A stretch of DNA of 64,000 nucleotides. Source: Acidobacteria bacterium SCN 69-37. Lineage in GTDB: Bacteria; Acidobacteriota; Vicinamibacteria; Vicinamibacterales; SCN-69-37. Both the position numbers and the translations under genes were made by a program. Shown here in pieces: positions 1 to 64,000 of this stretch (its first letter is position 1; every line of letters starts with the position of its first letter). The notes beneath the pieces were generated by a model that did not search any database, was not told the origin of the DNA, and saw only the letters and a program-made list of their open reading frames with translations. The stretch lies in contig MEDJ01000021.1 of assembly GCA_001724025.1 (NCBI GenBank), positions 1 through 64,000 of the forward strand, written 5' to 3'.

Positions 1-2
1 CC

Positions 3-136
3 CGCCGCCGCGCGCCCGCGCCGCGCCCCGTGCCGCCCGCGGCCGCGCCGCCCGCCGCCGCCGCGCCGCCAATTCCTGATCCCCCGATCACAAACGATCA
101 CAAAACCGCCAACGACTTCGTCAGGGCCCAGGCGTG
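3..136 (+). CDS. Possible 3' end of a truncated Pro/Ala-rich protein (frame ambiguous)
   Basis: Frame 3 is open from the window edge to TGA at 134-136 (..VPPAAAPPAAAAPPIPDPPITNDHKTANDFVRAQA*). Frame 2 also open to about 78 as an Arg/Ala-rich tail. Cannot be resolved without upstream sequence. Confidence 0.25.
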
Positions 137-160
137 ACCATACGCGCCATGGAGGGTCCG

Positions 161-967
161 ATGACCAAGACCGATCGTGTCCGTTACGAAATGCTGTTGA
201 GAGTACGTGACTTCGGGGCGTCGCAGGGTGCGGCGTTTCCGGGGTCTTCGAAAGGTGGGCAGACCTTCGCCAGGGTGGCACAGGCGGTGGCCGATATCGA
301 CGCCCACGACACGGCGAGACTGCTCGCCGCTCACGAGGGCCGCCGCGCGAAGACCGCCGCGCGCCGGGACGTCAGACGATGGATGCTCGCCATCGCCATG
401 ACGGCCAGGGACCTCACCCGCGCAACGCCCGAACTGGAAAAGACGTTGCGTATGCCGCGGCGCTCCTCGGAAGTCGTCCTGTTGGGCGCAGCGCGGTCGT
501 TCCTCGAAGCGGCAGCCCGGATCGACAACGACCTTGTCGATCTCGGCCTGCCATCCACGTTCCTCGCTGATTTCCGCGAGGCGGTGGACACGTTCGAGGA
601 ACAGATGGGGGCACGACGCGCGGGTCGCGGTGCGGTTGCCGCGGCGCGGAAAGGGATCGATACCGCGCTTGCCGCGGGCATGAACGCCGCCCGCACGCTC
701 GACGTCGTCGTCACCAACACGGTGGGCCTCGACCCGGTCCTGTTCGCCAGATGGCAGCGCGATCGCCGCCTGGTGGATGGCCGGACCCGAGGCGCGGCGC
801 CGGTGGCCATTCCACCGGTCCAACCGGCCGTCGGCACGGAGACCAACACGCCTCCGGCCGACGCGGGCGGAATCGGCCACGAGCCGGTTCAGCCGTCGCC
901 GCAAGCCCTCGCCCTGGCGCCTGTGCCGACCAGCGACACGCCGCTGGACCTCGACAAGGCGTCCTGA
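161..967 (+). CDS. Hypothetical protein (~268 aa)
   Basis: ORF 134..967; more likely ATG start at 161 (MTKTDRVRYEMLLRVRDFG). No family recognised. Confidence 0.7.
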   Translation: MTKTDRVRYEMLLRVRDFGASQGAAFPGSSKGGQTFARVAQAVADIDAHDTARLLAAHEGRRAKTAARRDVRRWMLAIAMTARDLTRATPELEKTLRMPRRSSEVVLLGAARSFLEAAARIDNDLVDLGLPSTFLADFREAVDTFEEQMGARRAGRGAVAAARKGIDTALAAGMNAARTLDVVVTNTVGLDPVLFARWQRDRRLVDGRTRGAAPVAIPPVQPAVGTETNTPPADAGGIGHEPVQPSPQALALAPVPTSDTPLDLDKAS

Positions 968-989
968 GGGTTCCACTCCTTTGCGCGAA

Positions 990-1024
990 CCGGACCTGCA
1001 GGATCACGATGCCTGCAGGTCCGG
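990..1024. terminator. Perfect 13-bp inverted repeat hairpin (CCGGACCTGCAGG-N9-CCTGCAGGTCCGG)
   Basis: Direct reading: arms 990-1002 and 1012-1024, between stop at 967 and start at 1042/1051. Could be a terminator or an operator for the downstream regulator. Confidence 0.6.
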
Positions 1025-1041
1025 GGTGTTCGTGTCCTACA

Positions 1042-2508
1042 ATGCCCGGCATGCCCCAGGGCGGCGGATTCGCGTTCGGCGCGTTTCAGCTCGACGTCCG
1101 CTCTCGGCGCCTGTGCGGCAACGGCACCCTGGTCCCGCTGCGCCCCCGCCACTTCGAACTCCTTCACGAACTGATCGCCCACGCGGGTGACGTCGTCACG
1201 AAGGACCGGCTCATGACCGTCGCCTGGCCTGGCGTCGTCGTCGAGGAGAACACGCTGGCGCAGGCAATGTCGCAGCTTCGCGCGGCGCTCGACGCAGACG
1301 ATCCGAAGCACTTCATTCATACCGTGTCGGGCCACGGCTACCGGTTCGTGGCGCCCGTGAACCGCATGGACATCCGCGTCGACGCCGCAGACATCCAGCA
1401 GATGCTCGCGCCGTATCGCGCGCTCGTCGACGGGCGTGCCGCCGTCGAGACGCTCGAACTCGCACAGTTGACGCATGCGCGATCGCTCTTCGGCGAGGCG
1501 CTCGCGGCAGCCCCGGACGACGCGGCGCTGCACGTGGGACTCGCGAACGCCTGCGCGCTGATGTCCGAATCGACGCGCGGCGACCTCGCGCCCGACACCG
1601 CATCGCTGCACCTGGCCCTCGCGAGTGCACAGGAGGCCTGTCGCCTCGCACCGGAATACGCCGAAGCGTGGGCGACGCTGGGGTTTGCCTCCGGGTGCGC
1701 ACGGGCCACGGCCGACGCCATTGCGGCGCTTCGCCGCGCGACGGCACTCGAGCCGAACAACTGGCGGCACTGGCTGCGACTCGCGTACGTGAGCTGGGGC
1801 GAGGAACTCCTGCGTGCGGCCGAACGCACACTCGAGATGCTCCCCGGGTGCCCGATCCCGTACTGGCTGATGGCGAGAGTGCACGTCGCGCGCGGACGCG
1901 ACGCGTTCGCCCGGCGCGAACTGGCCAACGGTCTGGCGGCCCTCCCCGCGGCGTCGGATGGTCCCTCGCGATTCTCGGTCGTCGCCTTCCACCTGCTCGA
2001 TGGCCTGCTTCGCCTCGATGCCGGCGAAGACGACGACGCGCAGGCGGCGTTCGCGCGCGAACTGGCCGGTGAGTCGCGCGGGCATCTGTACGCGCGCGAA
2101 TGCTGCGCGCACACGTGGGCGTCGATTGGCGCGGGTCACCTGAGGCGCAGCCGGCGCAATCCGGCGATCGACGCGTTCGGTCAATCGCTCGCGCGCATGC
2201 CCTGTCATCCGACGGCGCGCGTCGGCCTGATGATTCTGGGCGTGATGGATCACCCGGCGCTCGTGGCCCTGCCGCACGACGCCGTCGCCGTGAACGGCCG
2301 GCATGTCGACGAAGCCATCGCACGTGCGGCATGGCTGTCGTTCAACGGCGATGTGCAGGCCGCCGTGCAGGTGGTGTCCGCGGCACTGGCGTCGGAGGCT
2401 CCCGGCAACGCCGGATGGAAGCTGCCGATCGAGCCGATGCTCGGCGTCCGTCAGGCACGCGACGCGTGGTCGCCCGTACTCGCGACCGTGCGGACGCGCG
2501 CGAGCTGA
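1042..2508 (+). CDS. Winged-helix (OmpR/CadC-type) DNA-binding protein with TPR-like repeats
   Basis: N-term FGAFQLDVRSRRLCGNGTLVPLRPRHFELLHELIAHAGDVVTKDRLMTVAWPGVVVEENTLAQAMSQLRAAL..GHGYRFVAPV is a typical trans_reg_C wHTH; C-terminal Ala-rich helical repeats. Start at 1042 or 1051. Confidence 0.85.
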   Translation: MPGMPQGGGFAFGAFQLDVRSRRLCGNGTLVPLRPRHFELLHELIAHAGDVVTKDRLMTVAWPGVVVEENTLAQAMSQLRAALDADDPKHFIHTVSGHGYRFVAPVNRMDIRVDAADIQQMLAPYRALVDGRAAVETLELAQLTHARSLFGEALAAAPDDAALHVGLANACALMSESTRGDLAPDTASLHLALASAQEACRLAPEYAEAWATLGFASGCARATADAIAALRRATALEPNNWRHWLRLAYVSWGEELLRAAERTLEMLPGCPIPYWLMARVHVARGRDAFARRELANGLAALPAASDGPSRFSVVAFHLLDGLLRLDAGEDDDAQAAFARELAGESRGHLYARECCAHTWASIGAGHLRRSRRNPAIDAFGQSLARMPCHPTARVGLMILGVMDHPALVALPHDAVAVNGRHVDEAIARAAWLSFNGDVQAAVQVVSAALASEAPGNAGWKLPIEPMLGVRQARDAWSPVLATVRTRAS

Positions 2509-2582
2509 GAAGGCGCGGCCGGCGGCGCGTCGTATACCATCTCCCCACACCCGGACAGCATTCCTGGAGATCGAGAGCAGCC

Positions 2583-4172
2583 ATGGCCAATCGCAGGGAG
2601 TTCATCAGGCAGATCGGCGTCGGCACCGTCAGTCTCGGACTGGTGCCCTGGTTGGCCGCATGCGGCCGCGGAGACGAGGCTGCGCCGGGGCCGGGGCGTG
2701 CGCTGCCGCGCAGCGCGCCGGAAGCGCAGGGCATCAGTTCCGCGGGTATTACGACGTTTCTCGACGAGGTGGCCCGGAGCGGCATCGAATTCCACAGCAT
2801 CATGGTGCTGCGCCACGGGCACGTCGTGGCCGAGGGCTGGTGGGCGCCGTTCGCGGCGCCCTATCGCCACACGCTCTATTCGCTCAGCAAGAGCTTCACC
2901 TCGACGGCCGTCGGCATGGCCGTGGCCGACGGCCTGCTGAGTGTCGACGATCCCGTCACGAGGTTCTTCCCCGACGACCTGCCGTCGCCCATCGGTCCGA
3001 ACCTCGCGGCGATGAAGGTCCGGCACCTGCTGACCATGACGACCGGGCACGCGGCGGACACGATGGGAGCGCTCCGCGCGTCGAACGGCCGCTGGCCGAA
3101 GGCGTTCCTGGCCCTGGACGTGGACTTCGAACCCGGCACGCACTTTCTCTACAACACGGGCGCCACGTACATGCTGTCCGCCATCGTGCAGACGCTCACG
3201 GGCCGCACCGTGCACGATCTGCTCGGCGAACGACTGTTCGTGCCGCTCGGCATCGAAGGGTCGGACTGGGAAGCGGATCCCGCCGGCGTCAACGTCGGCG
3301 GCTACGGTCTGCGCGTCACCACGGAAGACATCGCGAAGTTCGGACAGGTGTATCTGGACCGTGGGCAGTGGCGCGGCCAGACGCTCGTGCCCGCGTCGTG
3401 GGTCGACGACGCCACCCGCACGCAGACGACGTCACAGAGTGGCGACAACGACTGGTCGCAGGGCTACGGCTACCAGTTCTGGCGCTGCAAGCCCGCACCC
3501 GGCTTCTATCGCGGCGATGGCGCGTTCGGCCAGTTCTGCATCGTCATTCCGCAGAAGGACGTGGTGATCGCGGTGACGAGCGAGTCGTCCGACATGCAGC
3601 GGTCCATGAACCTGATGTGGGATCACCTGCTGCCGGCGATTCACGACGACGCGACGCTGCCGGCTGATGCACCGGCGGAACGCGCACTCACGCAGGCGCT
3701 CGCCGCGCTCGCGCTTGCTCCCGCGGCGGGCGAGGCCTCGTCGCCGCGTGCGGCCGGGATCTCCGGCCGCACGTTCACGCTCGACGAGAACCCGCTCGGC
3801 GCGCGGACCGTCCGGTTCGACGTGACCGGTGACGGCTGCACGTTCACCGTCGACGGCACCAGTGGTCTCAGGTCCGTGGTGTGTGGCTGGGGACGCTGGG
3901 TGACGGCCGACAACCGGCGCACCGGACCCGACGACCTGTTCCCGGTGCAGGGGCGTACCGACATCGCCACGAAGATTGCCGCCAGCGCGGCGTGGCCGGA
4001 GCCAGACACGCTTGCCATGACGTGGCAGTACGTCGAGAACATCCACCACGACGACATCACCTGCACGTTCGACGGCAATCGCGTGACGATCACGTTCGCC
4101 GGCAGCGTGCAGACAATGCAGCGGCAGCCGGATCCGCGGCCGGTACTGGTGGGACGGCTGGCCGAGGCGTAG
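2583..4172 (+). CDS. Serine hydrolase (beta-lactamase / class C PBP-like), Tat or lipoprotein signal
   Basis: NRREFIRQIGVGTVSLGLVPWLAACG signal with lipobox; SxxK motif in LYSLSKSFTS; ATG at 2583. Confidence 0.88.
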   Translation: MANRREFIRQIGVGTVSLGLVPWLAACGRGDEAAPGPGRALPRSAPEAQGISSAGITTFLDEVARSGIEFHSIMVLRHGHVVAEGWWAPFAAPYRHTLYSLSKSFTSTAVGMAVADGLLSVDDPVTRFFPDDLPSPIGPNLAAMKVRHLLTMTTGHAADTMGALRASNGRWPKAFLALDVDFEPGTHFLYNTGATYMLSAIVQTLTGRTVHDLLGERLFVPLGIEGSDWEADPAGVNVGGYGLRVTTEDIAKFGQVYLDRGQWRGQTLVPASWVDDATRTQTTSQSGDNDWSQGYGYQFWRCKPAPGFYRGDGAFGQFCIVIPQKDVVIAVTSESSDMQRSMNLMWDHLLPAIHDDATLPADAPAERALTQALAALALAPAAGEASSPRAAGISGRTFTLDENPLGARTVRFDVTGDGCTFTVDGTSGLRSVVCGWGRWVTADNRRTGPDDLFPVQGRTDIATKIAASAAWPEPDTLAMTWQYVENIHHDDITCTFDGNRVTITFAGSVQTMQRQPDPRPVLVGRLAEA

Positions 4173-4203
4173 CGTCCGCCGCCCGCCGCCCGCCGCCGTC
4201 AAT

Positions 4204-5175
4204 TCATCGTTCGCGCGGGATCTGGAACGACAGCCAGAGTGACTCGAGCGCCGCGGCGCGCATGTCGACGCTGCCGAGCCAGGCGGGCGACGACTCGGTG
4301 GGATCGAAATTCTCCGCCACGAATTCGTCGAAGAACTGCGGCTGGTACTGCCGGTAGATGCGGATGCCGAACCGCACCAGGTCCGTGGCTACCGGGCGGA
4401 AGCGATCGACCCCCTGCTGTTCCCACGCGCGTGCGAGCGCCAAACCCTCGTCGACGGCGTCGGTGGCCTCGTGGACGAGCGGCCGCCGCCACGCGTCGCC
4501 GGCGGCCGGACGCTCGGTCATCAGGCGCGCGATGGCCTGACACCAGACGTGACGGCCGATGAGCGCCGGCATCGCCGCGTCCACGTCGGTCGCGGCGCGC
4601 GAGGCGTCGACGGCGTCGACCGCGCGTCGTGCGGCCAGCCGCGCCGCTTCGGCCGCATCCGGTCGCTGACTCTCGAGCAACGCCTTGCCGAGGTTGCTCC
4701 ACACGGCCGCGCGCAGGCCCGTCACCTCCACCGGCCAGTCGATAGACGTGTCGTCGGCCAGGCGCGTCGCCATCTGCAGCGACGCGATCGCGTCGTCGGG
4801 CCTGCCGACCACGAGCAGCGCGAGGCCGCGGTTCTGGTGCGCGATGATCGAGCGTCGCCGCACGCGCGCGTCAGACAGGGGGAGCAGGGCGATCAGCGTC
4901 AGCGCCGTATCGTAGGCGTCGACGGCCAGGTGTCGCGACTCGGGATCGTCGAGGGCCGTCAGCGCTTCCGCCCGGTTCAGCCAGCCGGCCGCCAGGCCGT
5001 AGTTGTACGCCGGCATCGTGTCGAGCGGCATCTGTCCACGCAGGGCGATGGCCTGATCGAAGCAGGTCAGCGCCTCGCGCAGCGATGTCGGGGTCCGTTC
5101 GGCCACCAGGGCCATGCCGCGTTTCATGAACACCGAGGCGCGGGCATCCAGCGCCTGGATCTCGTCCAGCATCAT
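4204..5175 (-). CDS. TPR-like helical repeat protein, hypothetical
   Basis: 323 aa ORF, repeated FDQAIALRGQ/YDTALTLIALLP/DAIASLQMATRLA helices. Confidence 0.65.
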   Translation of the reverse strand: MMLDEIQALDARASVFMKRGMALVAERTPTSLREALTCFDQAIALRGQMPLDTMPAYNYGLAAGWLNRAEALTALDDPESRHLAVDAYDTALTLIALLPLSDARVRRRSIIAHQNRGLALLVVGRPDDAIASLQMATRLADDTSIDWPVEVTGLRAAVWSNLGKALLESQRPDAAEAARLAARRAVDAVDASRAATDVDAAMPALIGRHVWCQAIARLMTERPAAGDAWRRPLVHEATDAVDEGLALARAWEQQGVDRFRPVATDLVRFGIRIYRQYQPQFFDEFVAENFDPTESSPAWLGSVDMRAAALESLWLSFQIPRER

Positions 5176-5255
5176 CCCATCATTTTATGTGGGCGGGCCC
5201 GGCCACCCCTCGGCCAGGTGCAGGGGCCGACTCCTGCGTCGGCCTGACCCGCCGA

Positions 5256-6122
5256 TCAGGCCCCGCCCTCGTGTCGTTCGTGGACCGCGCGGCGACGCAG
5301 GAATTTCACGCCCTCGAAGGCAATCGACTCCGGACCGGCCGGTTCGATATCGCGCCAGATGGCCGCGGCCGCGCTGAGGTCGCCCAGCGCAAAGCCGAAG
5401 CTTTCGATCGTCAGCCAGTCGTCGTAGCCGATGTCGCGGAGCGCGGCGAACACCTCGTCCCAGGCCACGTGTCCGGTGCCGGGTGTGCCGCGATCGTTCT
5501 CGCACGTGTGCACGTGCTTGATGTGCCGGCCGGCCGTGCGGATGGCGTCCCCGACGTGCTTCTCTTCGATGTTCGCGTGGAACGTATCGAACAGCAGCCC
5601 GACACGGGGATGGCTCACCGCGTCGCAGAGGGCCGCGCCGTCGGCCGCCGTGTTCAGGAAGAACGTCTCGAACCTGTTGAGCGCTTCGATGCCGAGCGAC
5701 ACGTCGTACGTCTCGAGTGTCTCGCCGAGCTGCTGATATCCCTCGATCGCGCGCTTCCACTCATCGTCCGTGCGACGCCGACCCGGCAGGTAGCCAACGG
5801 GCGCGTAGGACGGTCCGGTGAACAGGCGGGCGCCCAGCTCCGCCGTTGCCTGCACCACGTCGCGGAGGTGCTGCACTGTCCGTTGCCGGACGTCAGCGTC
5901 ATCGCTGATCAGGCTGAGGTCCGGCAGCAGCGAGGCAACGGCCGTCCGCTCGAGGCCCACGGCTTCGGCGCTGCGGCGGATGGTGGCGGCGGCGAACTGC
6001 GCGGGACGGAAGATGGGGATCTCGACGCCGTCGAAGCCGCCGGCCTTGATCCGCGGCAGCAGGTCGAGGTGTGCCGGCGTGAAGTCAGCCGACCAGATGT
6101 ACGTGTTGACGCCGAATTTCAT
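5256..6122 (-). CDS. Sugar phosphate isomerase/epimerase family TIM-barrel protein (D-psicose/tagatose 3-epimerase-like)
   Basis: MKFGVNTYIWSADFTPAHLDLLPRIKAGGFDGVEIPIF.. GIEALNRFETFFLNT..GLLFDTFHANIEE..HIKHVHTCENDRGTPGTGHV motifs of AP_endonuc_2 family. Confidence 0.9.
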   Translation of the reverse strand: MKFGVNTYIWSADFTPAHLDLLPRIKAGGFDGVEIPIFRPAQFAAATIRRSAEAVGLERTAVASLLPDLSLISDDADVRQRTVQHLRDVVQATAELGARLFTGPSYAPVGYLPGRRRTDDEWKRAIEGYQQLGETLETYDVSLGIEALNRFETFFLNTAADGAALCDAVSHPRVGLLFDTFHANIEEKHVGDAIRTAGRHIKHVHTCENDRGTPGTGHVAWDEVFAALRDIGYDDWLTIESFGFALGDLSAAAAIWRDIEPAGPESIAFEGVKFLRRRAVHERHEGGA

Positions 6123-6158
6123 GCATGTGTCTCCGTGAGGATCGGGGCGCTGGCCCGG

Positions 6159-7559
6159 CTACCACTTCGGGATCCAGTCGGCCGAGTCGCGTCGTGCGGT
6201 CCGCAGGTACGCGTCGAGCCGGCTCGTGACGTCGGGCTGCGTCCCGGCCACGTCCGTCCGTTCAGCGGGATCGCTGCGCAGATCGAAGACGCGCAGCGGC
6301 GCGTCGGGACCGCCCTGCCGGATGCCCTTCCAGCGCCCCTGATAGAGCGCGGCCTGCTGGAAGCCGCCCTCGTGGAACTCCCAGTACAGGAAGTCGTGTG
6401 CGGCCTGCGTCGGCTGTCCGCGCAGCGTCGGCACGAAACTGATCGAATCGACGTCCGCCGGGACCGCGGCGCCCGCGAGCTCGGCGGCCGTGGCCATCAG
6501 ATCGCCGAAGTAGGCGACGTGATCGGAAACGCGCCCGGCGCCGATCGTGCCGGGCCACCAGGCAATGGCCGGCACACGGATGCCGCCGTCGGTGAGGCTG
6601 CGCTTGATGCCGCTGAACGGTCCGGACGGGTTGAAGCGATCGAGGTCGTGTCCCGACTCGCGGTGCGGGCCGTTGTCGCTCGTGAACACGACGAGCGTGT
6701 CGCGATCGAGATCGAGCCGGCGCAGCTGATCGAGCAGCCGTCCGACGGAGTCGTCGAGCCGCGTGATCATCGCCGCGTGTCCCTTGTCCGGATCGGGCCA
6801 CGATTCGCGCGCGTACTGACCGACGTCGGGCACCTCGGCGCCGTTCTTCAGGTCGCGGGTGCGTTCGTTGTTGGCGTGCGGAATCACCGGGCTCCAGTAC
6901 AGGAAGAACGGCTGGCGCTGGTGCGTCGCCACGTACCGCAGGACGTCGTCGGCAAACAGATCGTCAGCGAAGAAGACCGGATCCGTGCTGTAGCCGGCGC
7001 CGTCGCCGCCGACCGGCGTCAGCGGGTTCGGCAGCGCGAGGCGCGTCTCGTTGCGCCAGAGGAAATCGGGGAAGTGATTGTGTGCGTGGCGCTGGTTCAG
7101 GTAGCCGAAGAAGTAGTCGAAGCCCTGTCGGCCCGGCAGGCCGGACTCGGCAGCTCCCGTGTCGCCGAGTCCCCACTTGCCGATGAGCGCCGTGGTGTAG
7201 CCGCTGTTGCGCAGCACCTCGGCCACCGTCACGTCCTCCGGCCGCAGCGCCTGCGCGATCGGATTGGCCGCGCCGGCGTTGCCGCGCACGCGCGTGTGGC
7301 CGTGGTGCTGGCCGGTCATCAGCACGGATCGCGACGGGGCACACACGGTGGCGCCCGCGTAGAACTGCGTGAAGCGCAGGCCTTCGGCCGCCATCTGATC
7401 GATGCGCGGCGTCTGGATGACCCGCTGCCCGTACACCCCGATTTCGCCGTACCCCAGGTCGTCGGCCATCACCCAGACGATGTTCGGAGGACGCTGGGTG
7501 GCCGCGCCGGTGCCGAGACAGAGGACCGCCGCGATGAGGGCGAGGATCCGAATGGGCAT
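6159..7559 (-). CDS. Sulfatase (arylsulfatase-type), secreted
   Basis: PPNIVWVMADDLGYGEIGVYGQ; formylglycine motif CAPSR; signal peptide MPIRILALIAAVLCLGTGAA; start cat at 7557-7559. Confidence 0.93.
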   Translation of the reverse strand: MPIRILALIAAVLCLGTGAATQRPPNIVWVMADDLGYGEIGVYGQRVIQTPRIDQMAAEGLRFTQFYAGATVCAPSRSVLMTGQHHGHTRVRGNAGAANPIAQALRPEDVTVAEVLRNSGYTTALIGKWGLGDTGAAESGLPGRQGFDYFFGYLNQRHAHNHFPDFLWRNETRLALPNPLTPVGGDGAGYSTDPVFFADDLFADDVLRYVATHQRQPFFLYWSPVIPHANNERTRDLKNGAEVPDVGQYARESWPDPDKGHAAMITRLDDSVGRLLDQLRRLDLDRDTLVVFTSDNGPHRESGHDLDRFNPSGPFSGIKRSLTDGGIRVPAIAWWPGTIGAGRVSDHVAYFGDLMATAAELAGAAVPADVDSISFVPTLRGQPTQAAHDFLYWEFHEGGFQQAALYQGRWKGIRQGGPDAPLRVFDLRSDPAERTDVAGTQPDVTSRLDAYLRTARRDSADWIPKW

Positions 7560-7602
7560 GGTGCCCGTCAGTGTGCGCCCGATTGCGGCGGATGCCAAGG
7601 GG

Positions 7603-7640
7603 AGGCGGGGAGGCTGCAGGCTGGGAGGAGGCGGGAAGGC
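7603..7640 (+). repeat. Dispersed G-rich intergenic repeat, copy A
   Basis: AGGCGGGGAGGCTGCAGGCTGGGAGGAGGCGGGAAGGC; close match to copies at 24094, 29111 (-) and 40254. Confidence 0.75.
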
Positions 7641-7724
7641 CCGGCCGTTCCGGCCGGATGGCTCCGCCACCTGTCAGAAAGGTTTGCGCTTGCGATCGAC
7701 GGGACGTCACGCTAGCATGCCCAC

Positions 7725-8315
7725 ATGCAGCGCAGACAATTCATGCAGGCCTTGGCGACGGTGCCCGTGGCGACGGCACTGCCTCAGCAACCAGTACCGA
7801 CAGGCGGTGGTCGGCAGGGCGGCGGCCCGAGGCCTGGCGGCGCACCTCAGGCGCCTGGCGAGCCGCTCGACTACGCGGTGCCCGATGATGTGGGCGAGCC
7901 CGTCCCCCACTTCTTCCAGGCGGCGCAACTGGCGGCTCTGACGCGCCTTGGCGATCTGCTGGTGCCAGCTGCCGACGACGAGCCGGGTGCCGTCGTCGCT
8001 CGCGCACCCGAGTTCCTCGACTTCCTGCTGAGCCGATCGCCCGTCGAGCGCCAGACGCTGTACCGGACAGGGACCGACGCACTCAACGCGCAGGCGGCGC
8101 GCCAGTTTGGCAAGGCCTTTGGCGAGACGTCGGCCGCCGAAGCGGACGCGATCGTCGAGCCGTTGCGGAACGCCTGGAGTTACGCGCCCACCGATCCATT
8201 CGAGGCGTTCCTCCGGACCGCGTATCGCGATCTGCGGCAGGCCACGGCCAGTTCCCGTGCTCGCGCCGTGGCAACAGGCAACGTTCAGACCGTCCGTTGG
8301 CTGCGTCCGCTCTGA
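7725..8315 (+). CDS. Gluconate 2-dehydrogenase subunit 3 family protein, Tat signal
   Basis: MQRRQFMQALATVPVATALP Tat-like signal; HFFQAAQLAALTRLGDLLVPAADDEPGAVVARAPEFLDFLLS. Confidence 0.85.
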   Translation: MQRRQFMQALATVPVATALPQQPVPTGGGRQGGGPRPGGAPQAPGEPLDYAVPDDVGEPVPHFFQAAQLAALTRLGDLLVPAADDEPGAVVARAPEFLDFLLSRSPVERQTLYRTGTDALNAQAARQFGKAFGETSAAEADAIVEPLRNAWSYAPTDPFEAFLRTAYRDLRQATASSRARAVATGNVQTVRWLRPL

Positions 8316-8348
8316 CGGTGCGGCGCGTTTTCGAGGTCTGGGTGAGAC

Positions 8349-9917
8349 ATGGCAGAAATCTATGACGTCATCGTAGTCGGATCGGGTGCCGCGGGGGGCA
8401 TGGCCGCCCACGCGCTCACGGCCAGGGGAGCCCGCGTGCTCGTCCTCGAAGCGGGCGCTCCCAATACCGATCGGACGTTCGAGCAGAAAGCGACATACGA
8501 CCTGCCGTTTCAGGGGTTCGGCGACCCGACGAAGGTCCCGCACGTCTTCCAGGCGTCGGAGGCCAACGAGAACCAGTGGGTGAGCGAGCGGCAGGTGCCG
8601 TACAGCTATCCGGCCGGCGTGCCCTACAACTGGGTGCGTGTCCGGATGACTGGCGGTCGTACGAACTACTGGGCGCGTATGTCGTTCCGCTTGAGCGACC
8701 TCGAGTTCAAGGGGAAGGACTTCGACGGGTTCGGCGAGAATTGGCCGCTCGATCACGCGGAACTGGCGCCGTTCTACGAACGCGCTGAAACGATCTTTCA
8801 GGTCGCTGGCAAGAGCGAGGGGCTTTCGCAATTGCCCGACGGCAAGTTCGTCGAACGAGACACCAACTACGGCCCCGTCGCGCAACGCCTCGTCGACATC
8901 GCCAAGGCACGTGGTATTCCGAACACGCTCACGCGCTCGGCCCTCGGACGCGGCGGTCAGGCGAGTTCGGCGAACCTGCTGCTGCCCGACGCTCTGAAAA
9001 CGGGCCGGCTGACGCTCGTGCCGAACGCTGTCGCGCGCGAGATCTCGGTCGATCGGCAGACGGGGCGCGTGAACGGCGTGCATTTCGTCGATCGGTTGTC
9101 GGGACGAGAGCGACATGCCCGCGGCCGGTTCGTCGTCGTGGGTGCGGGCTGTCTCGAGAGTACGCGTCTGCTGCTCAATTCGAACATCGCCAACTCGAGC
9201 GACGCGCTCGGCCGATACCTGCACGACCAGTTCTACATCACCAACACGATCTGGGCCATCAATCCTGACGTGCGTGACGGGAAGATTGCCAGGAACACCG
9301 CCGGCGGCAACGGCTACATGCCGCGGTTCCGTAACCTGCAGAAGAATGAGAAGCACGACTTCATCCGTGGGTACGCGCTGCAGTGGAGCCTCGGCGGATC
9401 GCCGGGCCTCGACTACTTCCCGGGATACGGCGAGTCGCAGCGCGCTGCCATGGAACGGCATCAGGGCGCCGGCTTCACGGCCACAGCCATGGGCGACGTA
9501 CTGCCGCGTGCGGACAATCGCGTCACGATTAACCGGGACGTTGTCGACGACTTCGGTATTCCGACGTTGCACATCGCCTGCAGGTACACGGACAACGAGT
9601 TCAACATGGCGGCCGATGCCGTCCGTGTACTCGAGGAGTTGTCGCACGAGATGGGGTTCGAGGTATTGACGCGCCGGCCGGAGATGTATCCGCCCGGGTA
9701 CAGCATTCACGAGGTCGGCACGTGCCGTATGGGCGACGACCCGAAGACGAGCGTTCTGAATCGCTGGAACCAGAGTCACGATATCCCGAACCTGCTCGTG
9801 GTCGACGGCAGCAGCTTCGTCAGTGCCGGCTATCAGAATCCGACGATGACCATCCTCGCGTTGTCGCTTCGAGCCTCGGAGCACCTCGCAGATCTCGTCG
9901 ACAAGCGCGACCTATGA
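8349..9917 (+). CDS. GMC family oxidoreductase (FAD), no own signal peptide
   Basis: IYDVIVVGSGAAGGMAAHALTARGARVLVLEAG Rossmann fold; C-term HEVGTCRMGDDPKTSVLNRWNQSHDIPNLLVVDGSSFVSAGYQNPTMTILALSLRASEHL. Confidence 0.93.
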   Translation: MAEIYDVIVVGSGAAGGMAAHALTARGARVLVLEAGAPNTDRTFEQKATYDLPFQGFGDPTKVPHVFQASEANENQWVSERQVPYSYPAGVPYNWVRVRMTGGRTNYWARMSFRLSDLEFKGKDFDGFGENWPLDHAELAPFYERAETIFQVAGKSEGLSQLPDGKFVERDTNYGPVAQRLVDIAKARGIPNTLTRSALGRGGQASSANLLLPDALKTGRLTLVPNAVAREISVDRQTGRVNGVHFVDRLSGRERHARGRFVVVGAGCLESTRLLLNSNIANSSDALGRYLHDQFYITNTIWAINPDVRDGKIARNTAGGNGYMPRFRNLQKNEKHDFIRGYALQWSLGGSPGLDYFPGYGESQRAAMERHQGAGFTATAMGDVLPRADNRVTINRDVVDDFGIPTLHIACRYTDNEFNMAADAVRVLEELSHEMGFEVLTRRPEMYPPGYSIHEVGTCRMGDDPKTSVLNRWNQSHDIPNLLVVDGSSFVSAGYQNPTMTILALSLRASEHLADLVDKRDL

Positions 9918-10435
9918 CACGGCGGTTGGCGGCCGCGGCCCTCGTTGTCTGGGCCGCGGCGCTCGTGGCTGCACAGACGCCATCACCCACCAGCAACACC
10001 GGAGATGAGGGCCTCGTCGTCCTGTCGGAGGATGAACTGCTGCGCCTGCTGCCCCTGGCTCCAGGCCGAGAGACGGTACTGCGTGTCTGCGCCAGCGAGT
10101 GCCACGCGGCTGACCGTGTAGCGGCGCACGCCGGCAACCGTGACTACTGGGATCGCATCGTTCAGGACATGACGCTCCACGGTGCCCAGTTCACGAGTGA
10201 CGAGCAGGAGGAAATCGTCACCTACCTCGTCGATCAGTTGCCTGAGAAGGTCGATATCAACCTGCTGAGTGAGCGTCTGCTGCAGACACGGTTGATGTTC
10301 ACGCCGGAAGAGGCCGCAGCCATCGTCGCCTGGAGGGCAGCCAACGGGCCGATCCGATCGCTCGAACAGCTGCAGAATATTCCTGGCGTCTCTTCAGAAA
10401 AGGTCAGGTCCGTCAGCCGGCGACTCCTTTTCTGA
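9914..10435 (+). CDS. Exported c-type cytochrome-like protein with C-terminal helix-hairpin-helix (ComEA-like) domain
   Basis: ATGA overlap with GMC stop; signal MTRRLAAAALVVWAAALVAA; heme-like motif CASECH; TPEEAAAIVAWRAANGPIRSLEQLQNIPGVSSEKV HhH. Confidence 0.75.
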   Translation: MTRRLAAAALVVWAAALVAAQTPSPTSNTGDEGLVVLSEDELLRLLPLAPGRETVLRVCASECHAADRVAAHAGNRDYWDRIVQDMTLHGAQFTSDEQEEIVTYLVDQLPEKVDINLLSERLLQTRLMFTPEEAAAIVAWRAANGPIRSLEQLQNIPGVSSEKVRSVSRRLLF

Positions 10436-10454
10436 GCGTCCATCTCCGGTCGCG

Positions 10455-10484
10455 CGCCGCCAGAGGCCGTGGCTCCTGGCGGCG
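10455..10484. terminator. Hairpin between convergent genes
   Basis: CGCCGCCAG (10455-10463) ... CTGGCGGCG (10476-10484) followed by TCTTCC; located between convergent stops 10435 and 10501. Confidence 0.6.
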
Positions 10485-10500
10485 TCTTCCCGGCCTTCGT

Positions 10501-11484
10501 CTACGCGACCGCGGCCCGACAGTAGTCGAGACACTTCGGGATTTCGACCATCGGATCACCCGGGTACTCGAACTCGATGTTGCCGGGGATGTTCCACGAC
10601 GGGTTCTGCTTCAACAGTTGCAGGACTTCTCGGACGGGGGTATCCCCTTCGCCGAATGGTGTATTTGCGCCGTTGTCCCGCCGGCGATCCTTGATGTGGA
10701 GGCTCATCACGCGCGGCCGCTGCTCCTTCAGGAACGCCACGGGATCGAAGTTGGCCGCCGCGAAATGGCCGATGTCGAGATTGATCATGTGGAACTTCGA
10801 CGGCGCGATACAGGCGGCGAAACTCGCCGGTGTCGCGATCTGTTCGGGATCGGTCAGATTCGAGTGGCCGTGGAAACCGACCATCAACTCGTGTCGATCG
10901 GCAAACGGCGCGAGACGGTTCGCCATCGCGACGGTCGTTGACGTCGTGATGCCGACGGCGCCGAGCGCTTTCGCCATCTGGAACGCGTACTCCAGTTCCT
11001 CGTCGCTCGTTGTTTTCACGTTGAAGTTGTAAACGAGGTAGGTGATGCCGATGCCGGCATCGGCGAACGCCTGGCGGACGGGAGCGAACGTGGAAGCGAC
11101 TGCCGCCATGGCGGTCTTCCGCCATGCGGTGGCCGCCTCCTGCGCGGCGCGCTGCGCCGCCTGGAACTCGGCAATCTGCTCCGGCGTGAGGCTGCCGCGG
11201 CCGCGCCCGCGGCCGCCGCCGAGCGGCGGCGGCGCGGGCGCGCCGGCCAGGGCCTCGGCATGATTGTTCATCAGCTCGGCTTCGGTGAAGCCGAGCTTAC
11301 GCATGCCGGCCACGATGTCGCGCGCATCGGTCATGCTGCGGAAACTGTAGGTCACCGCACCGACGCGGACACCGGGTACGGGGCCGCGCGGCGCGGCGCC
11401 CTGAAAGAGTGCCGCGCCCGCCAGGCGCGGCAATACGAGGCCCGCCAGGGCCAGCTTGCCGACTTCACGTCTCGAATAACGCAT
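10501..11484 (-). CDS. Tat-exported sugar phosphate isomerase/epimerase family TIM-barrel protein
   Basis: SRREVGKLALAGLVLP signal; GVRVGAVTYSFRS..NLDIGHFAAANFDPVAFLKEQRPRVMSLHIKDRR..GEGDTPVREVLQLL. Confidence 0.87.
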   Translation of the reverse strand: MRYSRREVGKLALAGLVLPRLAGAALFQGAAPRGPVPGVRVGAVTYSFRSMTDARDIVAGMRKLGFTEAELMNNHAEALAGAPAPPPLGGGRGRGRGSLTPEQIAEFQAAQRAAQEAATAWRKTAMAAVASTFAPVRQAFADAGIGITYLVYNFNVKTTSDEELEYAFQMAKALGAVGITTSTTVAMANRLAPFADRHELMVGFHGHSNLTDPEQIATPASFAACIAPSKFHMINLDIGHFAAANFDPVAFLKEQRPRVMSLHIKDRRRDNGANTPFGEGDTPVREVLQLLKQNPSWNIPGNIEFEYPGDPMVEIPKCLDYCRAAVA

Positions 11485-11520
11485 AGGACTGTTCCTTTTC
11501 GTAGTGCGGTCTGACGGACG

Positions 11521-11548
11521 CAGCGCCGCATCAGATGATGCGGCGCTG
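11521..11548. terminator. Intercistronic hairpin between TonB receptor and TIM-barrel gene
   Basis: CAGCGCCGCATCA-GA-TGATGCGGCGCTG, perfect 13-bp arms; no T-run on the minus strand, so may be an mRNA-processing/attenuation hairpin. Confidence 0.55.
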
Positions 11549-11594
11549 CCATGTGTGTGCTGTCCCTTCAGGGCGGCGATTTTCCCGCGCGCCC

Positions 11595-14500
11595 CTAGAA
11601 CGAGAACCGCGCGGTCAACTGAACCGAACGTGGCGCCTGGTAACCGTTGACGACACCGAAGCCAGCCCCACGCGGACGAATACGTGCGTCGATCGGATTG
11701 CCGGCGGCGTCGAACGGCAGATTCGTGATCGTGACCGGATCGTTCGGGTTGCTGAAGTTCGCCGTACCGTTCCGGTTCGTGACGATGGCCGAGTTCGGCG
11801 CGTTGAACATGTCGACGCGCAGTTGCACCGCGCGGCCGCCGCCGAGGCGGATGTTGCGCGCGATCGACAGGTCGAGCACGCTCTGGAAGCAGCCCTTCAG
11901 ATAGTTATTGCTCGATTCGAGACCAACACTGCCCACGAGCGGCCCCTGGAACGACGACTGGTTGAACTGCCGGATCGCGTCTCCCGAGCACCCTGCTCCC
12001 GGATCGCCAACCACACGGATGCGCGCGCCGTAGTCCGGCGATCCGGTCAACTGGATATTGCCGCCGCCGCTCTGGTAGCCGAAGCCGAGCGAGTACGGTA
12101 CGCCCGTCGATCCCGACCACACGCCCGACAACTGCCAGTCGTTCACGATGGCTCCAACCACGCGCAATGCCACCCCGTCGCTCCGGAGATCGGGCAGATC
12201 CCAGACGAACGTGCCTCGCATGGTGTGCGTGGCGGTGTTCACCCCGCCCAGCAGCCGCTCCGCCTCCGCATAGTCGTCCCGGAACGTGTAGGAGCCATCC
12301 GGCGCATGGGCGAGCCTGGCGCCGATGTGCGAACGATTGTGGAGCGTGATCGTGTCGTTGAAGCCGAACGATACGCCGTTGCGGAATCGTCTGTTCAGCG
12401 ACATCTGGATCGAGTGGTACGTCTGCCAGCCGCGGTTGAGCTGCAGGTTGATGTTGTTGTAGCCGCGAATCGGTCGCAGCAGTTCGTTCGACAGCGCCGG
12501 GCGCGCCGCCTGCGTGTTGTCGAGGTTCGAGTCGAGAAACGCCGTGCCGAAGTCGATGGTATTGATGTTGGTGCCGACGAAGGTGTTGAAGCTGTGCTGT
12601 CCGACGTAGGACACGTCAAGGGCCGTGGCCCAGGGCAACGCCATCTGCACGCCGGTGTTCCACTGCGTGGACGACGGCAGCTTCGAATCGTACTGGAACG
12701 CTGACAGGTTCGGCGCACCCTGCGTGGTCAGACCGCCGCCGGATCCCAGATCCTGCAGACGCGAGTACCGGACGGTGACCGCCGACGATGTCGGCGGGTT
12801 GTTGACGCCGCCCGAGAAGGTCGTGCTGCTCGGGCGGTCGAAGAACAACCCGATGCCGCCTCGGACGATGAGGCGTTGATCGCCGGTCAAATCGTAGGCG
12901 GCACCGAGGCGAGGCGCGATGCCGAGCCACGGCGACGTGAACGTCGCGCGCGGCACGCCGTCCTGGCCGGGCAGGAACACGCCGTTGAGCGGATCGCCCG
13001 TTCCGGCGACGACGGTGCCGATCGCCAGTGTCGAGTTCGGGCCGAGGAACTGGCCGGTCAGCGGGTTCATGGCCTGTCGGTTGATACCCGTGCACGTCGC
13101 CGCGCCGTTGGCGCAACCGGGGACATACAAGGCCGGCGCCTGACTCTGCTGCCAGCGATCGGGCAGGAAGTTCGACGCCTGGCCGAACTTGTCGTACTGC
13201 GCCTGCTGGTGGGTGAATCGGAGACCGTAGTCGAGCGTCAGCCGATTGCTGAGCTTCCAGTTGTCCTGCGCGTACCACTCCGTGTTGTTGTAGACCGACG
13301 CCGTTTCGGCGTATGCCGTGGCCTGAAGGAACGATTGGAACGCTCCGGTCGCCGCGTTTGCGAACCCGAACGATGTATCGAAGGGATTCACGCCCACGGC
13401 GTCGTGACTGAAGTTGATGTTCCCGAACGCGTTGTTGCTCGTCTGCTCGGCCTTGAAACTGTTCGTGTTATAGAAACCGAACTTGAACGTGTGCCGGTTG
13501 TAGACCTTCGTCAGACTGATCGCGAAGTCGTGCGTCCTGTTGACGTTGAACCATCCCGGGAACCCGATGCCGGGCGGCGTGTTGGTCACGCGACTCCCCC
13601 ACCCGCCGATCGTCGGTACCTTGGACATCCTCGAGCCATCCCAGAACGGCGGCTGAATCTGGTTGAGCGCTTGCACGGCGTAGTAGCCGGGGTTGAGGAC
13701 CGTGGCGTTTGGGAACAGGAATGGCAGGTCCTCGAGGCCGGCACCTTCGAGGCTGGACTTCGGTCCCATCGGCACGGCTGACGTGCAGAAGATCGGTCCG
13801 GTCGACGACTGGGCCTGCGCGCAGCCGGCCAACTCGTTCTGCGCGCGACCGTACGTCGCCTCGAGGAACGTTGTCGAATTGAGCGTGTAGTTCACAGAGG
13901 TCGAGAAGTTGCTGACCGGTGCGTCCTGCATACGCGTGTCGTTGAAGCCCGGAATCGACCCGTTGAACTGCTGACTTCGCTGCTTCCAGAACGAATAGCG
14001 GAACGAGGCCCGAAGAGCGGACGTGGCCTGGTAGTCGAGTCGAACGGCCGGCTGCCACGACAGGATCTTCTCGGCCGGGCGTGTCAGCTCGAAGTTGTAC
14101 GCCTGTCCCGCGACCGTGCCGGTCGGCAGCGGCCACAGGTTCAGGATGGCCAGGCCCGGCTGATACAGCTGGTCGGCCGGGATGCGACCGACGACGCCGC
14201 CGTCGGCAAAACAGCCGGCGGTGTTGGCTGCGGTGCAGGGATCGGACGACCGCGGATCCTTCATGTAAGGATACGGGCTGCCGTTGTTGTCGAGCGTCTG
14301 CGAGAAGTCGCCCACACGCTCGAGCGCGGTGGGCACGCGGTACCGCACGACGTTGTTGCCACCGGTGCGCGGCGAGAACTCCTGGCTGTAGAAGAAGAAC
14401 AGCTTGTTGTTGCCGCCGGGGCGACCGGCAGGGCCGCCGAGCGAGAAGCCCCAGTCACGTTCCTTCACGATCGCTTTGGGGTCGCCGTTGACAATGTTCA

Positions 14501-15278
14501 CCTTGGTGTTCGAGTTCCAGTCCGAATTGCGCTCCACGTCGTACAGCGACCCGGAGAAGCGATTCGTACCACTCTTGGTGACGGCGTTCACCTGTACACC
14601 GCTCGACCGGCCGTACTCGGCCTGATACCCGGAGGTGAGCACCTTCACTTCGGCAATCGACTCCGTGTTCATCTGAAGGAGCGGCCGGTTGCTGCCCGTG
14701 TCGTTGCTCGACACCCCGTCCATCAGGATGTTGGTGGAGCCGCCGCCGCCAATGCGCGTCGGGGTGTTGTTGCCGTCGACGGTGACCCCGGGCGCGAGCG
14801 TGGCGAGTTGCGTGAAGCTGCGGCTGAAGATCGGCAGCGCCTCGACCGACTCGGTGGCCACCGTGTAGGAGCGCTCACCGCTGTAGGCCTGAATCTGCGG
14901 CGCCTCGGCCGTGACTTCGACGGTTTCGGTCGCCCCTCCGACTTCGATGGTCAGGGGCGGTACGGCGACGCGGTCCCCGGGACTCACCGCGATGCCGCCA
15001 CGGACGAGATTCCTGAACCCCGTCATCGACACCAACAGCCGGTAGGTGTCGGGCGCCAGATTGACGAACACGTAGTCGCCGGCGGTGTTGGTCACCACCG
15101 AGGGCACGCTCGTGCCACGCGACTCGCTTGTGAGGGTCACGGTTGCGCCGGGAATCACGCCTCCCTGCGCATCGCGGATCGATCCGGCTACGGTGCCCGT
15201 TGTCTGCGCCACCGCTGGCACGGACAACAGCACGACCATCGCCGCAGCTGTCAGCACGCGAATTGCCATCGTCATCAT
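11595..15278 (-). CDS. TonB-dependent receptor with N-terminal carboxypeptidase regulatory-like domain
   Basis: Signal MAIRVLTAAAMVVLLSVPAVAQ; GTVAGSIRDAQGGVIPGATVTLTSESRGT..; plug GGGGSTNILMDGVSSNDTGSNRPLLQMNTESIAEVKVLTSGYQAEYGRSSGVQVNAVTKSGTNRFSGSLY; ends ..SVQLTARFSF. Confidence 0.93.
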   Translation of the reverse strand: MMTMAIRVLTAAAMVVLLSVPAVAQTTGTVAGSIRDAQGGVIPGATVTLTSESRGTSVPSVVTNTAGDYVFVNLAPDTYRLLVSMTGFRNLVRGGIAVSPGDRVAVPPLTIEVGGATETVEVTAEAPQIQAYSGERSYTVATESVEALPIFSRSFTQLATLAPGVTVDGNNTPTRIGGGGSTNILMDGVSSNDTGSNRPLLQMNTESIAEVKVLTSGYQAEYGRSSGVQVNAVTKSGTNRFSGSLYDVERNSDWNSNTKVNIVNGDPKAIVKERDWGFSLGGPAGRPGGNNKLFFFYSQEFSPRTGGNNVVRYRVPTALERVGDFSQTLDNNGSPYPYMKDPRSSDPCTAANTAGCFADGGVVGRIPADQLYQPGLAILNLWPLPTGTVAGQAYNFELTRPAEKILSWQPAVRLDYQATSALRASFRYSFWKQRSQQFNGSIPGFNDTRMQDAPVSNFSTSVNYTLNSTTFLEATYGRAQNELAGCAQAQSSTGPIFCTSAVPMGPKSSLEGAGLEDLPFLFPNATVLNPGYYAVQALNQIQPPFWDGSRMSKVPTIGGWGSRVTNTPPGIGFPGWFNVNRTHDFAISLTKVYNRHTFKFGFYNTNSFKAEQTSNNAFGNINFSHDAVGVNPFDTSFGFANAATGAFQSFLQATAYAETASVYNNTEWYAQDNWKLSNRLTLDYGLRFTHQQAQYDKFGQASNFLPDRWQQSQAPALYVPGCANGAATCTGINRQAMNPLTGQFLGPNSTLAIGTVVAGTGDPLNGVFLPGQDGVPRATFTSPWLGIAPRLGAAYDLTGDQRLIVRGGIGLFFDRPSSTTFSGGVNNPPTSSAVTVRYSRLQDLGSGGGLTTQGAPNLSAFQYDSKLPSSTQWNTGVQMALPWATALDVSYVGQHSFNTFVGTNINTIDFGTAFLDSNLDNTQAARPALSNELLRPIRGYNNINLQLNRGWQTYHSIQMSLNRRFRNGVSFGFNDTITLHNRSHIGARLAHAPDGSYTFRDDYAEAERLLGGVNTATHTMRGTFVWDLPDLRSDGVALRVVGAIVNDWQLSGVWSGSTGVPYSLGFGYQSGGGNIQLTGSPDYGARIRVVGDPGAGCSGDAIRQFNQSSFQGPLVGSVGLESSNNYLKGCFQSVLDLSIARNIRLGGGRAVQLRVDMFNAPNSAIVTNRNGTANFSNPNDPVTITNLPFDAAGNPIDARIRPRGAGFGVVNGYQAPRSVQLTARFSF

Positions 15279-15384
15279 CCACTCTCCCCAAGGCGGACAG
15301 TCGAGCGGTGACACGGCCGCTCGTTGGATTGTTTTGTCCTATGGGGCGGGATGTTACAGAGATGACGCGTCCGCTGCAAGCGAA

Positions 15385-15399
15385 ACCTATTGAATAGGT
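15385..15399. promoter_or_regulatory. 15-bp palindrome ACCTATT-G-AATAGGT upstream of TonB receptor
   Basis: Perfect 7-1-7 palindrome, AT-rich in a GC-rich genome, ~107 bp upstream of the receptor start (15278). Confidence 0.4.
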
Positions 15400-15422
15400 C
15401 GACGGGGCTGGAGGCGGCCCTT

Positions 15423-16346
15423 CTACGGCACGACGCCGATCCGCGAATCCTCGACGGCAAGCCCCGTGCGGTACTGCATCGGCGTCATGCCGGTCACCTT
15501 GCGGAACACCCGGCAGAAGTACGTGGCGTCGCTGTAGCCCGAATTGGCGGCGACCTCTTTCAGGCTGCTTCGGTAGTTGCGCAGCATGAACTTCGCCTGG
15601 TTGACCCGGACGATGTTGAGGTAGTCGTTGAAGTGGCGGGAGCCTTCCCGGGTGAAGAGGCGGGAGATGTAGTTCGGCGCGAGCCCGAAGACGGACGCCA
15701 CCGACTCGCGATTCAGCTCGCGGTCCATGAAATGTTCGGCCACGTAGAGGCAGAGTGCCTCGTAGGTCAGCGTGGCCTTGCGGAGCGGCGGCGGCTCGAC
15801 GTGTTTGAGCAGCCGCACACAGGCGTGCAGCAGACTCTCCACCAGAAGCGGGGGGAGACGGCCGCCGGAACCATCCATGGCGCTTGCCATCAGCGCCTGA
15901 AGAATGCTGCGGCTCACGCCGTCGTGTGCGCCATGCACGCTCGTCTTGACTACCTCCGGAGGCGCGCCGGTCACAGCCTGCTTCACGAGACTGAAACCCG
16001 TCTGGCGATGGCCGAACATGCACGTCAGCGTGGTCGTCTCCGGCGACCACTGCGGCCGATCCCAGGCGTGCGCGGGAACGAGCACGGCGTGGCCGCGTTC
16101 GGCGGTGACCTTCTCGCTGCGGCCCCGATGCGCGAACTCGACCGCGAGCGCGCCGTCGATCGGAATCGACAACCGCGGGAAGGCCGTGACGTACGCTAGG
16201 GCCGGTGGGGGCGCACTGCCGTCGGCCACGTGCACGTGCCGGATGCGCAGCGTCCTGAGCAGGTGCTCGAGCGCGCCGGCTACCCGGTGACCGGCGTGTG
16301 CGCGGCCGCGGGCGGGCGGAAAGCCGGTCGTATGTTTGACTGACAT
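15423..16346 (-). CDS. AraC family transcriptional regulator
   Basis: C-term VNQAKFMLRNYRSSLKEVAANSGYSDATYFCRVFRKVTGMTPMQYRTGLA double HTH. Confidence 0.92.
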   Translation of the reverse strand: MSVKHTTGFPPARGRAHAGHRVAGALEHLLRTLRIRHVHVADGSAPPPALAYVTAFPRLSIPIDGALAVEFAHRGRSEKVTAERGHAVLVPAHAWDRPQWSPETTTLTCMFGHRQTGFSLVKQAVTGAPPEVVKTSVHGAHDGVSRSILQALMASAMDGSGGRLPPLLVESLLHACVRLLKHVEPPPLRKATLTYEALCLYVAEHFMDRELNRESVASVFGLAPNYISRLFTREGSRHFNDYLNIVRVNQAKFMLRNYRSSLKEVAANSGYSDATYFCRVFRKVTGMTPMQYRTGLAVEDSRIGVVP

Positions 16347-16450
16347 GGGGCCGTGTTTTGAAAATGTTTGCTTTGTGCAATCAATATCACATCTTTCCGT
16401 CTTGTCCGTCCGACGTCGTTCGGAAATGATCCTGCTCGGAGCCCACAGCT
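16347..16450. promoter_or_regulatory. Divergent promoter region between AraC regulator and PTS operon
   Basis: ~104-bp intergenic, locally AT-rich (TGTTTTGAAAATGTTTGCTTTGTGCAATCAATATCACATCTTTCC). Exact sites not assigned. Confidence 0.5.
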
Positions 16451-17818
16451 TTGAATGCGCTTGTCAGATTGCGTCAGCATCTGCTGACCGGGGTGTCGTA
16501 CGCGATCCCGTTCATCGCATGCGGCGGTGTCATGCTGGCGGCCGCCATTTCGCTGGCGCCGATGACGCCCACCGGACCGGACTTCGAGGCCACCCTCGTC
16601 GTGCGGACGCTTCACGATCTCGGTACCGCGGCTTTGACGTTGATGCTGCCGGTGCTTGCCGGCTACATCGCGTACGCCATCGCGAACAGGCCGGGACTCG
16701 TACCGGGGTTCGTCGGCGGCTGGATTGCGTCAGAGATCGGTGCGGGATTCCTCGGCGCCCTGCTCGCAGGTCTGTTCGCCGGACACGTGACCGAGTGGAT
16801 CAAGCGGCGGCGCGTGCCCTCGTGGGTCCGTCCCGTGATGCCGATCCTGATCCTCCCGATTCTCGCCACGACGGTAGTCGGTGTGTCGATGCTCTGGATC
16901 CTCGGCCCGCCCATTGCCGCGGTGATGGCCGGCGCGACGGCCGTGCTCGCCGACCTCAATGCCGGCAATCGTGCCGTGCTCGGACTGATCCTCGGCGGGA
17001 TGATTGCCATCGACATGGGCGGTCCCATCAACAAGACCGCCTTCTTCTTCGGTGCCGCCATGATTCAGGAGGGGGACCCGCGCATCATGGGCGCGTGCGC
17101 TGCGGCCATCTGCACGCCGCCGCTCGGTCTGGGCCTGGCCACCCTGGTGCGGCGGACGTGGTGGACGTCCGAGGAGCGCGAAGCCGGCGTCGCGAGTCTG
17201 ACCATGGGCGTCGTGGGAATCACCGAGGGCGCCATTCCGTTCGCTGCCGCCGATCCGCTGCGGGTGATTCCCTGCATCATGGCCGGCTCGATGGTGGCAT
17301 CGGCCATCGCGATTCTCGCCGGCGTCGGCGATCACGCCCCGCACGGGGGCCTGATCGTGCTGCCGGTGATCGAACAGAAAGTGGCGTACGTCCTGGCAAT
17401 CGTCGTGGGTACGGCAGTGACCGCTGTGGCCATGTGCGCTGTGCGCTATCGCGCGCAGAGGAAATCGGGACGCATTGGCAAGGGAGGCGCAATGAAGATC
17501 GTCGCAGTCACGGCGTGCCCCACGGGCATCGCTCACACCTACATGGCCGCTGAACACCTCGGAAAGTCCGCCCGCGCGCTCGGACACCAGATCAAGGTCG
17601 AGACGCAGGGCGCGATGGGCATCGAGAACGAGTTGTCGGAGCGCGATATCCGGGAGGCACAGGTCGCCATCTTCGCCATCGATATCGAGATCGAGAAGCG
17701 CGACCGCTTCAAAGCCATCAAGGTGGTCGAGGTATCGGTCCAGGAGGCGATTCGCGACGCGAACGGCCTCATTACGCGTGTGGTCGCCGAGCCCGAGAGT
17801 CTGAGTCTGAGAGCCTGA
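16451..17818 (+). CDS. PTS fructose-type transporter, EIIC-EIIB fusion
   Basis: TTG start; EIIC LTGVSYAIPFIACGGVMLAAAISLAP..; C-term EIIB MKIVAVTACPTGIAHTYMAAEHL (phosphorylatable Cys). Confidence 0.92.
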   Translation: MNALVRLRQHLLTGVSYAIPFIACGGVMLAAAISLAPMTPTGPDFEATLVVRTLHDLGTAALTLMLPVLAGYIAYAIANRPGLVPGFVGGWIASEIGAGFLGALLAGLFAGHVTEWIKRRRVPSWVRPVMPILILPILATTVVGVSMLWILGPPIAAVMAGATAVLADLNAGNRAVLGLILGGMIAIDMGGPINKTAFFFGAAMIQEGDPRIMGACAAAICTPPLGLGLATLVRRTWWTSEEREAGVASLTMGVVGITEGAIPFAAADPLRVIPCIMAGSMVASAIAILAGVGDHAPHGGLIVLPVIEQKVAYVLAIVVGTAVTAVAMCAVRYRAQRKSGRIGKGGAMKIVAVTACPTGIAHTYMAAEHLGKSARALGHQIKVETQGAMGIENELSERDIREAQVAIFAIDIEIEKRDRFKAIKVVEVSVQEAIRDANGLITRVVAEPESLSLRA

Positions 17819-17822
17819 GCCT

Positions 17823-20342
17823 GTGTCCCGGCATCTGTACTTCACGTGTCCGTTGAGCGCGGGCCTGCACGCGCGGCCGGCCAGTCGCCTCGTGGAGATC
17901 GCGAGCGGCTTCACCGCGATCTGTTCGCTGATCAACACGCGATCCGGCGCGCGCGCGGATGCCAAGAGCGTGCTCGCCATCCTCGCGGCGGACGTCGGTG
18001 CGGGGGATGCGTGCGACCTCGAGGTCTGCGGGAGCGACGAGGCCGCGGCGCGGGCGGCGCTCGAGACGTTTCTGCGTGCGGAGTTGCCCGGCTACGAAGA
18101 GGCGTCGCCCTCGATTCCGGCCGAGACGTCAACGCTGCCGTGCGGACTGGAGCGATCCGGGGCGCGGTGGTCGCGCGGGCTCGCCGTCAGCCCCGGGGTC
18201 GGACTCGGGCGCGTGGTGCTCGTCGCCGCAGCGCCCTGGATTCGCGATCAGGCCGATCTGGCTGCATCGTCACCGCCCGATCTGGCTGCCGAACACCAGA
18301 AACTCGCGCGGGCCATCCATGCGGTCCGCGGGCGCCTCGAGGCGCGGCTGGCCGAGCGGCCGCCATCGGCCGAGGCCGCCATCCTGATGGCACACGAGGC
18401 GATGGTGACCGATCCGTGGCTGAGTGCCGCGATCGGTGAGGCCATCGATGGTGGTCAGTCGGCGGCTGCGGCCATCGTTGGTGCCGCCGATCGATTCTCT
18501 GCGTCCATGGCGCTTGCGCGGACGCGGGCTCTCCGCGAACGGGTCGCCGATGTACAGGGGATCTGCCGGCAACTGCTCGATGACGTCTGTGGCCTGTCTG
18601 GCGACGAGCGGATTCCGAACCTCGTCGGTCCATCCGTGATCGTGGCCGAGACGATGACGCCTCAGCAACTGCTCGGTCTCGATCGCACGCGGATTGTTGG
18701 AATCGTGCTCGAGAGCGCGGGGACGACATCTCACACGGTCATCCTCGCGCGGTCGCTCGGGATTCCGACGATCGTCGGCGCGGCCCGGGCGCGCGACGTC
18801 CTGCCGGCCGGTCTCGACGTCGTCGTCGATGGACACCGCGGCGTGATCGTCTCGGACCTGACGGTCGCCGCGCGCGAGTTCTACGCGCGCGAATTGACAC
18901 GGCTGCGCGCGCGCGCGGCGGTCCTGGCGCGGGCCGCCGTCGATCCCGTGACGACGGCCGACGGTCGGCCGTTCGAAGTCGGCGCCAACGTGTCGTCGAT
19001 CGAGGAACTCGACGCGGTCCGGCAGGGGGGCGCCGACGGGATCGGTCTCTTCCGGACGGAACTGCTCTTCCTGCGCGCGTCGGAACTGCCGTCCGAAGAG
19101 GCGCAGTTCGCCATCTACGGCGAGGCCGTCCGCGCGATGCAGGGACGGCCCGTCATCGTCCGCACGCTCGACCTCGGCGGCGACAAGCCCGTGGCGGCCG
19201 TGCCGATGCCGCAGGAGGCGAATCCGTTCCTCGGATATCGCGGCGTCCGGGCCTACGTCGAGCACCAGCAGTTGATCCGCACGCAGTTGCGCGCCATCGT
19301 CCGGGCCTCTGCCCTCGGGCCCATCGAACTGCTCCTGCCCATGGTGTCGTCGATCGAGGAGGTGCTCTGGGTCAAGGCGCAGATCGCCCACGTCCAGGAC
19401 GACCTCGCCACGCGCGGCGTGCCGTTCGATCGCGACATGCCGATCGGGATCATGCTCGAGGTCCCGGCGGTGTCGTTCGTGCTCGATCGGCTGTGCCGGG
19501 AAGTGGACTTCTTCAGCATCGGCACGAACGATCTCTGCCAGTACTTCTTTGCGGCCGACCGCGGCAACACCCGCGTGGCGCCGCTGGCCAACGTGACGCA
19601 CCCCGGCTTTCTGCGATTCCTGAAGCAGATTGTCGACGAGATCCGGACGCACGGCCGCTGGGTCGGGCTCTGCGGCGAGATGGCCGGCGATGTCCGGCTC
19701 CTGCCGTTGCTGATCGGGCTGGGACTCGACGAAATCAGCGCGGCGGGCCTCCGGATTCCCGTGTTGAAGGCGCGTATCGCCCGGCTGTCGGCGGTCGAGT
19801 GTGTCGATCTGTTCGCGCGGGCGACGCAGTGCCAGAGCAGCGACGAGGTCGACGCGTTGCTCGACGGCACGCGGACGATCGATCCGCCCCGGCCGCTCGT
19901 CGAGCCCGAGATCGTCCGGCTCGATGGGACGTGCGCGTCCAGGGAGGAGGCGATCCGGACGCTTGTCGATGCGCTGTACGTCGCCGGCCGCACGGAGGAT
20001 CCGTGTGCGCTCGAAGAGGCGGTGTGGCGGCGGGAGGAGGCGTACGCGACGACTGTCGGCGACGGTATCGCCGTGCCGCACTGCCGGACGGATGCCGTGA
20101 CGAGCGACTCGGTCGGCATCCTCAAGTTGCGGGAGCCGGTGCCCTGGGGAGGCGACGGGACACCCGTGCAGATGGTGTTCCTGCTGGCCATCAGGGAGAC
20201 GAGCCCGAGCCGTGCGCACATGCGGGTGTTCTCCCGGCTCGCGCGCATGTTGATCGACGCGGATTTCCGTGAAGACCTGCTGCGCGCTGCCGATCCGGCG
20301 AGCGTGATCGACCAGTTGTCTGCCGAACTGCAGGTGGTGTGA
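17823..20342 (+). CDS. Multiphosphoryl transfer protein: HPr - Enzyme I - EIIA(Fru) fusion
   Basis: HPr GLHARPASRLVEIAS; EI ESAGTTSHTVILARSLGIPTIVG and IGTNDLCQYFFAADRGN; EIIA VGDGIAVPHCRTDAVTSDSVGILKL. Confidence 0.95.
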   Translation: MSRHLYFTCPLSAGLHARPASRLVEIASGFTAICSLINTRSGARADAKSVLAILAADVGAGDACDLEVCGSDEAAARAALETFLRAELPGYEEASPSIPAETSTLPCGLERSGARWSRGLAVSPGVGLGRVVLVAAAPWIRDQADLAASSPPDLAAEHQKLARAIHAVRGRLEARLAERPPSAEAAILMAHEAMVTDPWLSAAIGEAIDGGQSAAAAIVGAADRFSASMALARTRALRERVADVQGICRQLLDDVCGLSGDERIPNLVGPSVIVAETMTPQQLLGLDRTRIVGIVLESAGTTSHTVILARSLGIPTIVGAARARDVLPAGLDVVVDGHRGVIVSDLTVAAREFYARELTRLRARAAVLARAAVDPVTTADGRPFEVGANVSSIEELDAVRQGGADGIGLFRTELLFLRASELPSEEAQFAIYGEAVRAMQGRPVIVRTLDLGGDKPVAAVPMPQEANPFLGYRGVRAYVEHQQLIRTQLRAIVRASALGPIELLLPMVSSIEEVLWVKAQIAHVQDDLATRGVPFDRDMPIGIMLEVPAVSFVLDRLCREVDFFSIGTNDLCQYFFAADRGNTRVAPLANVTHPGFLRFLKQIVDEIRTHGRWVGLCGEMAGDVRLLPLLIGLGLDEISAAGLRIPVLKARIARLSAVECVDLFARATQCQSSDEVDALLDGTRTIDPPRPLVEPEIVRLDGTCASREEAIRTLVDALYVAGRTEDPCALEEAVWRREEAYATTVGDGIAVPHCRTDAVTSDSVGILKLREPVPWGGDGTPVQMVFLLAIRETSPSRAHMRVFSRLARMLIDADFREDLLRAADPASVIDQLSAELQVV

Positions 20343-20392
20343 TCCCACTGCGTGACCGTCGTGGGACGGGTGTGAAGGAACGAGGAGGAAGC

Positions 20393-23300
20393 ATGTATCA
20401 GAAGGTCCGTCACGTGATGTGGGCGATCGCAGGCGCCGTTGCGCTCCTGATCGCCGGCATCGGCACTCCGGCCCTGGCCCAGGTGGCCACGGGGACCGTC
20501 ACGGGCACCGTGCACGACGCCCAGGGGGGCGCGATGCCCGGGGCCACCGTCACGCTCACCAGCGCCACGCGCGGGACGAGCCTCGACGTGGTCACGAATA
20601 CGAGCGGCGAGTTCACGTTTCCGAACGTCGCTGCTGATACCTATCACGCCCGGGTCTCGATGACCGGATTCAAGGCACTCGAACGCCGCGACATCGCCGT
20701 CAGCCCCGGCGACCGCGTCGTCATCGGCACGCTGACGATCGAGGTCGGCGAGCTCTCCGAAACCATCACCGTCTCATCGGAAGCGCCGCTCATCCAGGCG
20801 CAGACCGGTGAGCGATCCTTCACGATCGGCACCGAGGCCATCCAGGGCCTGCCGATGTCGAACCGCGGCTGGAACGCGATGCTGGGGCTCACGCCTGGCG
20901 TCGTCGGATCGGTGCGGCTCGGCAGTCCGGGCGCGAACAACAACAACGTGATGATGGACGGCGTCGCCATCATGGACACCGGCAACAACGGACAGATGCT
21001 GTCGACGAACGTCGAGGCGATTGCCGAGGTCAAGATCCTCACGCAGGGGTACCAGGCCGAGTACGGCCGCGCGAGCGGCATGCAGATCACGGCCGTCACC
21101 AAGAGCGGCACGAACCGGTTCAACGGATCGGTCTACGACGTGGAGCGCAACTCGGACTGGAACGCCAACAGCTGGCAGAACATCGAGAACGGCATCGCGA
21201 AGTCGATCTCCAAGCAGCGTGACTGGGGCTACACGATCGGCGGACCCATCGGCCGGCCCGGCGGCGAGAACAAGCTGTTCTTCTTCTATGGCCACGAGTA
21301 CCGGCCACGCACCAGCGGCGGGAACGTGTCGCGGTTCCGCGTGCCGACCGCGCTCGAGCGGCAGGGCGACTTCTCGCAGAGCACGAACAACAACGGCGCG
21401 ATCGTCAACCTGATCCGCGACACGACCACGGGTCTGCCGTGCACGGCGGCCAACACCAGCGGCTGCTTCCAGGCCGACGGCGTGCTCGGCCGCATCCCGC
21501 AGGACCGGCTGTATCCGCTGGGCCTGAACATCCTGCGGCTCTGGCCCGAGCCCAACACGGAAGGGCTCAACTACAACTTCGAGTCGCGATCGCCTCTCGA
21601 CAAGCGCCTGACGCAGCAGCCGACCGTGCGTGTCGACTGGCAGGCGTCGTCGGCCTTCCGCGTCACGGGCAAGTACACGGGACAGGCCGGGACGGTGCGC
21701 AAGACCGTCGGATCGATCCCCGGCTTCAACGACACGATGAACCGGTACCCGTTCATCTACCAGCCGTCGGCCACCGTCAACTACACGGCCTCGTCGACGC
21801 TGTTCCTCGAGGTGACCTACGGATTCATCCAGAACCAGCTCGGCACGCCGATCGTCAGCGAGGCGAGCAACAGGTGCAACGTCGGGCTGTGCGACATCCC
21901 GCTGCTGTTCCCCGATGCCGGCGTGGTCAACCCGGCCTACTACAACCCGAAGGTGCTCGAGGCCATCGATTCGCCGATGTACGTCGACGGCCGCATCATG
22001 CTGCCGCCGAGCTTCAGCTGGGGCAACCTCGTGTCGAATGCGCCGCCGAACCTGATCTACCCGGCGTTCCTGAACCGGAACCGCACGCACAACCTGTCGG
22101 CGAGCGCCACGAAGCTGATGGGCCGTCACTCGCTGAAGGCGGGCGTGTACTGGTTCAGCGCACTCAAGAACGAGAACCTCGGCATCGCCGGAACGACGCC
22201 GTTCTACGGCAACATCAATTTCGGCAACGACACGAACAATCCACTCGATGCGGGCTTCGGCTTCGCGAACGCGGCACTGGGCGTGTTCTCGAGCTACGCG
22301 CAGCAGTCGAAGTTCGTCGAGGGCGCGTACGCCTACAACAACACCGAGTGGTACCTGCAGGACAACTGGCGCGTGAACGGCCGACTCACGCTCGACTACG
22401 GCGTGCGCTTCACGCACCAGCAGCCGCAGCACGATTCGCTGCACCAGGCCTCGAACTTCTTCCTGCCGGGCGAGGGCGGTCCCACGGCATGGTCGGCGGC
22501 CAATGCGCCGCGGCTCTACGTGCCGGGCTGCCTGGGCGCGTCGCCGTGCAGCGGCGCGAACCGCGTGGCCGTCGATCCGGCCACGGGACAGTCGCTCGGT
22601 GCGGGATCCGCGCTGGCCATCGCGACACTCGTACCCGGCAGCGGCGACATCGCCAATGGTGTCGTGCCGGCCGGGCAGGGCATTGCCCCCGAAAACTATG
22701 TCTGGCCGGCCGTCGTCGCGGCTCCGCGATTCGGAGTGGCCTATGACCTGACCGGCGACCAGTCGATGGTCGTACGCGGCAGCGTCGGCATGTTCTTCGA
22801 TCGGCCCGAAGGCAACACCACGTCGAACCAGATCGGCAACGTGCCGAACTCGACGAACACGACGGTGCGCTACTCGCGTCTCCAGGAACTCGGCCAGGGT
22901 GGACTGGCGACACAGGCGCCAGCCACGCTCAACGTCTTCACGTACGACGCGAAGATCCCGACGTCGCTGCAGTGGAGCGCGGGCGTGCAGATGGCGCTGC
23001 CGTGGGCCTCGGCTCTCGACGTCTCGTACGTCGGGACGCACGGCTACAACCTGATGAATCCGTTCAACCAGACGATCGACATCAACGCGGTCCCGTTCGG
23101 TGCGGCGTTCAGGTCGGAGAACCAGGACCCGACGCTGGCCGCGTCGGCCATTCCCGGCAACACGGCGCTGTCGACCGACCTGCTGCGGCCCCTGTCCGGC
23201 TACGGGCAGATCCAGCGGCAGATCCCGGGGTTCTGGACCGATTTCCACTCGATCCAGGCCTCGCTCAACCGCCGCTTCCGCAACGGGCTCCAGTTCAACG

Positions 23301-24091
23301 TGAACTACACGCTGACGATGCGGCAGGCGGGCACGAACACGCTCAACAGCAACGAGGGGATGCGGCTCGTGCTCGACCCGGACACGCTCACGCTCAGCGA
23401 ACACCCGAGCTGGGCCGAGGCCGAGCGGCTGCTCGGCGAGAACAATGGCCTGCGCCGGCACACCATGCGCGGCAACGTCGTGTGGGACATGCCGGATCTG
23501 CGATCCGACTCGGCCGCCGGGCGCGTGGTGGGCGCGATCGTCAACGACTGGTCGCTCGGCGCGGTGCTCACGCTCGGATCGGGCGCCCCGTACACCGTGG
23601 GCTACAGCTACACGACGGCCGGCGGCAGCCTGAATCTGACCGGCACGCCGAACTACGCGGCGCGCGTGAACATCGTGGGGGACCCGGGCAGCGGCTGCGA
23701 TCGCGGCAACCAGTACCGGCAGTTCAACACGGACGCGTTCGCCGGTCCGACGACAGGCAGCGTCGGGACCGAGTCGGGACGCAACTACCTGAGCGCGTGC
23801 GGGGATCGGAACATCGATCTGGCGCTGTCGCGGACGATCCGCCTCGGCGGCGGGCGCGCGATCGAACTGCAGGCGCAGTTCTTCAACGTGTTCAACATCG
23901 TGAACTACAGCGGGCGGAGCACGACGATGCAGATGAACAACCCGACCGCGCAGACCGTGCAGAACTTCCAGTACAACGCGGATGGATCGATCAACGACAG
24001 CCGGACGCGGCCGCAGAACGCGGGCTTCGGTGCGGTCAGCTCGGCGCAGGCCATGCGATCGACGCAACTGCAGGTACGCTTCAGGTTCTAG
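20393..24091 (+). CDS. TonB-dependent receptor with N-terminal carboxypeptidase regulatory-like domain
   Basis: Signal MYQKVRHVMWAIAGAVALLIAGIGTPALAQ; TVTGTVHDAQGGAMPGATVTLTSATRGT; NNVMMDGVAIMDTGNNGQMLSTNVEAIAEVKILTQGYQAEYGRASGMQITAVTKSGTNRF; ends RFRF. Paralog of 11595..15278. Confidence 0.94.
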   Translation: MYQKVRHVMWAIAGAVALLIAGIGTPALAQVATGTVTGTVHDAQGGAMPGATVTLTSATRGTSLDVVTNTSGEFTFPNVAADTYHARVSMTGFKALERRDIAVSPGDRVVIGTLTIEVGELSETITVSSEAPLIQAQTGERSFTIGTEAIQGLPMSNRGWNAMLGLTPGVVGSVRLGSPGANNNNVMMDGVAIMDTGNNGQMLSTNVEAIAEVKILTQGYQAEYGRASGMQITAVTKSGTNRFNGSVYDVERNSDWNANSWQNIENGIAKSISKQRDWGYTIGGPIGRPGGENKLFFFYGHEYRPRTSGGNVSRFRVPTALERQGDFSQSTNNNGAIVNLIRDTTTGLPCTAANTSGCFQADGVLGRIPQDRLYPLGLNILRLWPEPNTEGLNYNFESRSPLDKRLTQQPTVRVDWQASSAFRVTGKYTGQAGTVRKTVGSIPGFNDTMNRYPFIYQPSATVNYTASSTLFLEVTYGFIQNQLGTPIVSEASNRCNVGLCDIPLLFPDAGVVNPAYYNPKVLEAIDSPMYVDGRIMLPPSFSWGNLVSNAPPNLIYPAFLNRNRTHNLSASATKLMGRHSLKAGVYWFSALKNENLGIAGTTPFYGNINFGNDTNNPLDAGFGFANAALGVFSSYAQQSKFVEGAYAYNNTEWYLQDNWRVNGRLTLDYGVRFTHQQPQHDSLHQASNFFLPGEGGPTAWSAANAPRLYVPGCLGASPCSGANRVAVDPATGQSLGAGSALAIATLVPGSGDIANGVVPAGQGIAPENYVWPAVVAAPRFGVAYDLTGDQSMVVRGSVGMFFDRPEGNTTSNQIGNVPNSTNTTVRYSRLQELGQGGLATQAPATLNVFTYDAKIPTSLQWSAGVQMALPWASALDVSYVGTHGYNLMNPFNQTIDINAVPFGAAFRSENQDPTLAASAIPGNTALSTDLLRPLSGYGQIQRQIPGFWTDFHSIQASLNRRFRNGLQFNVNYTLTMRQAGTNTLNSNEGMRLVLDPDTLTLSEHPSWAEAERLLGENNGLRRHTMRGNVVWDMPDLRSDSAAGRVVGAIVNDWSLGAVLTLGSGAPYTVGYSYTTAGGSLNLTGTPNYAARVNIVGDPGSGCDRGNQYRQFNTDAFAGPTTGSVGTESGRNYLSACGDRNIDLALSRTIRLGGGRAIELQAQFFNVFNIVNYSGRSTTMQMNNPTAQTVQNFQYNADGSINDSRTRPQNAGFGAVSSAQAMRSTQLQVRFRF

Positions 24092-24093
24092 AA

Positions 24094-24131
24094 AGGCGGG
24101 GAGGCGGCGGGCTGGGAGGAGGCCGGAAGGC
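24094..24131 (+). repeat. Dispersed G-rich intergenic repeat, copy B
   Basis: AGGCGGGGAGGCGGCGGGCTGGGAGGAGGCCGGAAGGC; 36 nt identical to the reverse complement of copy C (29111-29150). Confidence 0.85.
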
Positions 24132-24183
24132 TTCTCGACGTTCTCCCGGCCTGCCGCATCCGTTGTCTGACGAAGGAGTGATT

Positions 24184-25203
24184 ATGTGTCGCACGATCGA
24201 TCGTCGACAGTTCATCGAGCGGACCGCGCTCGGGGCGGCCGGGCTCGTCGCGGCCGGGACGGCACCGGCGCTGGCCCGCACGCCGCAGGCACCGGGCGGC
24301 ATGTTCATCTCGCTCGCGCCGTGGGCCACGGCGCGCGGCGTCGGGTGGCCGGAACAGGCGCGACTGGCCTCGAGGGTGGGGTATCGCGGCATCGACTACG
24401 CGTGGGGCCCGGTGAAGGAGGCGGGCGTCGAGGCCACGCGCGCCCTGATGAACGAACTCAATCTGGTGCCCACGATCTGCAACCTGCCGACGCCCAACCC
24501 ACTCAACGGGGACGACGCGGCGTTCAAGGCGCGCATGGCCACGATGGCTGACGACGCGGCGTTCAGCGCGGCGATTGGCAGCCGGCGCTTTCAGCTCGTG
24601 CTCGGCGCGACGACGCCGGGTGGACGGCCGAAGGCGGAGCACTGGAAGCTCGTCCGCGATCGGCTGGCCGCCGTCTCCGAGGTGTTCGTGAAGCACGACG
24701 TCCATCTCAGCCTCGAGTTTCTCGGGCCGCTCGTGTTCAGAGCCGGACGTGGCGGCGGTGGCCGGCGCGGGGGCGGGCCGCCGGATCCGAATGCGCCGCC
24801 GGCACCACCGGTCCCGTTCGTCTGGACGCTGACCGAGACGGCGAAGCTCTGCGAAGAGGTGGGGCCGAACATCGGCGTCACGCTCGACGCCTGGCACTGG
24901 TATCACTCGGGCGGGACGGTGGCCGACATCCTGGCCACGCCGCGCGAGCGCATCGTGCACGTGCACGTGTCGGACGCGCGCGAGATGCCGCCTGCCGAAG
25001 TGCAGGACAACATGCGGCTGCTGCCGGGTGAGGGCGTGATCGATCTCGTCGGGTTCTTCCGGGCGCTGCAGCAGATCCGGTGGACCGGCGGCGTGGCGTG
25101 CGAAACGATCGGCGCGCGTCTCGACGACGTGGCGCCGGAAGAACAGGCACGGCTGGGCCTCGCATCGACGAGGGCCGTGATGGAGAAGGCCGGCGTCCTG
25201 TAG
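24184..25203 (+). CDS. Tat-exported sugar phosphate isomerase/epimerase family TIM-barrel protein
   Basis: RRQFIERTALGAAGLVAAG Tat signal; VGYRGIDYAWGPVKEAG..VHLSLEFLGPLV..IGVTLDAWHWYHSGG..RIVHVHVSDAREMPP; G/P-rich insert RAGRGGGGRRGGGPPDPNAPPAPP. Confidence 0.87.
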   Translation: MCRTIDRRQFIERTALGAAGLVAAGTAPALARTPQAPGGMFISLAPWATARGVGWPEQARLASRVGYRGIDYAWGPVKEAGVEATRALMNELNLVPTICNLPTPNPLNGDDAAFKARMATMADDAAFSAAIGSRRFQLVLGATTPGGRPKAEHWKLVRDRLAAVSEVFVKHDVHLSLEFLGPLVFRAGRGGGGRRGGGPPDPNAPPAPPVPFVWTLTETAKLCEEVGPNIGVTLDAWHWYHSGGTVADILATPRERIVHVHVSDAREMPPAEVQDNMRLLPGEGVIDLVGFFRALQQIRWTGGVACETIGARLDDVAPEEQARLGLASTRAVMEKAGVL

Positions 25204-25286
25204 ACTGTCGGTCTCATATTCATGACATCGGACGCGGGCGCCGCAGGGCGTCCTGTCGTCCGGGACTTCGAGGAAGAGGTCGCCAT

Positions 25287-27122
25287 ATGGCCCAAGGGGC
25301 AAATTCCACTGTTCACGACGTCGTCATCATCGGCTCGGGAGCCGGCGGCGGTACCGTCACCAAGGTCCTCGCCGACATGGGGATCAAGGTGCTGTTGATG
25401 GAGGCCGGCCCCATGATCGACATGTCGGACTTCAAGACGATGATGGGGCCGTCCGATGTCTGGCATCGCGGGGCTGGCGACGCGGCGGAGTTGTACACGG
25501 AGGGGCGGGCTGCCGCACTCAACTACTCCGCGAGTTTCTCCGCCAACATGGCCGACGAGCCGTACACGGTGGCGCCCGGCAGCCAGTTCCGGCTCTTCCG
25601 GTCGCGCGTGATCGGCGGCCGCACGAATCACTACGCGCGCGTGCAGCTGCGCTATTCCGACTACGACTTCAAGCCGCGGTCGATGAACGACGTCGGATGG
25701 GACTGGCCGATCTCGTACGCCGACGTGGCGCCGTACTACGACAAGGCCGAGCGGCTGATTGGCGTGACCGGCAGGCCCGAGGGGCTGCGCAGCGCACCCG
25801 ACGGCATTTTCCAGACGCCCGCGCCGTTCAAGGTCCACGAGGAACTGCTGTATCGATCGTGCGCGAAGCTCGGCATCAAGGCGACGAGCGCGCGGCAGGC
25901 CGTCATCACCCATGCGCTCAACGGCCGGCCCGGCTGCATCTACTGCGGGCAGTGCGGGCGCGGCTGCCGCTTCGGATCGAACTACGCCTCGACGTACGTC
26001 CAGATCTTCCCCGCGATGCGCACGGGCAACGTGACGGTGCTGGCCAACGCGATGGCCCGCGAGCTCATCACCGACGCGTCGGGCAAGGTGACGGCCGTGT
26101 CGTACGTCGACAAGACCACGGGCACCGAGCGCCAGGTGCGGTGCCGGACGGTGGTGCTGTCGGCCGCGTCGTGCGAATCGGCGCGCCTGCTCCTGAACTC
26201 GAAGTCGTCGCGTCACCCGGACGGCCTCGCCAATTCGGCGGGTCAGGTCGGCAAGTACCTCACCGACACGGTCGGCTTCGGCCTGTCGGCCACGGTGCCG
26301 TACCTGCGCGGCACGCCGATCCACAACACCGACGGCTATGGGGCGCACCTCTACATTCCGTGGTGGATGGCCGACAGGCACCGTGAACTCGACTTCCCGC
26401 TGGGCTACCACGTCGAGGTGGGCGGCGGCGGGTTCGGTCAGCCGACGCTCGGCTTCGGGGCGCAGGCCCTCAACCAGGCGGAAGGGTACGGCCTGCCGAT
26501 GAAGCAGGCGATCCGCGAGTCGTACGGCGGCATCAACATCAGCCTGACCGGCCGCGGGTCGATGGTGCCGAACGAGGATTCGTACTGCGAGATCGATCCC
26601 GAAGTGAAGGACAAGTGGGGGATTCCGGCCCTGCGCTTCCACTGGAAGTGGAGCGACTACGAGCGCAACCAGGCGCGGCACATGCGCGAGAGCTTCCGCG
26701 CGATCCTCGAGACGCTGGGCGGCACCGTGAACGCGCCACCCGCGGGACGTGGCGGCGGGGCCGGGGCGCGCGGGCAGGGCGCCGCGGGACGGGCCGGTGG
26801 GGCCGGGGCCGCCGGTGCGCCGCAGGCCGCGGCGGGGCGCGGCGCGATCAACCCGCCTGGTGTCGATCCGAACGACGATCGGCCGCAGCTCGGGCCCGGC
26901 GGCGGCATCATCCACGAGGTGGGCTGCGTGCGCATGGGAGACGATCCGAAGACGAGCGTGCTGAACCGTTTCTGCCAGACGCACGAGGTCAGCAACGTGT
27001 TTTCGGCCGATGGTGGGCCGTTCGTCAGTCACGGCGACAAGAACCCGACGCACACCATCATCGCGCTCGCGTGGCGCACGGCCGAGTACCTGGCCGAAGA
27101 AATGAGGAAGGGCAATGTCTGA
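25287..27122 (+). CDS. GMC family oxidoreductase (FAD), no own signal peptide
   Basis: VHDVVIIGSGAGGGTVTKVLADMGIKVLLMEAG; HEVGCVRMGDDPKTSVLNRFCQTHEVSNVFSADGGPFVSHGDKNPTHTIIALAWRTAEYLAE. Confidence 0.93.
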   Translation: MAQGANSTVHDVVIIGSGAGGGTVTKVLADMGIKVLLMEAGPMIDMSDFKTMMGPSDVWHRGAGDAAELYTEGRAAALNYSASFSANMADEPYTVAPGSQFRLFRSRVIGGRTNHYARVQLRYSDYDFKPRSMNDVGWDWPISYADVAPYYDKAERLIGVTGRPEGLRSAPDGIFQTPAPFKVHEELLYRSCAKLGIKATSARQAVITHALNGRPGCIYCGQCGRGCRFGSNYASTYVQIFPAMRTGNVTVLANAMARELITDASGKVTAVSYVDKTTGTERQVRCRTVVLSAASCESARLLLNSKSSRHPDGLANSAGQVGKYLTDTVGFGLSATVPYLRGTPIHNTDGYGAHLYIPWWMADRHRELDFPLGYHVEVGGGGFGQPTLGFGAQALNQAEGYGLPMKQAIRESYGGINISLTGRGSMVPNEDSYCEIDPEVKDKWGIPALRFHWKWSDYERNQARHMRESFRAILETLGGTVNAPPAGRGGGAGARGQGAAGRAGGAGAAGAPQAAAGRGAINPPGVDPNDDRPQLGPGGGIIHEVGCVRMGDDPKTSVLNRFCQTHEVSNVFSADGGPFVSHGDKNPTHTIIALAWRTAEYLAEEMRKGNV

Positions 27123-27705
27123 CATCACCAGACGCGACGCACTGAAGGGGCTGGCCGTCGCCTTTGCGACGGCTGGCGTCATCGATCACCTGGCCGCGGC
27201 CGACGCCCACGCCATGGTTTCGCAGATCACGGCCGTCGGTCCGTACACGCCGAAGGCGCTGACGCCGCACCAGTACCAGACGCTGCTGACGCTGACCGAC
27301 TTCATCGTGCCTGTCGAGAACAACAAGCCCGGGGCCGCGCAGGCGGGGGTGCCCGGGTGGATCGACTCGCTGCTGGCCGTGAATGCCGACCTGAAGAAGC
27401 GCTACGTCGACGGGCTCGGCTGGATCGATCAGACGATGACGTCACGGCACGGCACGGACTTTCTCGGCGGGGCGCGCGGGCAGCAGACGGGATTGCTCGA
27501 TCAGATCGCGTTCCAGAAGAACCGATCGGCCGCGCTCGATCCGGGGATCGACTTCTTCATCCTGCTGCGGCGCATGACCGTGGACGGCTTCTACACGAGC
27601 CCGATCGGCCAGCGCGACATCTATCCCGGCAACATGGCCCGCAGCGAGTTCGTCGTCCCGAAGGAGGCGATGGACTATGTCATCAACCGCAGTCCGCTGC
27701 GATAG
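27115..27705 (+). CDS. Gluconate 2-dehydrogenase subunit 3 family protein, Tat signal
   Basis: TRRDALKGLAVAFATAGVIDHLAAADAHA; LTPHQYQTLLTLTDFIVPVENNKPGAAQAGVPGWIDSLLA; 8-bp overlap with GMC gene. Confidence 0.88.
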   Translation: MSDITRRDALKGLAVAFATAGVIDHLAAADAHAMVSQITAVGPYTPKALTPHQYQTLLTLTDFIVPVENNKPGAAQAGVPGWIDSLLAVNADLKKRYVDGLGWIDQTMTSRHGTDFLGGARGQQTGLLDQIAFQKNRSAALDPGIDFFILLRRMTVDGFYTSPIGQRDIYPGNMARSEFVVPKEAMDYVINRSPLR

Positions 27706-27711
27706 GCTCGG

Positions 27712-28149
27712 ATGATGCGGATGGGAACGCGCCGGCTCGCGCCGGTCTGGGTGGGTGTGGCGATCGGGATCCTGATGGTCGCGGCGCCCATCGCGCGTGC
27801 TGGAGACAGGCAGGACGACGCCGCGGGCGGTGCCGGCGTGATGGACGAACTGTTCGACGAGGGATCGGTCGTGTTCGGGACGCACTGTGTGGCGTGCCAC
27901 GACTCGGCGGGCGGCGATGGCCAGGCGCCGGCCCTGTCGGGGCATCCGTCGATGGGGGCGAAGGATCACATCGTCCGCCAGGTGCTGCGGGGGAACCTCG
28001 AGAAGGGGATGCCGGCATTCGCCAGCCAGTTGAGCGACAGGCAGGTGGCCGCGGTTGCGACCTACATCCGCAACGCCTGGGAGAACGGCTACGGCGTGGT
28101 GCTCGAAGCCGACGCGAAGCGGATCCGCGCCGAGGTCAAGGCCGAGTAG
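27712..28149 (+). CDS. c-type cytochrome (single CXXCH)
   Basis: Signal peptide then GSVVFGTHCVACHDSAGGDGQAPALSGHPS..GNLEKGMPAFASQLSDRQVAAVATYIRNAW. Confidence 0.88.
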   Translation: MMRMGTRRLAPVWVGVAIGILMVAAPIARAGDRQDDAAGGAGVMDELFDEGSVVFGTHCVACHDSAGGDGQAPALSGHPSMGAKDHIVRQVLRGNLEKGMPAFASQLSDRQVAAVATYIRNAWENGYGVVLEADAKRIRAEVKAE

Positions 28150-29011
28150 CGCGGTCTTCGAGCACGGACCGACACGCCGCCAGCACGCGTTCGGCATCGT
28201 CCGGCCACGCGTCGGTCGATGCGGCGATCTCGAGGGACAGCGGGAGCGCGTCCGCGCGCGCGCGCATCGCGTGCAGCAGGCGCCGCGTCGCGTCGGTGAC
28301 CACGTCGCCGGCTGCGTGGGCGTTGCGCAGCAGGACGTACGCGAGGCGTCCGTCGTGGGCTTCGAGCGCCGCGGACCACCAGTCGGGACCGTCCGGGGCC
28401 TGGGCGTCGACCGCGAGGATCAGATCGACGAGCGGATCGGCCTGCAGCAGGTCGTGATGGTCGCGCGCGCTCGTCGAGGCGTCGATCGCCAGACCGAGGC
28501 GGAGCCCGTGGCGCTGCGCGCCGGGGGCGATTCGCCGCGGCGCCGCCGGTGACGCGGTCGTGGCGAGACGCCGCGCCCCGCACGCGGCGGCGACGCGCGC
28601 GGCATAGTCGAGCTCCGCGTCGGACCAGGCCACGAGATCGGGCGCCGTGATCGCGTCGATGGCCACGCCGCGGGTCGTGCGGAGCGAGGTCAGCGCGGCG
28701 AGTGAGGCCCCTGTGCGCCAGTGGCGCCTGCGCGCGTCGAACGTCTCGCGCGCCAGCGTGTACGCGTCCTGCAGGACTTCTTCTTCCAGCTCGAGCAGGC
28801 CGAAGGCCAGGCCGTCGATCGTGGGCGGATCGAGCGGGACCGCGGGCTCCGGGGCGCCCAGCTCACGTTCGACGAGCCGGATGTCGACGGCCACGGACGC
28901 GACCCGCAGCGCGCGCGCCTCGTCGAGCAACGCCCGAAGCGGGCGCCCATCGTCGCCAACGGACAGGCTGACGCCGAACGGGACGTCGTCTGCTGGAGCC
29001 ATGATGGCCAT
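28136..29011 (-). CDS. Hypothetical protein, possibly TIM-barrel-like
   Basis: 291 aa ORF overlapping convergent cytochrome gene by 14 bp; no clear motif. Confidence 0.6.
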   Translation of the reverse strand: MAIMAPADDVPFGVSLSVGDDGRPLRALLDEARALRVASVAVDIRLVERELGAPEPAVPLDPPTIDGLAFGLLELEEEVLQDAYTLARETFDARRRHWRTGASLAALTSLRTTRGVAIDAITAPDLVAWSDAELDYAARVAAACGARRLATTASPAAPRRIAPGAQRHGLRLGLAIDASTSARDHHDLLQADPLVDLILAVDAQAPDGPDWWSAALEAHDGRLAYVLLRNAHAAGDVVTDATRRLLHAMRARADALPLSLEIAASTDAWPDDAERVLAACRSVLEDRATRP

Positions 29012-29025
29012 GCTAGCCCAGTCCT

Positions 29026-29104
29026 CCCCGAGGCTGAAGCCTCGGGGCTCCGAAGAGAAGCTGAAGCGTCGGCGCTCCGGAGAAGCTGAAGCCCTGGGGC
29101 TCCG
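29026..29104. repeat. Three tandem units of palindromic repeat (core GAGGCTGAAGCCTCGGGGCTCCG)
   Basis: GCTGAAGC at 29033, 29060 and 29085 (spacing 27 and 25 bp), first unit with perfect CCCCGAGGCT/AGCCTCGGGG pairing. Confidence 0.8.
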
Positions 29105-29110
29105 AAAACG

Positions 29111-29150
29111 CTTCCGGCCTCCTCCCAGCCCGCCGCCTCCCCGCCTCCTG
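29111..29150 (-). repeat. Dispersed G-rich intergenic repeat, copy C
   Basis: Reverse complement contains AGGCGGGGAGGCGGCGGGCTGGGAGGAGGCCGGAAG, identical over 36 nt to copy B. Confidence 0.85.
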
Positions 29151-29175
29151 TCAATCAGGCATAGAATTGCCCGTT

Positions 29176-30324
29176 ATGCCCGAAGAGTCTCTCGACGATC
29201 TGCGGAAGCAGATCGACGACATCGACGATCAGCTGGTCGATCTGCTGGCGCACCGCCAGGCCGTGGTCGGCCATGTGGCCGACTTCAAAGCCCGGACGAA
29301 TGCGCCGCTGCGCGACGTGCTGCGCGAGGCGCGGCAGATCGCGCGTCTGGCCCAGCGTGCCCGTGCGGCCGGACTCGACGAGTTGTACGTCGCGCGCGTG
29401 GTACGCGAGGTGCTCGATCACTCGGTCCGCACGCAGGAAACGCGGATTGGGGCTGCCGAGCGGCCCGCGCGGGCGCGGCCCGTGCAGGTGCTCTTCCAGG
29501 GCACCGACGGCGCCTTCAGCCACATCGCGGGGCGCCGGTTTTTCGGACCGCGCCAGGCGCCGGCCACGTTTCGCGGCGTGCAGACGTTCCGCGCGATGCT
29601 CGAGGAAGTGCGCGCCGGAACGGCCGACTACGCGATGCTGCCGATCGAGAACACGACGTCGGGATCGGTGCACGACGCGTACGACGCGCTCTCGCACACG
29701 GACCTGGCGATCATCGGCGAAGAAGTGCTGCGCATCGAACTGTGCCTGATTGGCATCACGGACGTACCGCTCGACCAGCTCCGTCGCGTGTACTCGCACC
29801 CGCAGGCGCTGTCGCAGAGCACGGCGTTCCTCGCCTCGCTGCCGCACGTCGTGGTCGAGACGTTCGTCGACACGGCGATGAGCGTCGAGCGCATCAAGGC
29901 GGAAGACGACCCCACGCACGCCGCCATTGCCAGTGCCGAGGCCGCGGCCCTGCACGGCCTGCACGTGCTGCGGCGCGACATCGCGAATCACCGCGAGAAC
30001 TACACCCGGTTCCTCGTCATCGCCCGCGAGCCGGAGCCGTGGGATCGGCGCGTGCCGTGCAAGACGTCCGTGATGTTCGTGACGTCGCACGAGCGTGGTG
30101 CGCTCCTGGCCGTGCTCGACGTCGTCGCGGGGCACGGGCTGAACCTGACGAAGCTCGAATCGCGCCCGCGCCCGGGGCGGCCGTTCGAGTACCTCTTCTA
30201 CGTCGACTTCGAGGGCAACGTCGCCGAGCCGAACGTGCAGCAGGCGCTCGACGAGATTGCCGGCCTGACGAGGTCGCTGAAGATCTTCGGGTCCTATCCG
30301 GCCAGGACGGTCCGGGCGGAATGA
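29176..30324 (+). CDS. pheA: Bifunctional chorismate mutase / prephenate dehydratase (P-protein)
   Basis: N-term SLDDLRKQIDDIDDQLVDLLAHRQAVVGHVADFK; PDT VLFQGTDGAFSHIAGRRFFG..DYAMLPIENTTSGSVHDAYDAL; ACT domain NLTKLESRPRPGRPFEYLFYVDFEGN. Confidence 0.95.
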   Translation: MPEESLDDLRKQIDDIDDQLVDLLAHRQAVVGHVADFKARTNAPLRDVLREARQIARLAQRARAAGLDELYVARVVREVLDHSVRTQETRIGAAERPARARPVQVLFQGTDGAFSHIAGRRFFGPRQAPATFRGVQTFRAMLEEVRAGTADYAMLPIENTTSGSVHDAYDALSHTDLAIIGEEVLRIELCLIGITDVPLDQLRRVYSHPQALSQSTAFLASLPHVVVETFVDTAMSVERIKAEDDPTHAAIASAEAAALHGLHVLRRDIANHRENYTRFLVIAREPEPWDRRVPCKTSVMFVTSHERGALLAVLDVVAGHGLNLTKLESRPRPGRPFEYLFYVDFEGNVAEPNVQQALDEIAGLTRSLKIFGSYPARTVRAE

Positions 30325-31355
30325 TGGAACAACGCCTGCTCGGCGACTCGGGTCTCAGCGTCTCCGTGCTCAGTTTCGGCACGATGACCGTTGGCGGTCG
30401 CGATCGCTTCGGCACGATGGGCACCCTCGGCGTGGCCGAGACGTCGCACCTGCTCGATCTCTGCCGGGACGCCGGCGTGACGACGATCGATACGGCGGAC
30501 ATGTATTCGGCGGGCGCGGCCGAGGAGATCCTGGGCGAGGCGTTGAGAGGCCGTCGGCAGCAGTTCGTCCTGGCCACGAAGGCGTTCATCCGCATGGGGC
30601 CGGGCCCGCACGACGTCGGCCTGTCGCGCCGGCACCTGATGGAAGCCTGCGAGGCGAGCCTGCGCCGGCTGCAGACCGACTGCATCGATCTCTATATCTG
30701 CCATCAGCCCGACCAACTCGTCCCTGTCGACGAGACGATGCGGGCGTACGACGATTTGGTGGCGCAGGGCAAGGTCCGCTACGTCGGCTGCTCGAATCAC
30801 TCGGCGTGGCACGTGATGAAGGCCCTCGGCGTGTCCGAGCGTCGCGGGTTCGTCAGGTACGTGTGTCAGCAGGTCAACTACTCGCTCGTCGCGAGGGACG
30901 TCGAGCACGAGATCGTGCCGATGGGACTCGATCAGGGTGTCGGCATCATGGCGTGGAGTCCGCTCCAGGCCGGTCTGCTCACGGGCAAATTCCGCCGCGA
31001 CGCGCGCCCGGCCGTCAGCCGCCTCAACACGCTGGATGCGCCGGGCACCATCGACTACGACCGTCTCTACCGCATCGTCGACGTGCTGGAGGCGATTGCG
31101 CAGGAGCGCGGGGCGACGTCGGCGCAGGTCGCGCTCAACTGGGTCATGAACAAGCCGGGCGTCGACACGGTGATCGTGGGCGCGCGGCACGAAGCGCAGC
31201 TGCGCGACAATCTTGCCGCGGCCAGCTGGCAGCTGACGGCCGAGGAGATGGCGCGGCTCGACGAGGTCAGCGCGCTGCCCGAACCGTATCCGCACTGGCA
31301 TCAGCACAAGTTCGGCATCGAGCGGAATCCACCGACGCCCCGGCTGCGGAGCTGA
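30321..31355 (+). CDS. Aldo/keto reductase
   Basis: MEQRLLGDSGLSVSVLSFGTMTVGG..TIDTADMYSAGAAEEILGEALRG..DCIDLYICHQPD..GKVRYVGCSNHSAWH; ATGA overlap with pheA stop. Confidence 0.93.
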   Translation: MMEQRLLGDSGLSVSVLSFGTMTVGGRDRFGTMGTLGVAETSHLLDLCRDAGVTTIDTADMYSAGAAEEILGEALRGRRQQFVLATKAFIRMGPGPHDVGLSRRHLMEACEASLRRLQTDCIDLYICHQPDQLVPVDETMRAYDDLVAQGKVRYVGCSNHSAWHVMKALGVSERRGFVRYVCQQVNYSLVARDVEHEIVPMGLDQGVGIMAWSPLQAGLLTGKFRRDARPAVSRLNTLDAPGTIDYDRLYRIVDVLEAIAQERGATSAQVALNWVMNKPGVDTVIVGARHEAQLRDNLAAASWQLTAEEMARLDEVSALPEPYPHWHQHKFGIERNPPTPRLRS

Positions 31356-31364
31356 CGTCTGCCC

Positions 31365-32666
31365 GTGACGATGCCGCCTGGTCCGTTGCGTCTGCACCCG
31401 CTGCCCGAGCCGCCCCGCGGCGAGTGGCGCGTGCCGGGCTCGAAGAGCATCACGAATCGCGCCCTGCTGCTTGCGGCCATGGCCGACGGCGAGAGCCGGC
31501 TCGAGGGCGTGCTGCAGAGCGACGACACGCGCCACATGCGCGAGGCGCTCGTGGCGCTCGGCGTCGAGATCGTCGAGGCAGACGAGACGACGTGGATCGT
31601 GCGCGGCGGCCGGGCGCGGCTGCGGCCGGCCTCGGGGGCCCTGTTCGTCGGCAACAGCGGCACCACCGTGCGGTTCCTGGCGGCGCTGGCCGCGCTCGTG
31701 CCGGGCGCCGTGACGCTCGTCGGCGACGAGCACATGGCGAAGCGACCGATTCAGGATCTCGTCGATGCGCTGCGTCAGCTCGGCGTGCGCGTCGATTGCC
31801 CGACAGGTTGCCCGCCGCTGACGGTCCACGGCGGGTCGCTGCCCGGCGGCCGCGTGTCGATGCGCGGCGATCGATCGAGTCAGTACCTCTCGGCCCTGCT
31901 CATGGCTGGCGTCGTCGCCGATGCGCCGATCGAGATTGCGATTGAAGGGACGCTCGTCAGCCGTCCGTACGTCGGCATCACCGAACGGATGGTGACCGAC
32001 TTCGGCGGTCGCGTGGTTTTCGATCAGGGACGGTTCGTGGTGACGCCGGTGCCCGCGCTTCGTCCGCGAACCTACGTTGTCGAACCCGATGCCTCGGCGG
32101 CGAGCTATCCGCTGGCGCTGGCCGCGGCGTCTGGCGGGGATCTGATCGTGCCAGGACTCGGACCGGACGCGATGCAGGGGGACGTGGCGTTTGTGGACGT
32201 GCTGGCGCGTGCCGGGGCCCTGGTTACGGGCGACGCGCGCGGTCTTCGGGTCGAGGGGCACGGCCTGCGCGGCGTCGACGAGGACATGCACCACATCTCG
32301 GATACGGTGATGACGCTGGCCGCCATCGCGCCGCTGGCCGACGGACCGACCACGATCCGCAACGTGGCCAATATCCGCATCAAGGAGACCGATCGGCTCG
32401 CGGCCACGGTTGCCGAGTTGCAGCGCCTGGGCCAGCACGTCACGCACGGCAGCGACTGGTTGCGGATCGAGCCGCGGCCCATCGTGCCGGCGGTCGTGCA
32501 GTGTTACAACGACCATCGGATGGCCATGAGCTTTGCCGTGCTCGGCGCTGTCCGCGCGGGTGTCACGATCGACGATCCCGCGTGCGTCGCCAAGACGTAC
32601 CCCGGCTTCTGGGACGATCTCGGGCGCATCTACGCGTCACAGGGCGCGCCGATGACCCCGGAGTGA
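31365..32666 (+). CDS. aroA: 3-phosphoshikimate 1-carboxyvinyltransferase (EPSP synthase)
   Basis: VPGSKSITNRALLLAAMADGES..VGNSGTTVRFLAALAALVPGAVTLVGDEHMAKRPIQDLVDALRQLG..DRSSQYLSALLM..NIRIKETDRLAATVAELQ..YNDHRMAMSFAVLG. Confidence 0.96.
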   Translation: MTMPPGPLRLHPLPEPPRGEWRVPGSKSITNRALLLAAMADGESRLEGVLQSDDTRHMREALVALGVEIVEADETTWIVRGGRARLRPASGALFVGNSGTTVRFLAALAALVPGAVTLVGDEHMAKRPIQDLVDALRQLGVRVDCPTGCPPLTVHGGSLPGGRVSMRGDRSSQYLSALLMAGVVADAPIEIAIEGTLVSRPYVGITERMVTDFGGRVVFDQGRFVVTPVPALRPRTYVVEPDASAASYPLALAAASGGDLIVPGLGPDAMQGDVAFVDVLARAGALVTGDARGLRVEGHGLRGVDEDMHHISDTVMTLAAIAPLADGPTTIRNVANIRIKETDRLAATVAELQRLGQHVTHGSDWLRIEPRPIVPAVVQCYNDHRMAMSFAVLGAVRAGVTIDDPACVAKTYPGFWDDLGRIYASQGAPMTPE

Positions 32667-32734
32667 CGCTTGTCACGGTGAACCGTGGAGGGATGGAGAG
32701 ATGGAGGCGTCTCTCCTCGGTCCCGGACGGTCGC

Positions 32735-32755
32735 CGCCCGGGCTTCGCCCGGGCG
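32735..32755. terminator. Hairpin CGCCCGGGC-TTC-GCCCGGGCG
   Basis: Perfect 9-bp arms, 3-nt loop, downstream of aroA. Confidence 0.55.
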
Positions 32756-32860
32756 CGCTCGTCGGCGGCTGTCCTCCATGACCTTCGTGTCCTCTATGGT
32801 TGGAGTCCCCGGGAACGCCGGAGCGGCCGGCTGCATCTATCCTTCTGGAGGAGCCCTGCA

Positions 32861-33571
32861 ATGAATCCGGCCACCCATCAGGATCACGGTGCACCAGGTC
32901 ATGCGGGCGCGTCAGACTCGGTTCTGCTGGCGCGCCTGGCCGACGGCGACCATGGCGCGTTCGAGACGTTGATGCGCCGCCACAACCAGCGCCTGTTCCG
33001 CACGGCTCGCGCCATCCTGAGGGATGACGCCGACGCGGAAGACGTCCTGCAGGAGGCGTACATCGACGCATACCGGCACGCTGCCGGATTCCGCGGCGAG
33101 GCCCAGGTGGTGACCTGGCTCACGCGGATTGTCGTCAATGCCGCCCTGATGCGTCTGCGCCGGCAGCGGACGCACCCGGTGCTCGTCCCGTTCACGTCCA
33201 CGACCGCGGAAGAATCCGCCGGAGGCACGACCGCGATGACCGATCACGCCGAGACGGCCGACGGCCGGGTCCTGCGGGCGGAGGTCCGACGCCTGCTCGA
33301 ACGACGCATCGACGAACTGCCCACGACGTTCCGGGCGGTGTTCGTCATGCGTGACGTGGAGGACATGACGAGCCAGGAGGTGGCCGACGCCCTGTCGCTG
33401 CCCGTGGCGACCGTGCGCACGCGGCTGTTCCGGGCCCGTTCGCTGCTGCGCGCGGCACTCGCCCGCGACATGGACGTGGCCTCTGTCGGTGTTTTCGGGT
33501 TCGATGGGGCGCGATGCGATCGCATCGTCGCGTCCGTGATCGCGCGCGTCTCGTCCGAGACAGTCCGCTGA
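32861..33571 (+). CDS. ECF-type RNA polymerase sigma factor
   Basis: DHGAFETLMRRHNQRLFRTARAILRDDADAEDVLQEAYIDAYRHAAGFRGEAQVVTWLTRIVVNAALMRLRR; sigma4 LPTTFRAVFVMRDVEDMTSQEVADALSLPVATVRTRLFRARSLLR. Confidence 0.94.
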   Translation: MNPATHQDHGAPGHAGASDSVLLARLADGDHGAFETLMRRHNQRLFRTARAILRDDADAEDVLQEAYIDAYRHAAGFRGEAQVVTWLTRIVVNAALMRLRRQRTHPVLVPFTSTTAEESAGGTTAMTDHAETADGRVLRAEVRRLLERRIDELPTTFRAVFVMRDVEDMTSQEVADALSLPVATVRTRLFRARSLLRAALARDMDVASVGVFGFDGARCDRIVASVIARVSSETVR

Positions 33572-33695
33572 ACGGCCGCGGCGGCCGCCGGGAACGTTCG
33601 CGCCCCGGCGTGCATCCAATCGAGTAGAAGCAGAGAACACGCACGACGCACTTCCGCGCTGTCGTGCTCTCCCGCCCTCGTTCAGGAGATCGCTG

Positions 33696-34214
33696 ATGAA
33701 GTCCTCGACAGTTGTACTGGCGGGCGCGTTCGCGCTCGTCGCGGCCGTGGCCTGCGCACAAGCGCCTACCGACGCCCAGATCGCGTCCATCGTTGTCACG
33801 GCCAACCAGGTGGATATCGACGCCGGCGTCCTTGCCGCCGATCGCGGCACGCAGGCGGACGTGAAGGCGTTCGGCCAGATGATGGCGACCGATCACGCGG
33901 GCGTCAACAAGGCTGCCGTCGAACTCGTGACGCGCCTGAAGGTCACACCGGAAGACAACGCGACGAGCCGCAGCCTGAAGGAGGGCGGCGACAAGAACCT
34001 CGCGCACCTGCGCACGCTGTCCGGCGCGGCATTCGATCGTGCGTACATCGCGCAGGAAGTGGCCTATCACCAGGCCGTGCTCGATGCGCTGGACAAGACG
34101 CTGGTACCGAACGCGAAGAACGCGGATCTCAAGGCGCTGCTCGTCAAGGTACGGCCGGCGTTCGTGGCGCACCTCGAGCGCGCGCAGCAGATCCAGACGG
34201 CGCTGGGACGATAG
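33696..34214 (+). CDS. DUF4142-type exported ferritin-like protein
   Basis: Signal peptide; TDAQIASIVVTANQVDIDAGVLAADRGTQADVKAFGQMMATDHAGVNKAA..; typical DUF4142 pattern. Confidence 0.85.
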   Translation: MKSSTVVLAGAFALVAAVACAQAPTDAQIASIVVTANQVDIDAGVLAADRGTQADVKAFGQMMATDHAGVNKAAVELVTRLKVTPEDNATSRSLKEGGDKNLAHLRTLSGAAFDRAYIAQEVAYHQAVLDALDKTLVPNAKNADLKALLVKVRPAFVAHLERAQQIQTALGR

Positions 34215-34216
34215 CC

Positions 34217-34540
34217 GTGCGGGCCATCGTCGCGGCGGCGCTGCTCCTGCTGGTGGGGGCGTGCCGCACCGCGCCAGAGCCCGTCGTGCACACGGTGACG
34301 ATCGAGGGGTCCGCATTCTCCCCGGCGGTCGTCACCGCACACGTCGGCGACCGCGTGGTGTGGATCAACAAGGACTTCTTCCCGCACACGGCCACGGGCC
34401 CTGACGGCACCTTCGACTCGGGCCTCCTGTCGCCGGACGCGTCGTGGACGCTCACGATCGAGACGCGCGGGACGATCGACTACATCTGCACGTATCACCC
34501 GACGATGCACGGCACGCTGCAGGTAGAGGACGCACGGTAG
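34217..34540 (+). CDS. Cupredoxin / plastocyanin-like lipoprotein
   Basis: GTG start; lipobox LVGAC; VTIEGSAFSPAVVTAHVGDRVVWINKDFFPHTATGP..IDYICTYHPTMHGTLQV with Cys-His-Met copper ligands. Confidence 0.9.
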   Translation: MRAIVAAALLLLVGACRTAPEPVVHTVTIEGSAFSPAVVTAHVGDRVVWINKDFFPHTATGPDGTFDSGLLSPDASWTLTIETRGTIDYICTYHPTMHGTLQVEDAR

Positions 34541-34606
34541 CGGCGGTCGGCGTCGGGGCCTTCACGTTCGAGTTTCCCGGTCGCCGATCAGCGCCGACGG
34601 ACGTGG

Positions 34607-34825
34607 TCAGGCCGACGTGGTCGCGCGTTGCAGGTCGTCCGGCAGCACGTCGCGCAGCCGGAGCCGCATTTCGAGGCGGATGATGCGAAGCTGCGCGCGT
34701 AGATCGCTATCGCCAACAGGGCCACCGACACGATTGCTGCCCGAACGCTGGTTACTGTCAGCCCGGCGATCGGGTCGTAGAAACTCCACAGGGCATTGAT
34801 GGCCAGTACGCCCAGGCCCCTTGCC
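34607..34825 (-). pseudogene. Frameshifted, truncated remnant of a small membrane protein (DUF6526-like)
   Basis: Minus strand reads GLGVLAINALWSFYDPIAGLTVTSVRAAIVSVALLAIAIYAR in one frame, then LRAQLRIIRLEMRLRLRDVLPDDLQRATTSA* in the adjacent frame; no upstream start. Confidence 0.5.
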
Positions 34826-34830
34826 TCCCG

Positions 34831-37248
34831 TCACTCTCTCAGCTGTACCACCGCGCTCCACATCGCCTTCACGAATGGGGCGAGTGCGCCTGACTGGCCG
34901 GCCGCGTAGAGGGTCGCGGCCACCGCGACGAGGCTGATCGGATCCCACAGGTGCAGCGTGGGGAAGTAGCGCAGGATCAGCGAAGCGAGGAACAGGCCGC
35001 CCAGGCAGCCGATGCCGACGCCCAAGCCGAGCATGCGGCTGTGTTCGCGGTGCAGCATGCGGCACAGCGTCGCTGTCGTCGCACCGAGCGCGCGGCGGAT
35101 GCCGATTTCGCGCTGCCGCAACGCCGCCAGGTGCGCGCTCAGCCCGTAGAGTCCGCCCATCGCGACCATGAAGACGAGCACACCGATCACGCCGTAGATC
35201 CGTGCCCAGAACGTCGCGGTGCCGAGTTGTTCGTCGAGTTCCTCGCGCATCGATCGCACGTGGAGGAAGCCGGTGTCGGGCAGTTCGGTGCGGTAGGCCT
35301 CGCGCACGCGCGCGGCCAGCCGCGCGCCGTCGTCGTTGGCGCGGGCGATGATGCCGACGGCGCGGGACACAGGACGATGCGCAAGCGGCACGTAGATATC
35401 GCCCAGTTTGTCGCGCCGGTTGCTCAGCATCGATGTCACGTCCTCGACCACACCGATGACGATGAACAGCTGATTGTCACTGTCGGGCCCCGTGAACCGC
35501 AGGTGTTGCCCGATGGCCTCGTCGTCAGGCCAGAGTCGCGCGGCGGCCGTCGCACTCACGACGGCGACGTGCGCTCCTGCGAGATCCTCATCGTCGGTGA
35601 ACATCCGGCCCGCGAGCAGCGGCCGTCCGAGAACTGCCAGTCCGTTGGCGGTCGTGTAGCAGGGATGGACGTATCGTCGATTCGTATCGGCGACGCCCGG
35701 GGGGCCCGGGGATACGCGGGCCGAGAACCTGTTGTCGCCCGGCAGCATCGTGGTGACGGCCGCGTCCATGACACCTGGTGTTTCGCGCGTGGCCTGCAGC
35801 GCCCGGCGCACGATGGCGTTCGATCCGGCGGGCGTTGACGGCAGCGCTGTCTCGTCGAGCCACGCGACAGCACTGCGATCGGCGTCGAGTCCCGGCAGTG
35901 GATCGGTACCAGTCAGGATCGTCCGGCCCAGCATGACCGCCACGAGCAGCAGGCCCGCGGACACGGCCGTCTGGGCGATGACGAGCCGGCTCGTCTCGCG
36001 TGTCGTCCGCTGCGTCGAACTGCCCACGCCGCTCGTGGCCACCATCGATCCGAGTGCTTCGAGACTGCGCAGGTTCCACGCGAGCTTCGCAACCACCATG
36101 AAGGTCGCGCCGAAGGTCGTCGCGGCTGTGTAGGCGACGAGACGCCAGTCCGGCGACAGATCGGGCGCGAGCGCCATGCCGCTGGCGCTGATGAGCTGCG
36201 TCACGAACAGGCTCGACAGCAACGTGCCGACCCAGACCGCAACGACGGTTGCGCCGGCAGCCAGAAGACCGGATTCGACCGCCAGCATCTGCGTCAAATC
36301 GCGTGCTGTCGCCCCAAGCGCGAGCCGGATCGACAGGTCGCCCTGACCCGACAGCAGGCGGGCGAACAACAGCAGCGAGAAGCTGCCGGCCGCGACGAGC
36401 GAGATCGCGATGCCGACGATAAGCATCACCACGAGCTGCGCGTACACCCGCTCGTTCAAATCACCGAGCTCGGGGCCCGCGCCTTGACGTGCGCCCAGCA
36501 CGCGTGGGCCGGCGGTGTCCCCCTGTTGCAGGGGCGACGCATGCGTCGTCCTGACCGATCGCAAGGCGACGTCGGCATCGGCCTGCTCGATCGACACGCC
36601 TGGACGCAGCCGGCCGAACAGCTCCGTCGGCGGCGTGATGGTGGCCGGTACCCACGCATCTCGACGTTGGACGCGGCGCCAGGTTGGTGCGGCATCGTAC
36701 TCATCGGAGATGACGCCGACGATGGTGACCCGTCGTCCGCCAAGGATGATGGATGTGCCAATCGCATCAGCGCCCTGCGCAAACGCCACCCGCCACAGTC
36801 GTTCACTGATCAGCGCGACGCCCCGTTCGTCCCGCTCATCGTCGGGGGTGAGCAGCCGGCCGGCCAGGGGAATGGTTGGGAATTCGGCGAAGTACGGCCC
36901 GGCTACGCCTTCGACAGTGACGCGCAGGGAGACGCCGTCGATCACGGCCGTCGTGTGTCTCGAGCCGGAGCCCAGCAGTACAGAGAACGACTCCGGAGGA
37001 TTCGACAGCACCGCGTCGATCTCGTTCGACGCGATGATGACGCCGCCGTGACCGTTGACGACAATTCGTACGTAATCGCGTCCAGCCGCCGCGGGCTTCA
37101 GCAGCTGGACGTTGATGATGTTGAAGAGCGGGAGGCCGAGCCCGACGCCGATGCCCAGCAGCAGGATGGCTGCGAGCGTGAACATCGGCGCCCGTCGCAG
37201 GCGGCGATATGCGAGCGCCAAGTGGCCTGCCGTGTCGAGTGAAAGCAT
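34831..37248 (-). CDS. ABC transporter permease, MacB/FtsX-type acidobacterial duplicated orphan permease (ADOP)
   Basis: YRRLRRAPMFTLAAILLLGIGVGLGLPLFNIINVQLLKP; FSLLLFARLLSGQGDLSIRLALGATARDLTQMLAVESGLLA; second FtsX domain ..LAALRQREIGIRRALGATTATLCRMLHREHSRMLG; no ATPase domain. Confidence 0.88.
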   Translation of the reverse strand: MLSLDTAGHLALAYRRLRRAPMFTLAAILLLGIGVGLGLPLFNIINVQLLKPAAAGRDYVRIVVNGHGGVIIASNEIDAVLSNPPESFSVLLGSGSRHTTAVIDGVSLRVTVEGVAGPYFAEFPTIPLAGRLLTPDDERDERGVALISERLWRVAFAQGADAIGTSIILGGRRVTIVGVISDEYDAAPTWRRVQRRDAWVPATITPPTELFGRLRPGVSIEQADADVALRSVRTTHASPLQQGDTAGPRVLGARQGAGPELGDLNERVYAQLVVMLIVGIAISLVAAGSFSLLLFARLLSGQGDLSIRLALGATARDLTQMLAVESGLLAAGATVVAVWVGTLLSSLFVTQLISASGMALAPDLSPDWRLVAYTAATTFGATFMVVAKLAWNLRSLEALGSMVATSGVGSSTQRTTRETSRLVIAQTAVSAGLLLVAVMLGRTILTGTDPLPGLDADRSAVAWLDETALPSTPAGSNAIVRRALQATRETPGVMDAAVTTMLPGDNRFSARVSPGPPGVADTNRRYVHPCYTTANGLAVLGRPLLAGRMFTDDEDLAGAHVAVVSATAAARLWPDDEAIGQHLRFTGPDSDNQLFIVIGVVEDVTSMLSNRRDKLGDIYVPLAHRPVSRAVGIIARANDDGARLAARVREAYRTELPDTGFLHVRSMREELDEQLGTATFWARIYGVIGVLVFMVAMGGLYGLSAHLAALRQREIGIRRALGATTATLCRMLHREHSRMLGLGVGIGCLGGLFLASLILRYFPTLHLWDPISLVAVAATLYAAGQSGALAPFVKAMWSAVVQLRE

Positions 37249-37341
37249 GCGCGTCTCACCTTCCCGGCCACCTGGCGTTCCGGACTGCTGGCTTCTGTCT
37301 TCGGGCTTCTGGCTTTGGAGCCTGCGTTTGTCGGCAGGCTC

Positions 37342-38403
37342 CTAGTCGGCCCAGCGGACGAAGACGACGTTGCTGCGTTCGTTGGTGCTGGTCATGTTCG
37401 GCCAGGCGCGCGCGGGCGTGGTGACCATGACGGCGAACTGTTCGCCGGGACGCGGCACCCAGGAGCGCAGCGGCTCCATGTTATCGCCGTAGAACGCGTC
37501 GCGGCCGATCGACTGCGCGTCGACGGCCTTGCACTCCTGGCCGGGCCGCACCCACTCGCCCGCGCCGCCGACCCACTGGCCGCCGATGTTCGCGAACACC
37601 CACTGGCTGGCCTCGACGTACGCGGTCGTGTCGAAGAAGCGGACCAGCGGCCAGGCGCCCAGCTTCGTGTGGTTGACGCAGAGCTGGCCTCCGCCCGAGC
37701 GGACGCCGATGACCGTCGACGTCTGCGGCCACGCGGCCACGCTCGACGGGCCCAGGACGATACGCGCCGCGCGCAGGTCGATCGCGTCGGCCGAGGTCGC
37801 CGGCGGTGTCGTCGAGGGCGGCGGCTCGGGCGCAGGCGGCGGTGCCGGGGCCGGGGGCGGTTCGGGCGACGGGAAGATGTCGCTCTTGCGCAGCGTTTCG
37901 AGGCCGGTGAACCGGCCCAGGCAGGTGTCGGCCGTGAAGGGCAGCCGGATGATGTCGCCCTCGAGCGTCGCGTCGGACACGACGTTGACCGGGCAGGCGC
38001 CGACGCCGCTGACGGTCGTCGATCCCGCCAGTTCGATGTGTGCCGACGTGCGGCTCGTGATCGTGCCGGTGGCGGTTCCCGTGATCGAGTACGCCCCGAG
38101 ACAGACGACCGAGAACGTGCCCGTGGCGACGTTGCCCGTCTGCGACGTGACGCGCAGATCGAAGTTGTCGCACGACGACAGCTTCGCGACGGCCGATGTC
38201 GTGGCGGACGGCCGGCTCGACGGCGTGGCGCTGGCCGAGGTCCAGTGACCGGTCAGCTCCGCTGTCGACGACGTGGAGGGCGTCGATGGTGTCGCCGGTG
38301 ATGGGGCGGCCGGTGAGTTCGAGCCGCGACGGGCCTCGCAGGCCAGGGACATCGTGAGCGTGCTGGCCAGACACAGGAGCAGGGCCGAAGAGCGTGTCGT
38401 CAT
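37342..38403 (-). CDS. Lipoprotein-like hypothetical protein with Pro-rich linker
   Basis: MTTRSSALLLCLASTLTMSLACEARRGS lipobox; central PEPPPAPAPPPAPEPPPSTTPP linker separating two beta-rich halves. Confidence 0.7.
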   Translation of the reverse strand: MTTRSSALLLCLASTLTMSLACEARRGSNSPAAPSPATPSTPSTSSTAELTGHWTSASATPSSRPSATTSAVAKLSSCDNFDLRVTSQTGNVATGTFSVVCLGAYSITGTATGTITSRTSAHIELAGSTTVSGVGACPVNVVSDATLEGDIIRLPFTADTCLGRFTGLETLRKSDIFPSPEPPPAPAPPPAPEPPPSTTPPATSADAIDLRAARIVLGPSSVAAWPQTSTVIGVRSGGGQLCVNHTKLGAWPLVRFFDTTAYVEASQWVFANIGGQWVGGAGEWVRPGQECKAVDAQSIGRDAFYGDNMEPLRSWVPRPGEQFAVMVTTPARAWPNMTSTNERSNVVFVRWAD

Positions 38404-38618
38404 GAGGTGCGTCAGTCTCCCCGAAGTGTATCGGCCACTCGGGAGGAAGCGGCCCGCGAACACAAAGCGAATCTTGTACCGCTGAGCGGGTGTTGCGCGG
38501 ACCAGCGCACGTCGGTTGCCGGCGCTGGCTGTCGAACGAAAACGGTGTGGTTCTTACAGGGTTGTCATCCCCGGGGCGTCACGCGCGCCCCGGGGTGACG
38601 GTCGTCGGTTGCGGGGGT

Positions 38619-40067
38619 TCAGTACGTCGGCTGATCCGGATCGAGCCGCGCGTTCCACTCGAGGATGCCGCCGCGGACGTTCCGGACGCGGGTGAAGCCC
38701 TTCTCGCGAAGCAGGTTCACGGCCTTCGCGCTGCGGACGCCGGACTTGCAGTGCACCGCCACGTCGCGGTCCGTCGGGATCTCATCGAGCCGCTTCGGCA
38801 GTTCACCCAGCGGGATGAGCGTCGAGCCTTCGATCTTCGTGATTTCGGCTTCGCGCGGCTCGCGCACGTCGAGCAGCCAGATATCGCCCGCGTCGAGCCG
38901 CTGCTTGAGGTCCGTCACCGAGATTTCGAGGTCGGGCGAGACGGCACCGGCGTCGGCGGCCTTGACCTGCGGGGTGATGCCGCAGAACTGCTCGTAATCG
39001 ATCAGCTTCGTCACCGTCGGGTGATCGCCGCAGACAGGGCAATCCGGATCGCGCTGGAGCTTCAACGTGCGGAACGTCATGTCCAGGGCATCGAACAGGA
39101 GCAGCCGGCCGATGAGCGGATCGCCGGCGCCGAGGATCAATTTGATCGCTTCCGTGGCCTGAATCGTGCCAACGACCCCGGGCAGCACGCCGAGCACGCC
39201 ACCCTCGGCGCAGCTCGGGACCAGTCCAGGCGGGGGTGGCTCGGGATAGAGGCACCGGTAGCAGGGGCCACCCTTGGTGGCGAAGATGGAAACCTGGCCG
39301 TCGAAGCGGAAGATGCTGCCGTAGACGTTCGGCTTGCCGAGCAGCACGCAGGCGTCGTTCGTCAGATAGCGCGTCGGGAAGTTGTCGGTGCCGTCGAGGA
39401 TGACGTCGTAGTCGCGGAAGATGTCGAGGGCATTGGCCGAGGTCAGGGCCGTCTCGTGCTCGATGATCCGCAGGTTCGGATTGAGCCCGCGCAGCCGTTC
39501 GGCCGCGGCCTTGATCTTCGACCGGCCCACGTCGGCGGTGCTGAACAGCACCTGGCGCTGCAGGTTGCTGAAGTCGACGGCGTCGAAGTCGATCAGCCCC
39601 AGCGTGCCCACCCCGGCGGCGGCCAGATACAGCGAAGCCGGCGATCCCAACCCGCCGGCTCCAATGCACAGGACTCTGGCCTGTTTGAGCTTGCGCTGCC
39701 CCGCGACCCCGACCTCCGGCATGATCAGGTGCCGGCTGTAGCGCCGGACCTCGTCATTATTGAGCTCGGGCGCGGCGGGATCGCCCGAAGGCGATCCCCC
39801 GGCGACCGACGGGACGATGCTGACCGTATCGCCCGCGCCGACGGCTGTCTGTTCCTTCTTCAGGTACCGGATGTCCTCGTCATTGACGTACACGTTGACG
39901 AAGCTGCGGAGCTTGTTTTCCGCGTTGTAGAGGTGGTTCTTCAGCTCGGGGTGAACCGCGACGAGGTTCTGGAGCACTTCGCCCACATTCGAGCCGGCCA
40001 CCTGGACGGTCGCCTGCTGGTCCGTGAACGGACGAAGCGGGGTGGGAATGAACACAGTGGTTGCCAT
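38619..40067 (-). CDS. Fusion: MoaD/CysO-like ubiquitin-fold sulfur carrier - MoeB/ThiF E1-like adenylyltransferase - rhodanese
   Basis: N-term TVFIPTPLRPFTDQQATVQV..VNVYVNDEDIRYLKKEQTAVGAGDTVSIVPSVAGG; E1 RHLIMPEVGVAGQRKLKQARVLCIGAGGLGSPASLYLAAAGVG, CYRC/CPVC Zn ligands; rhodanese DIWLLDVREPREAEIT..VAVHCKSGVRSAKAV. Confidence 0.93.
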   Translation of the reverse strand: MATTVFIPTPLRPFTDQQATVQVAGSNVGEVLQNLVAVHPELKNHLYNAENKLRSFVNVYVNDEDIRYLKKEQTAVGAGDTVSIVPSVAGGSPSGDPAAPELNNDEVRRYSRHLIMPEVGVAGQRKLKQARVLCIGAGGLGSPASLYLAAAGVGTLGLIDFDAVDFSNLQRQVLFSTADVGRSKIKAAAERLRGLNPNLRIIEHETALTSANALDIFRDYDVILDGTDNFPTRYLTNDACVLLGKPNVYGSIFRFDGQVSIFATKGGPCYRCLYPEPPPPGLVPSCAEGGVLGVLPGVVGTIQATEAIKLILGAGDPLIGRLLLFDALDMTFRTLKLQRDPDCPVCGDHPTVTKLIDYEQFCGITPQVKAADAGAVSPDLEISVTDLKQRLDAGDIWLLDVREPREAEITKIEGSTLIPLGELPKRLDEIPTDRDVAVHCKSGVRSAKAVNLLREKGFTRVRNVRGGILEWNARLDPDQPTY

Positions 40068-40095
40068 GCTGGGTGTCCTCGGAAACAAACGAAAC

Positions 40096-40126
40096 GGGCC
40101 CGGAACGAGTCACTCGTTCCGGGCCC
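40096..40126 (-). terminator. Intrinsic terminator/attenuator-like hairpin in 5' leader of the sulfur-carrier/MoeB fusion gene
   Basis: GGGCCCGGAACGAG-TCA-CTCGTTCCGGGCCC perfect 14-bp stem; on the minus strand followed by GTTTCGTTTGTTT, about 30 nt upstream of ATG 40067. Confidence 0.75.
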
Positions 40127-40253
40127 CGGGAAGCGCCGCCGATGCTGAGATCAGAATCGGCCCGCAGATGCGCACGCCACCCCGTTGCCCGCAGGCAGGC
40201 AACAACAGGAATGGACGCTTCCGGAGGCAGACATCCTCTAGTACATACCTGAA

Positions 40254-40292
40254 AGGCGGGGAGGCTGCAAGGCTGGGAGGAGACCGGAAGGC
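40254..40292 (+). repeat. Dispersed G-rich intergenic repeat, copy D
   Basis: AGGCGGGGAGGCTGCAAGGCTGGGAGGAGACCGGAAGGC, followed by partly complementary GCCTTCCAGCCTCC..GGCTCCCAGCC. Confidence 0.75.
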
Positions 40293-40327
40293 CTTCCAGC
40301 CTCCTTCCAGGCTGCAGGCTCCCAGCC

Positions 40328-40921
40328 TTACTTGCCCCCCAGCACGTACGCCACCAGGCTGTCGATGTCGTCGAGGCTGTGTTCGGCCACGAGTCCTTCG
40401 GGCATCAGGGAGACCGTCGATTCGGTCCGGTCCTGGATGCGGCCGACCGCGATGGGGAGCGGCCGGTCGAGGTGTTCGGCGTTCTTGAGGTACACGGCCC
40501 GGGCGTCTTCGCGGATGACGACGCCGCTCGCGTAGGTCCCGTCGGTGAGTTCGAAGATCGTCACCGCGTACTGATCGGAGATGGTCCGCGACGGCCAGAG
40601 GATCGAGTCGAGCACGTCGCGCTTGCCGAACCGGCTCGAGAGCGTCGTCAGGTCGGGACCGACGGACGTGCCGACATCGCCGAAAATGTGGCAGCTCGAG
40701 CACAGGTCCTCGTAGAGCTGGCGGCCGCGCTCGACCGACACGGTGGTTCCCGGCTTGTCGGAACCGAGCGTGTCGAGAACCTGCTGCCGGGTCATCTTCG
40801 ACCCGGGCATCGGCTCCTCGGGCGGATCCTGGCCCGCCGATCGGACCGTCGACATGCCGGCCGTGAAGAGCAGCGCGCCGATCGACGCGGCCACGAGAAA
40901 CGGAGTGCGGTGGCGATGCAT
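40328..40921 (-). CDS. c-type cytochrome (PVC-associated heme-binding domain)
   Basis: Signal MHRHRTPFLVAASIGALLFTAG; RGRQLYEDLCSSCHIFGDVGTSVGPDLTTLSSRFGKRDVLDSILWPSRTISDQYAVTIFELTDGTYASGVV. Confidence 0.88.
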   Translation of the reverse strand: MHRHRTPFLVAASIGALLFTAGMSTVRSAGQDPPEEPMPGSKMTRQQVLDTLGSDKPGTTVSVERGRQLYEDLCSSCHIFGDVGTSVGPDLTTLSSRFGKRDVLDSILWPSRTISDQYAVTIFELTDGTYASGVVIREDARAVYLKNAEHLDRPLPIAVGRIQDRTESTVSLMPEGLVAEHSLDDIDSLVAYVLGGK

Positions 40922-40971
40922 GAATAGAGACCTTTCTGAAGGCTGGGAGGCGACAGGCTGCCCGCCTCCTG

Positions 40972-43900
40972 TCATGGCTGCAGGAACGCGAGCAGGTTCG
41001 TCAACTGGGCCTGACTCATGGCGTCGGTCAGGGAATCCAGCATGACGGTGGCCTGTTCGCGCGTGTGCGCCCGCACGGGCTTCGTCACGGTCGTCGTCGT
41101 GCCGTCGGTGCGCAGCACGGTGAAGGCCTGCGCCGTCTCGGCCACCACGAGGCCGCGGACCGTGGTGCCGTCGTTGGCCGTGAGCACGCTCGTGCGCAGC
41201 TCGGGGGCGACCTGCCGCGACGGGAACATGATGGACTCGAGCAGATCGCGGCGATTTGCCGCACGGGCCGACGACGTCAGATCGAGGGCGGCCACGCCAT
41301 GGTCGTCGCCGAGGCCGCCCGCACGATGGCACGAGGCGCAGCTGGCCTCGAAGATCGTGCGGCCGGCAGCTGCGTCGGGCTGCTGCGTGCGCGGCGTGTA
41401 GATCACCTCGTCGAAGACTTCGCCCTTGTCCAGCACGCGTCCCTGCGTGCGCGCCTGGATGCCCGTGCTGGCGCCGCGTCCGCCGCCGGGCCCCGCCGCG
41501 CCAACGGCGGCACCACGACCGGCCGCCGCGGCCGCTCCGCGGCCCGCTGCCGCCGGCGCCCCACCGGCCCTGCCTGCCGCGCCGCCGCGTCCGGCCGGCG
41601 CCATCGCGTTCAGTTCCTCGTCGGTCAGCGGCGCGAAGTCCGGCGCCTTTGCGTAGAGCATCTTCTTCTCCGCGTCGGTCACGTAGAGCGGATCGAATGC
41701 CTGGAAATACTGGCCCAGGAAGTTGGCGAACTGCGCGCCGCCCCGCCACCGGCTCGTCTGCCCGAGCACTTCCGCCAGCCGCTCCTTCTGCGCGGCCGTC
41801 CAGCCGCTCTGGACCGCGCGGAGCGCGTAGAGGTAGTGGAGCGTCAGTTCCTGGTTCGAGTTGCCCTCGGGCATCGCGGCCAGGATCTTCGTGACCGCCT
41901 CGGGCTGGCCGCCGTACGCGAGCATGAGCGCCAGCTGGCGGTTGAGCCGTTCGTCGGTCGACGGGAAGCGGTTGATGAGCGCCGCGTGCAGCCGCTGTCG
42001 ATCCGCTGCCGGCAGGCCCTCCCCGCCCGGCAGGAACGTCGTCGTGAGCATGAAGGCCCTGTAGAGCCGGAGCTGGTCGTCGACCGACCCGGCGGCCTGT
42101 TCGATCAGGGCGAGCTGGCGGTCGATGAGCGGCCGCACGCTGGCCGTGCCCGCCGTCCGCGCCCAGGCCACCATGGCCTCGGGCGCGCTGGTCGCGTTCG
42201 TATCCGTCAGCACGCGGGCCTGCCAGTCGGCGCGGCGCGTGTGCTCGAGCAGGAGGCGGCCGGCAAAGCGGACGAAACGATCGCTGTTGCCGAGCAGCGC
42301 GTAGATGTCGTCGACGGGCGCGAGGCTCTCGCGATCGGGCGACTGGCCGAGACGCACGAGCGCTTCGGCCGCGCGCCGCGTCACCATGGGATCGGCGTCG
42401 CGCAGGCCCGCGGCGGCCGTCGTGCGCACGTCCGCGCCCCCCTGCACGCCGACGACGAACATGGCGGCGGCGCGCACCATCGGCTGCGCATCGGTCGCCA
42501 GCGCGGCGAGCAGGGCCGCCGTCGGGGCGGCGCCGTGGCGCTGCATCTCGTACAGCGCGCGCGTCCGATCTGTCACGTCCGCCGACGCGTTGCGGGCGAC
42601 CTGCTCGAGCGCACTGCCGAAGGCCTGGGCTCCCATCGACGTCTTCACGCGCTCGATGGCCGCCCAGCCCCAGCTCGAGAGCGGCTGCGCCTGTCGCGTG
42701 ACGGCCAGGATGCCGGTCTTGTCGGGAGCGGCCGGGGCCGTGCCCGTGTAGCGCAGGCGCCACAGACCGCCGCGCGTGTTCCGGCCGCCGGTCGAGAAGT
42801 ACAGCATGCCGTCGGGCCCGACTTCCATGTCGGTCACGTTGAGCGGTTCCCCGTGGATCAGCTCGGCGCGATCGGTGCGCGTCGTGTAGGTGGCGCCGGC
42901 CCGCGTCAGCGGCGTGTAGAGGATGCGGCCGCGTGACCAGTCGGCTTCGAACAGCATGTCGAAGAACTGGCGCGGGTACGCGTCGCTCTGGTACGTCTCG
43001 ACCCCGACGGGAGAGCCGCGGCCCAGATCGCGGACCGGGGGCAGCGAGTCGACGTAGTAGGCCGGGTACTTACCCGATCCGTCGCGATAGCCGTAGTCCC
43101 CGTTGAGAATCTGGTGCACGGTGCGGACCTCGCGGTACCAGGGCAGGCCGATGTCCCACTCCATGTCGCTGTCGAAGAGGAACGCCTCGCCGTCGAGGTT
43201 GTAGGCGAAGTCGTACGCATTGCGGTTCCCGCCCGAGAACACGCGGAACTTGCGCTGTGCCTGATCCCACTCGAACAGCGCGCTGTGCGCTCCCTGGCGG
43301 GCACTGCGACCGAAGTTCGCGAAGTAGGGAAGGAACTGGCCGTCGACGTCTTTCAGTACGGACGACGAGAGATCCAGGTAGGGATCGGCAATCGTCTCGT
43401 TGTTGCCGACCACCACCATCCAGCTGCCGGACGGCGTGCGGCGAATCGCGTGCGGGCCGTGCTCCTGGATCGAGCCGGCCATCGCCAGCGTCTCGAACGT
43501 ATCGGCCACGTCGTCGCCGTTGGTGTCCGCCATGCGGAAGATGCCGGCGGGTGCGGCCGGACCGCGTCCGCCACGGCCGCCGGCGGCGGGCGGCGTGGTG
43601 GGCGCCGGCGGATTGGCCATCGCGCACGAGCCATACAGCACGGGGCCGTCGAACCACAGGCCCTGGCAGTTGCGGACCTGCTCGCTGATGACCTTTTCGC
43701 TCTCGTAGATGCCGTCCCCGTCGTTGTCGAGCAGCAGGCGCGGGAAGTCGTTCTCCTTCGACACGACGAGCCGCCCCTGGCTGTCGAAGGTCAGCACCAC
43801 GTAGCTGTCGCTGCGATCGACGGGGTTCACCCGCTCGATCGTGAAGTCGGGCAGCGTCCCGAACCGGACGCTGGCCACCGTCCGTTCGACGAGGCCCTCG

Positions 43901-43998
43901 AACTGGTTCTGCGAGAGTCCCTGGGAGTGGCCGGGAATCTGGTTGGCCAGCAGCAGACCGGCTGCCGCCGTCACCACAAGCATGCGTCGTCTCACCAT
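40972..43998 (-). CDS. PVC-type heme-binding CXXCH protein / putative membrane-bound dehydrogenase (beta-propeller + HEAT-like + cytochrome c)
   Basis: FEGLVERTVASVRFGTLPDFTIERVNPVDRSDSYVVLTFDSQGRLVVSKENDFPRLLLDNDGDGIYESEKVI; C-term EASCASCHRAGGLGDDHGVAALDLTSSARAANRRDLLESIMFPSRQVAPELRTS. Confidence 0.9.
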   Translation of the reverse strand: MVRRRMLVVTAAAGLLLANQIPGHSQGLSQNQFEGLVERTVASVRFGTLPDFTIERVNPVDRSDSYVVLTFDSQGRLVVSKENDFPRLLLDNDGDGIYESEKVISEQVRNCQGLWFDGPVLYGSCAMANPPAPTTPPAAGGRGGRGPAAPAGIFRMADTNGDDVADTFETLAMAGSIQEHGPHAIRRTPSGSWMVVVGNNETIADPYLDLSSSVLKDVDGQFLPYFANFGRSARQGAHSALFEWDQAQRKFRVFSGGNRNAYDFAYNLDGEAFLFDSDMEWDIGLPWYREVRTVHQILNGDYGYRDGSGKYPAYYVDSLPPVRDLGRGSPVGVETYQSDAYPRQFFDMLFEADWSRGRILYTPLTRAGATYTTRTDRAELIHGEPLNVTDMEVGPDGMLYFSTGGRNTRGGLWRLRYTGTAPAAPDKTGILAVTRQAQPLSSWGWAAIERVKTSMGAQAFGSALEQVARNASADVTDRTRALYEMQRHGAAPTAALLAALATDAQPMVRAAAMFVVGVQGGADVRTTAAAGLRDADPMVTRRAAEALVRLGQSPDRESLAPVDDIYALLGNSDRFVRFAGRLLLEHTRRADWQARVLTDTNATSAPEAMVAWARTAGTASVRPLIDRQLALIEQAAGSVDDQLRLYRAFMLTTTFLPGGEGLPAADRQRLHAALINRFPSTDERLNRQLALMLAYGGQPEAVTKILAAMPEGNSNQELTLHYLYALRAVQSGWTAAQKERLAEVLGQTSRWRGGAQFANFLGQYFQAFDPLYVTDAEKKMLYAKAPDFAPLTDEELNAMAPAGRGGAAGRAGGAPAAAGRGAAAAAGRGAAVGAAGPGGGRGASTGIQARTQGRVLDKGEVFDEVIYTPRTQQPDAAAGRTIFEASCASCHRAGGLGDDHGVAALDLTSSARAANRRDLLESIMFPSRQVAPELRTSVLTANDGTTVRGLVVAETAQAFTVLRTDGTTTTVTKPVRAHTREQATVMLDSLTDAMSQAQLTNLLAFLQP

Positions 43999-44236
43999 CT
44001 CGAGCTCCGTCTGGCCGGGACACAGCCCGACAATGATGTGTCGGGGTGTGTGATGGCCGCGTGGGTTGGAACGCTCAGCCTGGGCCGGCCGTCGTCGAGA
44101 CGCAAGCCCGGGAACCGTGTTGCGATGGGTTCCACTATACGAAACCCTGACAATGCGTGGAGCGCCCGGGAGTGCCGCACCCGTTGCGCCGCCCGCGTCG
44201 ACGGCCCAGGCGCAAGGTATTCGGGGATCCGCACGT

Positions 44237-44253
44237 GTTTCGGTGCGCGAAAC
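44237..44253. promoter_or_regulatory. Candidate operator GTTTCG-GTGCG-CGAAAC
   Basis: Perfect palindrome, extended to TGTTTCG/CGAAACA; upstream of the PVC-type dehydrogenase (start 43998). Confidence 0.6.
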
Positions 44254-44281
44254 ATGAAAGAGCGGCCCGCGGCCGCTGCAT

Positions 44282-44415
44282 CCCCCGAGGCTGAAGCCTC
44301 GGGGCTCCGGATGTCGGATGAGGCGACGTGAGCCCGTCGGAGCCCTGGGGCTTCAGCCCCAGGGGGCGCGTCGGTGTGCCCGTCCCATCCCCGAGGCTGA
44401 AGCCTCGGGGCTCCG
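44282..44415. repeat. Cluster of three palindromic repeats (+, -, +), core CCCCGAGGCTGAAGCCTCGGGGCTCCGG
   Basis: Copies at 44283-44310 and 44389-44415 identical over about 27 nt; inverted copy at 44338-44364. Confidence 0.85.
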
Positions 44416-44430
44416 GATGGCCTCCCGGCC

Positions 44431-45108
44431 TTACACGAGGATCACGTGCACCTCGCCCGGCCCGTGGACCCCGCGGCTGAGGGTGTGCTCGATGTCGGCG
44501 GTGCGGCTCGGGCCGGTGATGCAGATCAGGTTGGAGCCGGCCTCGGCCAGGTCCGGCCGGGTCAGCAGCAGATCGGGCAACGAGCGCACCAGGCGCGTGC
44601 GCTCCACGAGCGCGACGTGAATCGGCGGCAGCAGCGACGCCAGCCGCCCGCGGCCCGGTCCCGACACCAGGACGAGCGAGCCGGTTTCGGCCAGCATCGC
44701 GTCGGCACCCGTCACGCCGACGGTAGCCGTCGCGAGGGCGTCGCGAGCCGGTCCGGGACCGGCGTCGGCCTCCTGCCGGCTGATGACGAACCCGCGCGCG
44801 ACGAGCGCGTTGGCCACGCCGGGCACCGGCAGGTGGGCATCGTCCCAGAGCAGGGCGTGCCGGGACGCGGTGTCGCCCGCGATGTCGGCGATGAGCGCGG
44901 CCACGTGGTCGGCATCGATCGCCGGCGGGACGTGGACCGCCCCGCCGACCGTCTCCAGTTCCGTCGTGAAACGCGCGAGCAGATCGGCCGGCTCGGCGTC
45001 GGTCCGGTGATAGCCGCCAGGGGCATCGGGCGTGGCACCGGGCAGGACCGCGGTCTTCAGCGCGGTCCGCAGGATGTCGCGCATCTGCTGGCGGGCCTCG
45101 GGGGACAT
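44431..45108 (-). CDS. lutC: LutC/YkgG family lactate utilization protein
   Basis: VTGADAMLAETGSLVLVSGPGRGRLASLLPPIHVALVERTRLVRSLPDLL..SNLICITGPSRTADIEHTLSRGVHGPGEVHVILV. Confidence 0.92.
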   Translation of the reverse strand: MSPEARQQMRDILRTALKTAVLPGATPDAPGGYHRTDAEPADLLARFTTELETVGGAVHVPPAIDADHVAALIADIAGDTASRHALLWDDAHLPVPGVANALVARGFVISRQEADAGPGPARDALATATVGVTGADAMLAETGSLVLVSGPGRGRLASLLPPIHVALVERTRLVRSLPDLLLTRPDLAEAGSNLICITGPSRTADIEHTLSRGVHGPGEVHVILV

Positions 45109-46544
45109 CACGACTGCGGCCCCCCCGGCTTGCCGGTCTGACGTTTCTTCCAGCGGTCCTGGAAGGAATCCCCGGCCATCACGGGGAAGTCGCGCGACGC
45201 CGTCCAGCCGGCCAGCGGGCCCGGCAGGCGGCGGATCCAGCCACGCGAGGCGAGCAGGCGTGTGCCGAACGCCGCGGCCCGGCCCGCCGCGCCAAACAGC
45301 CACGGCCGCGCGGCCACGCGCCGGAACATCGCCAGCCCCTGCCCGATCCACGACGGGGCCCGTCCCTCGTCGACGCCCTTCGCGCGCAGCGTCAGCAACA
45401 TGCGCGGGATGTCGATGCGCACGGGACACACCTCGCGGCACGCGCCGCAGAGGCTGCTGGCGTGCGGCAGATCCGTCCACTCGTCCTGCCCCCACAGCGC
45501 CGGCGTGAGCACGGCGCCGACCGGACCCGGGTAGACGCTGCCGTACGCGTGCCCGCCAATCTGCTGATAGACGGGGCAGACGTTGAGACACGCGCCGCAG
45601 CGGATGCAGTAGAGGATCTCGGCCTCGGTGCTGCCGAGCACCGTCGACCGGCCGTTGTCGACGAGCACGACGTGCAGTTCTTCCGGCCCGTCGAACTCGT
45701 CCGGCCGCCGGGGCCCGGTGAGCAGGTTCGTGTAGACGGTCAGGTTCTGGCCCGTGGCGCTGCGCGCGAGCACCTGGAGTACGGTGCCGAGCGACGGAAT
45801 GTCCGGCACCAGCCGTTCGATGCCCATCATCGCCACGTGCACGCGCGGCAGCGTCGTCACCAGGCGGCCGTTGCCCTCGTTGGTGCAGATGCAGAGCGTG
45901 CCCGTACCCGCCACGCCGAAGTTCACGCCGCTGATGCCGAGATCGGCCGAGAGGAACTCCGGCCGCAGCCGTGCGCGTGCGAGCTTCGTCATCGCCGGCA
46001 CGTCGGCCACCTCCTCGTCGGTGGCCCCGAGCGTGCGGCGGAACAGGTCGGCCACGTCACTGGCCGACTTGTGGATGATCGGCATGATCACGTGCGACGG
46101 GTGATCCTGCGCGAGCTGTACGACCCACTCGCCGAGGTCCGTCTCCACGACCTGCAGACCCGCGCGTTCGAGGTGATCGTTGAGGTGGATCTCCTCGCTG
46201 ATCATCGACTTCGACTTGACGGCCTTCGTCAGGCCCCGGGCCCTGGCCAGGTCCGTGACGTAGGTGACCGCGTCCTCGGCCGTGCGCGCGTAGTGCACGT
46301 GCCCTCCGCGCGCCTCGACGTTGGTGACGAACTCGTCGAGATAGCGATCGAGGTGGGCCAGCGTGTGGGCACGGATGCGGCGCGCGTGATCGCGCCAGTC
46401 GTCGGACGCCGGCAGCCGCTCGAGACCGGCCGTCCGGCTGTCGAGGACCCGCGCGGTCACCCGGCGCAGCGTCTGGTTCAGGTGCGCGTCGGCCAGCGCC
46501 GCTTCGGTGCGCTGATGAAACGGCTGCGGGGCAGGCGTGGTCAC
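45108..46544 (-). CDS. lutB: LutB/YkgF family lactate utilization iron-sulfur protein
   Basis: KSKSMISEEIHLNDHLERAGLQVVETDLGEWVVQL..HPSHVIMPIIHKSASDVADLF..ILYCIRCGACLNVCPVYQQIGGHAYGSVYPGPVGAVLTP..CGACREVCPVRIDIPRMLL; GTG start overlapping lutA stop. Confidence 0.94.
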   Translation of the reverse strand: MTTPAPQPFHQRTEAALADAHLNQTLRRVTARVLDSRTAGLERLPASDDWRDHARRIRAHTLAHLDRYLDEFVTNVEARGGHVHYARTAEDAVTYVTDLARARGLTKAVKSKSMISEEIHLNDHLERAGLQVVETDLGEWVVQLAQDHPSHVIMPIIHKSASDVADLFRRTLGATDEEVADVPAMTKLARARLRPEFLSADLGISGVNFGVAGTGTLCICTNEGNGRLVTTLPRVHVAMMGIERLVPDIPSLGTVLQVLARSATGQNLTVYTNLLTGPRRPDEFDGPEELHVVLVDNGRSTVLGSTEAEILYCIRCGACLNVCPVYQQIGGHAYGSVYPGPVGAVLTPALWGQDEWTDLPHASSLCGACREVCPVRIDIPRMLLTLRAKGVDEGRAPSWIGQGLAMFRRVAARPWLFGAAGRAAAFGTRLLASRGWIRRLPGPLAGWTASRDFPVMAGDSFQDRWKKRQTGKPGGPQS

Positions 46545-47284
46545 GACGGGTCTCCCGGATCGAGCAGGTCGGCCACGTGCCGGACCGTCACCGGACTGCC
46601 GCGCCGGTGCAGGCCGCCGGCCATGTGCATGGCGCAGCTGACGTCGGTCACCGCGATTGTCGACGCCCCGCAGCGCTCGATGCAGTCGAGCTTGCGCGCG
46701 AGCATCGCCGACGAGATGTCGGACATCTTCACGGCGAACAGGCCGCCGAACCCGCAGCAGACGTCGTGTTCGGGCAGCGGCACGCGCGTCAGGCCGTCCA
46801 CGTGATCGATCAGCGTCGTCGGCTGATCGCGGATGCCGAGGCCGCGCAGGCCGTGGCAGCACGCGTGATACGCGACGGTCCCCTCGCCGGTGCGGCCCAG
46901 ATCCGTGACGCCGAGCTGCTCGACGAGGAACTGCGTGAACTCGAACGTCCGCGCCGCCAGGTCACGCGCGCGCGTCGCATAGACCGGGTCGTCGGCCAGC
47001 AGCGCGGCGTACTGGTGAATCACCATGTCCCCGCACGAACCCGACGGAATGACGACAGGCGCCGGGCTGGCGCTGAACACGTCGACCGTGTGCCGCGCCA
47101 GGGCCCGGGCATCGTCGCGGAAGCCGGCGTTGAAGGCCGGCTGTCCGCAGCAGGTCTGGGCGGCGGGACAGTCGACAGCAACCCCCAGCTTTTCGAGGAT
47201 GCGGACCACGGCCATCCCGGTCTCCGGGAAGAGACGATCGACCAGGCACGTGACGAGCAGTTGAACGCGGGCGATGCGGGGCAT
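46541..47284 (-). CDS. lutA: LutA/YkgE family (Fe-S)-binding protein
   Basis: LLVTCLVDRLFPETGMAVVRILEKLGVAVDCPAAQTCCGQPAFNAG..VAYHACCHGLRGLGI..DVCCGFGGLFAVKMSDIS. Confidence 0.93.
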   Translation of the reverse strand: MPRIARVQLLVTCLVDRLFPETGMAVVRILEKLGVAVDCPAAQTCCGQPAFNAGFRDDARALARHTVDVFSASPAPVVIPSGSCGDMVIHQYAALLADDPVYATRARDLAARTFEFTQFLVEQLGVTDLGRTGEGTVAYHACCHGLRGLGIRDQPTTLIDHVDGLTRVPLPEHDVCCGFGGLFAVKMSDISSAMLARKLDCIERCGASTIAVTDVSCAMHMAGGLHRRGSPVTVRHVADLLDPGDPS

Positions 47285-47348
47285 GGGATGACTCGGATCC
47301 TAGCAGCCCGCGCCCGTGAAGGGGGGATGGGAGGCTGGATGGGGCAGT

Positions 47349-47365
47349 GTTTCGCCTGCCGAAAC
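47349..47365. promoter_or_regulatory. Candidate operator GTTTCG-CCTGC-CGAAAC in divergent lutA/regulator intergenic region
   Basis: Perfect 17-bp palindrome 65 bp upstream of lutA start and about 160 bp upstream of the regulator start. Confidence 0.65.
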
Positions 47366-47523
47366 GCCGAGAATCGGAAAACCCATGGAAACAGGCCTGA
47401 ATTCGTCTTCGAGATCCCTCGGCGTGAAGCGGCGTGTCGCACCGTGCTACATTCCGCGCACCCCAGCAGGCAGAGGGATCCGGTCGCGATGGGCGCCGCC
47501 GGGTCGGAAAGCCGTATAGACGT

Positions 47524-48660
47524 ATGTCCAAGACCAGCCGTCCGTCCTATGTGATTCAGTCGGTGGTGCACGCGTCGGACGTGCTGCGGGCGTTCCGATC
47601 GCGCGGCGAGGCGCTGCGGCTCCGCGACATCGTGGAGCGCACCGGGTTCAACAAGGGGCTGTGCTTTCGCCTGCTGCACACCCTGCGGCACTGCGGGCTC
47701 GTGGAGAAGGTGGACGAGACCCGGTACCGCCTCACGTCCGAGATGCACCGCCGCAAGCGCTACCGCATCGGGTACGCGGCGCTCGGCCACGACAGTTCGT
47801 TCCAGCGGGCCGTCCAGGAGAGCCTCGTGTGGACGGCGAAGAACGAGGACATCGAACTGCTGGTGCTCGACAACCGGCGCAGTGCGAAGACCGCGCTGCG
47901 CAATGCCGATCACCTGATCCGGGAAAAGGTCGATCTGGCCATCGAATACCAGATCGACGAGGCGGCGGCCGCCGCGATCTCCGCGCGGTACGTGCAGGCC
48001 GGCATCCCGTTCATCGCCGTCCACGTGCCGCATCCGGGCGCGACCTACTACGGCGCGAACAACTACCAGGCCGGATTGCTGGCGGGCCACTACCTGGGGC
48101 GATGGGCGAAGAGCCGGTGGAACGGCCAGGTCGACGAGGTGCTGCTCATCGAGGCCGCGCGGGCCGGATCGCTCGTGCACGGCCGGCTCGACGGTGTGCT
48201 GGCCGGGCTGCGCGAGAGCCTGCGCGAGGTGATGACGACCTGCCCGGTGGTGAGCCTGGACGGCGACGGCGAGTTCAACAGGACGCTCGAGCGCGTGCGC
48301 CAGCACCTGCGCCGGTCCGATCGGAAGCGCGTACTCGTGGGCGCGATGAACGACTCGAGCGCGCTCGGCGCCACGCGCGCGTTCCAGGAATCGGGGCGCG
48401 CGGCCACCTGCGCCATCGTCGGGCAGAACGCCGAACCCGACGCGCGCGCCGAACTGCGCCAGTCGCGGACGCCGCTCATCGGATCGGTCGCGTATTTCCC
48501 CGAGCGGTACGGCGAAGAATTGATCGCCCTGGCGCTCGACGTGCTGGGGCAGCGGCCCACACCCCCGGCCAAGTTCGTGCGGCACCAGGTCATCACGGCC
48601 GGCAACCTGCACCACTTCTATCCGAACGACGCGCTGATGACGTCGGCCGCTGCCCTCTGA
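47524..48660 (+). CDS. Transcriptional regulator: IclR-type HTH fused to periplasmic-binding (LacI/PBP1-like) sensor domain
   Basis: VIQSVVHASDVLRAFRSRGEALRLRDIVERTGFNKGLCFRLLHTLRHCGLVEKVDETRYRLT (IclR wHTH) followed by DIELLVLDNRRSAKTALRNADHLIREKVDLAIEYQIDEAAAAAISARYVQAGIPFIAVHVPHPGATYYGANNYQAGLLAGHYL (PBP fold). Confidence 0.88.
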   Translation: MSKTSRPSYVIQSVVHASDVLRAFRSRGEALRLRDIVERTGFNKGLCFRLLHTLRHCGLVEKVDETRYRLTSEMHRRKRYRIGYAALGHDSSFQRAVQESLVWTAKNEDIELLVLDNRRSAKTALRNADHLIREKVDLAIEYQIDEAAAAAISARYVQAGIPFIAVHVPHPGATYYGANNYQAGLLAGHYLGRWAKSRWNGQVDEVLLIEAARAGSLVHGRLDGVLAGLRESLREVMTTCPVVSLDGDGEFNRTLERVRQHLRRSDRKRVLVGAMNDSSALGATRAFQESGRAATCAIVGQNAEPDARAELRQSRTPLIGSVAYFPERYGEELIALALDVLGQRPTPPAKFVRHQVITAGNLHHFYPNDALMTSAAAL

Positions 48661-48670
48661 ACGCGCAGGC

Positions 48671-48687
48671 GTTTCGCTGCGCGAACC
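48671..48687. promoter_or_regulatory. Candidate operator GTTTCG-CTGCG-CGAACC (one mismatch)
   Basis: In the intergenic region upstream of TonB receptor 48938, 11 bp after the regulator stop. Confidence 0.5.
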
Positions 48688-48937
48688 ACGCCGCAGGTCC
48701 GCGCGGCGTGGCCGCGGCGCCGCACGCGCCCGTGTAACCGGTATTCCCGCCAGTTTTCCCGTTGTCCGCCCCGACGCCACAGGTTTTGCTGCTGTAAACG
48801 TCGTCTCCGGCCATGGCCGGCTGTTGCGACAGACGTGCACCGGCCCCACACTGCGCCCATCGCACAACCGAAGACCGCCGGCACACCTGCACGTTTCCGG
48901 CGGTGTCGTCTCGTGAAGTGGGCTCCAGGAGGATTCT

Positions 48938-51900
48938 GTGAGAACTCGATTCAGGACGTGGCAAGGTCTGGCGTGTTTGCTGGTGCTGGTGTTGGCCGGT
49001 GGAGGGGGATTTCCATCGGTCGCAGCGGCGCAAACACTGACCGGTCAGATCGGCGGGACCGTCGTTGACGATCAGGGGGCGGCCGTTCCGGGCGCCACCG
49101 TGACCGCCGTGAATACGTCGACGCGCGCGAGCCGCGACGCGACGACAGATGCGCAGGGTGCATTCGTCATTACGGGCATCCTGGCGGGAACCTATGACCT
49201 CCGCGTGAGCCTGACCGGCTTCGCACCCTACGAGCAGACCGGCATTCCCGTGTCGGCCACCGAACGTGCGGCGCTGCCGACCATCCGGTTGACGGTCGGC
49301 GGCCTGGCGGAGACGGTGTCGGTGACCGCCGACGCCGCCCGGATCCAGACCCAGTCGGGCGAACGGTCGGCGACCATCAACGCCGACCAGATCCAGGACA
49401 TCGGGCTCAAGGGCCGCGACTTCATGGGCACGCTCCAGCTGCTGCCCGGCGTCATCGATACGCGCAACCGCGAGGCCCCAGGCTGGGGATCGGTCGGCAA
49501 CATGACCATCAACGGCCAGAGCTCGTTCAACTTCTCGTACGACGGCATCGTGTCGAAGGACACCGGATCGAACTCCGGCAATTACGCGGCCCCGGCGCTC
49601 GATTCGATCGCGGAAGTGAAGGTGCAGACGTCGAACTTCCAGGCCGAGTACGGCCGCAGCTCTGGCGCCAGTATCACCGTGGTCACCAAGAGCGGCAGCA
49701 GCCAGTTCCACGGCAGCGGCGCGTACTACAAGCGCCACGAAGGGCTCAACGCGAACACCTGGGAACGCGAGCGCCAGTGCAAGGCGGGCCAGCAGGCAAG
49801 CTGCGCGACACCGAGGTACCGATACGACAACATCGCGTGGACGATTGGCGGACCGGTGCTCCTGCCCGGCACTTCGTTCAACTCGAACCGCGACAAGCTG
49901 TTCTTCTTCTTTTCTCAGGACCTGCTGCCGCGCACCGATCCGGGGAATCTCCAGTTCGGACACATGCCGACCGCGGCCGAGCGCGCGGGAGACTTCTCGC
50001 AGACGGTCAACTCGTCGGGCCAGTTGCGGTACATCCGCGACCCGCTCTCGAACCTGCCGTGCAACGTGAACTCCGGCGGCGCGGGGTGCTTCCCGGGCAA
50101 CATCATCCCGGCTGACCGCATCAACCCGATCGGGCAGATGATGCTGAACCTGCTGCCACTGCCCAACGCGGATGATCCGACAGGCAACCGCGCGTACAAC
50201 TACACCTACCAGAACTATCTCGAGAAGCCGAAGCACGACAACGTGGCGCGCATCGACTGGAACGCCGCACCCGGTTCGACCTACTACACCCGGTTCGGGT
50301 TCTCGAACGAGGTCAACTCGCGCGGTGCCAATGCGTTTCTCGGCGCGGGCACCGGCAACGGCGGCAACGTCGGCTGGCCGCAGTTCGAAACGTCGTACGG
50401 CATCAAGACGTTCAGCTGGGTGAACACGTTCCTGCGCACGATCAACCCGACCACGGTGGCCGAGGTGACCATTGGGATGAACTGGGCGAAGCAGTACGTC
50501 GAGATGGTCAGCGACGAGTCGTACCGCCGGAACGACAGGCGCGCGGTGCTCGACAGCCTGCCGCAGTTCTTCCCCGAGGCCAACCCGCAGTACCTGATCC
50601 CGAACATGTCCTGGGCCGGGACCAACGCGTTGACCGACACGCGCGGCATCGCGATTTCCAACAGGTTCCCGTTCAATGCCAAGAACATCATCTGGAACTA
50701 CAACGCCAGCCTGACGAAGATCGCGGGCAGTCACAACCTGAAGGCCGGCGTGTTCATCGAGCGAACGGCGCGTCCGGCGCCGCGCGCGTCGACGTTCCAG
50801 GGGAGCTACAACTTCAACGGCAATGTCAGCAATCCGTTCGACACGAACCTCGGCTGGGCCAACGGCCTGCTCGGGTACATCAACAACTACACCGAGTCGA
50901 CGGCCAAGCCGTTCGCCGAAGGCCGCTACAACCAGACAGAGGCATTCGTTCAGGACAACTGGCGCGTCCGTCGCAACTTCACGCTCGACTACGGCGTACG
51001 CTTCTACTACATGGGCCCGACGTTCGTGGCCGATCAGGAGGTGGCGTTCTTCAATCCCGGCGATTGGAGCAGCACTTCGGCGCCGCTGCTCTTCCAGCCG
51101 GTCTGTTCGAACGGAGCCGCAAACTGTTCGGGCGCCTTGCGTGTGGCGCGCAACCCGCTGACGGGTGAAGTAGTGAACAACACCTTCATCGGCAAGCTCG
51201 TGCCGGGCAGTGGCGAGTTCACCAATGGCATGAACGTCGCGCGTCAGACGGTCTACGAGCCCACCGGCATCCTGTTCGCGCCGCGTGTCGGGTTCGCGTG
51301 GGACGTGACGGGAGACGGCCGTACGGCCATCCGCGGCGGCGCCGGTATCTTCTACGACCGGTACAGCGACGACATCATCCTGTCGCTCGTGGAACAGCCG
51401 CCGCTGATGGACACACGGCAGACCGACTTCACGACCATCCCGACGCTGCTCCAGTCGCAGCTCATCCAGAGCCCGCGCGGTGTCGAGGCGTTCGACGAGT
51501 TCAAGGTGCCGACCGTCTACAACTGGAGTTTCGGCGTGCAGCGCCAGTTGCCGTGGCAGATCGTGGCCGATGTGGCCTATGTCGGGAACGCCAACCGCAA
51601 CAACCCGACACAGATGCCGATCAACAGCTTCGCCTACGGCACGACTCGGACCGACCTCAATCCACAGAACATCGATGCGACGAATGGCACTCAATCGATG
51701 CCTGCAGACTATCTGCGGCCGTATCGCGGCTTCGGCGGCATCAACCTGCGCCAGTGGAACGGGTACGCGAACTATCACTCGATTCAGGTGTCGGTGAATC
51801 GCCGGCTCTCGAACGGCTTCGCGTGGGGGCTGTCCTACACCGGATCGCGTCGCTTCAGCCGGGGCGCCGTGAATCCGTTCTTCAGCGAGGCGCAGGACGA

Positions 51901-52531
51901 AGCTCGCAACTACAGCAAGAACGGGAGCCGGCCGCACGTCTGGAACATCAACTACAACTACATCGTGCCCGACGCCAGCCAACTGTGGGACAACCTGCTG
52001 GTGCGCGGCGTCCTCGACGGCTGGCAGGTATCAGGACAGACGCAGATCTTCTCGGGCACCTGGACGACGTTCTCCTACGGCTTCACGGGAGCGCCGTTCA
52101 GCGACATGACGGGCGGGGGTGTGGCCAATACCTCCCGCGTGGCGCTCGTCTGCGATCCGACGTTGCCGCGCGGCGAGCGGACTCTGGAACGTCAGTTCCG
52201 GACCGAGTGCGTCCAGATGCCCGGGCCAACGACCGATCCGAACGACATCTACTATCTGGGCACCGACAACAATGCCCAGTGGTTGAACGCGGGCTACGTC
52301 AATCACGACCTGACGTTGTTCAAGAATTTCCGGATGAGCGGTAGTCGTAACCTGCAGGTCCGCGTCGAGTTCTACAACCTCTTGAATTCGAACCAGTTCA
52401 CGAGCATCGACACCAGTGCGCAGTTCAATTTCGCCACTGGCGCGCAGACCGACGGCAACTTTGGCACCGTGACCGGCACGCGCGCGGCGTCGGCGCGGGT
52501 CATCCAACTCGGCCTGCGGTTCACGTTCTGA
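48938..52531 (+). CDS. TonB-dependent receptor with N-terminal carboxypeptidase regulatory-like domain
   Basis: LTGQIGGTVVDDQGAAVPGATVTAVNTSTRASRDATTDAQGAFVITGILAGTYDLRVSLTGFAPYEQTG; SSFNFSYDGIVSKDTGSNSGNYAAPALDSIAEVKVQTSNFQAEYGRSSGASITVVTKSG; ends RVIQLGLRFTF. Confidence 0.94.
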   Translation: MRTRFRTWQGLACLLVLVLAGGGGFPSVAAAQTLTGQIGGTVVDDQGAAVPGATVTAVNTSTRASRDATTDAQGAFVITGILAGTYDLRVSLTGFAPYEQTGIPVSATERAALPTIRLTVGGLAETVSVTADAARIQTQSGERSATINADQIQDIGLKGRDFMGTLQLLPGVIDTRNREAPGWGSVGNMTINGQSSFNFSYDGIVSKDTGSNSGNYAAPALDSIAEVKVQTSNFQAEYGRSSGASITVVTKSGSSQFHGSGAYYKRHEGLNANTWERERQCKAGQQASCATPRYRYDNIAWTIGGPVLLPGTSFNSNRDKLFFFFSQDLLPRTDPGNLQFGHMPTAAERAGDFSQTVNSSGQLRYIRDPLSNLPCNVNSGGAGCFPGNIIPADRINPIGQMMLNLLPLPNADDPTGNRAYNYTYQNYLEKPKHDNVARIDWNAAPGSTYYTRFGFSNEVNSRGANAFLGAGTGNGGNVGWPQFETSYGIKTFSWVNTFLRTINPTTVAEVTIGMNWAKQYVEMVSDESYRRNDRRAVLDSLPQFFPEANPQYLIPNMSWAGTNALTDTRGIAISNRFPFNAKNIIWNYNASLTKIAGSHNLKAGVFIERTARPAPRASTFQGSYNFNGNVSNPFDTNLGWANGLLGYINNYTESTAKPFAEGRYNQTEAFVQDNWRVRRNFTLDYGVRFYYMGPTFVADQEVAFFNPGDWSSTSAPLLFQPVCSNGAANCSGALRVARNPLTGEVVNNTFIGKLVPGSGEFTNGMNVARQTVYEPTGILFAPRVGFAWDVTGDGRTAIRGGAGIFYDRYSDDIILSLVEQPPLMDTRQTDFTTIPTLLQSQLIQSPRGVEAFDEFKVPTVYNWSFGVQRQLPWQIVADVAYVGNANRNNPTQMPINSFAYGTTRTDLNPQNIDATNGTQSMPADYLRPYRGFGGINLRQWNGYANYHSIQVSVNRRLSNGFAWGLSYTGSRRFSRGAVNPFFSEAQDEARNYSKNGSRPHVWNINYNYIVPDASQLWDNLLVRGVLDGWQVSGQTQIFSGTWTTFSYGFTGAPFSDMTGGGVANTSRVALVCDPTLPRGERTLERQFRTECVQMPGPTTDPNDIYYLGTDNNAQWLNAGYVNHDLTLFKNFRMSGSRNLQVRVEFYNLLNSNQFTSIDTSAQFNFATGAQTDGNFGTVTGTRAASARVIQLGLRFTF

Positions 52532-52594
52532 CACACATCCCGTCGTGGCGGCGTGCGGATCACGTCGCCACGACAGGACACAGTCTTCGGCGCC

Positions 52595-52616
52595 CCCCGG
52601 GGCTTCGGCCCCGGGG
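52595..52616. terminator. Hairpin CCCCGGGGC-TTCG-GCCCCGGGG (UUCG tetraloop)
   Basis: Perfect 9-bp stem 64 bp downstream of TonB receptor stop; sequence related to the palindromic repeat family. Confidence 0.65.
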
Positions 52617-52982
52617 ACGCGGACACGACTCCGGACCGATCGCATCATCTGCCGCTGGCGGAACTCCGATGACTCGGCTCTCGCCGGCAGCCTCTCATCC
52701 GCGACGGACACCGTGCCACTTGCAGCCTCGCCCCTGACGCCCCGCCGGTCTACAGAGCAAAACAAATCGCAGGCGAAGAAGCGCGGACATCGGGCGCGTG
52801 GGCTGGAAACGCGGTTGTGATACCGGTCCCATCGACTGTTCATTGTTTTGCTTGGCGGAACGATCGGCCGGGATCCCAGGCCGCGTCGCATTCTCCCGGC
52901 CGCCGGGCGACAATATCGCCCTCGACTCATTCGTCGTTTCGATCTGGCCCGTGTCAGCCGTCGGGACGACCGCGGTGTCTGT

Positions 52983-52992
52983 GGGGGGGGGG
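52983..52992. repeat. G10 homopolymer immediately upstream of regulator start
   Basis: GTGGGGGGGGGGCCGTGACC: ten consecutive G, 2 bp before the GTG at 52995. Confidence 0.9.
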
Positions 52993-52994
52993 CC

Positions 52995-55307
52995 GTGACC
53001 GACGACCGTGCTGGCGACGCCAGTTGCTATCGCTTTGGACGCTTTGTCCTCGACGTCCATCGGCTTCGCCTGTGGTGCGACGACGAGGTGGTGTCGGTGC
53101 CGCAGAAGGCATTCGACGTCCTCGCCGTGCTCGTGGCCCGGCACGGGGAACTGGTGACGAAGGACCAGCTGCTGGCCGAAGTCTGGCCGCAGACCACGGT
53201 CGAGGAGAACAACCTGCCGCGCCAGATCTCGACGTTGCGTCGGATTCTGGGCGACACGCGCGAGCACCACGCGTTCATTGCCACGGTGCCTGGTGCCGGT
53301 TATCGGTTCGTCGCCCCCGTCGTCGTGCTGGTCGCTGCCGGGCGTGTCGATGATGTGCCACTCGACGTCGACGTACCGGCCCTGCCCGATGAGGCAAGCG
53401 TCGAGCCGTTCGACGATCGGGCTGCGGCTGCGTCGCTGCCTGCGTCCCCGATCTGGCGCGTGTGGCGCAGCGGGCTGGCGGCGACGGTGGCGCTGGCGCT
53501 CGTGGCGCTGCCGATCCTCGGCACCAGCCGCGCGCATCAACCCGTCGCGCCCGATGCCCGTGCCGTTGGCGGTCGCCTGGTGCGGCTGACGTACGGCGCG
53601 GGTCTTCAGCATCAGCCGGCCTGGTCACCCGATGGCCGGCGCGTGGCGTTCACGTCCGATGCCGCGGGGAACGCCGACATCTGGATTCAGGAGGTGGGGC
53701 AACCGCTGCCGGTGGCCGTGACCACCTCGTCCAGCACGGACTGGCAGCCCGCGTGGTCGCCCGACGGGCGCTGGCTCGCGTTCCGTTCGGAGCGCGACGG
53801 CGGCGGCGTGTATGTCGTGGCCGCCAGCGGTGGTGAGCCTCGCCGCGTGACGACGTTCGGATTCCGCCCGCGGTGGTCGCCATCAGGGGCGTCCCTGCTG
53901 CTTGCGAGCTCGATCCTCGATGTATCGAAGTCGACGATGTGGATTGTCCCGGCCGCGGGCGGGTCGCCACGGGTCCTGCGTCCGGACGTCCTGGGCGCGT
54001 ACGCCTCTCCGCACGTGGCGTGGCGACCCGGTGAGGATCGGTTATCGGTGTGGGGCCGGCGCGAGGGACAGTGGACCTTTTCGACGTTCTCCCCGTACGA
54101 CAACGAGCCGCCGGTCGTCTCTGCCATGCCCGACGATGTCCGCGCTGCGATGCAGGGGACGGGGCTCAGGCTGGGCGCGTTCAGTTGGGCGCCCGCGGGC
54201 ACGCACCTGTACTTCGAGGGCCGGGCGGGTGACGTCGCGAACCTGTGGCGCGTGTCTATCGATCCGCACACGCTCGGGTGGCTCGAGGGGCCCGAACGCG
54301 TGACGATCGGACCCGGCACCGATCGCGACTTCGCGATTTCACCGGATGGTCGACGTGTGGCGTTTTCCTCTGTCTCGGAGCGGACGCGGCTCTGGTCGAT
54401 CGGGATCGACGCGGCCGGCCGATTCAACGGACACGCCGAGGCCGTCACGTCGGGCGTCGCCGGCGAGTACGACGCGGCTGCCCCGCGTGACGGTGACCGG
54501 TTGACCTTCCGCACGAGTCGGGGCGGGCAGCAGCAGTTGTGGGAGCGCTCGGTCTCCGATGGCGCCGAGCGGATCCTGCTTGCCGGGCCGGCGGCCCCGT
54601 CGAGTTCGCCGCGCTGGTCGCCCGATGGCCGGACGATTGCGTATGCGCGGCGCCGGGACCCGGCCGAGGGGGATGCGATCGGACTGTTCGATGCGGCAAC
54701 GGGGCGGGAACGCGTCGTGGGTGTATCGCCGCACTGGTGGCTGGTCCCTGACGACTGGTCGTCCGATGGATCGATGTTGCTGGCTGCGTGCCGCGAGCGC
54801 GGCGCGTCGGTGCGCACCGGATTTGGCACGTGCCTCGTCACGCTCGGTCAGGGCCACGGCCCGGTGCAGGTACGAACGATTGCCGCGGATCCGGCGCGGT
54901 CGTTGATCTGCCAGCGCTTTTCGCCCGACGAGCGCTGGATCAGCTTCATGGCCGTCGATAGGCGCCGGCCGGGCGTGTCGACGCTGTACGTGATGCCGTC
55001 GCAGGGCGGGCCGTGGATCCCGGTCACCGACGGCCGATCCTACGATGACAAGCCGCGCTGGTCGGCCGACGGGCGCTTCCTGTATTACATCTCCGATCGT
55101 GGCGGGCCCCTCGACGTGTGGGCGCAGCCGTTCGATCCGCGCGCCGGTGCGCCCGACGGCCCACCGGTCCGCGTGACGTCGTTCGACGATCCGAGCCGCC
55201 TGATCAGCACGGATCTCGGGCGCGTCGAGATCGCCGTCGCGACCGACCGGATCTTCCTGCCGATGACCGAGGCGGCAGGGGAGATCTGGGTGCTCGAGGT
55301 GGAGTAA
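52995..55307 (+). CDS. Membrane-tethered winged-helix regulator with C-terminal TolB/PD40-type beta-propeller
   Basis: wHTH YRFGRFVLDVHRLRLWCDDEVVSVPQKAFDVLAVLVARHGELVTKDQLLAEVWPQTTVEENNLPRQISTLRRIL; TM WRSGLAATVALALVALPILG; repeats HQPAWSPDGRRVAFTSDAAGNADIWIQ, WQPAWSPDGRWLAFRSERDGGGVYVV. Confidence 0.9.
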   Translation: MTDDRAGDASCYRFGRFVLDVHRLRLWCDDEVVSVPQKAFDVLAVLVARHGELVTKDQLLAEVWPQTTVEENNLPRQISTLRRILGDTREHHAFIATVPGAGYRFVAPVVVLVAAGRVDDVPLDVDVPALPDEASVEPFDDRAAAASLPASPIWRVWRSGLAATVALALVALPILGTSRAHQPVAPDARAVGGRLVRLTYGAGLQHQPAWSPDGRRVAFTSDAAGNADIWIQEVGQPLPVAVTTSSSTDWQPAWSPDGRWLAFRSERDGGGVYVVAASGGEPRRVTTFGFRPRWSPSGASLLLASSILDVSKSTMWIVPAAGGSPRVLRPDVLGAYASPHVAWRPGEDRLSVWGRREGQWTFSTFSPYDNEPPVVSAMPDDVRAAMQGTGLRLGAFSWAPAGTHLYFEGRAGDVANLWRVSIDPHTLGWLEGPERVTIGPGTDRDFAISPDGRRVAFSSVSERTRLWSIGIDAAGRFNGHAEAVTSGVAGEYDAAAPRDGDRLTFRTSRGGQQQLWERSVSDGAERILLAGPAAPSSSPRWSPDGRTIAYARRRDPAEGDAIGLFDAATGRERVVGVSPHWWLVPDDWSSDGSMLLAACRERGASVRTGFGTCLVTLGQGHGPVQVRTIAADPARSLICQRFSPDERWISFMAVDRRRPGVSTLYVMPSQGGPWIPVTDGRSYDDKPRWSADGRFLYYISDRGGPLDVWAQPFDPRAGAPDGPPVRVTSFDDPSRLISTDLGRVEIAVATDRIFLPMTEAAGEIWVLEVE

Positions 55308-55473
55308 CGCCCGCCTCAGAACGATTCAGAACTCTTCAAGGCCCGAAACAAAGACTCGCGACCCGTCACTCCCTAGACTCGCCGCACATCGCAATCCTGC
55401 GAGTGCAAATCGGCCCGGAAGGCGTGGGCCGTCGATGGCGCGGCTCCTCCGGAGCGGGCGCCGGGAGGACGAC

Positions 55474-58400
55474 GTGCGAAGGCTGTTGTGCATCGGCTCA
55501 CTCGTGGCCCTGGCGATGCTGGTCGCGACGACCAGCGCCTGGGCCCAGGCGGGTGAGCAGGGATCCATCACCGGCAACCTCACCGACGATCAGGGCGGCG
55601 CGCTGCCCGGCGTGACGGTGTCGGCCGTGAACCTCGCCACCAACGTGTCGACGACAGGCGTGACCAACGCGTCGGGCGTGTACCTGCTCTCTCCGATTAC
55701 CGCGGGGCGCTATCGCGTCACGTTCTCGTTGACGGGATTCACGACGGCCACGCGCGAGATCGAGGCTCGTGCCGGTGACCGCCTCCGCCTGGACGTGCCG
55801 CTGCGCGTGGGTGGGGTCGCCGAACAGGTGTCGGTCGTGGCCGAAACGCCGCTGCTCGAAACCACGACGGCCACGCGCAGCCAGGTCATCGACCAGGCGC
55901 TCGTGCAGAACCTGCCCTCGTCGGGACGCAACCCGTTCACGCTCTCGCAGAACGTCCCGGGCGTCGTCGGCGAGGCGGGGAACCGGCAGAGCATCTCGCT
56001 CCGGCCGTTCGACAACGGCGGCATGGACGGGATGAGCATCAATGGCGGCGTGGTGCGGTCGAACGCGTTCACGCTCGACGGCGCCCCGAACACCAGCCGG
56101 GAGGGGGGCACGAGCGGGAGCCTGGCGTTCGTGCCGTCGCCGGACGCCGTGCAGGAAGTGCGCGTGCAGACGAGCACCTACGACGCGCAGTTCGGCCGCA
56201 CCGGCGGCGGCACGGTGGCCGTGTCCATCAGGAGCGGGACGAACGAGTTCCGAGGGTCGGCGTATTACATCCATCGCGATGCCAACCTGAACGCGAACCT
56301 GTACCAGAACATCCGCAACGGCATCCCGAAGAGCGAGATCTTCCACTACCAGCCGGGTGGCACGATTGGCGGGCCGATCAAGCGCGATCGCACCTTCTTC
56401 TTCTATTCATTCGAGGGGCTGAAGTCCGGGCTTCCCTCCGGGGGATCGCAGCGGACGCCGACCGAACTCGAGCGCCGCGGTGACTTCTCGCAGTCGGGCG
56501 TCACCATCTATGACGTCCTGAACACGATCGACGGTGTGCCGCAGCCGTTCCCCGGCAACGTCATCCCGCAGGATCGGCTCGACCCGGTGGCGATGAACCT
56601 CCTGCAGTACATGCCCCTGCCGAACGCCGAGCCGGATGCGGCCGGGAACAACTACGTGTATCCCTCGGGCAACTCGCGCTTCGACACCTACACGTCGGGC
56701 ATCCTGCGGGTCGATCACAACTTTTCGAACAACACGCGGATCTTCGGCCGATATGCGCACAACGGGCGCCGCGAGACGCGCGCATACAACGGGCGCGAGC
56801 CTGTGGCGCGGACCGGTGGCTATCACCACCGCTGGAACAACGTGTTCAGCATCGACCTGACCTCGACCCTCACGCCTACGACCGTGTCGACGACACGCGC
56901 CGGCTGGACGCGGCATCGCCGCCTCGACAGCTCGACGGCCGAGGACATCGGCGGCTTCGACGCGTCCGTGCTCGGCTATCCGTCGTCGTTCCTCTCGGGA
57001 CTGCCGAGCCGCTTCGTACCGGTGTCGGCGACCGATTACGGCGGTGCGAGCCTCGGGCAGGGCGGCGGACAGGACGGCGTGGCCGATGACTACTACGTGT
57101 CGCAGACGTTCACGCAGATTCGCGGCCGGCACCAGTTGAAGGTCGGTGCCGAATACCGCACGGCGCGCAGCCTGGTCGAAAATCCGTATCGTGGCGCCAC
57201 GCTCGGCACCTTCACGCACAGCCGACAGTTCACGTCGCTGCGGCCGACAGTGGCCAACCTGGCGGCGGCGGACGGCGGCAACGCCTTCGCGTCGTTCCTG
57301 CTCGGCTACACGGCGTCGGGATCGGTGACGCGATCCGATCCGTTCAACTGGCGCAACTCGTACGTGGCCACGTTCATCCAGGACGACTGGCGCGTGTCGA
57401 ACCGCCTGACCGTGAATCTTGGCCTGCGCTGGGACTACGAGGTGCCGACGACCGAGCGCGACAACCGTGTGAACAACGGGTTCGATCCCGCGGCAGTGGC
57501 ACTGGTCTGTCCTGCCTGTCCGGCATCGGGTCTGGCGGCCGAACTGCGCGGCGGCCTGACGTTCGCCAACGGGGCCATCTACGATCGCGACCTGAACGAC
57601 TTCGGGCCGCGTGCCGGCTTCACGTTCCAACTGAACCAGCAGACGGTCGTGCGCGGCGGCTACGGCCTGACGTACCTGCCGGCCGATACCGACAGGGGCA
57701 CGGTGACAGGCTTCAGCCGGCAGACGCCGTACGTCGCGTCGCTCGACAGCGGGCGCACGCCCGCCAACAGGCTCAGCAACCCGTACCCGAACGGCATCCT
57801 GCAGCCGATCGGCGCCGAGGGAGGCGCGGCCACGGCCCTCGGGACCGCCATCAACTATCACACGCGCGGCCGGGAGATTCCCGAGTTCCACCAGTACTCG
57901 ATCGGCATCCAGCGCCAGTTGCCGTGGCGGAGCGTGCTCGACGTCAGCTTCGTGGGCAGCGCGACGCGCAAGCGGCCGGTGTCGCTGCCGGTCAACGATC
58001 TGTCGCCCGATCAGATCGCGCTCGGGGACGCGTACCTGAACGCGCTGGTGTCGAATCCCTTCGTCGGCCTGATGCCGGACGGTGGCGCCCTCAACACCGC
58101 GGCCACCGTGCAGCGTCGTCAGCTGCTGCGACCGTACCCGCAGTTCGGCGATATGAACGAGCAGTTGCTGCCGCTCGGCACGGCCGACTACGCCGGCATT
58201 CAGGTGACGTGGGAGAAGCGCCTGTCGCAGGGGATCCACGTGCTGCTCGGGTACACGGGATCGCGAAGCACCGAGGCACTCTCGCCGCTCAACCAGGGCG
58301 AGCCGCTCTACAACCAGCTGACGTCGACGCATCGGCCGCACGTGCTGCGTATCTCCGGCGGCTGGACCGTACCGGACTTCGACGATCGCGGCTGGTTCAT

Positions 58401-58878
58401 GCGGCACATCGTCGGCGGCTGGTCCCTGAACGCGGTGACTTTCCTCCGATCGGGCACGCCGATCAACATGCCGGGCAACGTGGATCTGATTGGCGACCCG
58501 AAGGTCGCTCACCCGACACCGGCGCGCTGGTTCAACACGTGCACACTGACGGTGGCGGGCACGCGTCAGGGGTGCGTGAGCGACAGCGAGCAGCCAGCCT
58601 TCCAGATCCGGCCCGACAACGCGCTCGACACCACGGGCGACCGGCTCGAGGGCGTGATGCGTCACGATCCGTTCTACATGGATTTCTCGTTCTTCAAGAC
58701 GATCCGGACCGCGAGCCGGGTCGACTTCCAGATTCGTGTCGAGATGTTCAATGCCACCAACGTCGTGCAGTGGGGCACCCCCAACACGACGGTCGCGAAC
58801 GTGAATTTCGGCACGATCGCCGAGAACCAGGCGAACGATCCGCGATCCGTCCAGCTCCAGTTCAGGGTGAGCTACTGA
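55474..58878 (+). CDS. TonB-dependent receptor with N-terminal carboxypeptidase regulatory-like domain
   Basis: GTG start VRRLLCIGSLVALAMLVATTSAWAQ; GSITGNLTDDQGGALPGVTVSAVNLATNVSTTGVTNASGVYLLSPITAGRYRVTFSLTGFTT; AFTLDGAPNTSREGGTSGSLAFVPSPDAVQEVRVQTSTYDAQFGRTGGGTVAVSIRSGTNEFRG. Confidence 0.93.
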   Translation: MRRLLCIGSLVALAMLVATTSAWAQAGEQGSITGNLTDDQGGALPGVTVSAVNLATNVSTTGVTNASGVYLLSPITAGRYRVTFSLTGFTTATREIEARAGDRLRLDVPLRVGGVAEQVSVVAETPLLETTTATRSQVIDQALVQNLPSSGRNPFTLSQNVPGVVGEAGNRQSISLRPFDNGGMDGMSINGGVVRSNAFTLDGAPNTSREGGTSGSLAFVPSPDAVQEVRVQTSTYDAQFGRTGGGTVAVSIRSGTNEFRGSAYYIHRDANLNANLYQNIRNGIPKSEIFHYQPGGTIGGPIKRDRTFFFYSFEGLKSGLPSGGSQRTPTELERRGDFSQSGVTIYDVLNTIDGVPQPFPGNVIPQDRLDPVAMNLLQYMPLPNAEPDAAGNNYVYPSGNSRFDTYTSGILRVDHNFSNNTRIFGRYAHNGRRETRAYNGREPVARTGGYHHRWNNVFSIDLTSTLTPTTVSTTRAGWTRHRRLDSSTAEDIGGFDASVLGYPSSFLSGLPSRFVPVSATDYGGASLGQGGGQDGVADDYYVSQTFTQIRGRHQLKVGAEYRTARSLVENPYRGATLGTFTHSRQFTSLRPTVANLAAADGGNAFASFLLGYTASGSVTRSDPFNWRNSYVATFIQDDWRVSNRLTVNLGLRWDYEVPTTERDNRVNNGFDPAAVALVCPACPASGLAAELRGGLTFANGAIYDRDLNDFGPRAGFTFQLNQQTVVRGGYGLTYLPADTDRGTVTGFSRQTPYVASLDSGRTPANRLSNPYPNGILQPIGAEGGAATALGTAINYHTRGREIPEFHQYSIGIQRQLPWRSVLDVSFVGSATRKRPVSLPVNDLSPDQIALGDAYLNALVSNPFVGLMPDGGALNTAATVQRRQLLRPYPQFGDMNEQLLPLGTADYAGIQVTWEKRLSQGIHVLLGYTGSRSTEALSPLNQGEPLYNQLTSTHRPHVLRISGGWTVPDFDDRGWFMRHIVGGWSLNAVTFLRSGTPINMPGNVDLIGDPKVAHPTPARWFNTCTLTVAGTRQGCVSDSEQPAFQIRPDNALDTTGDRLEGVMRHDPFYMDFSFFKTIRTASRVDFQIRVEMFNATNVVQWGTPNTTVANVNFGTIAENQANDPRSVQLQFRVSY

Positions 58879-58893
58879 GGAAGTTGACTGCGC

Positions 58894-58917
58894 GGGCTGC
58901 GGGCTACGGGCCGCGGG
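58894..58917 (+). repeat. G-quadruplex-type tract (GGGN4)x3GGG
   Basis: GGGCTGCGGGCTACGGGCCGCGGG, 15 bp downstream of TonB receptor stop. Confidence 0.7.
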
Positions 58918-59060
58918 CTGCACGGACGACTTCTCCCACACACATGCCGGACCCCGTGGGTCCGGCATGAGATTCCGCTATCCTCCAGTCCACAGCCGCG
59001 TGTCCCGGTGCAGCGGGGCACGCGGCCCTTCGGAGCGGCTTCGGTTGTCGGTCGATGGAG

Positions 59061-59108
59061 GCCACGGGTTTCAGCCCCTGGCGCACCCGCACGCTGAAGC
59101 CCATGCGG
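59061..59108. repeat. Degenerate palindromic-repeat units (GCCACGGGTTTCAGCCCCTGGC..ACGCTGAAGCCCATGCGGTCC)
   Basis: Contain the TTTCAGCCCC / GCTGAAGCCC core of the palindrome family in opposite orientations. Confidence 0.5.
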
Positions 59109-59161
59109 TCCATCCGGATAAGCCGGCCGCTCGAGGGCCAGACCAGACAGGAAGCTGCTCG

Positions 59162-59824
59162 ATGGTTCGACGTTTCGCTTCACCGTTCGTCCTCCTGCTG
59201 TTCGTCGCCACGATCGGGGCGCGGTCGGCGGGCACGCGGGTGCTTGTGTTCCCCGGGGCTGAAGCCCCGGGGCTCCATCTGATCGAGCCGGCGCCCGGCG
59301 CTCAGGTGCCGGATCGGCCGTGGACGATGGAGGAACTGTTGCCGGCGATGGCTGATCTCGAATCGGGACGGAACTGGATGCAGGGTGGTCGCGTTTTCGA
59401 GCAGGCGGGCTGCGGTATCTGCCACGCGATGAGTACGTACTGGGGCGGCAACGGTCTGGCGCCCGACCTGACAGCTGTGGCCTCCAAGATGACGCGCGAC
59501 GCGATCCTGCAGTCGATCCTCGAACCTTCGGCCGCGTTGAACGGGCAGTATTACCACACCGAGTTCACGCTGAAAGACGGGACCGTCGTCCGTGGAACGG
59601 TCGTCGACGCCGAGGGCAACGCCCTGATCGTCGCGCCCGTGATGATGGTGCCCGACGTCACGATCCGCATCGCGAAGGCCGACATCGCGTCCGAAGCGCC
59701 GTCGCCGGTCTCGCCGATGCCGGCCGGTCTGCTCAATCCGTTTTCGCGAGGACAGATTCTCGATCTCTTGGCTTTTCTCGACGCCGGCGGCAATCCCGAC
59801 GCGGCGGTCTATCAGCGGCGGTAA
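59162..59824 (+). CDS. Exported c-type cytochrome
   Basis: MVRRFASPFVLLLFVATIGA signal; RVFEQAGCGICHAMSTYWGGNGLAPDLTAVASKMTRDAILQSILEPSAALNGQYYHTEFTLKDGTVVRGTVV. Confidence 0.87.
   Translation: MVRRFASPFVLLLFVATIGARSAGTRVLVFPGAEAPGLHLIEPAPGAQVPDRPWTMEELLPAMADLESGRNWMQGGRVFEQAGCGICHAMSTYWGGNGLAPDLTAVASKMTRDAILQSILEPSAALNGQYYHTEFTLKDGTVVRGTVVDAEGNALIVAPVMMVPDVTIRIAKADIASEAPSPVSPMPAGLLNPFSRGQILDLLAFLDAGGNPDAAVYQRR
59251..59276. repeat. Palindromic repeat CCCCGGGGCTGAAGCCCCGGGGCTCC inside cytochrome CDS
   Basis: Perfect 10-bp arms, 2-nt centre; read in frame as FPGAEAPGLH. Confidence 0.85.
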
Positions 59825-59842
59825 GACGTCCGCCAGGAGTAC

Positions 59843-62110
59843 ATGTCAATGCGTGTCGACCGATTTCGACTCAGAGGCTTCATCGCGGCTGTACTGGCTG
59901 CCACCGCGCTGCTGACGAGCGCCTCGCCCCGGCTGGCCGGCGAGCAGGGCGCCTCGCCGTCGCCGGGGCAGGGCCCGGGAGGCGGCCGCAACTTCTCGCT
60001 GATCCAGGAATATCCCGACGACCCCAACGAGGTGATCCAGGCGCTCGACGGCTTCACCGTCGAGATCGTGGCGAAAGCCGACCGCGTGAAGCAGGGCTCG
60101 TGGATCAGCCTCACCGAGGACGATCAGGGGCGTTTGATTCTCGGCGCGAACGAGCAGCAGCCGTTCACGCGGCTCACGCTCGACGCACAGGGGCGCGTGA
60201 CGAAGAACGAGACCATCTTCACGCCCGTCTCCGAATCGATGGGCACGCTCTGGCACGACGGCGCGCTCTACGTGCAGGGCGGACGCCTGCCGCAGACGTT
60301 CACCGAGACGATCGACAACCCCGGCTTCGGCAGGCAGAGCGGTCAGGCGGGTCTGCACGTACTCCGCGATCCGAAGAGTGACGGCTCGTTCACCGACGTC
60401 GAGACGCTGCGGACGTGGGATGGTCATGAGGGCGGACACAGCGACCACGGCATCCACGACCTGCAGGTGGCGCCCGACGGGCAGCACTTCTACATCATCA
60501 ACGGCAACGGCGTGGTGCCGCCGTCCGACGTGTCGCCGAACTCGCCGCTCCGCCACTACGGCGACGATCGGATCATCCCGAAACTCGGCGACTTCACGGA
60601 TCGGATCAACGGCGAGCGTCCGCCGGCGGGATACCTCGCCCGTACGGATTTCCAGGCGAAGGACCTGCACCTGGTCGCCGGCGGCATGCGGAATGCGCTG
60701 CACTTCGCCTGGAACGCCGACGGCGACATTTTCTCGTTCGACAGCGACATGGAACCCGAATTCGGCGTGCCGTGGTACCGGCCGGTGCGCGTCTTCTGGA
60801 TGCCGAGCGGCGCGGACCTCGGCTACCGCGGCAACAGCGGCAAGTACCCGACGTACTACGAGGACACCATCCCCCCGCTCGTCGACATCGGGCTCGGCAG
60901 CCCCGTGGGCGTCACCTTTGGCTACGAGACGCGCTTCCCGGCGGCGTACCAGCGCGCGTTCTTCGTCGCGGACAACAACTACGGCCGGATCATCGCCGTC
61001 CACCTGACCCCGCAGGGCAGCGGCTGGGCCGCGACGAGCTGGGAGAATTTCGTCTGGCCGAAGTCGCTTTACGACAACGCACAGTCAATGCCGCACAACG
61101 TGACCGACATGCTGGTGGCGCGCGACGGCACGTTCTACTACGTCATCGGCAACAGGCGGACGCAGTCGTACCTGATGCGCGTCAGGTACACGGGCACGCA
61201 GTCGACGGCCAGAGTCGAGTATCGCCACCAGGACGGCGCGCAGGCACGGGCCGTGCGGCGGTCGCTCGAGGCGTTCCACTGGACGACAGGCGATTCCCGG
61301 GCCGTCGACGCGGCCTGGCCGCACCTGGGCAGCGAGGATCGATTCCTCCGCTATGCCGCCCGCGTCGCGCTCGAAACCGTCCCGTCATCGTCGTGGCAGG
61401 CACGGGCCACGGGCGAGCGGGATGCCGCCACCGCGATGGGCGCATTGCTGGCGCTGGCGCGTGTGGGCGGGCCTGACGCCAGCGAGGCCGTGTTCACGGC
61501 GCTCGCGCGCTTCCCACTGTCGGCACTATCGGATCCGTTGCGGATGCGGAAGCTGCGCATTATCGAGGTGGCCGTCAGCCGGAACGGCCGACCCTCGACC
61601 GATGCCGTGGCGCGTGTGGTGGCGGACGTCGACGGCGTGTTTCCGGGATCGTCGTTCGAGCTCAACACCGAGATGTCGCAGATCCTCGCGGCCTTCGACG
61701 CCTCGTCGGTCGTCCCCAAGACGATGCGCCTGGTGCGACAGTCGCCGATCTACCAGGAGCAGTTCGCCTATCGCTACAACATCCGCGGGGTGACGACGGG
61801 GTGGACGCCCGACCTGCGGCGCGAGTTCTTCCAGTGGTTCAACGAGGACCACACCAACACCCCGAAGGCGTACTTCTACCGCGAGTGGTTCACGCGCGTG
61901 AACCAGCAGCCGCGCCTGGCCGGGAACGCGGGGCCATTGAACACGCTGCGGGCGCAGGCGATCGAGACGCTGACGGATGCGGAGAAGGGCGACGCGTCAC
62001 TGGCTGCCGTACTCGACGCCTATACGCCACCAGCGGCAGGCCGCGGACGTGGCAACAACCCGTTCGGCGGCGCCCCACCGGTACCCGGTCGCGGGCAAGG
62101 CGCGCCATGA
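59843..62110 (+). CDS. PVC-type putative membrane-bound dehydrogenase / beta-propeller (aldose sugar dehydrogenase-like)
   Basis: [182 protein letters not shown]. Confidence 0.88.
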
Positions 62111-62414
62111 CGATTCCGTTCCGCGTGACGAAACACATGGACGCGTCGGCACCTGTCGGGCCGGAGGAGCCATTGCACCAGAAAAACCGCACCTGTCGTG
62201 GCGATCGCGGACTTCGTCCTGCTGCCCGCATCCATGGATGTGTTCCGGTCAGCAGAACATTGGCCCGTCTTCCCGAGAGGGCTTGCGTCGTCATCCCGAC
62301 CTGTCGCACGCTGGCGTCCTCACAACGGGTTTCAGACAGGCCGGCGGGCGAGGGGCTCGCGTGGTCTGGCCGCACTCTGGCGCCAGGCGCCCGGGGCGAC
62401 AGGAGAACGAGAGC

Positions 62415-63350
62415 ATGAGGCACGCGCGGGGTTCAGGGATGAGAGCGACGTCGATGTGGATGCCGGTGATCGCCCTGGCCGTGGCCACGGCCGGCACGAT
62501 GGCCGTCACGACGAGCGTGCAGGCGGACGAGCAGGCGGCGTCGGCGCCGGGCGGTCGTCAGGCCGGGCCCGGACGTGCCGGCGGGCAGGGAGGCCGCGGC
62601 GGCGGAACACCGCAGGGCGGGGCGCCCATCGCATGGGAGGACACGACAGGCTTTCGATCGATGTTCGACGGCCGGAGTCTCGATGGCTGGGACGGCGATC
62701 CGGCCTTCTGGCGTGTCGAGGGCGGAGCGATTGTCGGCGAGAGCACGGCGGAGACGCCGGTCACCGAGAACAACTTCCTCATCTGGCGCGGCGGCCGCAC
62801 GGCGGACTTCGATCTGAAGCTCGAGTTCCGGCTCAATGCCGGCAACAGCGGCGTGCAGTATCGCAGTCGTCAGCTCGTGCCTGGCGGGCCCGAGGGCGTG
62901 AAGGGGCAGTGGGTGCTCGCCGGGTACCAGGCGGACATCGACTTCAACAACCAGTACACCGGCATGCTCTACGAGGAGCGCGGGCGCGGCTTCCTCGCGC
63001 CGCGCGGCCAGTTCAACTACATCGGCGCGAACCAGGCCCCGGCTGTCGGTCGCGGCCAGCCGCCGCCGCAGCCGCGGCCTGGCGATCCGCCGTTCGGCGT
63101 GCGCGGGCAGCTCGGCGCGCTCAACGCGAACGATGCATTGCGCGCGCTGATCAAGCAGAATGACTGGAATCAGTTCCAGGTGGTCGCGCGGGGCAACGTG
63201 CTCATCCACATGCTCAACGGCCAGGTCACGGCGGTGCTCGTCGACGATGACGTGACGGGCCGTGCACTCGATGGATTGCTGGGGCTGCAGATTCACGTGG
63301 GGCCGCCCATGAAGGTCGAGTTCCGGAACATTTACATCCGGCAGCACTGA
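62415..63350 (+). CDS. DUF1080 / 3-keto-disaccharide hydrolase-type domain protein, exported
   Basis: [131 protein letters not shown]. Confidence 0.93.
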
Positions 63351-63398
63351 ACGGCGGTCCGGCAGCGCTGGAACCAGGAGGCCCCGGGGACGAGCGCG

Positions 63399-63439
63399 TA
63401 GCGTAGCCTGCCGCGCCGTAGCCTTGGCGAAGGCGGGAG
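63399..63439 (-). repeat. Fragment of a dispersed intergenic repeat (..CGTAGCCTTGGCGAAGGCGGGA..)
   Basis: TAGCGTAGCCTGCCGCGCCGTAGCCTTGGCGAAGGCGGGA; minus-strand translation AFAKATARQATLRA resembles the AFAKATAGK-type spurious translations I recall from acidobacterial intergenic repeats. Single copy here, so recognition is from memory. Confidence 0.45.
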
Positions 63440-63517
63440 CGTCGAGGGGGCAGGCGAGAGTGCGGCCAGGCGTGGGGGTGGGGCCCCGCGCCATTGAGAA
63501 GAAGAGGGGACGAGTCG

Positions 63518-64000
63518 ATGCAGGTAGCGATGCACAACTGGATGCGGGCCGAGCCGATCGAGGTGACGATTGCCCGTCTGGCGAAGTGTGGATACGACGC
63601 GATCGAAATCAGCGGCGAACCCGAGAAGTACGATACGAAGCACATCGGCAAGCTGCTGAAGGATCACGGGCTCGTCTGCTGGGGCAGCGTCACCCTGATG
63701 ATGGGCGATCGCAACCTGCTCGCGAAGAGCGAGAAGAACCGCGCGATGTCCGTGAAGTACGTCAAGGACACGATCACGATGGTGAAGGAGCTGGGCGGCC
63801 AGGAGATCACCATCGTCCCGTGCACCGTCGGCAAGCTCGTGGCCGAGGCGGGAGCCGAGGAGGAGTGGAACTGGGCGGTCGAGAGCCTGAAGCAGTGCTA
63901 CGAGCATGGGATGAAGGAAGGCGTGCGCCTGGCGATCGAGCCGCTCAACAGGTTCGAGACCTACTTCATCAGCCGTCACGATCAGGCCCTGGCCCTGGCC
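63518..64000 (+). CDS. Sugar phosphate isomerase/epimerase family TIM-barrel protein (truncated by window end)
   Basis: Not in the supplied ORF track because it has no stop; reads MQVAMHNWMRAEPIEVTIARLAKCGYDAIEISGEPEKYDTKHIGKLLKDHGLVCWGSVTLMMGDRNLL..VRLAIEPLNRFETYFISRHDQALALA. Confidence 0.9.
   Translation, partial: MQVAMHNWMRAEPIEVTIARLAKCGYDAIEISGEPEKYDTKHIGKLLKDHGLVCWGSVTLMMGDRNLLAKSEKNRAMSVKYVKDTITMVKELGGQEITIVPCTVGKLVAEAGAEEEWNWAVESLKQCYEHGMKEGVRLAIEPLNRFETYFISRHDQALALA

Follow-up and report, generated by a model that had tools for sequence, protein, structure and literature searches.

A palindromic putative operator shared by an IclR-type/RbsB-like fusion regulator and its neighbouring genes suggests a local regulon of rhamnose origin in Acidobacteriota

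The window, i.e., the first 64,000 nucleotides of contig MEDJ01000021.1 (C21 in the coordinates below) of Acidobacteria bacterium SCN 69-37, carries a regulator gene divergent from lutABC, genes for TonB-dependent receptors, PVC-type dehydrogenase-like proteins and a 3-keto-disaccharide hydrolase, and several copies of a palindrome (Table 1). The dehydrogenase-like protein at 40972 scores above the cut-off for TIGR02603 and below it for TIGR02604, and the Pfam scan gave no match for the small protein encoded downstream. The DUF1080 protein at 62454 is 72% identical to the product of the syntenic gene in the related locus L063. The TIM-barrel gene that runs over the end of the window is followed by UPF0261 and FAD-oxidase (GlcD-like) genes.

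Table 1. Genes and candidate regulatory sites around the regulator gene, in window coordinates
Feature	Position	Strand	Evidence
Small protein, CSSCH motif, signal-like N-terminus, downstream of dehydrogenase	40328..40921	-	Translation
PVC-type heme-binding dehydrogenase-like protein, HEAT repeats and cytochrome c domain	40972..43998	-	Pfam
Weak second site, 2 mismatches, same intergenic region as 44237	44129..44145	.	Window scan
Putative operator, perfect, GTTTCGGTGCGCGAAAC, ~240 bp upstream of PVC-type dehydrogenase	44237..44253	.	Window and genome scan
lutC (LUD domain)	44431..45114	-	Pfam
lutB (LUD domain, 4Fe-4S, LutB_C)	45108..46544	-	Pfam
lutA (cysteine-rich CCG domain)	46541..47284	-	Pfam
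Putative operator, perfect, GTTTCGCCTGCCGAAAC, in the divergent lutA/regulator intergenic region	47349..47365	.	Also upstream of homologous regulators, 15/22 other loci
Regulator: IclR-type winged HTH and RbsB-like sensor	47524..48660	+	Pfam, AlphaFold, Foldseek
Putative operator, 1 mismatch, GTTTCGCTGCGCGAACC, upstream of TonB receptor	48671..48687	.	Same place in L063, L064
TonB-dependent receptor (CarboxypepD_reg, Plug, OMP_b-brl_4)	48938..52531	+	Pfam
Weak site, 2 mismatches, before winged-helix/PD40 gene; membership uncertain	52845..52861	.	Window scan
Second TonB-type receptor, sequence cluster shared with first	55435..58878	+	Sequence clustering
Heme-binding CxxCH domain protein	59162..59824	+	TIGR02603
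Second PVC-type dehydrogenase-like protein	59849..62110	+	Weak TIGR02604; sequence cluster shared with 40972
Putative operator, 1 mismatch, GTTCCGCGTGACGAAAC, upstream of 3-keto-disaccharide hydrolase gene	62118..62134	.	Genome scan
3-keto-disaccharide hydrolase (DUF1080), signal-like N-terminus	62454..63350	+	PF06439
Start of TIM-barrel sugar isomerase-like gene	63518..64000	+	Gene calls, domain matches

The regulator matches HTH_IclR (PF09339) with 44.4 bits against a cut-off of 22, the HTH covering approximately residues 12–70, and Peripla_BP_4 with 80.3 bits against a cut-off of 35.1 (residues 117–370 of the scanned ORF), the sensor covering approximately residues 80–360. Pfam matched neither the IclR C-terminal effector domain nor a LacI-type HTH. 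In the AlphaFold model (eight sequences; mean pLDDT 79) a winged HTH is joined to a sensor domain, and Foldseek matched the model best to ribose-binding proteins (best E 7.9e-18). The regulator combines an IclR-type HTH with an RbsB-like sensor and, because it has no IclR effector domain and no LacI HTH, is a full member of neither family. With the IclR family it shares the N-terminal winged HTH scoring HTH_IclR, whereas an RbsB-like periplasmic-binding-protein domain stands in the place of the GAF-like effector domain. With LacI-family sugar regulators it shares a cytoplasmic sensor of the periplasmic-binding-protein type behind the HTH and a palindromic, here putative, operator, but the HTH is of the IclR and not the LacI type. 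AraR of Bacillus subtilis is alike in design, a sugar-binding-protein sensor (LacI-like) carrying a foreign HTH (GntR), but its HTH family, operator, and lineage all differ. The lactate regulators LutR/LldR control lactate-use genes, as is proposed here, but belong to a different family, GntR.

The palindrome GTTTCG-N5-CGAAAC (17 bp) has two perfect copies in the genome of 4,432,721 bases, both within the window, and the reversed control pattern has no match in the same whole-genome scan. At most one mismatch is found in 13 sites, six of which (C21:44237, 47349, 48671, 62118, 72125, and 72222) fall within 28 kb, between C21:44237 and 72238, and are all intergenic. Six of the remaining seven are coding and one is intergenic, adjoining an IS-like gene; the cluster holds 6 of the 7 intergenic sites of the genome at this threshold. 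The uniform expectation for the 28-kb span, which was picked post hoc, is 0.08 sites (Poisson P(≥6) 4e-10). Within the window, eight matches with up to two mismatches compare with a mean of 2.96 in dinucleotide shuffles, eight being reached in 2 of 100. For the reality of the palindrome the whole-genome test is stronger than the window shuffles. The sites at C21:72125 and C21:72222, each with one mismatch, are situated just past the end of the window, before a second DUF1080 gene (C21:70838).

A sequence-only reading of this DNA had reported the sites at 44237, 47349, and 48671 as intergenic. The window scan matched their coordinates and sequences exactly and the coding-potential gene calls place them between genes; its list was incomplete, missing the one-mismatch site at 62118 and the weaker two-mismatch sites at 44129 and 52845. 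It had considered two perfect copies unlikely by chance and proposed the genome-wide scan, which returned no other perfect copy and placed the sites in the 28-kb cluster. The random scatter, coding DNA included, that it had named as counter-evidence is the opposite of the pattern in the cluster and at the homologous loci described below. Genes were called with a simple codon-usage method for which nine genes of the window served as training set; intergenic labels are therefore approximate, and the more so where a distant genome differs in base composition. In some loci of family f24, several genes, the regulator among them, were left uncalled by it. Scanning for sigma-70-like promoters around the palindromes yielded none, and hence the sign of control is not readable from site position.

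Homologs of the regulator were identified by sequence search in 25 of 162 genomes of the order, with about 20 strong matches. In 22 homolog upstream regions with the window excluded (400 bp each, one of 341 bp), all 53,248 palindromes defined by 4096 hexamers and 13 spacings were ranked unseeded. GTTTCG-N5-CGAAAC came first, being present in 15 regions at up to two mismatches, and the GTTTCG half-site at other spacings occurred in 0–3 regions. Across 23 dinucleotide-shuffled sets the best palindrome having at least three A/T per half reached six regions; GC-rich palindromes scoring 10–14 in the shuffles were set aside as composition noise. The seven regions that have no such site include that of the rhamnose cluster of the paralog in the same genome. 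Over the regulator loci as a whole, sites having up to one mismatch number 15 in intergenic vs. one in coding DNA, although the latter is nine times larger, and the 59 other letter permutations of the half-site have no more than two intergenic matches. Thus the motif is kept upstream of orthologs, as had been predicted, and strongly so. The aligned sites give the consensus YGTTTCGC-N3-GCGAAACR, with 1–2 bits per position in the half-sites, a value inflated by site selection, and nearly none in the flanking bases, where selection has no effect. The de novo search confined to four near relatives (L068, L065, L066, and L046) returned GC-rich noise and nothing else. That palindromes arose by chance in some intergenic regions, for which the 2 of 100 window shuffles with eight matches might speak, is a most improbable explanation in view of the genome-wide clustering, the conservation upstream of homologs, and the shuffle controls, and the homolog test refutes it in practice.

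A profile search across the phylum found the regulator family in 44 of 396 genomes; a single genome can hold as many as five copies (family f24). In 20 further upstream regions obtained from this search, ATTTCG-N5-CGAAAT and ATTTCA-N5-TGAAAT headed the de novo ranking. Since the phylum-level ranking yields the same core and spacing, the family operator is predicted to be close to RTTTYRC-N3-GYRAAAY, both features being unchanged across the phylum. Perfect palindromes are also present in genomes devoid of the regulator, many of them coding and some intergenic; their presence alone is for this reason not diagnostic, and the perfect site was abandoned as a marker of the regulator. Such genomes bring up the explanation that the palindrome is real and is bound by another transcription factor having the same targets. 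Perfect intergenic sites in some regulator-free genomes, most prominently GTTTCGC-N3-GCGAAAC in family f14, and the winged-helix/PD40 gene within the cluster itself agree with it, but the regulator gene is the feature common to the 22 upstream regions, while the neighbours vary, and the checked f14 sites adjoin unrelated genes (citrate synthase, DUF411, radical SAM). We regard a second factor of this kind as unlikely.

The sister genomes G064 and G062 carry sites before the regulator, a TonB receptor, and a DUF1080 gene, and the 62118 site has counterparts at the corresponding position of L063 (7860) and before the DUF1080 gene of G062. All three perfect sites of G061 are intergenic: one precedes the regulator and two precede TonB receptors, one of these adjoining RhaEW; a further TonB gene is preceded by a one-mismatch site. 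A perfect site also precedes a TonB gene in G030. Rhamnose genes have sites in L079 (two at the kinase-RhaEW promoter region) and L146 (before the regulator/GH78 region and before RhaI). The L067 regulator likewise has a perfect site and rhamnose genes. One site of G064, at C176, was dropped, as the sequence reads as coding. Among the targets claimed in the earlier reading, regulator/lutA and the TonB receptor are strongly upheld, the latter being repeated in G064, G062, G061, and G030. Support is weakest for the dehydrogenase at 40972, because the same gene was not matched at that site in the two sister genomes.

The neighbours of the homologous regulators are L-rhamnose genes, i.e., the mutarotase RhaM, a TIM-barrel isomerase, an FGGY kinase, and the bifunctional RhaEW (an NCBIfam equivalog-level match in L068), along with a fused ABC permease/binding protein and GH78 and GH106 rhamnosidases. 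Lactate genes occur in some of the same places: lutB is clustered with rhaI, the regulator, rhaEW, and rhaB in L161 and L162, with lutA added in L162, and both lutA and lutB accompany the rhamnose genes around the regulator in L146. RhaEW yields L-lactate, which LutABC oxidizes to pyruvate; the placement of lactate and rhamnose genes under one regulator would be explained by the product of RhaEW being the substrate of LutABC. A common regulator would thereby link lactate oxidation to L-rhamnose breakdown. The regulon around the regulator gene had been anticipated by the sequence-only reading; it contained neither the link to rhamnose, nor the continuation beyond 62 kb, nor the site-free paralog.

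In the tree, the window protein and those of G064 and G062 form a subclade (support 100/100) nested among rhamnose-cluster regulators. The paralog of the same genome, C24:101825, occupies a neighbouring branch and is situated in the rhamnose cluster of the genome, between the genes of which no operator was found at up to two mismatches or with the relaxed consensus. No rha genes are among the genes with sites in this genome. In the alignment, L87, R119, and H167 are common to all members of the subclade. Residue 167 is D or E in all 24 other aligned homologs; Q87 and Y119 are found in the close rhamnose-cluster homologs, the paralog included, and distant homologs vary at both. A pocket position is backed by the alignment for residue 167 alone of the three, which corresponds to Asp89 of E. 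coli RbsB, a sugar-contacting residue. From these three subclade-specific changes in the sugar-binding domain we infer that the window copy has kept the operator and has probably changed the inducer.

A tentative alternative is that site and regulator are paired as proposed and the window copy still senses L-rhamnose, as the related regulators presumably do, the cluster being the lactate/uptake arm of rhamnose use. The nested position of the subclade and the adjacency of lut and rhamnose genes elsewhere in Acidobacteriota are consistent with it; on the other hand, RhaM and RhaEW were not detected in G064 despite the presence of the regulator and the cluster, and H167, set against D or E in the other homologs, and L87 and R119, set against Q and Y in the close ones, also speak against it. 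We consider this alternative less likely than not.

The explanation that we consider likely is that GTTTCG-N5-CGAAAC serves as the operator of the regulator at 47524 in a local regulon, that the regulator family originally served rhamnose regulation in Acidobacteriota, and that the window copy has been rewired. A regulator dimer would probably bind the palindrome through the winged HTH, and a small sugar-like molecule in the RbsB-like domain would probably make it release the DNA or rearrange on it; repression with induced release is our default model. Under control would be the regulator itself, lutABC, the TonB receptor(s), both DUF1080 genes (62454 and C21:70838) together with those that follow them, and probably the dehydrogenase at 40972. 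LutABC would complete the pathway in which RhaEW of the relatives makes L-lactate. The window copy is probably a duplicated or rewired branch, sensing a different, related inducer. To a broader claim we give an even chance: that a phylum-wide IclR-HTH/RbsB-sensor family with the operator RTTTYRC-N3-GYRAAAY is the rhamnose-to-lactate regulator of Acidobacteriota, and that a duplicate in one lineage, with the operator kept and the sugar pocket changed, was rewired to serve the oxidation of lactate, TonB-dependent uptake, and a putative 3-keto-sugar route in the periplasm.

Known L-rhamnose regulators (RhaR, RhaS, and others) share with this family neighbourhoods of RhaEW, RhaI, RhaB, RhaM, an ABC transporter, and rhamnosidases (PMC3870299). 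The same comparative survey of rhamnose regulons describes regulators of the AraC, DeoR, and LacI families, the LacI-type ones with 20-bp palindromes as against the 17-bp core here, and its text mentions neither IclR nor Acidobacteria. Our literature search, which covered few subscription papers, found no description of an IclR/PBP fusion regulator or of an acidobacterial rhamnose IclR regulon. An operator and a gene set are now testable for this architecture in a phylum with few characterized sugar regulons; LutABC would be tied to the catabolism of rhamnose by a regulator common to both, and the duplication offers a natural case in which the sensor domain changes but the DNA site would be retained. 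Through members that have several paralogs in one genome, the family provides a useful handle on carbohydrate use in soil Acidobacteriota.

The literature search did not find UPF0261 together with DUF1080. As a guess, the genes downstream of 62118 (DUF1080, TIM barrel, UPF0261, and GlcD-like FAD oxidase) and the PVC-type heme proteins might constitute a periplasmic route of glycoside oxidation; among DUF1080 proteins, a hydrolase of 3-ketotrehalose has been characterized and one of 3'-ketolactose proposed (PMC9007349).

The genome encodes a second copy of the regulator (the IclR-HTH/RbsB-like sensor protein), which is 63% identical to the copy in the window and sits within a full L-rhamnose cluster. 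No operator was found between the genes of this cluster at up to two mismatches, nor with the relaxed consensus. In family f14 genomes that lack the regulator, perfect intergenic GTTTCGC-N3-GCGAAAC sites are present at five loci (L096–L098, L101, and L102), recurring upstream of a DUF411 gene that adjoins the citrate synthase and LepA genes; these are perhaps sites of a different transcription factor.

The DUF1080 and TIM-barrel genes are followed, beyond the window, by UPF0261 and GlcD-like FAD-oxidase genes, an order kept in the sister genome G064. This set possibly constitutes a 3-keto-sugar pathway.

The two window copies of a REP-like palindrome are identical and spaced by 106 bp, and its core occurs about 113 times genome-wide (at most one mismatch). 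The Trans_reg_C/PD40 fusion gene is flanked by the window's two TonB receptor genes.

Additional features of the window and its genome (G000)
Feature	Location	Remark
OmpR-type winged helix (Trans_reg_C)–PD40 beta-propeller repeat fusion	window 52995-55307	
REP-like palindromic repeat CCCCGAGGCTGAAGCCTCGGGGCTCCGGATG	window 44283-44313 and 44389-44419	2 copies
Second regulator copy and L-rhamnose cluster	G000:C24:92001-112000	L068
UPF0261 and GlcD-like FAD-oxidase genes	G000:C21:64425-67332	L055
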